From Chytriomyces cf. hyalinus JEL632 (lineage: Eukaryota > Chytridiomycota > Chytridiomycetes > Chytridiales > Chytriomycetaceae): 64,000 nucleotides of DNA. The notes beneath the pieces are model-generated. The model was not told the origin of the DNA and made no database searches. It saw only the letters and a program-made list of their open reading frames with translations. The stretch lies in the NCBI GenBank assembly GCA_025435555.1, contig JAIWWG010000116.1:1-64000 (forward strand), written 5' to 3'. A program made the translations under genes and the position numbers. Below are positions 1-64,000 of the stretch, piece after piece. Positions within the stretch are counted from its first letter, which is position 1; each line of letters starts with the position of its first letter.

Positions 1-2801
1 GTTATCTGCTTGACTGCGGGATTCGGCGAGAGTGGCTGAGGACTTGATTCAGCAGACGATTGCATATCCCAAAAAGCGGCGGTAGATTTGTCGTTCGCCA
101 ATGTTGCCGCCGGTGAATTCGAGGTGGAAACATCGACAGCATTAAAATCGCTTGCGGGCTGAGGCGTAGCAGCTCCGCTGTTGATCTGAATGATTATGTC
201 GCCACTGCAGCCAGAGAGCCATCTCCAGCGTCATTCGACACAGTTATGCCGCTCATCAAACTCTCATTACTGCCAAATGTCTCTCCATCTGCACCCGAAA
301 GACTTCTGCTTGACCGATTGTTTTTTTGCAGCTTCAGTTTCAGTTTCGCAGCCATTTTGGCGTTTATCTGCTCCTTGATGGCACGAATTTGATCCTCCAA
401 CGCAGAGACGTTATTTGCGCCATTTGATACAACAGCCGCGACCGCAGGCGCAGCGGCTGATGTGAAAGTTTTCGCCTTGCCATTGCGTCCGTCATTTCCA
501 TCGTCACTCGATTCATCGTCATCGTCGCTCAAGTAAATCACGAAATTGTCGTAGTTCTTTTCGGGAATGAAGGGTGTCTGCTGAGCTGCCTGGGCCTGCG
601 CGTGATTTTGTGAATACCACGAATTTCCAGAGTTGTATGTGTGATTGCTGCGCATGTTCATTTCGGCCGCAGTGACACGATTGTTCATGTAGTTGTTACT
701 GCTGATAGGTACTGGTGCCCGCACAGGATACGATGGAACAGTTGCTGATCGGTGCATCATCTGAAACAGCGTAGACGCTCGTGCAGACGAGGGTGTTGGT
801 TGTTGCTGCTGCTGTGCGTCTCGTCTAAGCTTTTCGAGAAGCATTTGAGTTCTGAGGACTTCCACGTCCACCTGCTGTTGGATGGCCGCGTCATCTTCCA
901 ACGGTTCCAGTTCCTGCATGGTTTCGGGTGCGGTTGCAAGTGTTTGGCACAAAGACTCGGCGCTACTTGCAGCGTTTTCAACATTTTTGATTGTGGTGCG
1001 AGACTGTGCCCGATTCGATAAATTTGCCTCCGACACGCTCAAACTTGATCCACCAGCCCCATTTTTCGCGATCCTACGTAAAGGTGACGCAAACGTCTTG
1101 TCTGAATTAAACGGCGTTATTTTGCTGCGCCAGTTTTTGGCAAGTTCAGCAGCACGCTTCACTCCATTGGTTGCAAAACTTTGGCCTTCATCGTCATCAT
1201 CATCGTGGCTGCTGCTGCTTTCAAACTCGCTGTCATCATCATCACTAATCTCCATGTCACTGCTGGCAACTTCTTCCAATTTCGAAACAGCTCGGTTCGC
1301 CGGCGATGGTGATTTTGCACCAGAAAGAATGCTGCACTCGCTTTCTCCATCGCAACTGCTGCTGTTACCATCGTCTTTCGCGTTTCTAGAATCTGAATTT
1401 GGCGCGATCTGAGGAATGGCGGGTAAGCGCACTTGCGGGTTCGATTCATCCCAAGCCGAAGTGGAATTTTCTGCGGCTGCATTCGTTGCTGATGTTGAAG
1501 GCTTGGAAGACTTGGGTGTGGTAGACCGCTGTGACGCGCGCAGCATGGACCGTAGGCGATCGAGAACAGAAGAATCTGGTGCTGTAGATGGTATCAAGGT
1601 GACTGCAGCGGGTTCCAGAGAATTTTTGCGAGATGGAACAGCAGAGGGTGCTGTGGCGGAGGGGGATGCGGCGGGTTGCTTTTTATCAGCAGGAGAATCT
1701 GGATGTGAAAATCAAAGAAATAAAAGGCTTACAAGTTGAGGTAGACATGACACCGTAAGCCTTCATCAGTCCAGCTCTTTCCTTCGCACTCATGTCAGTA
1801 GAAGATCTGCGATTCATCCCAACCTTTGGGATGCTCAAATTCAACACTTGTTTGGGATGCGCAACAGGTGCTGTTTCAGGCAAACTAGAAAGAGAATTCC
1901 TCCTGCTTCCCGAATTGGCAGATTCGGCGTGGGATTGGTTCGTTGACTGCAACATGAGATCTGATTGTTTCTTTAAAAGAAGTTTTCGTTGCCGTTTCCG
2001 TTGCGCTTTCGACAGATTGACCAAATGCTTCACGTTGTGAATCACGGGTTTGATGATTTTCGGAACTGGGTTTTTCTTTTGGATTTTACTGCCAGATGCT
2101 GGTGCGTGTGTAGTTGTTGTTTGCATATTACTAGTACCAGGGGCTGATGGTATTGCCTGCGAGGAAGGGGCCAGGGATGGAGGAAGTTGAATGTGGTGGT
2201 TGGCAATCCACGAAGCAAAACCGGGGTCATCCATCAGACTTGACGATGCGGGGCGAGTGTGCTTTTCAGTGGGTGTGGTTGTTGTTTCTGCACGTGGATA
2301 GGCTTGCGAGTGCGAAGGCGGTGGTGGTGGTGCTGCTGCTGGGATGAACCACATGAGTCAACTCAGAAAATCATTGCGAGCCCAACAGATGTTACCTGGC
2401 GCAGAGACAGACTCGAAGGGCACAGGAGGCACGAACTGAGGCATTGAGAAATGCGGGAATTGCATTGGGTTGAACTGGAATTGGTTATACGCAATCATTG
2501 GATTGAAGGTATGGACGGGATGCAAATGCGACATGCTCGACATGTTTATGCTGCTCAGGCTTTCGAGACTACCCATGTTGAAGCCCCCGCCCATGGCGTT
2601 GGGAGGGAAGTACTGATGGCTCATGCCTTGAAGGGGAGGATACTGTGTTGCGGGCGAATACTGCGTTGTGGGCACTCCGTGGGTCGCAGCAGCCGCCTTC
2701 TTCTCCTTATTTTTCTTGCCTCCCGATCTGACTCTTCCAGTGCTGAGCCTTTTGGTCTGGTCGTCGCTTTCGACCAGTTCTCCCTCTTCCATCTCATGCA
2801 T
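1..2801 (-). CDS. acidic low-complexity nuclear-type protein, 3' part cut by the window edge
   Basis: Three exons are visible: 2801 to about 2397, about 2340 to 1748, and about 1689 to the left part of the window. They are joined by short introns with GTAACA and GTGTCA donors. The protein opens with an acidic MEEGELVESDD segment and a Lys-rich patch, then a Pro/Tyr/Met-rich stretch. A basic AQRKRQRKLLLKK segment follows, then Ser- and Asp-rich stretches, a short coiled coil with a Gln run (near 800-850), an acidic FVIYLSDDDDESSDD box (near 540) and a second helix EDQIRAIKEQINAKM. The EEGEL opening plus acidic box and helix recalls the N-terminal part of ZFC3H1/Red1 RNA-surveillance proteins, but no zinc finger is visible and the match is weak. 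The frame stops at 194 yet reopens to base 1, so another intron and more coding sequence to the left are likely. Confidence 0.6.
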
Positions 2802-2843
2802 TTTTACTGCGATTTAGATTTACGATCCGTGTTCATAAAATAC

Positions 2844-4079
2844 ATGGATGGAAGTCCCATCTTGAAGTATCCTTGGCAGAGCGTATCGGCACAAGCCATC
2901 TGTGACGCATTGCGACAGATCGTGGATTCACGTTGCGTCACAAGAGAGCAGATACGGGACTTACTCGCTGTCGCCATCGTGCAACTGCAGACCCATAGCG
3001 ACGATCCATACCCTCTGATCCACACATGCGAGGTGCTCGAGATTATCCGACTGCTACTCACGAAATTTGCTGAGTATATAAATGAGGCATTCGAGAGTGT
3101 GGATGCTGTGCGAACCGAAGTCGTGGAAATCTTGGAATCCTTGGACGGGGTTCTTGAGACGTTACAGCACGCAAATACGCACCTTCATGTGCGTGCTAAA
3201 TCGGCGTGTTTGCGAGCGACGGTGGCTGCAGTTTCAAACTCAAAAGACACGTCCATCCTGCGGCGATTCAAAGCCGCTCTCGAACTATGGGACTGTGCTA
3301 CTGCCGCCGAGAAGTGTGACCAGGTTCTGGTCCCTTTGCATCTGCAAGATGTCGCTTCCTCCTCATCGCAAACAACACTCGAAGAGTACCTGGCCATGCC
3401 CGACTCGGACTATTCTGTTGCACTCAAATACTTGAAGCAAGCGGCTGGAAGGGCATCAATTGACGTGCATGCATTCATGCAATCGCACATACCAGAACAC
3501 GCAAGCTTGTTCAACGCAACCTTTTCAAACTGCACATCTTACACCCGTCTCGAAAAGGACGCGCTCTTTGCCAAGTTGTTGGACCGACTACGCATCAAAT
3601 GTAGCGCCTCCACATGCTCGTCAGATATTATGTCTCCTGACACCAAATTGAAGCTGTGTTCGCAGTGTCGCAGCACGCGATACTGCTCCAGTGCATGCCA
3701 GCAATACTCTTGGAAACATGAACTCCACAGTACATTCTGCCGGCCTTATAAGGTGCATGAAGTGGGTGACATCGTTCAAATTGACTCTGGGATTCATGAG
3801 GTGCGGATAGTCGTTGATGCTACGTCTGTGGTTCTTTGCTTGCTTGGAGACACAGTTCGGCATGTTGTCGTTGACAATGACTCTGAGATGGCGCGACTTG
3901 TGAGTGTACAAGAGCGGGAATGGGTGATCAAAACTGCATTGGATGAATGGATACGGTGCGCAACACATTTGGATGTAGATGAACTTGACAGGATAAGGAA
4001 GGAGACTCGGGGATTAGACGCCGAACAAGCTGATGAGTACTACCGAAGAAATATGATGGATGCTCTAGAAAGCGTGTGA
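2844..4079 (+). CDS. MYND-type zinc finger protein
   Basis: A single-exon protein of about 411 residues. The first 250 residues are helical, without a recognised domain. Residues about 253-295 form a MYND zinc finger: a CSASTC pair, the CSQC pair, RYCSSACQ and a closing HELHSTFC, giving the C-C-C-C-C-C-H-C ligand order of the family. MYND fingers bind proline-rich peptides in partner proteins, often in transcription or chromatin complexes. The C-terminal 110 residues contain a small beta-rich segment of the kind seen after MYND in uncharacterised fungal proteins. An in-frame ATG at 2796 overlaps the start of the divergent neighbour, so I prefer the ATG at 2844, which leaves a very short shared promoter. 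The role of the gene beyond the finger is unknown. Confidence 0.8.
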   Translation: MDGSPILKYPWQSVSAQAICDALRQIVDSRCVTREQIRDLLAVAIVQLQTHSDDPYPLIHTCEVLEIIRLLLTKFAEYINEAFESVDAVRTEVVEILESLDGVLETLQHANTHLHVRAKSACLRATVAAVSNSKDTSILRRFKAALELWDCATAAEKCDQVLVPLHLQDVASSSSQTTLEEYLAMPDSDYSVALKYLKQAAGRASIDVHAFMQSHIPEHASLFNATFSNCTSYTRLEKDALFAKLLDRLRIKCSASTCSSDIMSPDTKLKLCSQCRSTRYCSSACQQYSWKHELHSTFCRPYKVHEVGDIVQIDSGIHEVRIVVDATSVVLCLLGDTVRHVVVDNDSEMARLVSVQEREWVIKTALDEWIRCATHLDVDELDRIRKETRGLDAEQADEYYRRNMMDALESV

Positions 4080-4293
4080 ATAAATAGAATGATTTTTTAC
4101 ATTTGTTGTTGGCGCACATGACGTGTCTTGTCTTTCGATTCAGCTGAGCCAAATTTCACACGCCGACAGTAACTTCTGACCACTAGTAAGATTCTTCAAA
4201 GTCTGCTTGGACCCTCTCGATGTTGTTGAATGTCCTCATGAGCAAAGTGAAGGAAAATCGGACCTATTCAAAAAAATTACGCTCCAGACAAAA

Positions 4294-5402
4294 ATGAAAT
4301 CCACCCACACACTCCCCCACACAGCACCTCGCAGATCCGAAAGGTTCCGGCAGCAAAGACTCGAAAATGTAACATCTGCTGCGATACCTCCCCGTCTTAT
4401 TCTTTTGGGGGCTCCTGGAATATCCGAATATTGTTTGCGGCTGCTTGACGCATGCGACTTGTCGGCTTGAGTTCTGTGGAGCGCTTGGGAATCATCATCG
4501 TCGTAGCAGCAGCCTTGCCTCTCGAGCCCTGCTGAGGATCTTTTGTGGTGAAACGCGCGATGTGTTGCTGGATTTCCGACTCTTCACCACCACCAAACTT
4601 TCACTTGACCTTTGCGCACGTCTCCGCTTATTAGTCAGATTCAAATATTCTCGTACCCTCGTTTTGCGACGTGTTTCCTTTCCGTTTTACTTTTTCTCTT
4701 TTCTAACATCCATCTTTTGACACAACAGACGCAGCCATCCGTCAAACCCGAAACATCAACCGCAATGTCCGAATCAAAAACACGTTACGCAGAAGACACA
4801 TTGAGCATCACAGTCTCGGAAAAACGAGTCAAACTATCCATCAAAGTGAACGAAGAAGCTGCGGTGGAAATGCCTGCCATTCTGTTTGAAGGTATGCGTC
4901 AGTCACTTGAAGTCTCTGCGCGGCTGCCATTTTCATTTATTTTGACTTTCGCCTCGTTTATCTGCTTCCCTGCCATTTTTTGTTTCAAACAGACAATTCC
5001 AACAACTTGGATCTGCTGATGGATGTGGCCGAATCGAAAATTTTGCCTCTGGAAAATTCGGATGAAACGACCGCAGATGTGGATCCACTGCCATTTTTCT
5101 TCCGGCGAGTATACAAACCATCGCCACTGTTCATGAGTGTGCTCATGGACGAGACGCTGATAACTAGAAGCACAGAGGTGCTCAGCACAAATGCCTGTCT
5201 GAAACGGTTTCAACCCCCCCACACTTTTTCACCTTTTCAATCAATATCACTCATCGGTAACACGTCACAGTGCTGAGTCTCGATAAATGCCACAAGACCG
5301 AGATTTGGAAGTCAGAGCACTCCCGGGGTTTTGGAGGCGGATTTGGCCAGATTCGCTGCGGAGTTGGAGGAGAGTCTCTTTTCAGAGATGGACATGGACT
5401 AG
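4294..5402 (+). pseudogene. first copy of a tandem-duplicated unknown gene, 3' end damaged
   Basis: This copy aligns exon by exon with the intact gene at 5680-6879. Exon 1 (4294-4368) encodes the short basic motif APRRSERFRQQRL, followed by an intron of about 360 bases ending in CACAACAG. Exon 2 is 4729-4891 and exon 3 is 4993-5206, all in matching phase. The last exon is damaged. The conserved IWKSEH segment and the acidic C-terminus ending in FSEMDMD (stop 5400-5402) lie in different frames. About 60 bases present in the sister copy are missing between them. The consensus acceptor also leads quickly to a stop. No known domain is recognised. The protein may still be made in shortened form. 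Confidence 0.6.
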
Positions 5403-5679
5403 ATAGAGGAGGACAGTGAGGACAGTTGACGATATATTGATTTTTTGGACGTTTCTTTCCGTATTTTCCCATTCCTTTCTTTCGAGCTATTTATACGCAT
5501 TTCTGAAACCACTCACAGAGTAAATAAAATACATGCGCTGAAACGATAATTGAAAGCATTTAGTCTTCATAGCCCTTCTACCGACCGATACGGTACTTTG
5601 AAGTATATGGGCCCTCTCGCTCATGAAAGTTCTCGACGGAAATCCGGACCGTCGAAAAATCTTCGCGCAGTCAGAAGAA

Positions 5680-6879
5680 ATGCGATTCAGCCACGGAACA
5701 AACAGTATCTCATACGCAGCCCCTCGCCGATCTGAAAGACTCAGACAGCGGCGACTCGCAAAGGTAAGATCGGCTGCGAAACCTCCTCGTCTTATTCTGG
5801 TGCGGGGCTACTGGAATATCTGGGTATTGTCTGGGGCTGTTTGACGCGGGCGGCTTGTCGGCTGTTTGGAGCGCTGCAGATATCACAGCATAGAAGTGTC
5901 AGTGATAGTACGCTCGATACCTGCTCAAAGATGTATAGTCGGGAAACGCGCGATTTGTTGCTGGATGTCCCCATTTTCGACTCACCTCCCACCAAACCTC
6001 GTGCACCACCTCAGCTCGTTACTCAGACTCACATCTGTCGCGCAGCTTTGCTGTTTGAGACGCGTTTCCTCCTGCCTTTACTTTCTCCCTTTTTCCGCAC
6101 TATTTCTGACTGATCGTTTGACACAGGAAACACAAATACCCAACACGTCGGAGTCGACGACAGCAGTGACGGGATCCAAAAGGCGCTGCGAAGAAGATCC
6201 AGTCGTCGCCAAAATCTCGCTTAGAAGAATCAAACTCATCTTTAAAGCGGAGGAGCCTGTAGTGAACGACGGCACCGTGTTGGAAGGTAAAAACTTTGGT
6301 CACTTAGACCCCACAATGTAACTGCGCATTTTTTTTTTTCTTGCGCCTCGTTAACTCTTGTTTTTACACTTTTTGTTTCAGCAGAAAATACCAGCGATTT
6401 GGAGAGGTCAGTGGACATGGCTCAATGGGAAATTTTGCCACAACAAATTTCTGTCGCTGTGGATGAAACGGCCGCCGATCTGATGGACGTGGACCTTAAC
6501 CCGCTGCCAATATTCCGCCGTCTAGAATATAGGCCTTCGCGGCTCTCCATGAGTGTGTTCATGGATGAAGCACAAGAAACCCAACACACAGCGGTGCTCA
6601 ACACAAACGCCTGCCGCGCAGGTTTCTACCTCAGCATTTTCCATTTTTCAATCAATTCACTTATCTTTGAAATACGTCACAGAGTCAAGTCTTGACAAGA
6701 GACATTTGACGCGTAAGTGTGGAATCTGGAAGTCTGAGCATCTGCGGCAGCTGAGGCGATATGGACAGCGAGAGGCGGAGAGGATCCTGGACATGCGAAT
6801 AGAGACGGAACGGGATACAGTGGAGGCAGAGGAGGCGGCGTTAAAGGACACTTTATTTGCGGATATGGACGAGGATTAG
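5680..6879 (+). CDS. unknown protein, intact copy of the tandem pair
   Basis: Four exons (5680-5763, 6127-6286, 6385-6621, 6683-6879) join in frame to about 225 residues. All introns are GT-AG, and exon 3 has a CAGCAG tandem acceptor that would add one alanine. The N-terminus carries a basic APRRSERLRQRRL motif. The middle is acidic, with a conserved LPIFRRLEYRPS/LSMSVFMDE segment shared with the first copy. The C-terminus is a charged helix ending in acidic residues. The basic motif could be a nuclear-targeting or DNA/RNA-contact element, but this is a guess. I do not recognise the family. The ATG at 5680 is chosen because exon 1 then matches the first copy; an upstream in-frame ATG at 5623 is possible. 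Confidence 0.7.
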
Positions 6880-7080
6880 ACGAACAGACACTTTTTTCTG
6901 CTTTTTTTGGAACAACTTTACTTCTTTATTGAGTAACAATAATACAGGCGCTCATTACTGAGCTATCATTCAAGAACATCAACGACACTTGCACGAAGAA
7001 TACGCGTTTTTATTGTTTTACTCATATGGTTGCAAAACACAACAAAATAAACAAGGTTTAGGAAAGTTCCAGAATATAAA

Positions 7081-9065
7081 TTAAAGAGCCACTGGCATCT
7101 CGGTACCCTTTGGCAGCCTGTCCTTCTTGACAAAGAACGAACTAACACATGCTGCCAGAGCAGCACCCATCGGCAGCCAAAACAGTACCGACAACGTCTG
7201 CAAGTACCCGTGAATTAAGGCCTGCTGCAGCACACTGCCACTCTCGATAATAGCAGGGTTATGCAGACTAGATGGGTCCAAGAAAACAATCTGCGGAGGC
7301 ACTCCGTCTGGGAGCGTCAACGTAGCGTTATACGAGATCAAACTAGCGGCAATATTCGAAGCGAGGTTGTTGTTGAAAATTGCCGACGAGATTGCGACTC
7401 CAATCACGGCACCAATAGTTTGGGTAAAGTTGTTTGTAGAGGTGGAAGCGGCAAGAAGTTCTGGCTTGACACAAATTTGTGCAGAGACAATGCAGATTTG
7501 GAAGAGACATCCAATACCGGCACCGCCAATAAGGAGGTAGATAATCTGCTGCCATGCTGGTGCGTCTTCTTTCATGGTGGTGAGCAGTCCAGAGGCAATG
7601 GCGATCAGGGCTCCACCAATGGGCATGAATGGGTAGAACCATCCTGTGCCTGAGGCAACACCTCCAGCAACAATGGAAAATACGACCATTCCCATGAGCA
7701 GTGGGATTGTGTGGACACCGGCTTGAGTAGCAGTGGCTGTTATCGAACGAAAGGTCAGAAACAAAGTTACGCATAAACTTCAAATTTCGATTCAAAAAAC
7801 TCACATCCAAGCACGATTTGGAACCAAATGGGAGAGTAAAAGATTAACACAAAGTAGCAAGCTCCACAGAAGAAGGCCGTAATGTACGTTGCGACGGCAT
7901 ACGTGTTTCTAAAGAGTTCGAACGACAGCACAGGGTACGTGGCAACCCATCCCTCAATGTAGATAAAGATGGCTGCAAGAACTGCGCCAACAATGAGAAG
8001 CGAAATGCAGGTGGCCGAGTTCCAGGCAAACTGCGAGCCTCCTCCCTGAATGGCAATGAGCAAGCACACCACGGATGAGACGAGGAAGAAGGTTCCGATC
8101 CAGTCAATGCGCTTGAGTTTGTCCATCAGCGACAGTTCAGATTTGACACCCGGCTTGAGGAAAGCAATGACGGCAGCGACAGCAACGCATCCGATCGGCA
8201 AGTTGATGTAAAAGACCCATCTCCAAGAAATGTGGTCGACAAAGACTCCACCGACTAGGGGTCCACAGATGGATGCAACACCAAACACGGCTCCGATAAG
8301 TCCAAGGTACTTTCCACGATCCCGCGAAGTTGTGCAATCTGCGATAATGATCATGGCAACTCCAAAGATTCCACTACCACCGACACCTTGGATGGCACGA
8401 GCAGCAATCAGCAGGTTCCTGTTGTCGAAAGGTCAGCTTTTCTGTCGAGCTCCATCGGTTCAAGAAATCTTACATTGAGTTGGCAGCACCACACATGAGC
8501 GAACCAATCTGGAAGATTCCAATGGCTAGTAGGAAAGTAGGTTTGCGTCCAAAGACATCAGCGAGTTGTCCTATCGAGAAAGCAAGAGTTAACTGACAAC
8601 GCCGGGCATCTTCGGACCTTTGCTCGACTCACCATACATAGGGATGAAGGACGTGGCCGTCAGGAAGAATGCGGTTCCGATCCAGTTGATCTTGTCCAAA
8701 CTGTTGAACTCGGAAGCGACAGCTTGAAGCGCTACTGCAACGATGGTCTGATCATTTTTCGTTTTTAGTTTTTTTTGGGCATTAGTCATGTTTGGCTTGG
8801 CATCAAAACAACGGGCACAAACCTGGTCCAAACTGGCAAGGAACACACTGAATGCGAGTCCGACAAAGACCAGCACAAACTCGACTGTGGTAAGGATGAC
8901 AGCTGGCTTCTCCTCGCCCGTCTTCTCGTCTTGAATCATGAAGTTGCTGGATTCGGAGTCGGTGGGAAGGACTGCAAGTGTGGCATCTGCAGTGAGGAAC
9001 TGCTGCGATTCGAGGTCCTTGTGAGCAGTAGCTGCATGGGCACCGGGTACTGCTGAGTCTGTCAT
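7081..9065 (-). CDS. MFS drug:H+ antiporter, DHA2 (14-helix) type
   Basis: Five exons run 9065-8823, 8747-8633, 8570-8474, 8419-7805 and 7736-7081. The protein has a cytosolic N-tail of about 55 residues and a first helix ending in the SLDQ motif. The loop 2-3 signature reads QLADVFGRKPTF, followed by AARAIQGVGGSGIFG and the motif C region with GPLVGGVF. Further hydrophobic helices follow. Fourteen-helix MFS proteins of this kind export toxic organic compounds or siderophore-like molecules across the plasma membrane in exchange for protons; the substrate cannot be read from sequence. A single extra base at about 8400, inside the conserved AARAIQG segment, breaks the frame. As the rest is well preserved, I take this as a probable sequence error rather than a dead gene. 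Confidence 0.85.
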
Positions 9066-9264
9066 TTTTTGAGGATGGTTTATTGATGCGACAGACAGGG
9101 TTGACGGCCGTTCTTTTTATATTCTTGGGAAAATGCCCATTTCCATTTTGCAGTTGCGTCAATCGAAAAATGATTCGAAAGCATTTGTGGACGAGTAACA
9201 AACATGTTGGCGCTTATTTGATTCATTTCAAATCATTTGTTTACCACTTGGGCACAAATCCCTC

Positions 9265-10505
9265 AAATGCTATCAGTGTCTTCTTGTGCCAAGGGAATAG
9301 CTTTTCAGGCTATTTCCTTGATTCGATATTCCAAGTGCCATGTTTGAATGTTTCTCGCAACATGATCATCTCCGAAAGTCCACCGACTTGCAACGCCAGC
9401 GGCGAATTTATTGGAATGGATGACACGCAGCTGAATCCAATCGTTCCTCCAGACTCCGACCGTGTCACTGGAACAACCGCCCAGTCTCCAATCGAATGTC
9501 GCACCCAATCAGGGCGAAACATCATTTCCAACTGAAAGTGGGACCCTCATACTTCGTAGGAACCGATCCTCTGCCGCAATACCTGATTTCACGTCCGATC
9601 TCATCGCGTCGGAAGCGCTGGAACTCAACCAGAACTTGTTCGTTGGCGGGGTTCGAGATTCAATCCCCTCGCTTGTAAACCTCACGTCTCTGACGATGCA
9701 GCGCAACGAGCTTTGTGGTCGGTTGCCGTCGGAAATTGGACTTTTAACTTCTCTCGTGTTTCTGAACCTCAGCCACAATCATTTCTCTGGAGAAATTCCC
9801 GACACTATTCGAAACCTTCGCAAGTTACATCTGTTAGATCTCAGTCATAATCAATTCTCTGGCGAGATTCCACCTGAAATTTTCATGCTTTCAAACGTCC
9901 ACGAGGTTCATTTAAACAACAACAGCCTTGTCGGTCAACTGCATCCAAATATTGAACCTTTGACCAAGTTGTACACGTTGAACCTCAGCCACAATCAATT
10001 GACTGGGCCCGTGCCGGAAAATATTTTGCGGGGGTCCTTTTGGTCGCTAAAACTGAGTCACAATCAACTGTCGGGTCCGCTACCGAAATTTGGAGAATGG
10101 AGGTACATTCGAACCTTGGACTTGGACCACAATCGATTCTCTGGTCACTTGCCGAGGAAGACGGAAGTCCCATGGCTTCTGAAGAATGTGGATTTCAGCC
10201 ACAATCAGTTGTCAGGCCCTATTTCTGAATTCATATCATCTTGTAGATTCAGCCAAGGCTTGAATCTAAGCAACAATCGCTTCAACGGAACTCCTCCCTG
10301 TGGGTTGCTCCAAAACCTGCTGGAAATCGAGACGCTCGATTTGAGCAACAATCAATTGAGCGGGTCGATTCCCAAGGGTTTTGCTGGTAGTGGCAAGTTG
10401 GAGCTGCTGGATCTGAGAGGAAACCAGTTTAAAGGGGATCTACCGGTGTTGAGCGTGATTCCGCGGAGGCCTGACTTAGCTTTGATGTTTTTTTTGAATT
10501 CTTAG
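9265..10505 (+). pseudogene. truncated leucine-rich repeat gene, F-box missing
   Basis: This stretch is homologous to the LRR part of the F-box gene at 45636-47750. The first similarity (9265-9430) matches that gene near 46415-46570, including a shared IISE-PPTCN segment. Similarity is then lost and returns in a different frame from about 9600. From there a clean run of plant-type repeats (LxLSHNxFSGEIP pattern) extends to the stop at 10503-10505. The F-box, the first repeats and a middle segment are absent, and the frame changes near 9430-9560. The open part from 9462 could still give a secretion-signal-free LRR protein of about 347 residues. The 5' end abuts the promoter of the MFS gene, so the copy looks like a fragment inserted or left by duplication. 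Confidence 0.65.
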
Positions 10506-10805
10506 TTGTTGCTGTTGTGGTTACGTTTTAGTTGATAAGGTTCATTTGTTGGGAAAAGAAAAGCGACTCCCGGCCATTGTATGGTACTGGTAAACGTACT
10601 GAGAAATGTGAATAAAGAGCTTTCTGAAATTGGGATCAAGTTATGTTGAGTCGCTAGCGCTGATTTAAACTTCATTGAAGGTGGTTTGGCGAGATTTTGA
10701 AATGGCTGTTCCGTCTTATGGGAGGTACAACGTTGTTTCGATAGCCTTTTACATCCGAGGCGCTCGGGCACACATACCTCAAATCAAAACAAAATCCTTT
10801 TTTGT

Positions 10806-12023
10806 TTACTTCAAATTCCATATCCCTGCTTTCATCCGTTTCTTCTCAGCCTCTTCCCTGCGATGCACCGTCTGCCTCACACTACGAGGCAGCACATCGT
10901 AGCACTTTTTACACACCGGCTTCGCATCCCATGATACGAATTTGCTGTTGACAAGCGACCCGAAACACGTGTGGCAGAAGAAATGGTCCTCGCACCATTT
11001 GCGACCCATGGCAGTCACAACTGTTTTTGTATATCAGCTGTGGTTCGTGTGCGGGAATGGGAATTTTTGTTACCGCGCCCTGTCGAAACATCGTTGCAAT
11101 GCCCGCAGATGGACCCCATCCATTGGTTGTAGTGCACTTCGCAGTACGGATCCCCTTTGATTTCCCAGAATGAAGATGTTGGAAACGGTGTTTCACATTT
11201 TGTGCAAACAAAGCACTGAAAGACTTGGCGAGTTAACGCCAATACGGGACCATCGAAATGTAAGTACCTCCAGGTGATAAATGCCACCGAGAGCCACCAT
11301 GTTCCGCTCTGTTCGAACTGTTTTCGCGCATTTTTTGCATGTTCCTTTTCCCCCGCTTTCGGCATGGGCGGGACAGACAAGGCGACCGTCCAGTTCCTTG
11401 CACTTGGCATCCAACGCGCAACCTGGTTACCAAGTGATAAGATGACACTATATACTTATCGCACGCGTTCCTCTCACCACAAACAAAGCAATCAAAGTGA
11501 CTGGCATGTACTGTTTGGTTCTTGAAGACTGTCATTTCATTCGCAGGATCCTGGATAGGTCTGTTACATTTCGCGCACTCGGGTTTCGCAGAATCCTTTG
11601 CGGCCAAGCTCTTCATTTTTGTGTTGCACGCGATGCAGAACGCGTGAGAGTGCCGAGCAACAAATGACGCTGTCGCAAGCTGGACCCCGCAGGAGGCGCA
11701 CGTAAAGTGTGATTCGTGCCACGTCTTTCCAAGGCCGGAGATGACCTTTCCTTCATGTGAAATTGGAAGTGAGTGCAAAGTTAAGAGAGATCGAGACATC
11801 GAAAGGGGTTACCATGGATCACTTCTCCGCAAGAACCATATGCGCATCGTTGTCCATGCAACAGAAAGTAGTCTTCTCGGCACAGAAACGAGCCCTTCAC
11901 TTCATAAAACTCTTTCCCGAGAGGTTCGAGACAACAAGTACAACATGCGCATTCGTAGTGCACTGTGGCGGTGCTGTCACCGGCTGGGTCGAGTGGTTCG
12001 TTGCATACTTGACAATTTTGCAT
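10806..12023 (-). CDS. five-LIM-domain protein, PINCH (LIMS) homologue
   Basis: Exons run 12023-11813, 11749-11478, 11422-11268, about 11219-11096 and about 11032-10806, all joined by GT-AG introns in phase. They encode five consecutive LIM zinc-finger domains and almost nothing else. This is the architecture of PINCH, the adaptor that links integrin-linked kinase to parvin at cell-matrix adhesions. The last LIM ends in KPVCKKCY followed by a short basic helix, exactly as in animal PINCH. The junction VVTAMGRKWC in LIM5 and the HYNQ motif before it also match. All paired Cys/His ligands can be followed through the exons. The ATG at 12023 lies just before the first CxxC pair. Fungal LIM proteins such as paxillin-like Pxl1 have fewer LIMs, so PINCH is the better name. 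The function in an organism without obvious integrins in this window is open. Confidence 0.8.
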
Positions 12024-12190
12024 TTTGCTTTGTTTCGGGAAAGGGAAACTGTGCCTGTTTTGCAAGAGCACGCTGACTCTGCCACAGCAAAATCAAGAAT
12101 CCACGGTTTGGGAAGAACAAACGGACGCTTCAGCATTTTCGTCCGAAGTCGATTATTTACGCATGATAAATAAAATAAATTGGCATAAAA

Positions 12191-14485
12191 ATGGACACAT
12201 CAGAACAAAAGAGCCTCGTGCATGCGATGCTGGTTGGCGCAGGGTTCGGAGAAGTCATATTAGCTGGCGCCCACGAAGGACTTGTTCGAGCCGTGTTTTC
12301 GCTGCTGTCACAGACGAGGGTACGTTTATTTTAAATCTATTTATCGGTGGGCTGTATTTACATCGAAAAACAGACAGACGCAGCACATCGATCCGAGTTG
12401 ATGAATCGAATACGCGACCTGGATTTCGACGCAGAGAATGCGCTTACGGCAATGGTTTGTTTCCGCAGAAGGCGCTTGGCTTGACGCTCACCACCAATCC
12501 TCATCGCAAAACTCAGAATCGGTGTAAACAGCAACTGGAAGCAAGTGATCGAGCCAATAAGGCGCTCAGTTCGAAATTAGAGTAACTGCCGCTTTTTTTT
12601 TTCGCCAAAAGCAACTGTGTCCCTCACGAATCGTCGAAAAAGACTTGCAGAAGCTTCCATCAAAGACCTCACTGAAAAATACACAATTGCAAAAGACGAA
12701 GCTGCAAAATCGACATTAAATCTAAGCTCCGCAATGGCCCAATTCAAGGTAACATCCAGCCTTCCGTTTCCCTTGTCCCATCGCTCACTCAAACGCTTCT
12801 TTGCCAGCACAAATCTAAGAAAAAGGAAGCAGAATTCTCTGCCCTCCAAGACCGCCTCCAAAAACTCACCACCGAACAACTACACGCTGCCAAAATCGGA
12901 ATGCGCATCGTGAACCCATCCATGAAAAAAATGAGCAGCTTCAACCATTCAACCGCTGTACCCGCAACCGCCGCCGCGAAAGCTGAGAAGCATGAAAAGG
13001 ATTTGCACGCCGTTGTGATTCGAACTTATGAAGAACGCGAGAAGGAACTGTTGGTGGAGTTGGAGGATGTCAAGAACACTGTATATCGCGTATTCCAGAG
13101 GATGAAGGCGGCGGTTTTGAAAGTGAAGGATGCTGATGGGCTTTCGACGCGTACTGTGTTTTCGAGTGTGCGTGTTTTGCAGTGTATTTTTGTTTTTTCG
13201 ATATGTTGTTGTCTGACCTGTTTTTTTTTTTTTGATTGTTTCGAAAAACAGGACTCGCATGAAGAAGCTCGATTCCATCTCCCATATAACCTCGTTAAAA
13301 GTCAAATTAATGCGCATTTCGAAAGTCTCGTTTCGGAGATGGAAATTGCAGCATCAAAATACGAACAACTCTCAAAATCGCAATCATCGCATGAACCTGT
13401 TACAATCAATACAATCGATTCCTTCGAACTGACAAAAATGCAAAATACTGTTGGTGAGAAGCTTTCTGAAGCATCATGTCTTCGCCGTTTTCGCATAGAT
13501 GAGTACAAAGGCATCATTGAAAAGCAGCAGCATCTACTGGACATGGCTCTCGACACGAATCCGGAATATGTTTCGAATCACTCGGGACTTCCAGATGACA
13601 GCCAAATGTGAGTTATTCGAAATCTACAATCAAAACACTCACCTAAACACACATCAGACTTTCGGACCTTGAAGATCAGAAAGAAATGCTTCAGCGACGC
13701 GGTGAACAATTGGATGAAGAGCGGCGCAAATTCACGGAAGCAGCGATTCGGCTGGGTCGAGAGCGAGTTGCATTCGAGGTATGGAAATGTCTCTCGTTTC
13801 AAACGCTGAATTTTGTTTTAAATTCAATCTAAACAATTTCACAGCAAGAAAAGGAAGCATACGAAGAAGAAATGCGGGCCATTTCCACACAGCATATTTT
13901 ATCGCAAATGCCAGACACGCCTCTGTTAGAAATTTTTACAGTTATTTGTTGGTTTCCGCTCATTAACAAAATTGCATTTTTCTTGGCAGGTGGATGAAAA
14001 CGCAACCCAACGACACGAGAAAACTTGCGCACGCAGCACCAAACACTCCAACACCAACAACAAATCCTCCAAGAGCTCGAAACCACTCTGCAGCACCCGT
14101 ATCCACAAAAACTCCATTATCACGCATCAAAACACCCGCAGACAGCTTGCGCCAATCGCCAGCTGGTAAAAGCACGCCAGGCGGAGGTATCAGCCGCAGT
14201 TCGAGTTTCCCCGGAGGACTCGCATTTGCAGCGGACGATGAATTTATTGCGGAGAGTAGTACCTTTGCAAGTACACCGGGGGTGCTTAAAATGATGATGG
14301 AGGAGCGAGAAGTTCCAGATGATGAGGGTATAGAAGGCGAGGAATTTCCAGCGACGCCATCATCTGCGTCGTTGAAAGTGGGAAATACGCGGGTTGTGAA
14401 AAGTGCTTTGAAGAAAAGTTCACCGGGTACCACTCCAGGCAGTGCTGGATCTTTGGCAAAGCGACGAGTGGATTTTGGACTGTAG
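12191..14485 (+). CDS. SSX2IP/Msd1-like (ADIP family) coiled-coil protein
   Basis: At least eight short exons starting at 12191 can be joined in frame, the last intron being about 13926-13989. The N-terminal 45 residues are a compact helical segment. They are followed by a long coiled coil including KSKKKEAEFSALQDRLQKL, then more coiled coil with the segment RRKFTEAAIRLGRERVAFE. That last segment is characteristic of the afadin- and alpha-actinin-binding protein family (SSX2IP in animals, Msd1 in fission yeast). These proteins anchor microtubules at centrosomes, spindle poles or centriolar satellites. The C-terminal 160 residues are Ser/Thr/Pro-rich and disordered, with several TP and SP sites, as expected for a cell-cycle kinase target. 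Exact splice sites in the middle are my best reading. A basal-body role would suit a zoosporic fungus but is an inference. Confidence 0.7.
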
Positions 14486-15046
14486 ATTACTTTTTAATAA
14501 ACCTTTTTTTATTTTACTTGCATCGAAAAGAGCCAGTGCTTGTTGATGGGTTGGAGTCAGTCGAACATGGATTCAAGAAGGGGGGGGGGGGGGGGTGCTT
14601 GTTGCTTGTCGGTTAAAAATAATTATTCCTGTGTAACACAGGCTTGGCATTTGTTGGTTCAGACAATCAAACGCAGTGTTCTTTTGACAGCATATGCTGA
14701 ACAGCGCTGCCAGTGACGCAGCCAAGAAGGGTGGCACGCACCACTTTAGATTCATCATTTAAAGTGGCTCAAATGGGAATGAAAATTTATTGAATGACAT
14801 TAGCACGCTCTTTTGTCTGATTGCTGTCTCTGTCCCTATCTGCTACTGCCCAAGAGAGAGGGTGCTTCAATCCAAGCAGGGGGGTGCTTAATCCAGCTGA
14901 GGGTGCTTCAGCATTCCTCGGTTCAAAATGGGGGTGTGTCAATCGGCCAAATTTGGTCCAATTTTTTTGTGCTGCTCAAAACAAAAAAGGGCGAGCAAGG
15001 ATCCCATCCCAAAAAAAAACAAAACCAAAAAAACATCCCCAAAACG
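14486..15046. promoter_or_regulatory. intergenic region with a G run and repeated GGGTGCTT motif
   Basis: No gene is seen here. The stretch holds sixteen consecutive G residues (14580-14595), followed at once by TGCTT. The octamer GGGTGCTT occurs again at about 14868, 14882 and 14901, twice followed by AATCC. It lies upstream of the MHS transporter at 15047 and may hold regulatory elements. A purine/A-rich leader directly precedes the ATG. Confidence 0.35.
14580..14595 (+). repeat. poly-G tract of 16 bases
   Basis: An uninterrupted run of 16 G residues. Such runs are unstable in replication and sequencing, so its length may be inaccurate. It could also form a G-quadruplex with the nearby G-rich repeats. 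Confidence 0.9.
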
Positions 15047-16586
15047 ATGGTCAACACGGATCCGGACACCGACTTTACACCCTACGCTTCCATCACAAAG
15101 AAGGAGCTGCACAAGATCGTCATCGCCTCCTGCGTGGGCACGCTCATTGAGTGGTATGACTTCTTCGTCTTTGGATCCATGGCAAGCACCACTGCTTCGC
15201 TGTTCTACAAGACCGGGACTCCCACCGGTGATATCATTGCTTGGCTGGCTGCGAACGCCGTTGGCTTCATTTTCAGACCCTTCGGAGCCTTGGTGTTCGG
15301 ATACATTGGTAAACACGATCTTTCTCGTTCTCTTGTTCCAAACTGTGTTTTTCTGAATCATGATACTCTCAAAAACAGGCGACAAGGTGGGCCGCAAATA
15401 CACGTTCGCTCTCACGCTCGTGACAATGGGTGTGTGCACGGTGCTGTGCGGGTGTCTGCCCACATACGACAACATTGGTCCAGCTGCCGGTGTGATTCTC
15501 ATTATCCTGCGTATCATTCAAGGTCTCGCCATTGGTGGAGAGTATGGTGGCGCTGCGAGTTACATTGCGGAACATTGTCCTCACAAGGAGCGAGGTTTCT
15601 GGACCAGTTTTTTGCAGAGCACGGCCACAGGCGGTCTCATTCTTGCACTTGCTATCATTCTCATTTTCCGTGTCTCGTTGGGAGAGGCTCGATGGGCTCA
15701 GTATGGATGGCGGTTCCCCTTCCTCATTTCCATCTTTATGATTGCCGTTTCGCTGTACATCCGTCTCAAGATGAAGGAGTCGCCACTTTTCGCCGAAGCA
15801 AGACTGAAGGGAAAAGTCGCCAAGAACCCGCTCGTTGAATCTTTCCTGAGACCTTACAACTTGTACTACGTCATCTTGGCTCTGTTTGGTGCTACAATGG
15901 GTCAAGGCTGCGTTTGGTACACGGCCCAGTTTTATGCATTGACCTTCATTCAAACTACCCTCAAGACACCGCTGATTACGTCGTACCTGGTCGTCATGAT
16001 TGCATGCATTCTCGCACTTCCATTCTTTACGCTTGTGGGTTGGTTGTCCGACAGATACGGTCGCAAACCATTCTTGTTGGTTGGAATCACTGCGGGAGCT
16101 GTGTTCTTTTACCCAATGTACATGGGTCTTTACTACTTCCGTCCATACGAAAACAACAAGGCCACTGAAGCATTCCGTGACGAGTACAGCCCTGCTATGC
16201 TTGGATTCATTGTCTGGATGATGATCATCTTTGTCACGATGGCATATGGTCCCATTGCCGCTTTCTTGGTGGAACTATTCCCAACTTCCATCCGATACAC
16301 GTCCATGTCGCTGCCGTACCACATTGGAAACGGAATCTTTGGAGGTCTTGTTCCAGTATTGGGTGTCACTGTTGCAACTGCGACCGGAAACCGATACGGT
16401 GGACTGTTTTTCCCGATCGTTTGTGCCGGGATCACTTCCATTGTTTGCCTGGCTCTTGTGCCAGAGACGATGGGACGTGATATTGAAAACATGGAAAAGG
16501 CTGGTGCCAACACTCTGGACAAGGAAGAGGCTGCAAACCGGGAGACACTTGCTGCCGCGCCGGGACATTTCGTCACAAGTGCTTGA
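15047..16586 (+). CDS. MHS-family metabolite:H+ symporter, copy 1
   Basis: Two exons (15047-15308 and 15379-16586) join to 489 residues. The protein shows the hallmarks of the metabolite:H+ symporter branch of the MFS (TC 2.A.1.6), best known from bacterial ProP, ShiA and KgtP-like carriers. These are GTLIEWYDFFVFG in helix 1, FRPFGALVFGYIGDKVGRK in loop 2-3, GLAIGGEYGGAASYIAEHCP in helix 4, and LVELFPTSIRYTSMSLPYH in helix 10. Twelve membrane helices are expected, with both ends in the cytosol. It probably brings an organic acid or zwitterion across the plasma membrane with protons; the substrate is unknown. Two paralogues lie at 34940-36453 and 43366-44913. The intron falls between FGYI and GDKVGRK, as in the second copy but not in the third. 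Confidence 0.9.
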
Positions 16587-16679
16587 GCTTAATTTATATG
16601 ATTGTTGTGTATCAATATGAATGCTGCCTCTTCTTTTGAATACGCTTTTTACTTCGCAACAAAAAAAAGTATCTATCTG

Positions 16680-17823
16680 CCACAATACTTTGGTTCGACA
16701 GAAAAGGAAAAACAGGCGGTGTCGGCAATGGTCATAGCTACCTCAGCAGTTAAAAAAACACTCGCGTTGGAAAGTGGATTAGCCTTATCACGCGGAATCA
16801 AGCTTTACCGAAGATTGAACCTGGGTTCGTCCACGCGTGATGATATCAGGAAACACAAAAGAGTTTCTCTCGAGGCATTGACAGCTGATGCAAGTTCTTA
16901 TGCTGCCAATGGCTCTGTTGGTGCTGGCAGAATAAGTGACAATTTGTTGATCATATTCTGCGAGGATGCTGGTCCTTTTTTGTCATTAGGTTCATGTTTA
17001 TTGGATTTCATTTAGTTGGGGCTATTAAGCATTGCAAGTTCCCCTCTTTAACCCAGCCGCGTTTCCACGGCAGTGGCCGCTTGCACACTGGGAATCGATC
17101 CAGCATGAAACACCGTTCGGCACGAGCTTGCAGTAGTCGTATCCAGCATACATTGTAACGCCGGCAGCACCATCTGGCTTGTTGCGGCAACATCCCTTGT
17201 TGCCCGTAGCACCCCAATATGCGCAGATGGAGGAGTAGCAGTCAAAGTAATCGCCACACGCGGCTCCCGGTTCAGATTGCAGGACTTTGTATCCGCAGAC
17301 AGCACCGTTGGCACTCGTTGGTCCGAATCCCCAGTAGCGGCCATCCTTGAGCCAGCATATGCCACTGCCCCATGTAAAGTAGGTGCATTCGTTGGATTCC
17401 AAGCATTTGCGGCCACACTGTTCGGCTGGAACATTGTAGTGGGCATAGTCACCGCCGTTAAAGTCGCAGTTGGGGGCCCATTGGATTTTGCCGTTGCCGT
17501 CGCCGGCGTTCCAGTAAAAGTCTTGGGCCAAAGTGGAGGAGACGAGCGTGACTGAGACGAGGAGAACTTTGGTGAGTTGCATGCTTGTTTTTTGGTGGTT
17601 ACAGTTGTTGTTTTTGCCTCAGACGGGTTTCATACCTTTCAGGCTGGATTTCAAGCGTTGATAGCAGACGCGACGCAAATTGATTGGAGATTTCCTTGAG
17701 AATTTTTCCCTTGAGCGAATCTCCAAAACGAGGTAGCCACGCCATCTCAAGCGGAGTGCGCGATTCCCAGGCCAGCCCCATTATACGAGGCTGGCTTGGT
17801 GTTTAATCATTTCCAGAGGCCAT
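16680..17823. repeat. direct repeat, copy 1, carrying a PAN-type gene
   Basis: This segment recurs in the same orientation at about 22782-23922. From about 16798 to the end the two copies are nearly identical, in the non-coding 3' flank, the whole PAN-type gene and its upstream region. The first 120 bases are more diverged. The sharp loss of similarity after the shared TTTCCAGAGGCC marks the right border. Confidence 0.85.
17025..17582 (-). CDS. small secreted PAN-type Cys-rich protein, copy 1
   Basis: A single-exon protein of 185 residues. The first 19 residues form a signal peptide (hydrophobic core VLLVSVTLVSSTLA, likely cut before QDFYW). Residues about 35-95 resemble a PAN/apple module: CDFNGGDYAHYNVPAEQCGR followed by CLESNECTYFTW and a later VCGYK. 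PAN modules bind carbohydrates or proteins. The last 85 residues are a Cys-rich module with paired cysteines (CGDYFDCYSSICAYWG, CC, SCWIDSQCASGHC). That module resembles the tail of the large fusion protein encoded next door. The gene faces that fusion gene head to head with 300 bases between the start codons. A secreted adhesion or effector role is plausible but not shown. It is almost identical to copy 2 at 23120-23677. Confidence 0.85.
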   Translation of the reverse strand: MQLTKVLLVSVTLVSSTLAQDFYWNAGDGNGKIQWAPNCDFNGGDYAHYNVPAEQCGRKCLESNECTYFTWGSGICWLKDGRYWGFGPTSANGAVCGYKVLQSEPGAACGDYFDCYSSICAYWGATGNKGCCRNKPDGAAGVTMYAGYDYCKLVPNGVSCWIDSQCASGHCRGNAAGLKRGTCNA

Positions 17824-17882
17824 ACAAATAGGCACTCGGCCCACGTCATGCCAATTCACATACTTGGAATTTTGCAAGAACG
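17583..17882. promoter_or_regulatory. shared divergent promoter of the PAN-type and GH55/SMase D-like genes
   Basis: Three hundred bases separate the two start codons, so both promoters must lie here. The minus-strand frame between 17781 and 17599 is open and conserved in copy 2, but only because the whole segment is nearly identical between copies. No clear TATA box is seen for this unit, in contrast to the inverted third unit. Confidence 0.5.
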
Positions 17883-20800
17883 ATGCAACTCCTTCTGTTC
17901 GTGCTATCGCTGGTAGGCCTGAGCCACGCCAGCTTCTGGCTCCAAGAAATCAAGCACCAGGGACTGTTGCCTTTTGGCGGTGACAGTGCATACACCTTAT
18001 TCAGAGATGTTCGCGCGTATGGCGCCATGGGTACACCCTTCCTCTTGATTGACTTGACCTTGTCCATCTGTTTTCTAAAGCATCCCTTGCTGCATTACCA
18101 GGTGACGGTATCACCGATGATACAGCCGCCATCAACAAAGCTATCACGGAGGGAAAACGCTGCGGTCTGGGTTGCGACTCCACCACAGCCACGCCAGCAA
18201 TCATTTACTTCCCACCTGGCACGTACCTCGTGTCTGCTCCGCTCATCCAGTACTACTACACCTTCATGATTGGAGACGCCAACCAACTTCCCACCATTAA
18301 GGCTGCTGCCAACTTTGTCATGACATACCCATGGTTCACTTACGTTATTGACGCGGACCCATACGGCCCTGGCGGTGTCAACTGGTTTGTGAACCAAAAC
18401 AACTTCTTCAGGCAGATTCGCAACTTTAAAATCGACCTGACTGGACTTCCTGCCACGGCCTTGATTGGCGCCATTCACTGGCAAGTTTCCCAAGCAACCA
18501 GTCTTCAAAACATTGAAATCACAATGGCCGCGGCTTCACCTGAAACGAAGCAGAAGGGAATCTTTATTGAAAACGGTGAGTGCTTTTAATTACGCGTTCT
18601 TTTGCTTGTCTGCTGCCCAATCTAACCATACCCAAAACCAAACTCCAGGCTCTGGCGGTTTTTTCACAGACATTGTCTTGAACGGCGGAGACATTGGAAT
18701 GGACGTTGGAAACCAGCAGTTTACGACGCGTAACATTGTCTTCAACGGATGCAACACTGCCGTCACCATGAGTTGGGACTGGGGATGGGTCTTCAAGTCC
18801 CTACAAATCAACAACTGTGGCACTGGAGTTGACATGAGCGTTGTCAATCCAACAAGCGGCAAACAAGACGTTGGATCGGTTATCTTGCTGGACAGTAAGA
18901 TCTCCAACACGGGAGTTGGTGTCAAGACTTCATTTGGGATCGCCAACAACGGATCGGCTGGCTCGCTTATTGTCGACAATGTGATTTTCGACAACACACC
19001 CAGTGCAGTGACGGACTCTGGAGAAGTTGTGCTGTATGGGAACACTGTTGTCAAGTCATGGGGCCAGGGATTTTATTCTGACGGCAGCTCACAGTCTCCA
19101 CCGTTCCGCATGCGGGGGAGCCTGGACAACATTGTGAAGCCAGCTGAATTACTGGACACGACCGGCAAGTTTTTCGAAAGGAGCAAACCGCAATACAAGG
19201 ACCTGCCTGCTTCCGCATTTCTCAGCGTGAAAAGTGCCGGAGCTAAAGGTGTGTGCGCTTTTTTTTGCGGAAATTTTCTCATCGCTGTCCTGACCATTTC
19301 CCCTTTGTCTTTTAGGCGACGGTTCTACCGACGACACGGATGCCATTCAAAACGTGCTCAACTCTGCTTCCTCATCGCAAGTTGTCTTCTTTGATCATGG
19401 TGCCTACCTTGTGTCGCGTACCATTCTTGTACCGAAGGGTGTCCGCATTGTTGGTGAAGCTTGGCCCATCATTATGGCAAAGGGTGCCGCATTCCAGAAT
19501 CCAACAGCTCCTGTTCCAGTGTTCCAAGTGGGTAACGTCGGGGACGTGGGGTCGGTTGAAATCTCGGATCTCATGTTTGGTAATATCTGGGAGAACAACG
19601 TGTACAATTCAATGAAACAAAACTGATTCTTTTGTTGTCATACAGAAACTTCTGGCGCGCAACCAGGTGCTATTCTCATCCAATTTAACATGAAACCGAG
19701 CTCCCCTGGTGCCACGGGAATGTGGGATGTCCACGGAAGAGTTGGTGGAACGGTTGGAAGTCATTTGCAGCAGGCCGAGTGCTTGCATGGAAGCTTAAAC
19801 TACGAATCTTGCTCCGGACCTTTCCTGATGATGCACATTACAAAGTCAGCCGGAGTCTACATTGAAAACTCTTGGATGTGGACAGCCGACCACGATTTGG
19901 ACTCTGGCGGCAGCACTCGAGTCAGCATCTTCACCGGTAGAGGAGTTCTCATTGAAAGCGAGTCGCCAGTGTGGTTGTATGGAACCGCTGCAGAGCATAA
20001 TCAGATGTACAACTACCAGTTCTCGGGAGCTTCCAACATCTTTGCTGCTATGCTTCAATCCGAGACTCCATACTACCAAGGCACCCCAGACGCGTTGACG
20101 CCCTTCAAAACCAACGCCGACTACAACGACCCCGACTTCTCCAACTGTCTTCCAGGAAGCAAATCATGCATCCGATCCTGGGGTCTTCGCGTTGTCCAGT
20201 CGAGCAACATTATGATTTACGGAGCAGGGCTGTACAGCTTCTTTGAAAACTACGCGCAATCGTGCATTGGCACGCTTTCGTGTCAAGATAATATGGTCTC
20301 CATTGAGGCCAGCAAAGTGACCATGTTCAATCTTCACACCGTTGGAACATCTAACATGATTTCGATAGACTCAGAGCCACGTGTGCCCGCTGAACCTCTC
20401 AATGCAACTTACTGCTCAACGCTTGCCATGTTTGGTGCGTATTCCTTCTCATGCTGTATATCATTTCAAATCAGTTTCTGATGCGCGTTTTGGAAAAACA
20501 ACATTTCAGTTCCTGACGTATCGTCAGTAGAGCCACCCATTACTCGTCCCTCAAAAAGAATTCGCCCATTTTGGATAGTAGGACACAACCCCAACAGCAT
20601 GGAGGAAGTGCAAAAGTTTATCGACCAAGGTGCCAACGCACTTGAACCTGACTTTGGGTACAGATCCAACGGAGGTGGGGCGATTGCCATCTGCCACTTT
20701 GTGGACGCTTCAACAGAATGTGGAGCACAGGATCAAACTGCTCAGGACTATCTTAACAAGCTTCGCGAAAAGCTTACGCAGCAAAGCCGCAAGATTTCAA

Positions 20801-22362
20801 CCATCATGTTGGACATCAAGACTTCACTGGTTCGAGCGCCGACTGCGTTTAATGCACCCATGAAGCTGATGAACTTGATTCACGACTTGACTAAAGATAT
20901 TCCTTTGAATATTATGTACTCTGTGTCTTCGTTGGATGAGGCGAAAGTGTTCTTTACACCAGAATTTGTAAAGAACTTGGGACCCAAGGAAGGAATTTAC
21001 ATTGACTACGAAAACCAGCCACAAGTTGTATTGGTGAGTCCATTTCTGTTCTTGGCTCGGTGAATTTTGAACAAAAAATGACTGGTTCTGATTTAGGATT
21101 ACTACAAATCCATCAACGCGCCTCGCTACGGTTACGGAAATGGAATTTCCTTTGCGAACCCGGGACAAGATATTTGGGCCCCAAATATTCGTCCTTCCAT
21201 TCGAGAAGCAGCTTGGTACCAAGCAGCTACTGGACAGGGTCAATCTGTCGGAACTTGGACCAGCAATGCACGTACCGACCAACTAGACTTTATTCGCGGC
21301 GGAGCGAGTTCCATTATTGTGGATACTTCAAAAAGCTCATCGGATCCATACGTGCGCGGCATACAATCATTGGTAAATCTCATCAAGTTGAACTCTGAAG
21401 TGAAAAGCCTCGTTCGATTGGGAACCATCAAAGACAACCTGTGGACATCGAATCTGGGTCGATACGGACTTGCAATCAACGTGCCTGAATATGTCGAAAA
21501 AGTGGGACCCAACCGTAATCTTATCACGCTCACACTGGTTGGCGCTAATGGCCAAGCATCGTGTGTTGTCGACTACTCGTATGCGCACCGATTGGACCCT
21601 GACGACCCGACTTATGCAACTATTGTCTCAGAGGACCTTGGAACACTGAGCAAAGTCATCGTAGACAGCCCAGTTTCAACGAAAATGAATATCCGCGTAG
21701 TCAGTTCCTGGTACTCGCAAGATATGGAGTTTGCTGATTTCACAGACATCTCAGCCGGGAAAACAGAAGTCAAGCTGCAACGACCAAGCTGCACAGGACT
21801 TTACCCTTGCAAAGGCACTGCCATGGGTTCTCCCTGCAAAAAGAACCGCGACTGCCAGAACAGAGCTTGTGGGCGATTTGGGAAAGGTGGCGACTACCAA
21901 TGCTGTCCCAGAGCAACACTTGAAAACTGGGGTGGGAGCGACTACTGTATGGGGGTTGTAACGGGTACGAGTTGTCATACAGATGCCAAGTGCGCGTCAG
22001 GTTACTGCAAGGACAGCGTATGCACAGAGCGAAAGCAGAATGGAGAAAGTATGTCTTCATTTTTACTTCTCAGTTAATTTTTTGGAGTTCTGATGAGGAA
22101 ACCTTTCTTTTCTCTTTCAATTTGATTACCAGAGTGCTCAAAAAGCGATGATTGCTTGAATCATGCGTGTGGTAGGGTTGAAGGCCGAAAGATTTGCTGT
22201 TTATCCAGTCATGTCAACGGTGCATTCTGCGCAAACGACAGCTGTAACGATGCTGATTGCGAGTTTGGATGCTGTGGTACCTCTTGCTGCCGTGATCCAT
22301 GTGCGAGCTGCAAGTACGGCTGCTGCCTTGGTTCATGCTGTGATGGCCCACCGCAGAGGTAG
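17883..22362 (+). CDS. secreted GH55 glucanase / sphingomyelinase D-like / Cys-rich fusion protein, intact copy
   Basis: Eight exons (17883-18030, 18102-18575, 18649-19248, 19316-19579, 19646-20434, 20510-21033, 21097-22048, 22133-22362) join without a break to 1,326 residues. A signal peptide covers residues 1-16. Residues about 30-757 are a complete GH55-type exo-beta-1,3-glucanase: two right-handed beta-helix halves, each opening with a pectate-lyase-3 signature (GDGITDDTAAI, GDGSTDDTDAI). Residues about 770-1100 resemble sphingomyelinase D/phospholipase D of spider-venom type. His784, Glu804 and Asp806 have the same 20/22 spacing as the venom enzymes' His12, Glu32 and Asp34. His821 is a candidate second catalytic histidine, and Asp860/Lys862 match the later DxK motif. 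Residues about 1163-1326 are a Cys-rich tail. The product is probably exported; wall beta-glucan and membrane choline or ethanolamine lipids are the expected substrates. Toxicity is not shown. Confidence 0.88.
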
Positions 22363-22781
22363 AGCGACGTTATTGTACATGATCTGCGGCGCTATTTACT
22401 GCTAAGAGTGAATAAAGCAGTATCTGAAGTATTCTACGCAAACTTGTTTTAAAGTTTGCGCGACTCGGGATTCAGAGCTTGCAAACTCTCAATTCAGTTC
22501 ATCCACGGTTTACTCTGATTTCTACCTGAAATTTGATCGCGAAGAAGACTGCGCCTGTCCGCAGAAATCTGTGTAAACGCCCTTGTCTTTCGCCGAAGGC
22601 ATGGGTTTATACAAGCCATCCTAATAGCACATGGTTGTTGAACTCTGGTGATACGAATCCACTGTAAGTCGGGACAGAATCTGGACACAGTCGCGATGAA
22701 AATCGGCTGTGTTACACAACTCAAAAGAAACTCACCTTCATTTCACAGGACTCCATATTTGTGGCTCGCGCACAATATATG
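22363..22781. other. intergenic, no gene seen
   Basis: Contains the likely 3' end of the fusion gene, with an AATAAA-type signal about 45 bases after the stop. The rest is unremarkable sequence up to the second direct repeat. Confidence 0.5.
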
Positions 22782-23922
22782 CCACAACACTTCGAGATGA
22801 GGAAAAACAGGTGGTGTCGGCAGTCGCCGCAACTACCTCGACAGTGAAATAAACACACGCGCGGGAAAGAGGATTAGCCTCACGCAGAATCAAGCTTTAC
22901 CGAAGATTGAACCTGGGTTCGTCCACGCGTGATGATATCAGGAAACACAATGAAAGAGTTTTTCTCGAGGCATTGACAGCTGATGCAAGTTCTTATGCTG
23001 CCAATGGCTCTGTTGGCGCTGGCAGAATAAGTGACAATTTGTTGATCATATTCTGCGAGGATGCTGGTCCTTTTTTGTCATTAGGTTCATGTTTATTGGA
23101 TTTCATTTAGTTGGGGCTATTAAGCATCGCAAGTTCCCCTCTTTAACCCAGCCGCGTTTCCACGGCAGTGGCCGCTTGCACACTGGGAATCGGTCCAGCA
23201 TGAAACACCGTTCGGCACGAGCTTGCAGTAGTTGTATCCAGCATACATTGTAACGCCAGCAGCACCGTCTGGCTTGTTGCGGCAACATCCCTTGTTGCCC
23301 GTAGCACCCCAATATGCGCAGATGGAGGAGTAGCAGTCAAAGTAATCGCCACACGCGGCTCCCGGTTCAGATTGCAGGACTTTGTATCCGCAGACAGCAC
23401 CGTTGGCACTCGTTGGTCCGAATCCCCAGTAGCGGCCATCCTTGAGCCAGCATATGCCACTGCCCCATGTAAAGTAGGTGCATTCGTTGGATTCCAAGCA
23501 TTTGCGGCCACACTGTTCAGCTGGAACATTGTAGTGGGCATAGTCACCGCCGTTAAAGTCGCAGTTGGGGGCCCATTGGATCTTGCCGTTTCCGTCGCCG
23601 GCGTTCCAGTAAAAGTCTTGGGCCAAGGTGGAGGAGACGAGCGTGACTGAGACGAGGAGAGCTTTGGTGAGTTGCATGATTGTTTTTTGGTGGTTGCAGT
23701 TTTTGTTCTTTTCCCATGCGGGTTTTATACCTTTCAGGCTGGATTTCAAGCGTTGATAGCAGACGCGACGCAAATTGATTGGAGATTTCCTTGAGAATTT
23801 TTCCCTTGAGCGAATCTCCAAAACGAGGTAGCCACGCCATCTCAAGCGGAGTGCGCGATTCCCAGGCCAGCCCCATTATACGAGGCTGGCTTGGTGTTAA
23901 ATCATTTCCAGAGGCCAAACAA
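22782..23922. repeat. direct repeat, copy 2, carrying a PAN-type gene
   Basis: Second copy of the segment at 16680-17823, same orientation. The non-coding flank differs only by a few small changes, for example a few extra bases near 22950. The near identity outside coding sequence points to a recent duplication or to gene conversion. Confidence 0.85.
23120..23677 (-). CDS. small secreted PAN-type Cys-rich protein, copy 2
   Basis: 185 residues, nearly identical to copy 1 at 17025-17582. It has the same signal peptide, PAN-like half and Cys-rich half. Differences are few (for example Asn for Asp before YCKLVPNG, and Thr for Ile after SCW). It again faces a fusion gene on its right, but that partner survives only as the remnant at 24329-25002, about 650 bases away. 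A longer in-frame extension upstream of the ATG at 23677 is open to 23845. I do not use it because it is not shared with the other copies and would put the signal peptide inside the protein. Confidence 0.85.
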   Translation of the reverse strand: MQLTKALLVSVTLVSSTLAQDFYWNAGDGNGKIQWAPNCDFNGGDYAHYNVPAEQCGRKCLESNECTYFTWGSGICWLKDGRYWGFGPTSANGAVCGYKVLQSEPGAACGDYFDCYSSICAYWGATGNKGCCRNKPDGAAGVTMYAGYNYCKLVPNGVSCWTDSQCASGHCRGNAAGLKRGTCDA

Positions 23923-24328
23923 TGTGAGTGAGGCCGATGGATGTGCTTGGAATGAATGCTGTGGAATGTCGTGGAATAACACTCACTGCAAACTGCTGCT
24001 GCTGTGCATGTATTGTATGGTTTTTGAGGCTGGCTGGCTGGCCGAAAATAAAATTATCCGGACTTTTCGGATTTTTGTGAATGTTTGGACCTCCAATTTG
24101 ATGACCAGCACCGATTTTTATTGCAAGATAACGCGACAGGGACCACGACGCGCATGCTCAGGGAGACACGGTGCAAGGATATGCGAAGGGATGGAATGAG
24201 GGGTAAGGGTGAGTTGAGAGTGACGCTGTCAGACAGAAGCACAGCTTCTTGGTTGCGCGTATATTCCGCCACTGCAAATTGGGAACAAGCCGGCCCGCGC
24301 TTTTTCGTTCTCGGATATAGTTCGAGGC

Positions 24329-25002
24329 TGGCGTATCACCGATGATACAGCCGCCATCAACAAAGCTATCACGGAGGGAAAACACTGCGGTCTGGGTTGC
24401 GACTCCACCACGGCCACACCAGCAATCATTTACTTTCCACCTGGCACGTACCTCGTGTCTGCTCCCCTCATCCATTACTACTCGCAAGATATGGAGTTTG
24501 CTGATTTCACGGACATCTCAGCTGGGAAGACAGAAGTTAATTTGCAACAACCTAGCTGCCCAGGACTTAACCCTTGCAAGGGCAATGCTATGGAGTCAGT
24601 CTGCAACCAGAGTCGCGAATGTAGGAACAGAGCTTGTGGGCGATTTGAGAAAGGTGGCGACTACCAATGCTGTCCCAGAGCAACACTTGAAAACTGGGGT
24701 GGTAGCGACTGTTGCATGGGCATGGCGACTGGTACGAGCTGCCATACAGATGCCAAGTGCGCGTCAGGTTACTGCAAGAACAGCGTATGCACAGAGCGAA
24801 AGCAGAATGGAGAATGTACGTGTTTTGAACTTACTCAATCTTTTAGGTACTAATGAGGGAAGGTTTTGTTTGATCTCTAGTTTGTTCACTTAATGATGAT
24901 TGCTTGAACAAGGCATGTGGCATTGCTGCGGGCAGAAGGAAAACCTGCTGCCTTTCCAGTCGCGTTATTTACGAGGACAGACAAGCATACTGCGACAGTT
25001 GA
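24329..25002 (+). pseudogene. collapsed remnant of a GH55/SMase D-like fusion gene
   Basis: The left half (24329-24480) matches the start of exon 2 of the intact fusion gene (GITDDTAAINKAI through the strand ending in SAPLIHYY). It then jumps directly to the end of exon 7, the segment before the Cys-rich tail. Both catalytic regions, about 3.3 kb in the intact gene, are gone. A TACT microhomology lies at the join. The Cys-rich region is kept in frame (GRFEKGGDYQCC, TDAKCASGYC). After an intron near 24816-24889 a shortened last exon (CSLNDDCLNKACG) ends at TGA 25000-25002. The signal-peptide exon is missing. It may be transcribed, but neither enzyme domain can be made from it. Confidence 0.8.
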
Positions 25003-25396
25003 AGAACTTCTGACTGGCAATTCTAGGATTTACAATTTATTGTTGCAAAATCACGACGTGTTTATTCGCTTCTTGCAGGCGTTGTATCGACAATAAAGCG
25101 TGTAATTAGTTTAGTTGTGTGCTCTTTTGCATCTTGGAGGCCCTGCAGTTGTTTATACGACGTTGCGCGGGAGGTTCTGCGCTGTGGAAGAATTGAGAAT
25201 CATAACACGGTTATATATTACTGAAATGGTAAAAAGCTCGAGTCATTTAAAGCATTTCGTGGACGCTGCCGCGGCCGAGTCGGACTCAGGGTAAACTTTG
25301 CTAAAAATAATCTAAAAAGAACACCTTTATTCGGACAAAAATTCCGTCTCTTTGGAAAACTACCTTTTTCCTTCCGAAATCATCTGCATCTAAACT
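25003..25396. other. intergenic between two convergent genes, no gene seen
   Basis: Holds AATAAA-type signals for the remnant on the left (near 25092) and the 3' flank of the inverted fusion gene on the right. No reading frame worth reporting. Confidence 0.5.
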
Positions 25397-28300
25397 CTAC
25401 CTCTGCGGTGGACCATCGCAGCATAAACCAAGACAGCAACCGTACCTGCAGCTCGCACAAGGGTCACGGCAGCAAGACGTACCACAGCATCCAAACTCGC
25501 AATCAGCATCGTTACAGCTGTCGTTAGCACAGAGACCGCTGTTGAGACGACTGGATAAGCAGCAGATTTTGGAGCTGCTGCCACCGCACGCATGATTCAA
25601 ACAATCATCGCTATCTGAACATTCTGTATCAAAAAAAAAAGATTGGCTCATCAGCAAAGCGCAAAGGAAAACAAAATAAAAGACCCCTTACTTTCTCCAT
25701 TTTGTTTTCGCTCCGTGCAAACGCTGTCCTTGCAGTAACCTGACGCGCATTTGGCATCGGTATGGCAGCTTGTACCCGTTACAACCCCCATACAGTAATC
25801 ACTTGTACCCCAGACTTCAAGAGTTGCTCTGGGACAACATTGGTAGTCACCACCTTTCCCAAATCGCCCACACGCTCTGTTCTGGCAGTCGCGGTTCTGT
25901 TTGCAGGTAGCCCCCGCAGCAGCGCCTTTGCAAGGGTAAAGTCCCGGGCATGTGGATGCTTGCAGAGCGACTTCAGTTTTTCCGTTAGAAATGTCGGCGA
26001 AATCGGAAAACTGCACGTCTTGCTTGTATGAAGCACTGACGACGCGTACAATCATTTTTGTTGACACTGGGCTCTCCACAATAATTTTGCTGAGTTTTCC
26101 AAGGTCTTCTGAGATAATGGTCGCGTACGTGGGGTTGTCAATGTCCAAACGGTTCGCATATGAGTAGTCCACAATACACGATGCTTGACCTTTGGTGCCA
26201 ACAAGCGTGAAGGCTGACGAGATCACGATCCCGTCCCACCGTTTTAACTGCTTGAGCAACGTTGATGGAAAGTCCGTATCGGCCCAGATTCGATGTCCAC
26301 AGGTTATCTTTGATTGTCCCAAAGCGAACGAGACTTTTGACTTCAGAGTTCAACTTGATCAGATTCACCAAAGATTGGATCCCACGCACGTATGGGTCTG
26401 ATGAGCCTTTTGAAGTATCTACGATAATAGAGCTGACTCCGCCACGGATAAAGTCTAGTTGATCGGTACGCGCATTGCTGGTCCAAGTTCCGACGGATTG
26501 TCCCTGTCCAGTAGCTGCTTGGTACCAAGCTGCTTCTCGAATGGAAGGACGAATATTTGGGGCCCAAAGATCTTGAGCTGGGTTTGCAAAGGAAATTCCG
26601 TTACCGTATCCGTAACGTGGTGCCTTGATGGATTTGTAGTAATCCTGTGGTTATTTGTTAATTTTCTGTTGATATTCCGCTGAGCAAGAAAGCGAACGCA
26701 CCAAAACAACTTGTGGCTGGTTCTCATAGTCAATGTAGAGTCCTTCCTTAGATCCCAATCCTTTCACAAATTCAGGAGTGAAAAACACTTTCGCCTCATC
26801 CAAAGAAGACACAGAGTACATAATGTTCAACGGAATGGATTTCGTCAAGTCATGAATCATGCTCATCAGCTTCATGGGCGCATTAAACGCGGTCGGCGCT
26901 CGAACCAGCGAAGTCTTGATATCCAACATGATGGTTGAAATCTTGCCCGGCTGTGCCGTCAACTTTTCACGAAGCTTGTTGAGATAGTCTTGAGCAGTTT
27001 GATCTTGCGTTCCGCATTCTTTTTCTGCGTTGGCCGAGTGGCAAATGGCAATGGCTCCACCTTCGTACGACCGGTATGCAAAGTCGGGTTCAAGTGCGTT
27101 TGCGCCTTGATCGATGAATTTTTGGACTTCTTCCATGGTATTGGGGTTGTGTCCTACCACCCAGAATGGTCGGATTCTTTTGGGGGTGCTAGGGGTGGGT
27201 GGCAGGTCTCCTGATGACTTTCCAGCAATGACTGTCATAATTTCAAAAAACATGTCAAGAACTAAGCAAGCGCAAGTTCAAATACTCTTACCAAACATGG
27301 CAAGCGTTGAGCAAAAAGTCGCATGGAGCGTTTCCGCAGGAAGAGAAGGGACAGAATTGATTGCAATCATATTGGATGTCCCTACAGTGTTGAGATTGAA
27401 CATGCTCACTCCTCGACTGGACTCGATGGAAACCATGTTATCTTGACACGAAAGTGCGTCGATACACGCCTGTCCATAGTTTTCAAAAAAGCTGTACAGG
27501 CCTGCTCCGTAAATCATAATGTTGCTCGACTGGACAATACGCAGTCCCCAGGATCGGACGCACGATTTGCTTTCTGGAAGGCAATTGGAGAAATCGGGGT
27601 CATTGTAGGTGGGGTTGGGTTTAAACGGCGTTAACGCGTCTGGGGTGCCCTGGTAGTATGGAGTCTCAGATTGAAGCATGGCAGGCAAAGATGTTGGAAG
27701 CTCCCGGAGAACTGGTAATTGTACAACTGATTATGTTCAGCAGCGGTTCCATACAGCCAGACAGGCGACTCGCTTTCAATGAGAACTCCTCTTCCTGTGA
27801 AGATGCTGACTTGAGTGCTGCCGCCAGAGTCCAAATCGTGGTCGGCTGTCCACATCCAAGAGTTTTCAATGTAGACTCCAGCGCTCTTTGTAATGTGCAT
27901 CATGAGGAAAGGTCCTGAGCAGGTTTCGTAGTTCAAGGTTCCATGCAAGCACTCGGCCTGCTGCAAATGACTTCCAACCGTGCCACCAACTCTTCCGTGG
28001 ACATCCCACATTCCCGTAGCACCAGGGGAGCTCGATTTCATGTTGAATTGGATGAGAATAGCATCCTGGTTGCGCGCCAGAAGTTTCTGGAAAATAACAA
28101 CAGAATCAGTTTATGTCACAAGCAACATTGCCTTTGCAAATCTTACCAAACATGAGATCCGAGATTTCAACCGACCCGACATCCCCAACATTGCCCACTT
28201 GAAATACATGGAACTGGGGCTGCTGGATTCTGGAATGCGGCACCCTTTGCCATAATGATGGGCCAAGCTTCACCAACAATACGCACGCCTTTCGGGACAA

Positions 28301-29834
28301 GAATGGTACGAGACACAATGTAGGCGCCATGGTCAAAGAAAACAACTTGCGATGAGGAAGCAGAGTTGAGCACGTTTTGAATGGCATCCGTGTCGTCGGT
28401 AGCACCGTCACCTGATAAAAAAGAACGGGGAGAAATGAGCAATAAGAAATACTTTTGGGAAAAATAATATAGAAGTAAGGCGCACACACCTCTCGCTCCA
28501 GCACTTTTCACACTAAGAAACGCGGACGCAGGCAGGTCCTTGTATTGTGGCTTGCTCCTTTCGAAAAACTTGCCACTCGCGTCCAGTAATTCAGTGGGCT
28601 TCTCAATGCCGTCCAAGCGACCCTGCATGCGGAACGGTGAGTCACCGCCAAAATAGACTCCCTGTCCCCATGACTTGACCACCGTGTTTCCATACAGCAC
28701 AACTTCTCCAGAGTCCGTCACTGCAGTGGCTGTGTTGTCGAAATTCACATTGTCGACAACGAGCGAGCCCGGATGATCCATTGCTGGCGATACCGAAGGA
28801 GGTCTTGATACCGATTCTGGTGTTGGAGATCTTACTGTCCAGCAAAATTACAGATCCAACGTCTTGTTTGGCCACTCGATGGATTGACAGCGCTCATGTC
28901 GATTCCAACGTCACAAGTGTTGATTTGTAGGGACTTGAAGACCCATCCCCAGTCCCAACTCATGGTGACGGCGGTGTTGCATGAGTTGAAGACAATGTTA
29001 CGAGTTGTAAACTGCTGGTTTCCAACATCCATTCCAATGTTTCCGCCGTTCAAGACAATATCGGTGAAAAAACCCGCCAGATCCTTGGATTCTATTTGGT
29101 CAGGCGGAATTCCCAGTTGTCAAGTAAAATTCTCACCGTTTTCAATAAAGATTCCCTTCTGCTGGTTGTCGGGCGAAGCCGGAGCCATGGTGATTTCAAT
29201 GTTTTGGAGACTGGTTGCTTGAGAAACTTGCCAGTGAATTCCAGCCAATCAAGGCCGTGGCAGGAAGCCCAGTCAAATCGATTTTCAAGTTGCGAATCTG
29301 GCGGAAAAAGTTGTTCTGGTTCACAAACCAGTTGACACCGCCAGGGCCGTACGGGTCAGCGTCAATAACGTAAGTGAACCATGGGTATGTCATGACAAAG
29401 TTGGCGGCAGCCTTGATGGTGGGAAGTTGGTTGGCGTCTCCAATCATGAATGTGTAGTAGTACTGGATGAGCGGAGCAGACACGAGGTACGTGCCAGGTG
29501 GGAAGTAAATGATAGCTGGTGTGGCCGTGGTGGAGTCACAACCGAGACCGCAGCGTTTTCCCTCCGTGATAGCTTTGTTGATAGGCAGGCTGTAGTCATC
29601 GGTGATACCGTCACCTGGTAATGCAGTCAAGGATGCTTTAGAAAACAGATGGACAAGGCCAAGTCAATCAAGAAGTAAGGGTCACCCATTGCTCCGTACG
29701 CGCGAACATCTCTGAACACGGTGTATGCGCTGTCACCGCCGAATGGTAAGACTCCTTGGTGCTTTGATGTCTTGAAGCCAGAAGCTGGCGTGGCTCAGAC
29801 CGACCAGCGACAGCACGAACAACAGGACTTGCAT
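25397..29834 (-). pseudogene. GH55 / sphingomyelinase D-like / Cys-rich fusion gene, full-length inverted copy with frame breaks
   Basis: Same exon order, intron positions and domains as 17883-22362: signal peptide, two GH55 beta-helix halves, SMase D-like domain (most of it open at 27253-26651, with the GHNPN and DIK motifs kept) and Cys-rich tail ending at 25397. The frame is interrupted at least eight times: near 29,790, 29,245, 28,865, 28,768, 28,205, 27,705, 27,682 and 26,230. Near 29,600, close to the start of exon 2, three extra bases together keep the frame. Every difference in phase is one extra base relative to the intact copy; no single-base losses were found. Either the gene is decaying by insertions only, which would be odd, or the assembled sequence has insertion errors and the gene is intact. 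A TATA box stands at 29884-29877. Confidence 0.75.
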
Positions 29835-29876
29835 CTGGTTTGAAAATTTCGTTGAATGCTGGAATGGCGTGAGTGG

Positions 29877-29884
29877 TTTTTATA
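29877..29884 (-). promoter_or_regulatory. TATA box of the inverted fusion gene
   Basis: TATAAAAA on the minus strand, about 43 bases before the ATG at 29834. Confidence 0.55.
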
Positions 29885-30478
29885 TGATTATATTGGTGCA
29901 ATCAGGAATAATTTAAGAGGGCTTGTCTGGTAGCACGCGAACTTGGGCTGGCTGACTCTCTTCCGCCTCAGGCTCCCTTCCTCTTCCTCAGTTGCATCCT
30001 CAGTTGCTGTATGCAGTATGTCCCTCTGCGTGCGTGCATGCATGCATGCATGTGCATCCCATCCCTGGTAACGTTTTCCGTCCTTCCGTCGGTGCCGTTC
30101 CTTGTCCTCGTCGCGTGCCCCTTAATCACAGAACTCACCGAGAAATTCAATCCAATCAACCAAGCTCCGACGCAATTTAATATCAACAAAGTAAATTGCG
30201 TTTGCCACAATGTTCAACACCCGAAAATAGAAAATAGTGTTTGCCGCTTTCAATCACATTCCATTCATCGCATTCCATCGCACTCTGCAGACAACAATCA
30301 ACAATTAATTCGGATGCATCATCCGCGCATGCATACATACACACATTGTTGTTGCCCAACAAATTGCCCAGTTTTGTTTCTTTATTTGGAGATAGATTCG
30401 CTCAAGTGAATTTCAATCAATCAATTGTAAACAATCAAACTGACTTGCAAACAACTCAAGCCCAGTCAATCCAAACAA

Positions 30479-30486
30479 TATAAAAA
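30479..30486 (+). promoter_or_regulatory. TATA box of PAN-type copy 3
   Basis: TATAAAAA about 90 bases before the ATG at 30576, with the repeat-rich leader between them. Confidence 0.55.
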
Positions 30487-30499
30487 TCATCCCCAAAAC

Positions 30500-30572
30500 A
30501 CCAACAACCCAACAACCCAACAACCCAACAACCCACCAAAACAAACAAACAAACAAACAAACAAACAAACAA
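30500..30572 (+). repeat. CAACC and CAAA microsatellites in a 5' leader
   Basis: About six units of a CAACC/CAACCCAA pattern are followed by about eight CAAA units, ending four bases before the ATG at 30576. An A/C-rich leader without secondary structure would suit high translation. Confidence 0.8.
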
Positions 30573-30575
30573 AAC

Positions 30576-31126
30576 ATGCGATTCACCAAAGCTCTCTTTG
30601 CTGCAGTCACCCTCGTCTCCTCCACCCTCGCCCAAGACTGGCACGACGGCGACGGCAACGGCAAGATCCAATGGGCCATGGACTGCGACTTTAACGGCGG
30701 CGACTACGCTCACTACAACATCCCCGGTGAAGCAGTGTGGCCGCAAATGCTTGGAATCCAACCAATGCACCTACTTTACATGGAACAACGGCGTTTGCTG
30801 GCTTAAAGACGGCCGCCACTGGGGAATCACTCCTTGGGGTGCCAAGGGTGCCGTTTGCGGTTACAAGCGCCAAAGAAATGACGGTGACGAATGTGGTGAT
30901 TACTTTGACTTGCTACTCGTCCATCTGCGCGTACTGGGGTGCCACGGGCCATAAAGCATGTTGCCGCAACAAGCCAGACGGTCAAGCCGGCGTGTCTGGG
31001 TATGCCGGATACGACTACTGCAAGCTTGTCCCTGACGGTGTTTCATGCTGGGCCGATGATCATTGTGCAAGCCGCCACTGTCGTGGAAACTTGGGTGGGC
31101 TTAAGCGGGGAACTTGCAAGGCTTGA
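30576..31126 (+). pseudogene. small secreted PAN-type Cys-rich protein, copy 3, two frame breaks
   Basis: Homologous over its full length to the two intact copies (17025-17582, 23120-23677) but more diverged. It has the signal peptide MRFTKALFAAVTLVSSTLA, the PAN-like half with QCGRKCLESNQCTYFTW, and the Cys-rich half ending in RHCRGNLGGLKRGTCKA. Two breaks interrupt it, near 30,728 and near 30,905. Each is one extra base relative to the intact genes, and downstream protein similarity is preserved each time. As the conserved cysteines all remain, sequence error is as likely as decay. It stands head to head with the inverted fusion gene, completing the third divergent unit. Confidence 0.75.
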
Positions 31127-31450
31127 TTGATGGTGGGCCGCTGTCGGAATAGAAAAATAAATTAGACATCGCGCGCGACTCGAAATACATTTACCAATTG
31201 AACTATATATGTACTCAACATCCTTGTCATGTTTGTTCGGATTATCATCGATCCTATTAAATAGTAGATTTGAAAGCAAATATCAGATATTTACACGCAG
31301 ACACACAACAGCCGAAAGTCTCATTGGCAGTTCATTTTGTAAGCCGCACTTTGATTCTTCAACGCGTTTTTTATTTCTTTAGATTTACTTTGATTCTTCA
31401 CCGCGTTTTTTACTTCTTTAGATTTACTCTACATATCCTCACAACACACT

Positions 31451-32421
31451 TCAACAGCTGAGAGGAATTCTGACAGCATCCTTGTCATGCTTGTCCAAGT
31501 TTCCAAGGTCAAAGATGCCTTCAAGGGTAGCCAAGAAGCTGTAGTGGTCATAGTGCGCATTGTCGACAAGACCTGCTCCCTTGATGCCCTTTCCGAGGAG
31601 AATCGAGTCTGTTGAAAGACAGAGTAAATACGCTTGAATAAAGAAATACAAACAGAATCAAAAATTAAAATACACACAGATATGGTTTGGCCCAAAATAC
31701 GTCTCCGACTCATCAAACACAACGTGAAACAACACATTCGCAAACGCAGGGTCCACCAATTTGGGCTCCAAAAACGTCTTGAGCCAGTTGGAAGCATACG
31801 ACGCGCTCGTATCATGTCCGTCATTGTTCATATCAGGTGTGTAGAAAATGTAATTTGGAAGCTTTCCAGCAGCCGCGTCACGGGTGAGTTGGTCCGAATT
31901 GACAATGTTGGCGCAACGGGTGAGGTTCCCGCGGATGTTGTTGAAGGACATGAAGGGGTTGTGTTTGCGGCGGTATGTGCCAGGAGGATGTGCCGGTGAA
32001 GCAGTTTCCTGGGTAGGATTCTTGGTATGATTTCCACGTCTTGCCTTTTTGCTCGAGGAGGTCAACGACCGAGTTCTGTTGGTGGGGAGAATGCGTCAGT
32101 TTCATTGGTATTTCTTGATTGTGTGATACTCACAGCGCCAATCTTGCAGTCAAAGTCAAGCAGACACATGTTTCTGCTTCCGGAGATCATGGCAATGTAG
32201 TTTGGCTGGGACGGGTGAGTGACGCCATAAAAGTTGTTGAGCAGGTATCCCTTCTTGACGAGTGTGCTGCCCATGTAGGAGTCAGCCAGGATGGTGGATC
32301 CGTCCTGGTTCTCAAGGACAATGGTCATGACGCTCTTGATGGGCTGGCATGCGGCTGCGACTTGGGAGACGGCTGCAGCAGCAAGGACTGCGAGAGCGAG
32401 TGCGGAGTTGGCGAAGTGCAT
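31451..32421 (-). CDS. secreted phosphoesterase-family protein (acid phosphatase / phospholipase C type)
   Basis: Exon 1 (32421 to about 32134) encodes a signal peptide ending near VAAAC, then VMTIVLENQDG and GVTHPSQPNYIAMISG. These are the metal-binding motifs of the phosphoesterase family (PF04185), found in fungal acid phosphatases and bacterial phospholipases C. Exon 2 (about 32079-31681) has the NCFTG...RKHNPFMSF segment and FDESE, another family signature. Exon 3 (to 31451) has DNAHYDHYSFLATLEGIF and the terminal LGNLDKHD segment. About 310 residues in all, normal for fungal members. One extra base near 31,982, between NCFTG and RKHNPF, breaks the frame of exon 2; everything else is intact, so I call it a gene. 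It probably releases phosphate outside the cell. Confidence 0.8.
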
Positions 32422-32786
32422 TTTCTGACTGGAATTCTGATCACCCCCAATTGTGACTATTTCTCGTTTGTGCTTAGCAGTTTGCAGTGATCAATTTTCT
32501 GTGTGGACTTGGGTTTTCAATTTTCAAAAATTGGTCACGCGGCAAATTGCATCAAACCAACGAACATGTGCCCATCAGCGTATGTAAACCTGCCTTCTTC
32601 AGTGAATGGCATTTATTTATGCGACGAGACAGGCGCAGTCATCATTATGATCAAGTAGCAGCAGCAGTAGCAGCACCGTGCATGAACTGAGTCTGGTCTC
32701 TTCACAAGCTCACATCCAAAAAGCGGCATTATTACACTGAAATCTTCATTTTATTCTTTAAGCACACACACACATGAACATCACTG

Positions 32787-34325
32787 TTAACACTGGATCC
32801 CACACACTTGAACCGCAAGATCCACACAAATATCATCCCAACTTGTCGCTGTGCAGTATGAATCCTGTTGGACACAGAGACCAGCACAAACACTGCACGT
32901 GCTCGTCAACTTGGCTCCAGCGACACATTCACTGTGCGCGCATTTGGCTGCGGCTTTGGTGCTAGAGGTGGTGGTCTTGGTTTTGTGCTGCTGGTAGACT
33001 TTGAGTTGGCAGTTGTAGCGGTCTTTGAGCTTGTGACGGTGGTTTTGGTGGGGCTTGGTTCTGGGGTCATGCCGGCACACGCGTTTGCAATGGCGTTCAT
33101 CCAAGCAGCAGACTGGAATAGATTTGAAGTTAGCGCAATGATCGAGATGTATCCCAACGAGTATTAACATACTCTGTAACCGCCCTTTGCGATCTGCTCA
33201 ATCAAAAAGTCCTTTGTCTGCAAAAGAATTGAATCAAAACGAGAGAAATCAGTGAATCCTTTCTCAAAAACTAAAAAAAAAAAGAGCTTACCGCATCATA
33301 GTAGGCACCAGAAAAGTCTTGGTTCGGGTTCTGATCATACAAACCCCAGAACGCGTTCTTGTTGCAATCCAACGCGTTGGCATCGCTGGCCATGGCAATA
33401 GCTCCGAGCAAGTTGTTGGCTGAATCAACGCTCTGCAGGTCGATAAACGTGGCTGACGTGTAGCTGTTCATCTTGGACGCGTACTTGGAGTCCACAAGCT
33501 TGGCAAGGCCGGCAGCATCGGTTCCAGACAGACCGTTCTCGGTGGCGTAACTGACTGGGATGTTGGTGTCGTGGATCTTGTGGAAGTTGCTTTGCTGGCC
33601 GTTGTAGGTCAGTTTGGCGTCGTTGCCTCCGCGGTCACGGTTGCTGTTTTGCGTGGTTAAGATTTTTGCGTTCAGATTTCTCAAAACTCGTGCGTTTGCG
33701 TTGCACAAACCAGTTGTGAAGAGGCTGCGTGATATCTCCGAGAAAGTGGGCCAAGCTAAAGCAAATGGGGTAGATGGATCAGCATTCCTTTCTCTCTCAC
33801 ACAGGTACCCTCACAACTCACAACTGAACAGCTTGAGTCGTTGCGGTCGACTTGGCACATTTTGCATCCAACAAAATTTTCGTCTGGTCGGTGATGGCGG
33901 CAATGATGCAGGTTCTCCCCACACAGTCGCTTTGGACGTATCCACAGCTCTTTGGAACGGCTGCCATCATGTCGACGTAGTGCCACTCGGCGCTCTCCTT
34001 GATCAACGTGCGACCGTTAGTGTCGGCCCAGTTTGCGGCTGTGATGATGATATTCATTAGGCTTGGCAATCGCAATGCAATGGTTGTACGTACTGTCTCC
34101 TGCAAGAGAGCCTGCATACTTGCTCTCGACGAGGTTTGATACCATCTTGACTGCGTTGCTGTTGAGATACTGACAGGGAAGGAGTGAGATATATGATACA
34201 GGTTTGTAAGAGAGCAAACACACCTTCTGCGCAATGGTTCCCGTGACGGAATGACCGAGACTTCCCCAGGCATCAACAACGGATGCGATGGAAGCGACAA
34301 CGGCGGCAATGACGGCGATCTGCAT
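32787..34325 (-). CDS. secreted S1/P1-type nuclease with Cys-rich C-terminal tail
   Basis: A signal peptide (MQIAVIAAVVASIASVVDA) is followed at once by WGSLGH, which places the N-terminal Trp and first His of the trinuclear zinc site as in P1 nuclease. The other ligands follow in order: ANWAD, the HYVD motif, HFLGDITQPLHNCG, and NFHKIHD. Several short introns (for example about 34080-34025 with donor GTACGT, and about 33700-33640) restore one frame. These enzymes cut single-stranded DNA and RNA and remove 3' phosphates. After the catalytic domain comes a Thr/Pro/Ser/Lys linker and then a compact Cys module (CAHSECVAGAKLTSTCS...C). The module lies in a different phase from the linker; an unrecognised intron or a one-base loss near 32,985 would join them. 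Its role may be binding or stability. Confidence 0.8.
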
Positions 34326-34939
34326 TTCTGTCTGTCTGTATTCTCTTTTTTTTTATTTTGTTTTTTATTTCCCATTTATTTTTAAATTTAAAATTGTCAC
34401 AAAATGGGCATGTAAATTTTACATTGATCAGGTGATACTTTAATATCAAGGTGGCACTTTAAAGCCACCTTCCTCGTCAAATCAAAAATCAAAAAGAAAG
34501 GGGTCCAAGACAAATGTGACAAACCTGATTGTTTACATTCTGTGTTTGTTTGTTTGTTTGTTTGTTTACATTGTTTGTTTGTTTACATTGTTTGTTTGGA
34601 CACGCGTCTGACTCCCACTCTCTCTCTGTCTCCCACTCACATCAGCCGGAATGACTTTCCTTGTTTGGGTCACACGCAACCCACGTGTTTTCCCACTCTC
34701 CCAACCTTTCTTCTCTGATTGAGTGAAAAACATTTGTCATTCGTTTATTTTACACACTAAATACTGTCCAACAACTACACATACAAAAGTGCAAAGCAAT
34801 ACACACATGTCCAACAAGAGCCAGAAGAATAAACAAGAAATAAAAAAGTCAAGCAATGCGATGCCATGCGAAAAAACAACAACAAAAAAAAAAAGGGCCA
34901 AGAAAACAACCAAAAAAAAACAAGGGTTTGGCTTTGGGG
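34326..34939. other. intergenic, A/T-rich with TTTG microsatellites
   Basis: No gene seen. Holds a TTTG/TTTACATTG repeat block at about 34540-34598 and several A runs near the 3' end of the MHS gene on its right. Confidence 0.5.
34540..34598. repeat. TTTG / GTTTACATTGTTT microsatellite
   Basis: Six to seven TTTG units followed by two longer units of TTTACATTGTTTG type. Confidence 0.8.
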
Positions 34940-36453
34940 TCAAGAAGCAGACACAAACCCACTTCGTCGTTGCAACTCGGAATATCCACTCCGCTCATCC
35001 ACTCCATTCAACCGCGGTGCAGAACCCTTCTTGATTTTCCGAATATCTCGCCCAAGTGTCTCCGGCGCAAACAGCAATGTCGTAAAGAACCCAAACGAAC
35101 AAACACCGATCGGGTAAAAAAGGCCTCCAAACACATTCCGCGTTGCAGTTGAAATCGAAACTGCCACGACAGTCACAAGACCCCCGAAAATCCCGTTTCC
35201 AATGTGATATGGAATCGAGACACATGTATACCGAATCCCAGTTGGAAACAGTTCTACAAGAAACGCTGCCATCGGCGCATACGCGGCTGCACCAAATACA
35301 TTCAAGATCCAGAGATAGAAGCAAATCAGGACTGGATCATAGTTTTCGCGAAACGGCTGTTTCGGGTCATTTTTTTCATACGGCCGGCATGCATAGACTC
35401 CATAGAATAGCGGATACAAGAAGAACGCACTCAGCGCCACGCCAGTCAGAATCATGGGTTTCCGCCCAACCTTGTCGGACGTCCAGCCAAACAGAATCTG
35501 AAACGGTATGGTTCCCAGCAGTGCAATCAGCATAATGATGTACGATGTCATTTGAGGGACTTTGATGGTGGACTGAAGAAATGTGAGGGCGTAAAAATTC
35601 GCCGTCTGGAATGTGATTCCTTGGCCCATCACTGCCGCAAGAGCGACAAACATGTAGTACAGATTGTACGGCAGACAGATGGCTTCAACCAACGGATTTC
35701 CCACGACACCACCTTCCCTTTTCGCTTCCATAAACATTGGAGACTCCTTCAAATTGAACCGCACGTAAACGGACAAGCCAACCAAAAAGATGGACACCAA
35801 GAACGGAAATCTCCAGCCATACTGCAACCACGCAACATCCCCCAAAGACAGTTTAAAAACAATAATGGCCAAAAGCGACATGGAGATGCCCACTTTGGCA
35901 GTCATTTGTAAAAAGGATGTGTAAAAGCCGCGTTGATCTTGAGGACAGTTTTCGCAAATAAAGGCAGCAGCGCCGCCGTATTCGCCACCCACTGACAGAC
36001 CCTGAATGATGCGCAGGAGAATGAGAAGGAATCCGGCCGTGACTCCGATGGTGTCGTATGTGGGCAGACAGCCAACGAGAAACGTTGATGCGCCCATCAT
36101 GGATAGAGTAATCAGGAATGTGCTCTTACGTCCGACTTTATCGCCTGTGGGGGAGTGTGAATACCAGCACGCAAAGAAATAAAGCAAAGCACAAACAACG
36201 CACCAATGTACCCAAACAAGAAAGCACCAAACGGCCGAAACATGAATCCAACAGCAAACGCACCCAACCACGCAATCAGGTCTCCATACGGATTCCCCGT
36301 CTTGTAAAACAGCGACGCCGTTGTGCTGGACATTGTCCCAAAGATGAAAAAGTCGTACCACTCGATCAACGTGCCCAGCGATGAGATGATGGCAACCCGC
36401 CGCATTTCGGATTGCGTGAGTTCATCGAATGTGGTGAATTCGGCGCTGTTCAT
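34940..36453 (-). CDS. MHS-family metabolite:H+ symporter, copy 2
   Basis: Two exons (36453-36204, 36144-34940) give 484 residues. It has the same motifs as copy 1 (GTLIEWYDFFIFG, FRPFGAFLFGYIGDKVGRK, GLSVGGEYGGAAAFICENCP, LVELFPTGIRYTCVSIPYH) and an intron at the same place. Overall it is the most diverged of the three paralogues, with a longer basic C-tail (RDIRKIKKGSAPRLNG). An upstream in-frame stretch to 36573 lacks transporter features; the ATG at 36453 sits where the sister proteins start. Substrate unknown; the differences in helices 7-8 suggest it may not be the same as for the others. Confidence 0.88.
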
Positions 36454-37153
36454 TTTTGATGCAGTGCTTTGCTGCTGCTGCGGAGTTTGGTGCGCTTTTT
36501 CCTTTTTTTTACTTTTAGATTTTATCAAATACGTATTACGTGATAACCTTGAGTTGAGCGCGCATCGCAGCAAGTCGTTGTCGACGTATCTGTTAACGCA
36601 AGCACTTTACGCGTCTTAAACGCTCCTCAGCTTCAAAATATTCATCCACTGACCGTTGAAGATGTCGTCAGGAGGTGGCGATAAATCAGGCTGCTATAAA
36701 ATCGACAGTGGTGTGCGAACAGGTGTTCGAACGCATGGGTGACTCCTGGATAGCGTTACCCTTGAAGGGGGTAACAATGATCGTGCGAAACTTTGACAGC
36801 TGGCACGGGAAAGCACTGTTTATAAAGTCAGGAATTTTTCACCGGCGAGAAATGGATCAAGCATGCGTGCCTTATTCTGGCGTCTTTCAGCGTGCGTGTC
36901 TCGACAGCTGCTGCCATAAAAAGAACCACGCTTCCAAATGACTGCCCATCAAATATATCAACAATGCCGGGCTGCTTTCTTTTTTATTTCTTTTTTATTT
37001 TGCGAGACTGCGCTGCGCTGTGTTGGATGTGTTGAGATGGAGTTGTACAGACACATGACACGCGATGGGTGGGAAACAGCATCGTAGCAGTACGCGACAT
37101 GGAGAAAGACTTTGGGTCGGATGCTTGTCCTGCGCGACTTACTCTCAGCACTG
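36454..37153. other. intergenic, no gene seen
   Basis: Upstream flank of the MHS gene. An 88-codon frame at 36675-36941 has no recognisable features and I do not call it. Confidence 0.4.
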
Positions 37154-37565
37154 CTAAACTGAGAGGGTTACCACGACAACGACAATCTGTGATCGTTTAG
37201 AACCAGCAACGCTATTGAATAACGCGACTGAAACTGCATCCTTCTCGTATTTGGCTTGATAGTCAAACCAGCTGAAGAAGCAGTTGGAGGCTTCGCGTCT
37301 CAAGTTGCCAGGTTTTATTTCAACCACGCCACGTGCTGGGTCATCCTTCTTGGCAAACTGGCTGGCCGCGTCAATGAGGACAAACTCCCTTGCAAGTGAA
37401 GAAGCCAGCAAATGTGGCATTCTCATGCCGCTTTAACTGTACCAAAGCCCGGAGCAGCAATATCGATCGCGGGCGCGGAAGGATAAGCATTATGTGCTGA
37501 TCGACTGAGTTGCGCTCATCGTAGATAAGCATGAACTGCATTCCGGTGGGATCTTCTCTGGGCAC
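37154..37565 (-). pseudogene. possible gene fragment, unknown
   Basis: Two overlapping frames on the minus strand read like one protein interrupted by one extra base near 37,410: an upstream part with MQFMLIYDERNSVDQHIML and a downstream part with EFVLIDAASQFAKKDDPA and RREASNCFFSWFDYQAK. Composition is protein-like, but I do not recognise the family. There is no good ATG upstream and a stop closes the frame just before the first part. It could be an exon of an unrecognised gene or a relic. Confidence 0.3.
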
Positions 37566-38645
<1,080 letters not shown>

Positions 38646-39670
38646 CTTCTTGTTTTGTTCGAGTGTAGGGTCTGAGGGGGCTTTTGGGTAGCGTTACTGT
38701 CAATAAAAGCCAACAAGAAGAGAAATAAGACAACAGCAAAATTTATCAACCTTTATCCCGTCATGCCTGGCCAGCATATTCGTGCTTTCGTTCAATAAAG
38801 CACACACATGATGCAAGGTCCAGTGTCTAGTCTCACTCTAAATACTGTTCAGCTGTTGTCATTTATTATTTGTTTGGCACAGGTTGGAAACATGATCTTT
38901 TGAACGCGCCGTTGCCATTGCAATGTTTGTGTCACGGCCAGACTTGCCGCCCGCGTCAAACCAAACAATCTTGTCAACATTGTCAACCGCGCGACCTCGC
39001 AACTCCAACAAGTCATCGCTACATAGCGTGGCTTCACCAGGCTTCCTTGTTCAGCCGTGTTCCCCGGCCTCTCAAGTCTGGGTCCGTGTTTGTAAAGAAT
39101 CAGCAGCCACGTGCGTTTACCCTGTTTTTTTTTTATCTGTATTTCTTTTTTTTTATTTACAACTGCATCACCAGTGTTTTTGGCACTGCGTTGGATCATC
39201 ACCCGTACCGGAAAAGCGCCGCCCGCTGCTCAACGAGGAGACTGCGGACTCTGCGCGTCTTGCCAACACTCACTCCGACTCACTGGACGCGACTCCTCGG
39301 CAGCAGCAGGAGTTTGATGGCAACCAGTCGAATGGATCGTAAACTAAACGGGGCATTCCAGAAAATAAGCAGCCAGTGCGTCTTCTGCGCAGGAAGCCAA
39401 GAAAGACAGACACAAAAAAAAAAGATGGTAAAAAAGGAAAACAAAAAAAAAACAAAAAAGTATAAAAGTAAAAAATAGAAAAGAAAAGAAAAGTATTTAG
39501 AATATGTGAGCCGAATTATCTTAAGCTTCATTCTATTTAAGAAAATGAACCCATTCAAAATTCTGCCAAAGCGGAGCAATACATAATGATTCCATGCGCG
39601 CAAGAAGGGCGTTGGGGCAGATTGAGCTGACGAATCCGGTTCGTGACTGTGCCGCGTATGCTGTGCCACA
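38646..39670. other. mostly non-coding, one doubtful frame
   Basis: Contains A-rich runs near 39410-39500 and the doubtful frame listed at 38923-39342. Both strands carry open stretches of similar quality here, so coding content is uncertain. Confidence 0.35.
38923..39342 (+). CDS. doubtful hypothetical protein
   Basis: The frame is open for 139 codons. The middle, near 39110-39175, is T-rich and looks like an intron (donor GTGCGT, acceptor CACCAG) rather than coding sequence. The end (PEKRRPLLNEETADSARLAN and a Gln/Asn-rich tail) has protein-like composition. No family recognised. The minus strand over 39100-38850 is open as well, so the strand is not certain. Confidence 0.25.
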   Translation: MFVSRPDLPPASNQTILSTLSTARPRNSNKSSLHSVASPGFLVQPCSPASQVWVRVCKESAATCVYPVFFLSVFLFFYLQLHHQCFWHCVGSSPVPEKRRPLLNEETADSARLANTHSDSLDATPRQQQEFDGNQSNGS

Positions 39671-39799
39671 TTGATTACAAATAACATCAACCTCCAACAA
39701 CCGCACCCACCAACAGCCTCACTCAGCAGCCGCAGCACAACAAGCGCATCCGCGTTGGACATATTGAACGCGAAAGACCGCCTGCTTCTGCAAAAGGAA

Positions 39800-40297
39800 A
39801 TGTCAAAGCAAGACGCGCTCGCCCAAGCTCGACTGGCTCACACTGCTCAACTGATACTCCAACAGATTCAAGACCACCCGTTCCTCAAAGAACCGCCCTC
39901 AACCCTGAACGCGCTGGGCGCATCAGAGCTGCGCAGCTTCAGACATACTCCCTTCATGTGCGTTGAAAAAGCGTCTGCTTTTATCGAACGACAAGCCGAG
40001 ATGGAAACACATCAAGCGTACATAAGCCAATTTGGATTCCCGAAAAAGGAAAAGTACTGGGGTATATTGTCTCATAAATCACGGGAACGGATCAAGGACC
40101 TTGCTGCGAGTGAATGGGCGTGTTTGCGTGCGGATGATTTATTTGTAACTGAGGGGGAGGCCATGTTGGATTCCTTGAAGAAGGCGGACATTGGATCTGT
40201 GAAATACCGTGTGCGTAAATCTGAACTGCATTCATCCAAACGCGTGGAACGAAGGAGTGAGATGAAGAAGGCGCTTGCGTTTATGGCATGCAAATGA
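39800..40297 (+). CDS. unknown protein, tandem family member 1
   Basis: The first of three tandem relatives (others at 40482-41174 and 41500-42251). The conserved core starts MSKQDALAQARLAHTAQLIL, followed by a DHPFLKEP turn, then KASAFIERQAEMETHQAYIS, FGFPKKEKYWG and KSRERIKDLAASEWAC, and a basic C-terminus HSSKRVERRSEMKKA. About 60 residues present in member 2 (the YYPKL...MFNQNSW region) are missing here. Similarity to member 2 continues upstream of the ATG at 39800 in the same frame without another ATG, so a 5' exon may have been missed. Mostly helical; no known domain recognised. The basic tail may direct the protein to the nucleus. Confidence 0.6.
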   Translation: MSKQDALAQARLAHTAQLILQQIQDHPFLKEPPSTLNALGASELRSFRHTPFMCVEKASAFIERQAEMETHQAYISQFGFPKKEKYWGILSHKSRERIKDLAASEWACLRADDLFVTEGEAMLDSLKKADIGSVKYRVRKSELHSSKRVERRSEMKKALAFMACK

Positions 40298-40481
40298 ATA
40301 CATGCCACATCAATTGGAATACACTGGAGAGTTACCCTATTGGAAGACAGCCATCTGTGCTGGTCGAATGCTGCTAAAGCAGACGAACCCGAAACTGTGC
40401 CAATAAACTTTACCACATTTATTTTAAAACCTGCGCAGATTCAATAAAGCTGACAAACCGCTCCCACGCACCCAACCCACC

Positions 40482-41174
40482 ATGGAACTGATCGCAGCCG
40501 ATAAGCGCAACAACATGGACCGCTTCATCCTCCCAAAAGGCATGTCCAAGAGCGAAGCCTTTGCGCGCAACAAACTGGCGCACACAGCCAACCTGATACT
40601 CAAGCAAGTTGAAGACAACCCATTCCTCAAGCAATCTCAGTTTACACTACATGCGCTGGACGCTTCTGAAGTGCAAGTCTTGAAGGGCCTTCCTTATATC
40701 ATGAAGTATTACCCAAAGTTGCCTCACGCTCCAGATGACATTTTCCACTACTTGCGCCCCGTACATGATGCCAAGTACATGTACATGTTCAACCAAAACA
40801 GCTGGAGGGGTCCACCCCTCGAACCAGAGCGAGTTAAAAAAGTCACCGCATTCATGGAACGGCATATCACAATGGAACTCCATCAAACTCTTTTAGCTGA
40901 ATTCGGATTTCCCGATCACGAGACTTATTGGGGCTGTTTGTCTCAAAAGTCCCAACAATTCATCAAAGATCTTGCCAGTAGCGAATGGACGTGCATTTAT
41001 GCTGGAAACTTGTTTGTTTCAGAGCAAGATGCAGTAGCGGATTTTTTGAAAGTGGAACGGAAACCACCAGCACCCACATTTCGTAAGGATCAATTGCGTC
41101 GCTCGGACTTGCAGTCTTCAAAACGAGTCAAGCGACGGAGTGAAATGAAGAGGGAGTGCAGTGCTTGTAAATAA
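40482..41174 (+). CDS. unknown protein, tandem family member 2 (best preserved)
   Basis: A single exon of 230 residues. It starts MELIAADKRNNMDRFILPKG and carries all blocks of the family: MSKSEAFARNKLAHTANLIL, DNPFLKQSQFTLHALDASEV, YYPKLPHAPDDIF, MYMFNQNSWRGPPLEPERVK, FGFPDHETYWG, FIKDLASSEWTCIYAGNLF and a basic tail SSKRVKRRSEMKR. Predominantly helical. The protein matches no family I know. Spacing to the neighbours is about 180 and 325 bases, all on the same strand, as expected from unequal crossing-over. Confidence 0.7.
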   Translation: MELIAADKRNNMDRFILPKGMSKSEAFARNKLAHTANLILKQVEDNPFLKQSQFTLHALDASEVQVLKGLPYIMKYYPKLPHAPDDIFHYLRPVHDAKYMYMFNQNSWRGPPLEPERVKKVTAFMERHITMELHQTLLAEFGFPDHETYWGCLSQKSQQFIKDLASSEWTCIYAGNLFVSEQDAVADFLKVERKPPAPTFRKDQLRRSDLQSSKRVKRRSEMKRECSACK

Positions 41175-41499
41175 ATAAGAAAGAGTCACGAAACGAACCA
41201 GTTTGGCCCAGAAGGGGATTTTTCTCGATCAAATTGCTGTCAAGTTTCGTATATTTGGTTTTCACCCACCAGGAATGCGATCACGTCAGCCGGAGAGTAA
41301 CTTAGACGTCTCTTGCAGCTTCTTTTGAAGCAAATGCGAGGTTATATCACGACGAGAATACATTTGGAGAGTTCAGGATGCTGTCCCAATTGATCAACCC
41401 CGAAACTGTGCATTTAAACTTTGCCACATTTAAACCATGCGGTACACAGTCCTCGCTGTTCAGCAAAGCAAACCAACCACGCCCATGCACCCAACCACC

Positions 41500-42251
41500 A
41501 TGGAACCAGTCGCACCCAATAAGCGCAACAACAGCAACAAGAACCGCTCCACCCTCCCAAAAGGCATGTCCAAGACCGAAGCCCTTGCACGCAACAAACT
41601 TTCGCACACTGCCAAATTGATTCTCAAACAAGTTCACTACAACCCTTTCCTCAAGCAATCTCGGTTTGTACTGAGTGCACTGGACAATTCTGAAGTGCAA
41701 GTGCTGAAGAGGCTTCCGTGTATGCAAAAGTATTACCCAAAGTTGATGGACCATGCGGACTCTCCTGGACGACATTTTCAACTTTTTGCGATGCATACCG
41801 GATGTCGAGTATATGTCCATGTTCAACCAAAGCAGTTGGAAGGGGTCATATCCCATCGAACCAGAGTGTGTTAAAAAAGTCACTGCATTCATGGAACGGC
41901 ACATTACATTGGAAGTCCATCAAACGCTTCTGGATGAATTCAAATTTCCCGATCACTTCAAATTCCCCGTCTACGACACTTGTTATGGATGCCTATCGAA
42001 AAAACCTTATTGGGGCTGCTTGTCTGAAAAATCTCGACAATTCATCAAGGACCTGGCCGACAACGACGGGGTTTATGCCGGAAACTTGTTTGTTTCTTGA
42101 GCAAGATGATGTTGCGGATTCCTTGAAAATGGAATGGAAACCACCACCAGCACGCGGATATGGAAAGGATCCATTGCGTCGATCGGACTCGCAGTCTTCA
42201 AAAGGCGTTAAGCGGCGAAGTGAAATGAGGAAGGGCTTGCAATGCTTGTAA
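41500..42251 (+). pseudogene. unknown protein, tandem family member 3, two frame breaks
   Basis: Close relative of member 2. The start (MEPVAPNKRNN, KGMSKTEALARNKLSHTAKL) is intact. The frame changes near 41,755 and again near 42,098, where the last block should follow NLFVS. Both changes are one extra base relative to member 2, and protein similarity continues after each. A short internal duplication adds a second copy of the FPDH/YWGC region (FPDHFKFPVYDTCYGCLSK). Whether the breaks are real is open, given the pattern across the window. Confidence 0.6.
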
Positions 42252-42269
42252 ATAAATGCGGAAAAGCCA

Positions 42270-42528
42270 CGAAACTGGCCCAAAATCCAAGGTTTCCGGA
42301 AAGGGAATCGAAAAGAAGGGATGGTCTGTCAGAGTTGATCATTCGAACAGTATCCTTGAGCATGGAAAGAACCAGCCCAGCCACTTATTAAACGCGTCAA
42401 CTTTTATTTGCAAGCAACATGGAGTGCTGCCTGGAACGCGCACTGGCCCAGAATCAAAGGTTTCCGGCAAGGTATTCGAAAAGAAGAAGGATGGTCTGTC
42501 AAGTTCAAGTTGATCATTCGCACAGTAT
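42270..42528 (+). repeat. two-copy direct repeat of about 90 bases
   Basis: Sequence at about 42270-42355 (ACTGGCCCAAAATCCAAGG through TTGATCATTCGAACAGTAT) recurs at about 42437-42528 with small insertions. It lies downstream of the tandem family, so it may be part of duplicated 3' flanks. Confidence 0.75.
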
Positions 42529-42675
42529 TTGTGTCTGATCAGTGTTTGACGCGTCCACTTTATTTTTAATAACCCACTCTATTTCGGGAACAAAAGAAAG
42601 CGCGTGTCTCCCATTTGCCCATTGTGTCGCGCGCGCTGTCAAAGAATAGAACAAAAAAAAAGAAGTTCCATCAAA

Positions 42676-43184
42676 ATGACCATCGACAAAACCAAACTCC
42701 TCTCCAGCTACGCCGTCTTTGACTCACACCCAAACGGGATGCTCTCCCTCGCCGAAATCGATAAAGCCTTGATCCACATTGCACCCGACGTTGCCAAGGA
42801 TAAACCCGCCATCATGCGTGCTTATAAAGCTTCCGACAAGCATGGCCGTCAAGGAGCCAAGAAGGCGGACGGGTTTATAAGTAAAGATGAGTTTGAAGGG
42901 TTTGTGGATAATTTGATCAAGTATGACAAGGTTTATAAAATGTGAGTTTTATTTTTTGTTGTTCTGAAGTTGGAGGTAGTACTGATGCTTTCTAATTTTT
43001 GTACAGGTTCCAAGGCATGGACAAGGATGGCGACAAGCGAGTCAACTTTGCCGAATTTGAAGCGGGAAGAAAGAAGCTCGGGTTGACGGACGGTAACGCG
43101 CGTGCAGACTTTGACGAGATTGACAAGAATGGGGGCGGGTTTATTTTGTTTGACGAGTTTTGCGCGTATTTGACACAGTTCTGA
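42676..43184 (+). CDS. EF-hand calcium-binding protein, calflagin-like
   Basis: Exons 42676-42941 and 43007-43184 join to 147 residues. Four EF-hand-like units: a degenerate first (FDSHPNGMLSLAEID), a second broken by an insertion (SDKHGRQGAKKADGFISKDEF), a canonical third (DKDGDKRVNFAEFE) and a fourth, DKNGGGFILFDEFCAYL. The fourth loop, with GGG and the FDEFC motif, strongly resembles flagellar calcium-binding proteins of the calflagin/FCaBP type. Only the third loop has all usual calcium ligands; the fourth keeps Asp, Asn and the terminal Glu. It lacks an obvious N-terminal myristoylation site (starts MTIDK). A flagellar role would suit a zoospore-forming fungus but is an inference. Confidence 0.8.
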
Positions 43185-43365
43185 AAAGAGTTTTGAACTG
43201 CAATAAAACAACGCGACATTTTTTTACAGATTCAGCAAATCTATTTTTATTTGACAGGGGTGTGTTGTGTTGTTTAAAATGAGGAGATGACAAAAAAGAG
43301 ACCAAAAATAGAAGCCAATAATAATCAAACGCCAATGAACATCCAACCAAACGAAACATGTGACA

Positions 43366-44913
43366 TTACGCCTTCTCAACCACCTCCACAGCATTCTCCA
43401 TATGACCTCCAGCATCCGTCATGTTTTCAATATTCCTTGTGTTGGTTTCAGGAAGAAACACGAGTCCAATCACAAAACACGCGGACGCAACTCCGATTGG
43501 GTAAAACAATCCACTCAGCTTGTTTCCAGTTGCAGCGGCTACGGAGGTGGCAATCACGGGAACAAGACCTCCAAAGATTCCGTTTCCAATGTGGTATGGC
43601 AGGGACATGGATGTGTATCGGATCGAGGTGGGGAACAGTTCAACCATGAAGGCGGCAATGGGTCCATATGCGAGAGCCACAAATGAAACCATGAGGAATG
43701 TTAGGAAGGACATCATGGCAGGGTTGTATCCTTCACGGAATCCACCCTTGCTGTCATTGTTTTCGTAAGGGCGGAAATGGTAGAGACCCATGTACATTGG
43801 GTAAAAGAGCGTGGCACCGAGTAAGATACCCGCCAACATGAAGGGCTTGCGTCCGTATTTGTCCGAGAGACTGCCGACAACAACAAACAGTGGGGCGGCA
43901 AAGAAGCAGGCAACAAGGACAATCAGGTATGAGTCAATCAGGGGAGTCTTGAGCGTGGATTGGATGAAAGTCAAAGTGTAGAACTGGGCCGTGTACCAAA
44001 TAACACCTTGACCCATGGTAGCACCAAACAGAGCCAGGCAGACATAGTACAAGTTGTAAGGCCGCAGGAAGGATTCAACAAGAGGGTTCTTGTTCATTTT
44101 GCCTTCTCCTTTGGCCTTGGTGAATAAGGGAGACTCGCGCATCTTGAGACGGATATACAAAGAGACACCGACGAGGAGTACAGACAAAAGGAAGGGGAAT
44201 CTCCAGCCAAACTGAGACCAGTTGGCTTCACCGAGACTGACGCGGAAGATGAGGATGACAATGAGAGAAAGAATGAGGCCTCCAGTGGCGGTCATTTGGA
44301 GAAATCCGGTCCAGAAACCGCGCTCACGTTCTGGGCAGTACTCGGAGATGTAGGATGCAGCACCGCCGTATTCACCACCAATAGCCAGTCCTTGAACAAG
44401 ACGCAGGATGATCAGGAGGACACCTGCAGCAGGTCCAATATCCTTGATGGTTGGCAAGCAGCCGCAAAGGAAGGTACAGACACCCATCATGACAAGGGTC
44501 AGGGCAAACGTGTACTTTCTTCCGACCTTGTCGCCAATGTATCCAAACACGATGGCACCGAATGGGCGGACAATGAAACCAACTGCGAATGCAGCCAGCC
44601 AGGCGATCGTGTTTCCAACCTCTGTTCCCGTGTTGTAGAAGAGTGCCGATGTTGTGGATGTCATTGAGCCAAAGACAAAGAAGTCGTACCACTCGATGAG
44701 CGTGCCTGATGACGGAGGTTATTAGCGTTATGATACGGGGGGTTTAACGGGAAGAGACTCACCAACGCAGGCAGCGATCACGATGCTCCGCAGCTCTTGG
44801 GTAGTGACATCTTTGCGTGCGGCAGTGGCATCGGCGGCATCACTGACAGGGTGTGCAGTTGTGGGTGTGGATGTGGATGTGGGTGGTTGTGGGGAGGGTG
44901 GCTGTTGCTCCAT
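43366..44913 (-). CDS. MHS-family metabolite:H+ symporter, copy 3
   Basis: Exons 44913-44763 and 44705-43366 give 496 residues. It is closest to copy 1 (GTLIEWYDFFVFG, GLAIGGEYGGAASYISEYCP, LVESFLRPYNLYYV, LFPTSIRYTSMSLPYHIGNG). The N-terminal tail is longer and rich in Pro, Thr and Ala. The intron interrupts the codons just before TLIEWYDF, not the FGYI/GDKVG site used by copies 1 and 2. So either introns were gained after duplication, or one was lost and another gained. It probably has the same kind of substrate as copy 1. Confidence 0.9.
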
Positions 44914-45635
44914 TTTCAGATTCCGATTCAGTCGAGCTGCCTCTTTTTGGGATTGTTTTTTATTTTCAATTTCCAGTTGAGCAACGCCAGTTTAGTTTTG
45001 TGAAAAGAAATTTACAAATTGTTCAATCTAGGGTTTGTTTGTTTGGATCACCAAAAATTTAATCCTTATCACATCAAACGAACTGACATTCTCGGACAAC
45101 ACAGCCGCAGCATTTGGGTGTCCGATCCGATGTGTGAATACCCCACTTACAGTCACACTTCCAGTGTCTACCAGTGACAATCCCGCCAGTCCCGCCAGTC
45201 CCGTCTGCACGCGTGACATTTGATCCTCGATGTTTGCAACTCCTTCTCGCAAACAAGGACACTTCTCTTTTGTTGTTGTTCCATCGATCAGAGCAAGTCC
45301 TCTTGAACAAGGACACCACTGGCTCCAACAGCATGCATGCGTGCCTTCGTGCCAAGATGGGAATAGAAAAGCGTGCCAAGTGTGAATTGTTTGTGTCTGA
45401 CAATTTTATTTGGAAATCTGTTTGGTCCAATTTAAGTTCACCGACAGCCCCACACACACACACACACACCCAAACTGCGCATGTCGAGAATTGGTTGCTG
45501 CGCAGAGTACTCACTGCATTGCAACGGCATCCATCCATTTTCAAGACGGCAGCAGTCACATCCAGGAAGGACCATGCATAGGCAGTTTATTCAGTCAGTC
45601 CGCAAGGGTTAGTTCCAAAAATAAAAACAAAAGAC
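44914..45635. other. intergenic between two divergent genes, no gene called
   Basis: Holds a CA microsatellite near 45453-45470. A 135-codon frame at 45174-45581 has no recognisable features and an antisense frame of similar length exists, so neither is called. It must contain promoters for both neighbours. Confidence 0.45.
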
Positions 45636-47750
45636 ATGCACAACTTGCCCAACGAAGTCCTGCTGCAAATCTTTCTTCAGCTGGATCCATTCAAGATCGT
45701 CAAGTATCGGCGTGTCTGCCGCTCCTTCAACAACGTATTGACAGCACATCCCTTCTCGAACTTGATTGGCCTGGTCCAAATTGGCCAAACCTACCAACAC
45801 ATCAAAGTCGTCTGTTTTGTCACGCCTGAATCCTTTGAGAAAGTCTTTTTGACAAGAGCGCAGAAACATGTTCATGATTTGTGTGAAGCTGGAGCATTCA
45901 CTGAGCATCCCGTAAACACTCTGAAGGCACTTCCAATCAATCTCCATTCCGAAATCGACAACGCTTCCCTGTATGAAAACTTGAAAGGCTACATCTTGTC
46001 TGGCCCTCTACCGGGCGCTTTGGGCAACATGACAAACATCACGATTCTGAATTTGATGGGCAGTTGCGTGACTGGCCCTCTCCCGTCGGAATTGGGCAGC
46101 CTCATCAACTTGAAGAGTCTGAATCTAACTCGCACGTATCTTAACGACACGATACCCGACAGTTTTGGGAACCTGATCAACCTGGAAGAACTGGACATGT
46201 CTGAGGCCAGGCTGATCGGCTCAATTCCTGCAAGTTTTGGGAACTTGGTCAACTTGGTGGAATTGCGACTGCAGAGAAATGATCTTTCGGGCGAGGTGCC
46301 AGATGTATTCGGAAAAATGATCAGGCTGCAGCAGTTGTTTATAGACAACAACCATCTCGAAGGGCTGGTACCGCAATCCATCAGTCAATGCATGCAATTG
46401 GCGACTCTCAAATGCGAACGGAATAGATTTTCGGGCGCTATCCATGAATCGATTTTCCGACTCCCATTGCTTCAGACTTTGTATTTTGGAAGCAACTTGA
46501 TCATCTCCGAAACTCCACCAACTTGCAACTCGAGTGCCGATTTTGCCGATCTGGAAGACGCGCAGCTGAATTCAAATCAACTCGAAATATTGCTGGTTCT
46601 GTCATATTTGGATCTTTCTCGAAACCAGCTCTCAGGAAGCGTTCCAACCTACATCACATCGCTTACAAACCTCCAGCTCCTATACCTGCACGAAAATAAC
46701 CTTGACGGTCCGTTACCAACTGAAATTGGAAACTTGGCAAAATTGGAGGCTCTGTCACTTGCAAACAACAAATTCTCTGGAGTGATTCCCGACTCCATGG
46801 CCAGCCTCGTGGCATTGACAAAGTTGGACTTAAGCTGTAACTTGTTTGTCGGCAAGTTCCCAGATTCAATTACCACACTTGTAAATCTCACGCATCTGTT
46901 GTTGGACAAGAACGAGCTTACTGGTCCGTTGCCCACTGAAATCGGACACCTAACATGTCTCCAGTTTCTAAACCTCAGTCACAACCGCTTCTATGGTGAA
47001 ATTCCAGACTCAATACAAAACCTTGGAATCTTGCGAACATTGGATCTTGGTCATAACCAACTCTCTGGCGAAATTCCACCTGGAATTTACATGCTGTCAC
47101 ATCTCACCGTGCTTCAATTAAACAACAACAACCTTGTGGGAGCGGTGCATCCAGATTTGGGAGTGACGAGGTTGACTATGCTAGATCTCAGCTATAATCA
47201 GTTGACTGGGCCCGTGCCGGAAAACGTGTTGCCACGGCGTTTAAACACGCTTTAATTGAGTTATAATCAATTTTCGGGTGCGATTCCGGAAATTGGGGGC
47301 ATGGGTTGGATTCAAACTTTGCATTTGGATCATAACCAGTTCTCTGGGCCGTTGCCTACGGATTTGTTTAATATGATGTGTTTGAAAAGTGTCGATTTAA
47401 GTCATAATCGGTTGTTTGGCAATCTTTCTGCGGTCATGGTTTCGAATGTGTGTATTGAAAGCCTGGATCTGAGTGGTAATTGTTTTAGCGGTGCGATTCC
47501 TTGGGCGGTTGGGGATTTGGAACGGATCAAGGCGCTGGATTTGAGTAATAACAGATTATGTGGGTTGATTCCCAAGAGTCTTGAGAGTTGTGGTATGTTG
47601 GAAGTGTTGGATCTGAGCGGAAACCAGTTTGAAGGGGATTTGCCGGAACGTTTTCGCGGCCAATCGGCGGAATTTCCGTTTCGTTGGGAGAAGGAAATCG
47701 AGTCCCGGGTGTCGAACGGTACTGGTAAACATATTGAGACGTGTGAATAA
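45636..47750 (+). CDS. F-box / leucine-rich repeat protein with an in-frame stop
   Basis: A single long frame of 705 codons apart from one TAA at 47253-47255. The N-terminus is an F-box (LPNEVLLQIFLQLDPFKIVK and RRVCRSFNNVL), the part that binds Skp1 in SCF ubiquitin ligases. About twenty plant-type LRRs follow (LxxLxLSxNxFSGxIPxxI pattern), interrupted near 46500-46570 by an IISETPPTCN segment. The stop falls in the first position after NTL in a repeat that should read L-x-LSYNQFSG, and the repeats continue at once in the same frame for another 165 codons. So this is a nonsense change, not a frameshift. Without readthrough the protein would keep the F-box and most repeats (539 residues). A shorter relative lies at 9265-10505. 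Confidence 0.8.
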
Positions 47751-47797
47751 AGGAGCATGCTCAAGAAAATCAATCATGTGTTATTTATTCATTACAC

Positions 47798-50700
47798 TCA
47801 GTAAACTTCCAAAACATATCTCTCTTCCTCTTTCAAAGACTCAAGCTTCTCGTTTGCCTCCTCAGCAGTCATGAAACGCGAGAACGCGCCCACAAGCGCT
47901 TCCTTCACATCGGGAACTGGCCACGTAGGACCACACAGATAGAACGCACCACCTTGCTTCAAAATCATGTCACCAAGCATAGCTGCGTCGGCTTGAATCT
48001 TGTGCTGAATGTAAACCTTTTCTTTCTGGTCTCGCGAAAAGGCCAGGCGCAAGTGTGTGAGGAGTCCATCAAAGTGGTATGCTTCAAGCTCTTCTCCGTA
48101 AAGGTACTCTTCGGCACGGTGACGAGCTCCAAAGTACAGAACCATGGGTCCAACCTTGTGGCCGAGGGACTTTTGGTATGCACGTTCTTCCACAAAGGCA
48201 CGGAATGGCGCCATACCGGTTCCAAGACCCGCCATAATCACTGGTGCCTCGTGGGAAGGAGGAAGTTTCATGACAGAGGGCTTCACAGACACAGTGACAG
48301 ACTTTCCTGGGCGGAGACCGACCAAGTAGCGAGTACATTGTCCCATGCGAGATTTGCCAGACTTGGTCTTCCAGTCCACAACGACAACAAGCAAGTGAAC
48401 GCTGGTGGGGTGAACGTTCATGGACGAAGAAATGGAGTAATGACGCGGCTTAATGTTTGGAATGTACGACAACAGCTTCTCAATGCTTGGGTGCGCACTG
48501 GGGAACATTTGCAACACGTCCGCATAGTTGACAAGCTCCTCTTCCGCAAGCAGGGCAAGTTCATCCGCTCCTTCACCACTTGCAAGGAATCCAAGACGCT
48601 CACGTTCAGACATGACCGTAGCGTGTTCGATAAGACTCTGGTAAAACTTTTTGCCTGGTTTTCCGAAAATGTCAACAACCTCAGTAAACAGCTGGGCGAC
48701 AGTCTTGTATTCCGATTCGACGAAACCAGTCTCCTCGTTCAGTCGGTCGTAACGAATGATTTGAGCGCCACTCACGCCGTACCATTGCAAGAATTCGTCG
48801 ACGTGGTCTTCGTTGTTCTGGCCATAGACTCCCAAGGCCTCACCAATGTCGTACTTGAGTCCTGAGCTACCAATGTCAAATTCAATGTGGAACACATTAC
48901 GCTCGTAAGAGTCTGGTGTGAGCCTTCGGTTTTCAGTCACTTTGACAGTGAACGTCTTTTCATTTGCGTCAGGTCTCGAAATCGCCTTGACATCGTACGC
49001 TTCCTTGAACAGAATGGGCAAGGCGGGCTCATAGGCAGGCACAGCTTTACCAACAACTTCGACTTCCTCCTGTTCCAGACCAGTCAATTTCTTCAGCGCA
49101 ACGGTAGGTTCAAAGAACGCGGGCAACTCGCTTCCATGCTCGACAGACCATTCACGGGGAGTATCAATCAAAACAACCGACTTCAACGCAGTGCGAAGTG
49201 CACCCAACTGAGTTCGGTACACGGTGCTGTCGGTTGCGGAGGAAGTGAGCAACTTTTCCAAGTCACTGGCAGCTTCAGTAGCATCGACACCCGCCCACAG
49301 CTTTGTGAAAGCACCAATCAAGGCCAAGTTGCGGTATTGGGCCTTGTCTCCACGGAACAGAGTGTAGTCAAAGGCAATTTTGTCAGCGTCAATGACGGCG
49401 ATTTGAATGCGGCGTTCAGAGATGGAACGCTTAGTTGCAGCTGGCAAGTCCTTTGCCAAATCTCCTGCGGTTGGCTTGGCACCCTTGTCTGTTGATCAGC
49501 AGAATACCCCCCTCACGGATGGACAAGGCAACATTAAATTTCTCAAGGAGAGACACGTTGTTGACCAGAGCAATGTGAGCCGTGCTGATCAAGCTAGTGA
49601 CTGCAGGGACTGTGCTCTTTTTGGAGAAGCGAATGTGAGTGGAGCTGATGGGTTCGACATCCACGTTTGACTGCGCAGTAAAGATTTGCACACTCTTGGC
49701 GCCTTGCGCTTCGAGCAACTGGACGGCGTGTCCACTGATGGTCTCAGTACGGTCAGATTGCACGTCCCAGACAATAGCTTCGGACACATCTTCGTGCACA
49801 ACAACTGATGCAGATGCGGCACTTTCAATCGTAAAGTCCATTTTGATGCTAGCAGCAGACAAGTTTTGCAAGAAGGATGAAACAGCGGCAGAGTTGAAGT
49901 GATGAATTCCCTGAGCGAAATGTCCTTTGAAGATGGCAGGAATTGGAAGGGACCAGACAGAGTCATCTAATGGGCAATAAAGGTTAAGAAAATAAAAGAT
50001 AGAACAAAATGTGAAGACATACAAAAGGCGGCAGTAACGTCCAGGAAAAGTGGGCCATGGGAGCTGGATCCGGCAATCTTGGAGTCGTCAATAATGGCGA
50101 TTCTCTTCACAGTTCTTGGAAGAGCACTCAAAAAGTGGCGTGCAGACCATGGGCGCAGAAGACGAATCTTCAACAGACCAACACTTTGACCACTTGCAGC
50201 AAGGTTACGAACAGCTTCTTCCACAACGGTAGCACTTGATCCGACCGCCACCACGACAGTTTCAGCAGAGGCGGCACCAACATACTCAAAGAGTTTGTAG
50301 TGGTGTCCAACGTGTGAGGCCAAGTTGCTCATGACGTTTTCGACAAGGTCTGGCAGGGGAATCGAGGAGATGGCTTTCGCGTGGGAAACAGCTTGTTCGA
50401 CAATGGCACCCAAATCGGCAGTTTGAATGACGGGAACAATTGCCTTTTCCGAAGCAACGCGCACACCGTCAAAGAAGTGAATGAATGGCGTGCTTGCGAC
50501 TGCCGAAGCCACGTGTGCCACAATGGCCAAGTCATGGGACTCCTTCACAGTGTTGGATCCAAGAGATGCAAAACCAGTGAAAGAAGTAGCAGCAACATCA
50601 GCGACAGAGTTGTACACTCCAAACTCCTTGTTGACTCCCTGTGTAGCGACGTGCATTACGACTGGAAGCTTGGCGGCAGAAATTTGGAACATGGAGGAAA

Positions 50701-52401
50701 GCATGTGGTTCAATGCACCCGAGTTGGCAAGGACTGAAACAGCAGAGTTGTCTTTGGCAGCGCCGTGCACAACAGCTGCAGCACCAGTGCGTGTGGAGAC
50801 TTCAAGAACCTTGTGTGACTTTCCGTGAGCGTTCTTGACACCCTTGGCAGACCATTCGGCTGGTGATTTACCCAACGAGCTTTCGGTGGCGACGGGGTAA
50901 ACGAAAGTCATGTCGGTAAGGGCATAAGCAATGTGCGCTGCAGCGTCCTGTCCAGAGATGAGAGTTGGGGTGCCGGCTGCAGCTGCAACAACTGGAGCGA
51001 CATCGGCTTTGACCGACACAATTTTCTCAGTGATGGGGAACGTTTGCTCTGCTTCATGGAAAACTTCTTGCTCTTTGGTTTCGGTAACAGGTTCGGCTGC
51101 GCGGGGAATATTGGCCAAAACTGGCGCCTTGTGGTCATCAAGGGGAGAATAACCTTTCTGAGAGAATGCACCAAGTTCGACAGCCGACAAGGCACTTGTT
51201 CCAGCCTTCAGACGAATCACTGTTTGGCCAAGCTCAAGGGCATGGATCGCAGTGAACACCATCGAATCAGACGGCTTCTCAGCATCTGATGGAACCACCA
51301 TCAAGTCTCCAGTCACGAGGTCTAAAATCTCTTTCGGGACTGAGGAATCAGCAAGAACAAGTTCTGATTGGGAGAGGGCGCGGAATGCGCCAACCGTCAA
51401 ATCATCGATATGCCCAGAACCAGCGTTGATAACGCGGAGTTCTCCCTTCTTCAACTTTGGCAAATCACCAGATCCACTCAAGTAAGATTTGACCAGAGTC
51501 CCAATGTTGCTTTCAGTTAGGTGGGCCAGGGTGTCGACCGACCAAGTTTCGGACACTCTGTTCACGAAAGCCATTCGTTTTGGGTTGGAAGCAGCTGATG
51601 AGTCGGCGTGTTTCAGTTCGGTACGCAATTTCGACAAGTTTTCGAGAGCAGATCCGGCAGTGGGTGGGATTGCGTTTACGACATGTTTGCGCAATTTGGA
51701 ACCAAGACGTGGACCGTTTCCATTTGTGGAGATTGCGACTTGGAGAGACTGTGTGCAAATGTTTGGTAAGCATCCAATGCGAGAGTGTCATTTGTAAGGA
51801 GTAAGGGAGGATAGATAAGAACAGTAGGTAGATAAGTACCTGGTCCTTGTAGGTGGACATGACAAAAAAGTCCGATAGATGCGATGCATTTGCAACATTG
51901 ACGGGCACTCTTTCCTGCGCACAGACAGAAGCAATGGTGCGTGCAAGCTGCGCATTGTCTCCGATACACACAAACACAAGACTGGCTCCGATGATTTGCT
52001 TCACGTCAAACTGGGCACTTGGAATCTGGGTCACTTGGGCGCCAGATTCACGCGCAAACTGTGCTCTTGAAGCTGCGAGAGTGTCCGAACCAACAACGAC
52101 AATCCTTTGCCTGTTGAAATGAAGACAAGTTTAGATGGAATGACACATAGCGGTAGTTGTGCGAGTGTCCAGCTGTGATGCTATCGCTTATCTCCCTCCT
52201 CACTCCCTCCCTGTCCCTTAACTCTCTCTGCTTCCTCCACTCTCTGCTGCCTCTGAGGATGGATGGGAGTCTCACTCACCGCTTATGGACCATGATACTA
52301 TCAGGGATGTGGACATGTTTCAGCGTTTCTTTTTTGGTTGGAAATGCGTCAGAAGCGAAGCCGGATTGTGCCAAGTGAGCACGCAATCCCAATTGCGCCA
52401 T
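47798..52401 (-). CDS. MET10: sulfite reductase (NADPH) flavoprotein alpha subunit fused to siroheme-synthase-like domains
   Basis: Four exons (52401-52280, 52110-51840, 51748-50023, 49966-47798) total 1,428 residues if one extra base near 49,490 is discounted. Residues about 42-160 match the Met8/CysG NAD-binding domain (QRIVVVGSDTLAA, GASLVFVCIGDNAQLA, AISTNGNGPRLGSKLR). The NVxD motif that usually carries the catalytic Asp reads NVANA, so this activity may be lost. Residues about 233-345 look like the first half of a uroporphyrinogen-III methyltransferase (VINAGSGHIDDLTVGAF, TVIRLKAGTSA); its second half is absent. Residues about 400-1010 are the pyruvate-ferredoxin-oxidoreductase-like region of yeast Met10. 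The rest is the FAD/NADPH module (RHYSISSSMNVHP, GLGTGMAPFRAF, YFGARH, FYLCGPTWPVP), which feeds electrons from NADPH to the sirohaem subunit. Yeast Met10 is about 1,035 residues, so the extra N-terminal 390 is the unusual part. Confidence 0.87.
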
Positions 52402-53829
52402 TTCGGATTTATTTTAAGTATTTGAAATCATTTAAAATGTACGCGTTTCAGAAATCTGATCTTGACAGCCGGCGTCAATCCACACGCGTTTCAGAGACAG
52501 ACAGCGAGCACTGAGAACTGCATCGTGACATCAATACGCTCTCGGCAGAGCTGCTGGCAAAAGAGTCAAGAATCACATCCACTCTTGTGCTGCTTGCATT
52601 TCAGGGTCCCTTCCCAAGCATCCCCATTCACACACACACACAATCTTCTATTAAAGCCCTTGAGTTGAATACCACCTGTAACAAAACAATCTCATCCAAC
52701 AGTGACATTGTACCAACAAGAATCCTTGCTTGAACCTATGGGGGCGAGTATCAGACTGTATTTTTCCACACTTTCGATGAAGTGAGTGTTCCCAAAAATT
52801 CTTCCCAAGTTCGTGAATTTGCCGATTATGAACCATGTTCGGATGGAGTGTAAGTATCTTAGCTTTGTTTGCTCTTTTTGCACTGTGGAATGATACAGGT
52901 ATTAGTTGGAGACATGGTGAAAGAGTTTGAGTCTGCCCAACATCAACCGTGAAGGAGCAGAAAGTCCTTAAAGAGAGAATACAACGAATGCGAAACCAAT
53001 CCCAAAAAAAAAAACGAAGCCCGCAGAAGCTAGTGAATCAGGCATGCCTTCCACCCCTGTCTCCACGCTGGCAAAAGAACAGGGTGCACAGGTGGGTTAT
53101 TTGAAGTTTTCTGCGGCGTTTCTCATTTCCACCAATACCGCAGTTTCTTTGAAAAGTCGTACAACAGTCAATCTCCAGAAAATCGGCAACAATTGGATAG
53201 TGTTCAGCCTCATCGGCCACCTATCACCGTTGATAGACGGAAATGGAAGGATGTAGACGAATGCTGCAAGTTTGCGAGGGCAACCGACAATAGCTGCGCA
53301 GCGACCGGGTTCAGCAGCGACGATATCAGTGACGGCGCTAGCGTGCTGTAGATGGACCGCATTTGGAATGACGGGCAGAAGACGTCGTGCTTCTGTGGCT
53401 ACTGTTGAACTTTGGCAACTTCAAATTGGCGTTTCTGGTGCAGAAAGCAAGTCTGGGCTTGGATAGCCTGTCCAATTGGGAAGCAGCCGCTATCATGGTT
53501 TCGGAGCCCTTTGAAAGATTCCTTGACTTTTAAAGAGCAAACCAGTCGCACTCCACACGTCCAACGCCGAAGACCCAGTTTAGCCTGACTATTGAACCAA
53601 GCGAGCTGCTCAGAATAGATTACCGGACTATTGATATGACAAGATGGCCTTGCCGTTACCTTGTCGCTACTTTAAATTCCGAACTGGGTGCACGCGTGAA
53701 ATCTGTCAAACTTTGAAAATAAAATCATCGATATTTATTCACGCCCCGGAGAACAATACGCAGCATGTCCCATCCCAGGACACGCAGCAGCGAGGAATGG
53801 AGCCACACATTCAGTGAGAAGATAAGCTG
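52402..53829. other. long intergenic region, no gene seen
   Basis: Short frames only, none with recognisable features. Small CA repeats near 52625-52645 and an A run near 53005. It must hold the promoter of the MET10-type gene on its left edge and the 5' part of the polyphosphatase gene on its right. Base composition is similar to neighbouring intergenic DNA. Confidence 0.45.
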
Positions 53830-55731
53830 CTCTGATCCAATGTCCTCGACGTTGAACACTTCCTCCAGTCCAGATCACAGACATCCATCTGGACCCCTTG
53901 TTTCGTTCCGACGCTCCCGTTCAGCGCAAATGTCACTACCACAGCAGTACAAGCGGGACAAACTCATTCTGGAACTGGCTGGCAGCGTGGATAGATGCGG
54001 CGTCTTTGCGAAAACCGAAACCTGTCAGAGTCTATGGCCAAGCCAGGTCAGGATGTGACTCACCGCCGGAGCTTGTCGATGCCACATTTGAAGCAATGAA
54101 GAGAGACTTTTCTCAAGGCGCAATATCGCCCTCTTTGGCTTTTGTTCTTTGGACTGGAGATAACTCGAGGCACGATCGAGACGAAGAACTGCGGAAGCAG
54201 CGCATTGAGGTTTACGAGTTGAGTACAACCGCTCTATCAATGCTGTTCAACCATCACTGACCCTTGTACCTGCTCGCAGACACAATGCCGCGGTGGTGAC
54301 TCGGTTCATCAATACTTTCGATACCGCCAAAATTCCCGTCATTCCCAGTATCGGAAACTGGGATTTATACCCCGTCAGCTTGCTTGCATGCTCTCCAAAC
54401 GACACTTCCTTAATATCGCTGTGGTCCATCTGGGAGCCGTTGTTTCCATTAAACGACCCAAACACATCCATCGCAAAAGAAACGTTTCTCCGTTTCGGAT
54501 TTTTCGCGCGCAACGTTCTCAGCGATACGACACAAGTTCTCAGTCTAAATACGCTCAGCTTCTTCAACGAAAATTCGCTTGTTTCGGATTGCAGTCCGTT
54601 CAAACTCCGCGCGTTTGCGAAACGTGAGTGGGACTTGGAGCATCCTGGTGATGCGCAGTTGGCATGGATGGAAGAACGTTTCTTGGATGCGCGGGAAATG
54701 GCGAGAAAGGTGATTCTGCAGGGTCATGTGTCTCCCGTTGGAAACAGCGTCCAATTGTACAAGGATGCATGTTATGAATGGTTTGTCTACTTTTGCGGCG
54801 AATATTCTGATGTCATCATGTAGGTTGACTCTTTCGATGTTGTCTCGGGTTTGCTGACTTATCGTTTTAAAAGTGGCCAGTACTACGGACACATCAACCG
54901 CGATTTGGTGCACATTGTATCCGTGAGTGTGATGAATTTTGTATCAAGCATCAAATGCTGAATGCGACCGCCAAAATGCAGACGCGTTATGCAAGAGCAG
55001 GCGCAATCAACGATACCACATCAGCAGACACAGCGTCTCCCATCATTGTAAATCCATACCGCCTGACAACAATGGGCCCAAATACCATCAAATCTTTTGA
55101 CATTATAAACTGGGCAGTTGTCGGCACAATCCATACCTCCAGCTCCATCGTACCCGCCTTCAACCCCGGCTATCGTGTTGGGACAATTTCCATCACCCCA
55201 ATTGACGCAAGCGAACATCAAACCCGAACATCAAACAGCTCTCACCCATTATTCCTCAATGTGGCCATCATGGAACACGAAACACGGTACCTCGATATCG
55301 CAGCTGCAAACAAGGAGGCATCCATGGCACAAAGCAAAGGAAAACCAACACCGCCTCTCATATACACATCTTCGTGCAATTCAAAACGCGACCACGGGTT
55401 GCCTAATCTGAGCCCAGAATCCTTTTCGCAGTGGATTGAAAAGATGCAAGACTCGTTCCCAGAGTTGCAACGAAACAACGATACGCATGATTTGGGACGC
55501 GCAAACGAAGGGGCAAGATTGCTGCGGAGGTATACGCAATGTGTCGAGACGAGCTTGGGTGTATGGGACGCTCGGGATCGGGGAGACAACGGATATTCTT
55601 GGCCGTCGACGAGTCTGAGCCTCATATTCCTTGCTGCATGCATCGTAATCTTGTATCGCTTCAAATCCAAGCCTGTCTGGAGCAAAAGGGACATTTCCAG
55701 TGAAAACGAAGCCCAGCCACTATTGCAATAA
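53830..55731 (+). CDS. PPN1: endopolyphosphatase (Ppn1-type metallophosphoesterase), 5' end uncertain
   Basis: A calcineurin-like phosphoesterase core is spread over at least three exons. ITDIHLDPLF (near 53873) supplies the DxH pair. It is followed by KCHYH, a CDSPPELVDATFEAM helix and FVLWTGDNSRHDRDEE, then after an intron (about 54258-54280) SIGNWDLYPVS, the GHVSPVG motif and, after a second intron, GQYYGHINRD. This order and the CDSP/TGDNSRHD wording match vacuolar endopolyphosphatase, which cuts polyphosphate chains. The usual GNND/E motif reads GNWD. A single membrane helix lies at the C-terminus (LSLIFLAACIVILYRF), whereas yeast Ppn1 is anchored at its N-terminus; acid sphingomyelinase-like proteins are the alternative. 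The first exon and start codon are unclear: the sequence before 53873 is open in other frames but lacks a good signal anchor. Confidence 0.75.
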
Positions 55732-55838
55732 ATTATTGAGTCATAGATGCAGGTTGTGTATTTGCCAATAGTTCCAAAACACACACTGGCCCACCCAAAT
55801 TGCATCTCTTCTCCGAGCAACCCAATTCTATGCTTTGA

Positions 55839-57505
55839 TCAATATGGCCGATCACGGCGATCGCGCCTGTCATCGCCATAGTCATCACGGCGACGATCCG
55901 AGTATCCACCGCCACCTCTGCTGTCACCGCCGCCACCATTGTAATCTCCTCTACCTCCGTAGTCTCCCCTCCCGCCTCCTCGTCCGCCGCCGTAATCTCC
56001 ACCTCTACCTCCGCCTTGTCCTCCATCATAAGATCTGCCGCCACCGCCACCGCCACCGCCACCACCGCCGTCATTTGGTTTGGGTGCTTGGCACTTATTG
56101 CATTCATGGCGTCTTGCGAAATTCTTGTTTCCGCAGCTGCGAGAAAGAGTTAAATAGTTGAATAAAAATGATAACAACGCTAAACTCACCCTCCACATTC
56201 CCAGTCTCCTTCTCGCGATGGAGGTGCACCACGGCCACCACCACCACCACCACCACCACCACCACCACCGCCACCGCCTCCACCGAATCCGCCACCGCCT
56301 CCTGCTCCACCTGCTCCAGCGGGTCTCGGAGTCTGCATTCCTGATCAGTATCTCCAAACTAAAAAACGATCATTTAAAAATACTCACCTGGCACCGATTA
56401 CATTCAAAACGACGCGCAAAATTCTTGTTGCTGCAAGATGGACACTCCCAATCACCTTCTGCTGCCGGTGGACCTCCTCCACCACCACCACCGCCACCTC
56501 CATATCCTCCACGGTCTCCAAAACCTCCGCGACCTCCACCGCGACCACCGCCACGGCCTCCTCCACGACCACCAAACCCTCCGCCTCGGCCTCCGCTTTC
56601 GGCGAATTTGACTGCTCCGGCTGGCGCATCGGCAAGAGTCACAGTGATGCTTCCCTCACCCCGGAATGGTTTGCCTGACAAAGAATGGCGCAAACGTCAA
56701 CTAAAAACTCTAGCATAGACCCCACACAAGTTGGGCTCCGCTTTTGGATAAACGAGATATGGATGGACACACACCACTGAAGAAGTTGATTGCAGCCTGT
56801 GCAGCAGGTGGATCCTCGTACGTGATCGTCGCATCACCCTTTGGAGCTTGCGTTCCCTTATCTTTATAGATCCAGATCTTTGGGCCAGGCGGTCTCAGCT
56901 TTTTGTCAGTCTGAGCGAGAGATTGAATTTGAATACAAGCAGTGGAGGAATGGAAACACAGCGCTGCAATACTTTGATGATCCCAATGGTTCCGAAATGG
57001 TCCACAAGATCTTGCTCCGTCACATCTCTGGGGAGACCCGTGATGTAGATTGTGTCTGGGCTCTTGCCGTCTGGGGCTGAGGATGACGATGACGGGGCAG
57101 CAGAACTCGAAGCACCGCCGCGAGTTCCCAGAGGGACATTGTTTGTACTTGTAGTAGAGGCGGGCCGCGCCGAGGAGGAGTGATTGTTTGAGGAGTAACT
57201 CGAGTATCCGCTTGCTTTTGAAACCACAATGATTGTATTTTAATACCACGCAACACCAACCGGCGCAGACCCTCCTCTCTTCCTGCACCCTTCTCAATAG
57301 TGAGCAGGTTGTGTGGAATGGAGGGTCCGGCTTTTTCATCACACGTAAAAAGAGAAAAGGAACCCGAACCGTTTGACCCAACCGCAGGCCCAGTACTCGA
57401 CGCGGACCCGCTGGCTGCATAGTATTGCTGCCACGCTGCCATGTATGCCTCGTACCCGCCGTACTGTGCGTACGGGTCTTCACCCGAAGTTCCCTGTTCG
57501 GCCAT
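55839..57505 (-). CDS. FET-type RNA-binding protein (FUS/EWS/TAF15-like)
   Basis: The N-terminus is a Tyr/Gly/Ser/Gln-rich low-complexity segment (DPYAQYGGYEAYMAAWQQYY) starting at 57505. Then comes an RRM (TIYITGLPRDVTEQDLVDHF, KIWIYKDKGTQAPKGDATIT, GSITVTLADAPA) split by introns. Long RGG/GGF stretches follow, with two RanBP2-type zinc fingers: GDWECPSCSNKNFARRFECN near 56430 and a second, GDWECG...GNKNFARRHECN, near 56130. Each finger is interrupted or followed by an intron. The order Q/Y/G-rich, RRM, RGG, RanBP2 finger is that of the animal FET proteins, except that here there are two fingers. These proteins bind GU-rich RNA and form condensates in transcription and splicing. The run of GGN codons near 56230-56300 is probably unstable in length. 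Confidence 0.85.
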
Positions 57506-57657
57506 CTTTTTTTTTGATGATTTCCGTTTTATTTTATTTTCCTCATTTGCAGCTGGCCCTCACTGCTGATGCTTATACACACAACACAAACACACGCACA
57601 AGAAGAAGTCGTGGCAGCTATTGTCTTTCATTGGGACAAAGCTGCTGACGACAGTTG

Positions 57658-60393
57658 TTAGGCTTTCTTTAAAGCCTCAATTTGAGACAGTGCCGCTCGC
57701 AACTGTCTTTCTAAATCCGCCTGTCTCCCCGTCAACGCTTCATTTTCTTCCCGCAGCGCGCGATTTTCTTGGGCAACCACCTACACAGCAGCACAGGTAT
57801 CAAATCAACAATCGAATAAGCGGATGTCATGATACAACTTAAAAATCACCTCGACGTTTGACTGGCCATGACCTGCTGCCCCATCATGCACAGATGGACT
57901 TGCACCAACTACAGGCAGCGCCCCAGCAACCGGGGGATTCATTCCATTCTTTGCCATCATTGCAAGCAAATCCTGCCAACAACCGCTGTTGCTCAACATT
58001 CTGCCGCTGAATGGTATCAAGCCGCTCATTCAAAACCACAGCTTCATGAGATGCCAGTTGCTGCCCGCTCACACTTGCAGGTGGGCTTGGATTCGACACG
58101 ACAGATTCGGAAGCAAGTGGGGTAAAGTTGGATTCGATCGAGTTTGGGACTGCTGTGGCTGTCGAATTGAACCGACTGGCGAATCCCGAGACTGTTGGAG
58201 AGCTGGTCGGGCTTGTTTGCATGTCACTGATTAGAACTGGGGCCTGCATCGATTGCACGGCGAATCGACTTCGCTTGTCTGGGAATTTTTGAAAATGTCA
58301 GAGCATGACAGATTCAATGCAGAATTTCTATTACCATTTGACACATTCAAAGTCATGGGCACAGCCGAAGAAGCAGACTCATTTGCCGTGACAGTAAATC
58401 GACTCTGTCTCGGCGATGCTTCTGACAAGATTGGACTGCTCGAGCTGCTTGAATCTGAGGTGACGCCAAATCGTTGCTTCGATTCTGTTTTTGTTGATTG
58501 AGGACGATCGCCGTGAGAAATTCAAATAAGAACACGTCCCACTGCAAGATAACGAACCGTCTTGAGACATTGCAGGAGAAGTTCCTGCCTGTGATGATCC
58601 TTCCACGCCAAGCGACGGCTGAGATTGGGGCTGCTGTCCCGTAACACTAAATCGCCCCTTCTTCACTTCAGCACAAGGCACAGAGCTATTCAGTGGCGGA
58701 ACGACAGCATATTGATCTGACTGCACTGGTTTATCGCTTTCGAATGCATTGCTGGCAGACAACGGACTCGGGTTATACATTGGGATATGTCCGTGTGATG
58801 ATCCAGGTTGATATGGATCGATAGAGGCACCGGCTTCGGTGGGGAACGCATTCGATTCGTCTTCACATTCAAATACATCTTGCGGTTCATCGGATGAAAC
58901 AGAGGAGAAGTCCCATGATACACCCTTCGCATCTTCTGTGAAACGAGGAACGGTTCCTGCGCACATCAGGAAGAAGATGGGTTGCATTTAGCATTTCGCG
59001 CTGCATTCAACAATTGCGACTCACTTTTGATGTGAGCTCGCTTTGTGATTGGCGGCAACGCTTGCAACAGATCTGTCGCTAAATGAGACCGCTTTTTCGT
59101 GTATTGACGGAAGAATGCATGTTGAAGTAGCTTTTCGGCAGTTGGTCTGAAGAGGACAGAGTTATTTTCACGACAAAAATCCATCATTTCTGGAAATTCA
59201 CCTTTTGTTTGGATCCTTTCTGAAGACAAGCATCGATCAGATCCTTGAAACATTTCGTGAACTTGTGCCGCGTCTGATCCCTATCCAACGGTGGGAGGAT
59301 CGTTCTGAAGCGTCATCATCATCACCTGACAAGACACATAAAATGACAGAAAATAAAAAAAATTAGTTTGCCCTTAAAACCATAATGGTGCTGGTGCCCC
59401 ACTCTAATAGATCACCATACCTTCATGGGCGGATACTTTGCAAACGGCGCATGCCCCGTCGCCAATTCCAACGCAGTAATCCCAAAACTCCAAATATCCG
59501 CCTTATAATCATACCCAGACTGCTCCATAACTTCCGGCGCCATCCAACACGGCGTCCCCACAAACGTTTTTCGATTTCCTTTCCGCTCGCCAGTTTCCAT
59601 CAAACTGCTGCTGACCCCAAAGTCTGCCAATTGCACAAGCCCGTCCTCATCCATCAACAGGTTACCCGCTTTCACGTCTCGATGGATCAAACCGTTTCGA
59701 TGCAGGTATTCCAGGCCTTGCAGCGCTTGTTTGAGGATGGTTGCGATGCAGGATTCTTCGATTCCAGTGGGGTAGGCGGTTTTCATTATGTCCAGGAGCG
59801 AGCCGGCGCTTAGAAAGGGTGTCACAATAAGAGTTTGGGTCCGTTGACGAAGGAACCGTATACGGGGAGGAGATTGGGGTGTCGAGAGAGTGACATGATT
59901 TGGATTTCGCGCTGTGAACGGGCACCGCAAAGAATTATACTGGTCAGAGAATCGAATAAAGAATCGCGCAAAGATCGAATAGTTGCGACGCATGAAAGAG
60001 TCGCTGAATGCTGATTCGTTCACCAGCCCAAAAAAGGTCAAACGCCAACTTGAAGGAGGGGACCATGACTAACCCGCAATTCATCGATCTGGTTACGCTC
60101 GAACATGTCCAAATCAATGACTTTGGTTGCAACAATCTTGTTCATGGGGATGTACTTGGCAATGTAGACCATGGCTGACTGATCCGTATCCTGCAACACA
60201 CAAACAGACATGCACGCAATTAAATCCATGTGTTCTATCGAGTCATGTCTTAGCAGAGCATCAAGTAGATACCGATAGGGTTGCCCAGTTCGTAAGCCTC
60301 TGGCCGCATGCTGAACGAGACCTCCTCCACGGGCGTCGAGGGCTGTTGCTGTGGTTGCGCCAGGGATAGTTTGCGCATGAGAGACTCGGTCAT
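57658..60393 (-). CDS. Ste20-group protein kinase of the Fray/OSR1-SPAK type with four RFxV motifs
   Basis: The kinase domain is spread over at least five exons from 60393. It has the YELGNPIG glycine-loop start, [11 protein letters not shown] with the VAIK-type lysine, and [18 protein letters not shown]. Then come [46 protein letters not shown] and KYPPMKV, the wording of OSR1/SPAK and plant Fray-like kinases. A Ser-rich tail follows with GRFSV (near 58650), QRFGV (near 58475), SRFTV (near 58395) and SRFAV (near 58260). The RFx(V/I) peptide is the ligand of the OSR1/SPAK CCT domain. That CCT domain is itself absent: the protein ends in a coiled coil ([20 protein letters not shown]). Four one-base insertions (near 59,288, 59,214, 58,480 and 57,972) break the frame of otherwise well-conserved sequence. 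Likely role: ion, volume or polarity signalling. Confidence 0.83.
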
Positions 60394-61189
60394 TGTTGTG
60401 GGTTTGTGTGTTGTTGTTGGGGTGGGTGTGGTTGCGGGTGATGGTGTCAACGAGGCGGAATTAAAGTAAAAAGTTGATAAACACTTTCTTTACAGCCGCC
60501 ACCACATAATTATGACATCGCTGATTACGTTTTTATTTATATCCCATCACTCGCTCCCTTTATCGTGCACGCGTACTTTGCCCTCCTCTCCTCCACCGAA
60601 GAGCAAGCCGGTCCTCCCAGGCTGCTGCAAGGAACTTCAGTTTGACAGCGAGGCCAGCTTGAAACACAGCTATGTCAACATCAATTACAATTGGAGCACA
60701 AAATAAAGAAGATGCTCTGGTCGCGTGGATCCCACAACCGCATAAAGTGGTGACAATTAATCCCAAGTTTTTAGAGTGATCCCTGCCCTGTCGGACACAG
60801 TGCGCAGTCAATATTTTGAAAGATGATCAATGCCCAAAGCTGTTACCATTCGAATGCAGATTCTGTTCTCTTTTCCCACATTTCAGATTGGACTAAAACG
60901 TGTTGTCGCTTCCCTCAGTTTTGTTGAAACGTACTGATGTGACAAGTCCTGCGTGAGCCGCCATGCTCAGAACAGGAACCTGATTTCATCCATGTTCGCT
61001 GAATGAAGTGTTAAAAATGCGATTGATTTTTGGACTCATATTGTCACGTTACCGTCCGCGTCACGACAGCTCCCTCCTGATCGCTTTCTTTTTGATCGCA
61101 CGCATACAGTTATTTATTCAATGTTTCAAATACTATTACTGAATTGGCATGAGTAGGATAAACCGCCGCCACGGTCAGTCGTAAAATCG
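60394..61189. other. intergenic, no gene seen
   Basis: Promoter side of the kinase gene and 3' side of the ankyrin-like gene. A 64-codon frame at 60512-60706 lacks features. Nothing else recognised. Confidence 0.45.
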
Positions 61190-61897
61190 TCAGTCGTAAA
61201 GTCCCTCGACCCCATTTGCGGTGCCGTTTATCTCCATAAGTAAAGCGTGAGCGAAATTCTTTGGTCCAAGTCGTTGGTAACATTCGTTGACAAGACGCCC
61301 CACTTCCTCGTCATTCAATCGCTTGGCAGCCTCCAAAAAGAGGTTCGTGTGACCTGACAGTCTCAACCGCATTGCCTTCCGCAGGGCCCGGTAATCATTT
61401 GCGGAAATTGACACACGTGCATCGTCCAACAACAGCTGAAGGACGCTTTGATTGTCTTGAATCACTGCTTCGTCAAGACACACACCGTTTTGATAGTCAG
61501 GGTCAACATCCGACTGCTTCAGTAGTAAAGTCTGCAGCTCCGTCCAGCTTTGCTTTACAGAAATAAACAAGGCTTCGTTCAGGGCCTGTGGCGAGATACT
61601 GTGCTGGATCAAGAGTGCTGGCATGGGCAGATTCCTTTTGTGCACGCATTTTAAAAATGCGGTATCCTTGGCCTGTTGGGTTACGCGTCCAAGTCGGTCG
61701 TTGAGGATTGTGTCAACACATTCGAGATGGTTCTGATCTACAGCTTTCTTTAAAGCCTCGTCGAGCGACTGTATGCCACCATCGGAACTTGGTACTGTCG
61801 AAAACTGTCGGCAGACAAGCGCAAGGTCAGCCAGTTGGCTCCCCACTTCCGTGTGCAGCAGAATGGCGCGTATGATCCCAATGGACAGCGTGTTCAT
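61190..61897 (-). CDS. F-box-like / ankyrin-like helical repeat protein
   Basis: A single exon of 235 residues with a TATAAAT box at 61932-61926. The first 35 residues (IIRAILLHTEVGSQLADLALVCRQF) have the leucine pattern of an F-box. The rest consists of helix pairs with ankyrin-like spacing: SLDEALKKAVDQNHLECVDTIL, then ALNEALFISVKQSWTELQTLLL, then CLDEAVIQDNQSVLQLLLDD. The usual TPLHxA signature is missing, so these are diverged or only ankyrin-like. It may be a substrate receptor of an SCF ubiquitin ligase. A related but chimeric copy follows at 62058-62738. Confidence 0.65.
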   Translation of the reverse strand: MNTLSIGIIRAILLHTEVGSQLADLALVCRQFSTVPSSDGGIQSLDEALKKAVDQNHLECVDTILNDRLGRVTQQAKDTAFLKCVHKRNLPMPALLIQHSISPQALNEALFISVKQSWTELQTLLLKQSDVDPDYQNGVCLDEAVIQDNQSVLQLLLDDARVSISANDYRALRKAMRLRLSGHTNLFLEAAKRLNDEEVGRLVNECYQRLGPKNFAHALLMEINGTANGVEGLYD

Positions 61898-61925
61898 GGT
61901 GTGAGTTGATGGGTTTGTTGCGCCA

Positions 61926-61932
61926 ATTTATA
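61926..61932 (-). promoter_or_regulatory. TATA box of the ankyrin-like gene
   Basis: TATAAAT on the minus strand, about 29 bases before the ATG at 61897. Confidence 0.45.
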
Positions 61933-62057
61933 CAAAGTGAATTTTTTAATGTTTGCCGTTTCGGCGGACTCAATCAGGAACAAACAGAAAGAACAGGTGA
62001 AATCACGACGCACAAAGCACAGCAATCACATCTCCACTCAATCACATCTCCACTCAA

Positions 62058-62738
62058 TCACTGTGTCTGCCGCAGCAGGACATTTGGTGAGCAATCCAGA
62101 AAGCAAAAATTTCTTGTTTTTTCCTCGTCTAACAGGTGGCTTTGATCAGTTTTGTGGAAGGGTATCACAGCCCATCTTACCTTTGAGAGTAGTCGCTGTT
62201 GAAGGCGCTCAGATTGTCGGGGTGCGGTGTATGAGAGCGTGTTCAGTCCTTCGGTGCATCTCATTTTTTTGACTGCCGAGTGGACTGTGTCGTCTTTCCT
62301 TACAAGTGCACAGAAGAGTGAGGATTGATTGAAGCTGAAGAAAAGAAAGACAATTGCAAATTGTCCATCATCCAACAAACCCTTGAGAACCCCCACATTG
62401 TCATGCATCACAGCCTCTTCAAGATGAAGGTTTTGTTGCAAGCCATTTTCCATACCCGGTTGCATCAGCAGAAGAGACACAAACTCTTTTGTGTTTTGCG
62501 GTACGGCAATGAGCAATGCTTCGTTCAGAGCCTGTGGCAAAATTCCGTGCTGGATCAGGAGCGTTGGAATGGGCAGCATCTTTTCGTAAGCAGATAACGT
62601 GAAGGCACGATCCCTGCCCTTTTGGTTCACGCGTCCGAGCGGGTCTTTGAGGATTGCCTTGACACATTCGAGCTGGTCCTCGTCGATTTCTACGTACATC
62701 ACAATGGATTGTATCACTTCGATTGGCAGTCTGTCCAT
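62058..62738 (-). pseudogene. chimeric copy: F-box/ankyrin-like 5' part joined to the RSERL exon
   Basis: The first 120 codons match the gene at 61190-61897 (LPIEVIQSIVMYVE, QLECVKAILKDPLGRVNQ, PTLLIQHGILPQALNEALL, EEAVMHDNVGVLKGLLDDG), although part of the F-box-like segment is deleted. After LLDDG the similarity ends. From about 62290 the sequence resembles the first exon of the tandem genes at 4294 and 5680: an AGTCAAAAAAATG start region, SYTAPRQSERLQQRLLSK and a GTAAGA donor at the same place. The open frame runs on through what would be that intron to 62058. It is probably not a working gene, but the join could make a new transcript. This is the third copy of the RSERL exon in the window. 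Confidence 0.6.
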
Positions 62739-62904
62739 CGTGCGCGTCCTTGAATTAGGAACTTCTATTGAACTTCCATAAAAATCTCAGCTTCACATAA
62801 TCGCAACTCGAGGAACGAATGACGGTTTGGCCACTTTCAGCACTTCGAAACCAGCATTCTTAAAGAGATTATATTTGATATGGTTCGTAAAACCACGCCA
62901 CTGT

Positions 62905-64000
62905 TTATACCCAACACTCCGACTGATACCGCCTCAGTTTTTCCAACTTGGCGAGAAACGCAGCAGCCTCATCTTCTGTCATGGATCCGTTTTTCATGAA
63001 ACTATCGATCAACGCGTCATTGACGCTTTTTGGGATCCGCTGCGCATTGCCTGATACGTACAAGTATCCACCGTTCCTGAGTACATCCCAAATGAGCTGA
63101 GACTGTTCCGCCATTCGATGTTGGATGTACCAGACCTTGTTCTGTTATAAAATCAAGACATGCTCAATTTTTTAGGACCTGTATTGGCGGCATGAGCAGT
63201 ATGAAGGCATGCTTACAGGATCATCGCGAGAAAACGCGTTAAACAGTCTCAGTTTCCCATGTTCTTGCAATGCTTCGAACTCGGCTCCATACAAGTAATC
63301 TGCTTCTCGACCGCGAAAGCCTGTAAACATGTAGTTTGCAGTGGCGCCTTGGTGAATACGAGCTTGAAGCAGTGATCGCATTGGAGCGATTCCGGTTCCT
63401 ACGGAAAAAACAAAGGATCAGTTTAATCCCGCGCTGAGTTGCTTTCGAAAAGTTGCTTTCGAAAGTGTAAAACTACCTGCTCCAATTAAAATAACGGGTG
63501 TATCGACGCTTTTTGGCAGTTGCATTGTCCCCGGCTCAATAATAAATTCCACCGTATCTGTTGTGCAAAGTCATCAGTTTGGCACGAAGTATTGATCGAA
63601 ACAACATACCGCCCACTTTCAAGTCTTCCAAAAACTTTGAACAAACGCCCTCTCGCATCTTTTGCATGCGCGTTTTATACTTCAACAACCCCACACACAA
63701 CTCCAAATTCCCCGAAACAGCGCCCTTAACATCGCGCGTTTGCGCACTCGCAATCGAGTACATTCGCGCGCGCATGGGTGGAATCAAATCAAACAAATAA
63801 TTGTACGGAATTTTTCCCTTGCACGAATGGAAGTCCGTCAGCACTTCCAACGTTGTTCGTCGCAGTTTATAACAGTACGCGAAGAGTTCTTCTTGGCCCT
63901 CCATGGACGCAAATTCTTGCAGCTTTTCGGCGTGCATAATGTCTGTTGCGAAAAAGCTCAATAGATGGAAAAAGTATCTTCGTGGGCGCCCAGAAATATC
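62905..64000 (-). CDS. TAH18: NADPH-dependent diflavin oxidoreductase (Tah18/NDOR1), C-terminal part, 5' end beyond the window
   Basis: From the right edge inward the frame reads SGRPRRYFFHLLSFFATD, EFASMEGQEELFAYCYKL, LEVLTDFHSCKGKIPYNYLF and PPMRARMYSIAS, the FAD-binding part of NDOR1. After introns near 63620-63560 and 63475-63400 come VDTPVILIGAG/TGIAPMRSLLQ (NADPH pyrophosphate loop), FRGREADYLYGAEFE and FNAFSRD. After another intron (about 63215-63145) come the terminal YLYVSGNAQRIPKSVNDALI and a helical end at stop 62907-62905. Tah18 passes electrons from NADPH to Dre2/CIAPIN1 at the start of cytosolic iron-sulfur cluster assembly. The FMN domain lies outside the window. No frame breaks were seen. 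The first shown exon begins before base 64000, so length cannot be judged. Confidence 0.88.

Follow-up and report, generated by a model that had tools for sequence, protein, structure and literature searches.

The GH55 beta-1,3-glucanases CtLam55 (PDB 5m5z) and PcLam55A (3eqn) are represented by solved chains of 757 and 758 residues that consist of GH55 only. For MnLam55A, the accessible text of PMC10637969 assigns roles to a general acid Glu, an adjusting Tyr, a Glu/His couple, a Trp pair, an Asp, a Gln and a Ser; the same text gives Asn147, Ser583 and Gln585 as the exo-type pocket of PcLam55A. Sphingomyelinase D/phospholipase D (SMase D/PLD) enzymes include the venom toxins of Loxosceles and Sicarius and the PLD of Arcanobacterium haemolyticum (9yd8), and in the available portion of Cordes and Binford (2018; PMC6299612) members with PLAT, Ig and Cys-rich tails are described, as is a fungal protein of SMase D and PLAT parts in Pyrenochaeta.

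Here we describe a gene, gene A, in which a GH55 module is followed by an SMase D/PLD-like barrel, a PLAT-like domain and a Cys-rich tail. It lies in the first 64,000 nucleotides of a contig of Chytriomyces cf. hyalinus JEL632 (the window; C20:1-64000 of the genome that we searched, which comprises 242 contigs and 37.8 Mb). Gene A thus has three parts more than the solved chains of CtLam55 and PcLam55A, and its barrel, unlike the venom toxins and 9yd8, sits behind a GH55 module and ahead of the PLAT-like and Cys-rich parts. We have not found the pairing of GH55 with SMase D described, and we regard it as a new architecture made from known kinds of enzyme, which as a gene model is well supported.

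Gene structure and reality of the fusion

Spliced translation joined the eight exons of gene A in phase into 1,326 codons and a stop, as an earlier note on this DNA had stated, with GT-AG borders at all seven introns (Table 1). The product is predicted to be secreted, given its hydrophobic N-terminus.

Table 1. Features of the gene A locus (window positions).
Feature	Position	Strand	Basis
Gene A: GH55, SMase D/PLD, PLAT-like, Cys-rich; 1,326 residues	17883..22362	+	spliced translation; intact C47 copy
Gene A exons 1-4	17883-18030, 18102-18575, 18649-19248, 19316-19579	+	spliced translation
Gene A exons 5-8	19646-20434, 20510-21033, 21097-22048, 22133-22362	+	spliced translation
N-terminal hydrophobic stretch, residues 1-16, likely signal peptide	17883..17930	+	sequence by eye
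GH55 module, residues 17-758, exons 1-5	17931..20434	+	phmmer to 5m5z, 3eqn, 8jhh
Intron 5, phase 1, at GH55/SMase D boundary	20435..20509	+	spliced translation, frame check
SMase D/PLD-like barrel, residues 759-1049 (exon 6 into exon 7)	20510..21444	+	sequence and profile matches, fold match
Putative catalytic set: His784 (20584-20586), Glu804, Asp806, His821, Asp860, Lys862 (20818-20820)	20584..20820	+	alignment
PLAT/LH2-like domain (core about residues 1053-1140) and linker to 1165	21454..21792	+	hhalign, joint profiles
Cys-rich tail, residues 1166-1326, 29 Cys in 161 residues; contains intron 22049-22132	21793..22359	+	sequence
Copy B, segment order as gene A, at least five frame breaks off intron sites	25397..29834	-	tblastn
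Deletion derivative, in which a short N-terminal piece of GH55 runs into the PLAT end and the Cys tail	24335..24966	+	tblastn
Small Cys-rich ORF near gene A, given stop to stop, PAN_4-like below cut-off	17025..17618	-	Pfam, alignment

We compared 28,450 of the 66,450 bases of contig C47 with the window. The two are collinear over most of 7.8-40.4 kb, with main blocks of 93-99% identity, one inverted block at 84% and some stretches missing, and we read C47 as the other haplotype. At 48071-52549 it carries an intact second example of the gene, with eight exons of identical lengths, GT-AG sites and a stop. Gene A and this copy differ at 127 of 3,981 exonic and 34 of 496 intronic bases, and all six indel bases lie outside exons. 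A fusion produced by misassembly was rejected because C47 carries the same gene.

It is very improbable that gene A is two adjacent genes wrongly joined, one for GH55 that stops with exon 5 and one for SMase D. In favour of this, intron 5 lies exactly at the domain boundary. Against it, splice sites and phase are preserved on C47; two deposited Chytriomyces hyalinus models, HDU78_010638 (P0001) and HDU81_000700 (P0005), although predictions themselves, read across the boundary; and the exon 6 frame meets an in-frame stop in intron 5 and offers no Met ahead of the catalytic His, so that exon 6 alone could not begin a complete enzyme. An annotation artefact, which the earlier note had dismissed outright, is therefore unlikely, and a single polypeptide would join a complete GH55 module to an SMase D/PLD-type barrel.

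Between the haplotypes, omega was 0.087 for GH55, 0.129 for SMase D and 0.123 for the Cys tail; the value of 0.63 for the PLAT part comes from three changes only and is uninformative. Comparison of gene A with in-frame pieces of copy B gave omega values of 0.105 for a piece of GH55, 0.171 for PLAT-Cys, and 0.103 and 0.097 for two pieces of SMase D. These low values mean that both enzyme modules were constrained over most of the divergence between gene A and copy B. Both modules are under purifying selection.

A second copy of the same layout had also been claimed. Copy B does have the segment order of gene A, but it is broken by at least five frame changes away from intron sites, near residues 172, 279, 312, 625 and 1078, and reads as a pseudogene; a second intact fusion in the window was therefore rejected. 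The counterpart of copy B on C47 gave no match to residues ahead of 290; it reads through the break points at 625 and 1078 and has its own break near residue 1126. Some of the single breaks in the window could thus be assembly errors, and both copy B and its counterpart appear to be decayed. On contig C166 there is a remnant in which the GH55 end adjoins the PLAT end. Copy B, the deletion derivative (Table 1) and this remnant suggest that the locus is a site of repeated duplication and decay, with, as we read it, one intact gene each on C20 and C47.

The GH55 module

The GH55 module is full length, in agreement with the earlier description: its residues 17-758 matched residues 5-753 of the 5m5z chain with an E-value of 2.4e-247 (phmmer), and 3eqn (5.4e-199) and 8jhh (4e-79) were matched along their length. 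Counted by hand on the 8jhh alignment, and with roles as given in the accessible text of PMC10637969, the general acid is Glu635, and the equivalents of the other MnLam55A residues are kept as Tyr638, Glu612, His613, Trp572, Trp574, Asp577, Gln180 and Ser209. The single named residue that is altered is Glu140 of MnLam55A, which is Gln148 in gene A and also Gln in 3eqn and 5m5z. Gene A shares with CtLam55 and PcLam55A the general acid Glu, the Glu-His pair, the Tyr, the Trp block and the Asp. Two of the three exo-pocket residues that this source gives for PcLam55A are kept (Asn149 and Ser585), whereas Arg587 replaces Gln585; these equivalents too are hand counts, which allow for a difference of six between the numbering of the chain and that of the paper. 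The GH55 part is probably an active, and probably an exo-acting, glucanase.

The SMase D/PLD-like barrel

As a single sequence, the barrel matched venom phospholipases D with an E-value of 7.3e-7 over its first 104 residues only, whereas a profile built with ten relatives matched them over the whole barrel (4.9e-24). By sequence profiles and by fold match it is nearer to SMase D/PLD than to GDPD, the structure model behind the fold match being that of a relative's protein with gene-model differences rather than of gene A. SMase D/PLD was well ahead in both comparisons, and identity as an ordinary GDPD was therefore rejected. The multidomain beta-1,3(4)-glucanase entries 7ww4 and 7wwc matched far below the SMase D/PLD entries; in the available text of PMC12448869, 7wwc is tied once to a Pedobacter terrae glucanase and once to another enzyme, with no accompanying publication. 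Neither Pfam nor NCBIfam assigned a family to the SMase D or PLAT part of gene A; in the relatives P0006 and L028, the Pfam GDPD model scored above its cut-off over a stretch of about 30 residues.

The equivalents of His784, Glu804, Asp806, Asp860 and Lys862 were invariant in the alignment of relatives. His821 pairs with the venom His and is nearly invariant, P0006 lacking this second His. The barrel aligned with the venom enzymes without gaps from Arg777 to Asp806, with small gaps in the next loop only, and the His, Glu, Asp and DxK residues that the note had listed are kept; the beta-alpha-1 loop is short and holds no GDPD-insert domain. The C-terminal plug motif (an Arg-Asp pair, Ala, Pro and Trp, positioned here from the published text description and not from the logo) corresponds in gene A to GTIKDNLW at residues 1042-1049, where Asp and Trp are kept, Ala is replaced by Gly and Pro by Leu; the N-terminal Arg777 is kept. 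Identity to the Loxosceles and Sicarius toxins and to 9yd8 is 18-21%. These comparisons support a barrel of the SMase D/PLD type that has retained its catalytic set.

The PLAT-like domain and the Cys-rich tail

The core of the region behind the barrel, represented by three chytrid sequences, matched the PLAT regions of five bacterial loci with an hhalign probability of 96.1 and an E-value of 3.2e-9, and joint profiles with relatives matched lipoxygenase PLAT directly after the barrel (best E-values 1.4e-10 and 5.9e-13). PLAT was not listed in the Pfam scan of gene A itself. It was listed for eight of nine relatives scanned, six of them above the cut-off: all seven bacterial loci in this set and P0006, with none for P0003. 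P0007, scanned separately, also has PLAT (P0003, P0004, P0006 and P0007 are taken to be bacterial by inference). The unit that follows GH55 thus appears to be SMase D plus PLAT, with a separate PLAT-like domain between barrel and tail; the tripartite layout of glucanase, SMase D-like part and Cys-rich tail that had been reported holds for those three parts and overlooks this domain.

The Cys-rich tail matched no Pfam family. The best-scored matches in the genome were the gene A locus, the C47 copy and the derived copies, and a tail common to many genes was rejected; further matches among the best-scored candidates were weak ones in small neighbouring ORFs. The C-terminal half of the small Cys-rich ORF on the minus strand resembles the tail (30% over 83 residues).

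Relatives and origin

The other GH55 genes found in the genome, on C2 and C134, had no SMase D part within the 8 and 7 kb examined. Introns in common with gene A are 207/208 (C2) and 407/408 (C2 and C134). The C134 gene has a PAN-like tail; the C2 paralogue has a Pro-rich linker and, at its terminus, a hydrophobic stretch that by eye resembles a GPI-anchor signal. A genome search with the SMase D domain of gene A, which could miss distant members, found no stand-alone SMase D gene.

Among the relatives of the SMase D-PLAT unit that we found beyond Chytriomyces, those with organism names are all bacterial, at 24 loci in a collection of bacteria and archaea only; they belong to Verrucomicrobiota, Myxococcota, Acidobacteriota, Methylococcaceae, sphingomonads and others, mostly from MAGs. 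The order of SMase D and PLAT in gene A is that of basal GDPD-like SMase D/PLD proteins with a C-terminal PLAT, both those in the available portion of PMC6299612, one of them fungal, and L028, L029 and P0006. The latter three are 26-32% identical to gene A, have no GH55 and carry other N-terminal parts or none. These bacterial relatives, and the multidomain members described in that portion of PMC6299612, run against the earlier statement that SMase D-like proteins are known as stand-alone enzymes.

P0001 and P0005, the closest proteins with an organism name, are 84% and 76% identical to the SMase D-PLAT query and have the same GH55/SMase D junction as gene A; both are incomplete hypothetical proteins with no stated function. 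By eye, P0001 resembles copy B, and its precomputed annotation is PF27525. P0002, also from C. hyalinus, is a predicted protein that is otherwise unlike the query and matched no more than 21% of it, close to the PLAT end. A protein search in which a capped number of 8,000 candidates was scored yielded seven proteins, two of them already known, and the C. hyalinus fusions were not among these seven. No established family that joins GH55 to SMase D came up in our protein and genome searches, and within these searches the note's view on this point stands.

The alignment and tree took in 16 of the 24 bacterial loci (L033, L037, L045 and L047-L051, which are short, cut off or partly matched, were omitted). 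The tree, with 22 rows, puts the chytrid sequences on a single long branch among the rest; P0005 clusters with gene A, and P0001 falls outside that cluster. Long branches meet in this tree, which does not single out any one group as nearest to the chytrids. It is built without venom, actinobacterial-toxin or other fungal rows, so that a bacterial origin of the SMase D-PLAT unit by transfer is a lead rather than a result. The phase 1 intron at the boundary is consistent with a pre-existing unit having been added behind a GH55 gene.

Proposed function

We believe, with a probability of roughly 0.55, that gene A encodes a secreted bifunctional hydrolase in which a GH55 glucanase and a membrane-held SMase D/PLD are tethered in one chain. 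The GH55 half, probably an exo-type inverting beta-1,3-glucanase, would bind and trim wall beta-1,3-glucan; the PLAT-like domain, presumably lipid-binding, and the Cys-rich tail would hold the barrel at the membrane, where its active site would remove the headgroup of a sphingolipid or lysophospholipid. A single chain would place the phospholipase beside membrane bared by wall digestion, favouring action where wall and membrane meet. Its target could be the wall of a fungus, oomycete, alga or pollen grain that serves the chytrid as food, or the chytrid's own wall. Computation establishes the joined reading frame, the identity of the domains, the conserved residues and the purifying selection on both enzyme modules; we infer that the gene is expressed as a single protein, and that this protein is secreted, binds membrane, has both activities and acts on such a target.

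More tentatively, the protein may be a two-stage lytic device that breaches walled eukaryotic cells, a venom-type, membrane-docked sphingolipid phospholipase carried on a wall glucanase, which arose when a bacterial-type SMase D-PLAT unit was joined at an intron to a fungal GH55 gene. Less probable than the reading given first is a digestive enzyme of a saprotroph that attacks no living cells, its GH55 part degrading dead wall while the barrel scavenges choline, ethanolamine or phosphate headgroups from detritus lipids. Two observations favour such a role: most of the barrel's bacterial relatives were recovered from MAGs, and the chytrid Rhizoclosmatium globosum is described as a saprotroph with many secreted chitinases, some with bacteria-like chitin-binding modules (accessible text of PMC12115818). 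On the other side, the present data do not separate dead from living targets.

Remodelling of the chytrid's own wall and membrane, for example in zoospore release or rhizoid growth, seems unlikely. The GPI-anchor-like end of the C2 paralogue suggests that GH55 enzymes of this genome may serve its own wall, but gene A has no such end, and a self-directed SMase D would presumably need control of self-damage. We consider it more doubtful still that GH55 is the sole enzyme and that the barrel, itself inactive, serves to bind lipid or wall: the long chytrid branch and the altered plug motif would agree with this, whereas the retention of His, Glu, Asp, the second His and DxK, and an omega of about 0.1 over the barrel, argue against it.

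The bifunctional hydrolase proposed here would place a toxin-type phospholipase family in a chytrid, covalently tied to a wall-degrading enzyme. With it, one could test how attack on wall and membrane might be coupled in early-diverging fungi, and how SMase D-type enzymes have spread between bacteria and eukaryotes; it is also a natural candidate for a bifunctional enzyme acting at glucan-lipid interfaces.

Neighbourhood and relatives of gene A

Gene A, which encodes the GH55–SMase D/PLD–PLAT-like–Cys-rich protein, is flanked on either side by a small Cys-rich ORF; when the first copy was tested, it gave a PAN_4-like match below the cut-off. The tail of the GH55 paralogue on contig C134 matches PF08276 above the cut-off, and the hydrophobic end of the C2 paralogue resembles, by eye, a GPI signal.

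Features near gene A and GH55 paralogues elsewhere in the source genome
Feature	Stretch	Position	Strand	Remarks
MFS/sugar transporter open frame	window	15357-16586	+	PF00083, E 1.2e-36; upstream of gene A locus
Small Cys-rich ORF, copy one	window	17025-17618	-	one flank of gene A
Small Cys-rich ORF, copy two	window	23120-23875	-	opposite flank
Weaker relative of small Cys-rich ORF	window	30556-31124		DNA ~79-81% related; farther along
GH55 paralogue, contig C134	L026	3091-4557		no SMase D part; PAN-like tail
GH55 paralogue, contig C2	L025	3583-5310		no SMase D part; Pro-rich linker, hydrophobic end

Derivatives and further copies

In a remnant on contig C166 (L027, 4146-4457), the GH55 end adjoins the PLAT end without the SMase D part, and the remnant itself adjoins DNA resembling window positions 31400-32506. 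The predicted C. hyalinus protein HDU80_011637 (P0002) has a long, acidic, dissimilar N-terminal part, and its C-terminus corresponds to part of the PLAT end (61% over 21% of the SMase D–PLAT query). Either it is a further derivative or its gene model is in error.

The end of contig C54 (L024, G000:C54:52000-55508) matches the window at ~97-98% over 15.1-17.8 kb and 22.8-24.5 kb, and therefore another copy or haplotype fragment exists. Window stretches 22469-24810 and 28837-30348 are absent from the matching place on the otherwise collinear contig C47, which we read as the other haplotype; the two apparent haplotypes differ in structure there.
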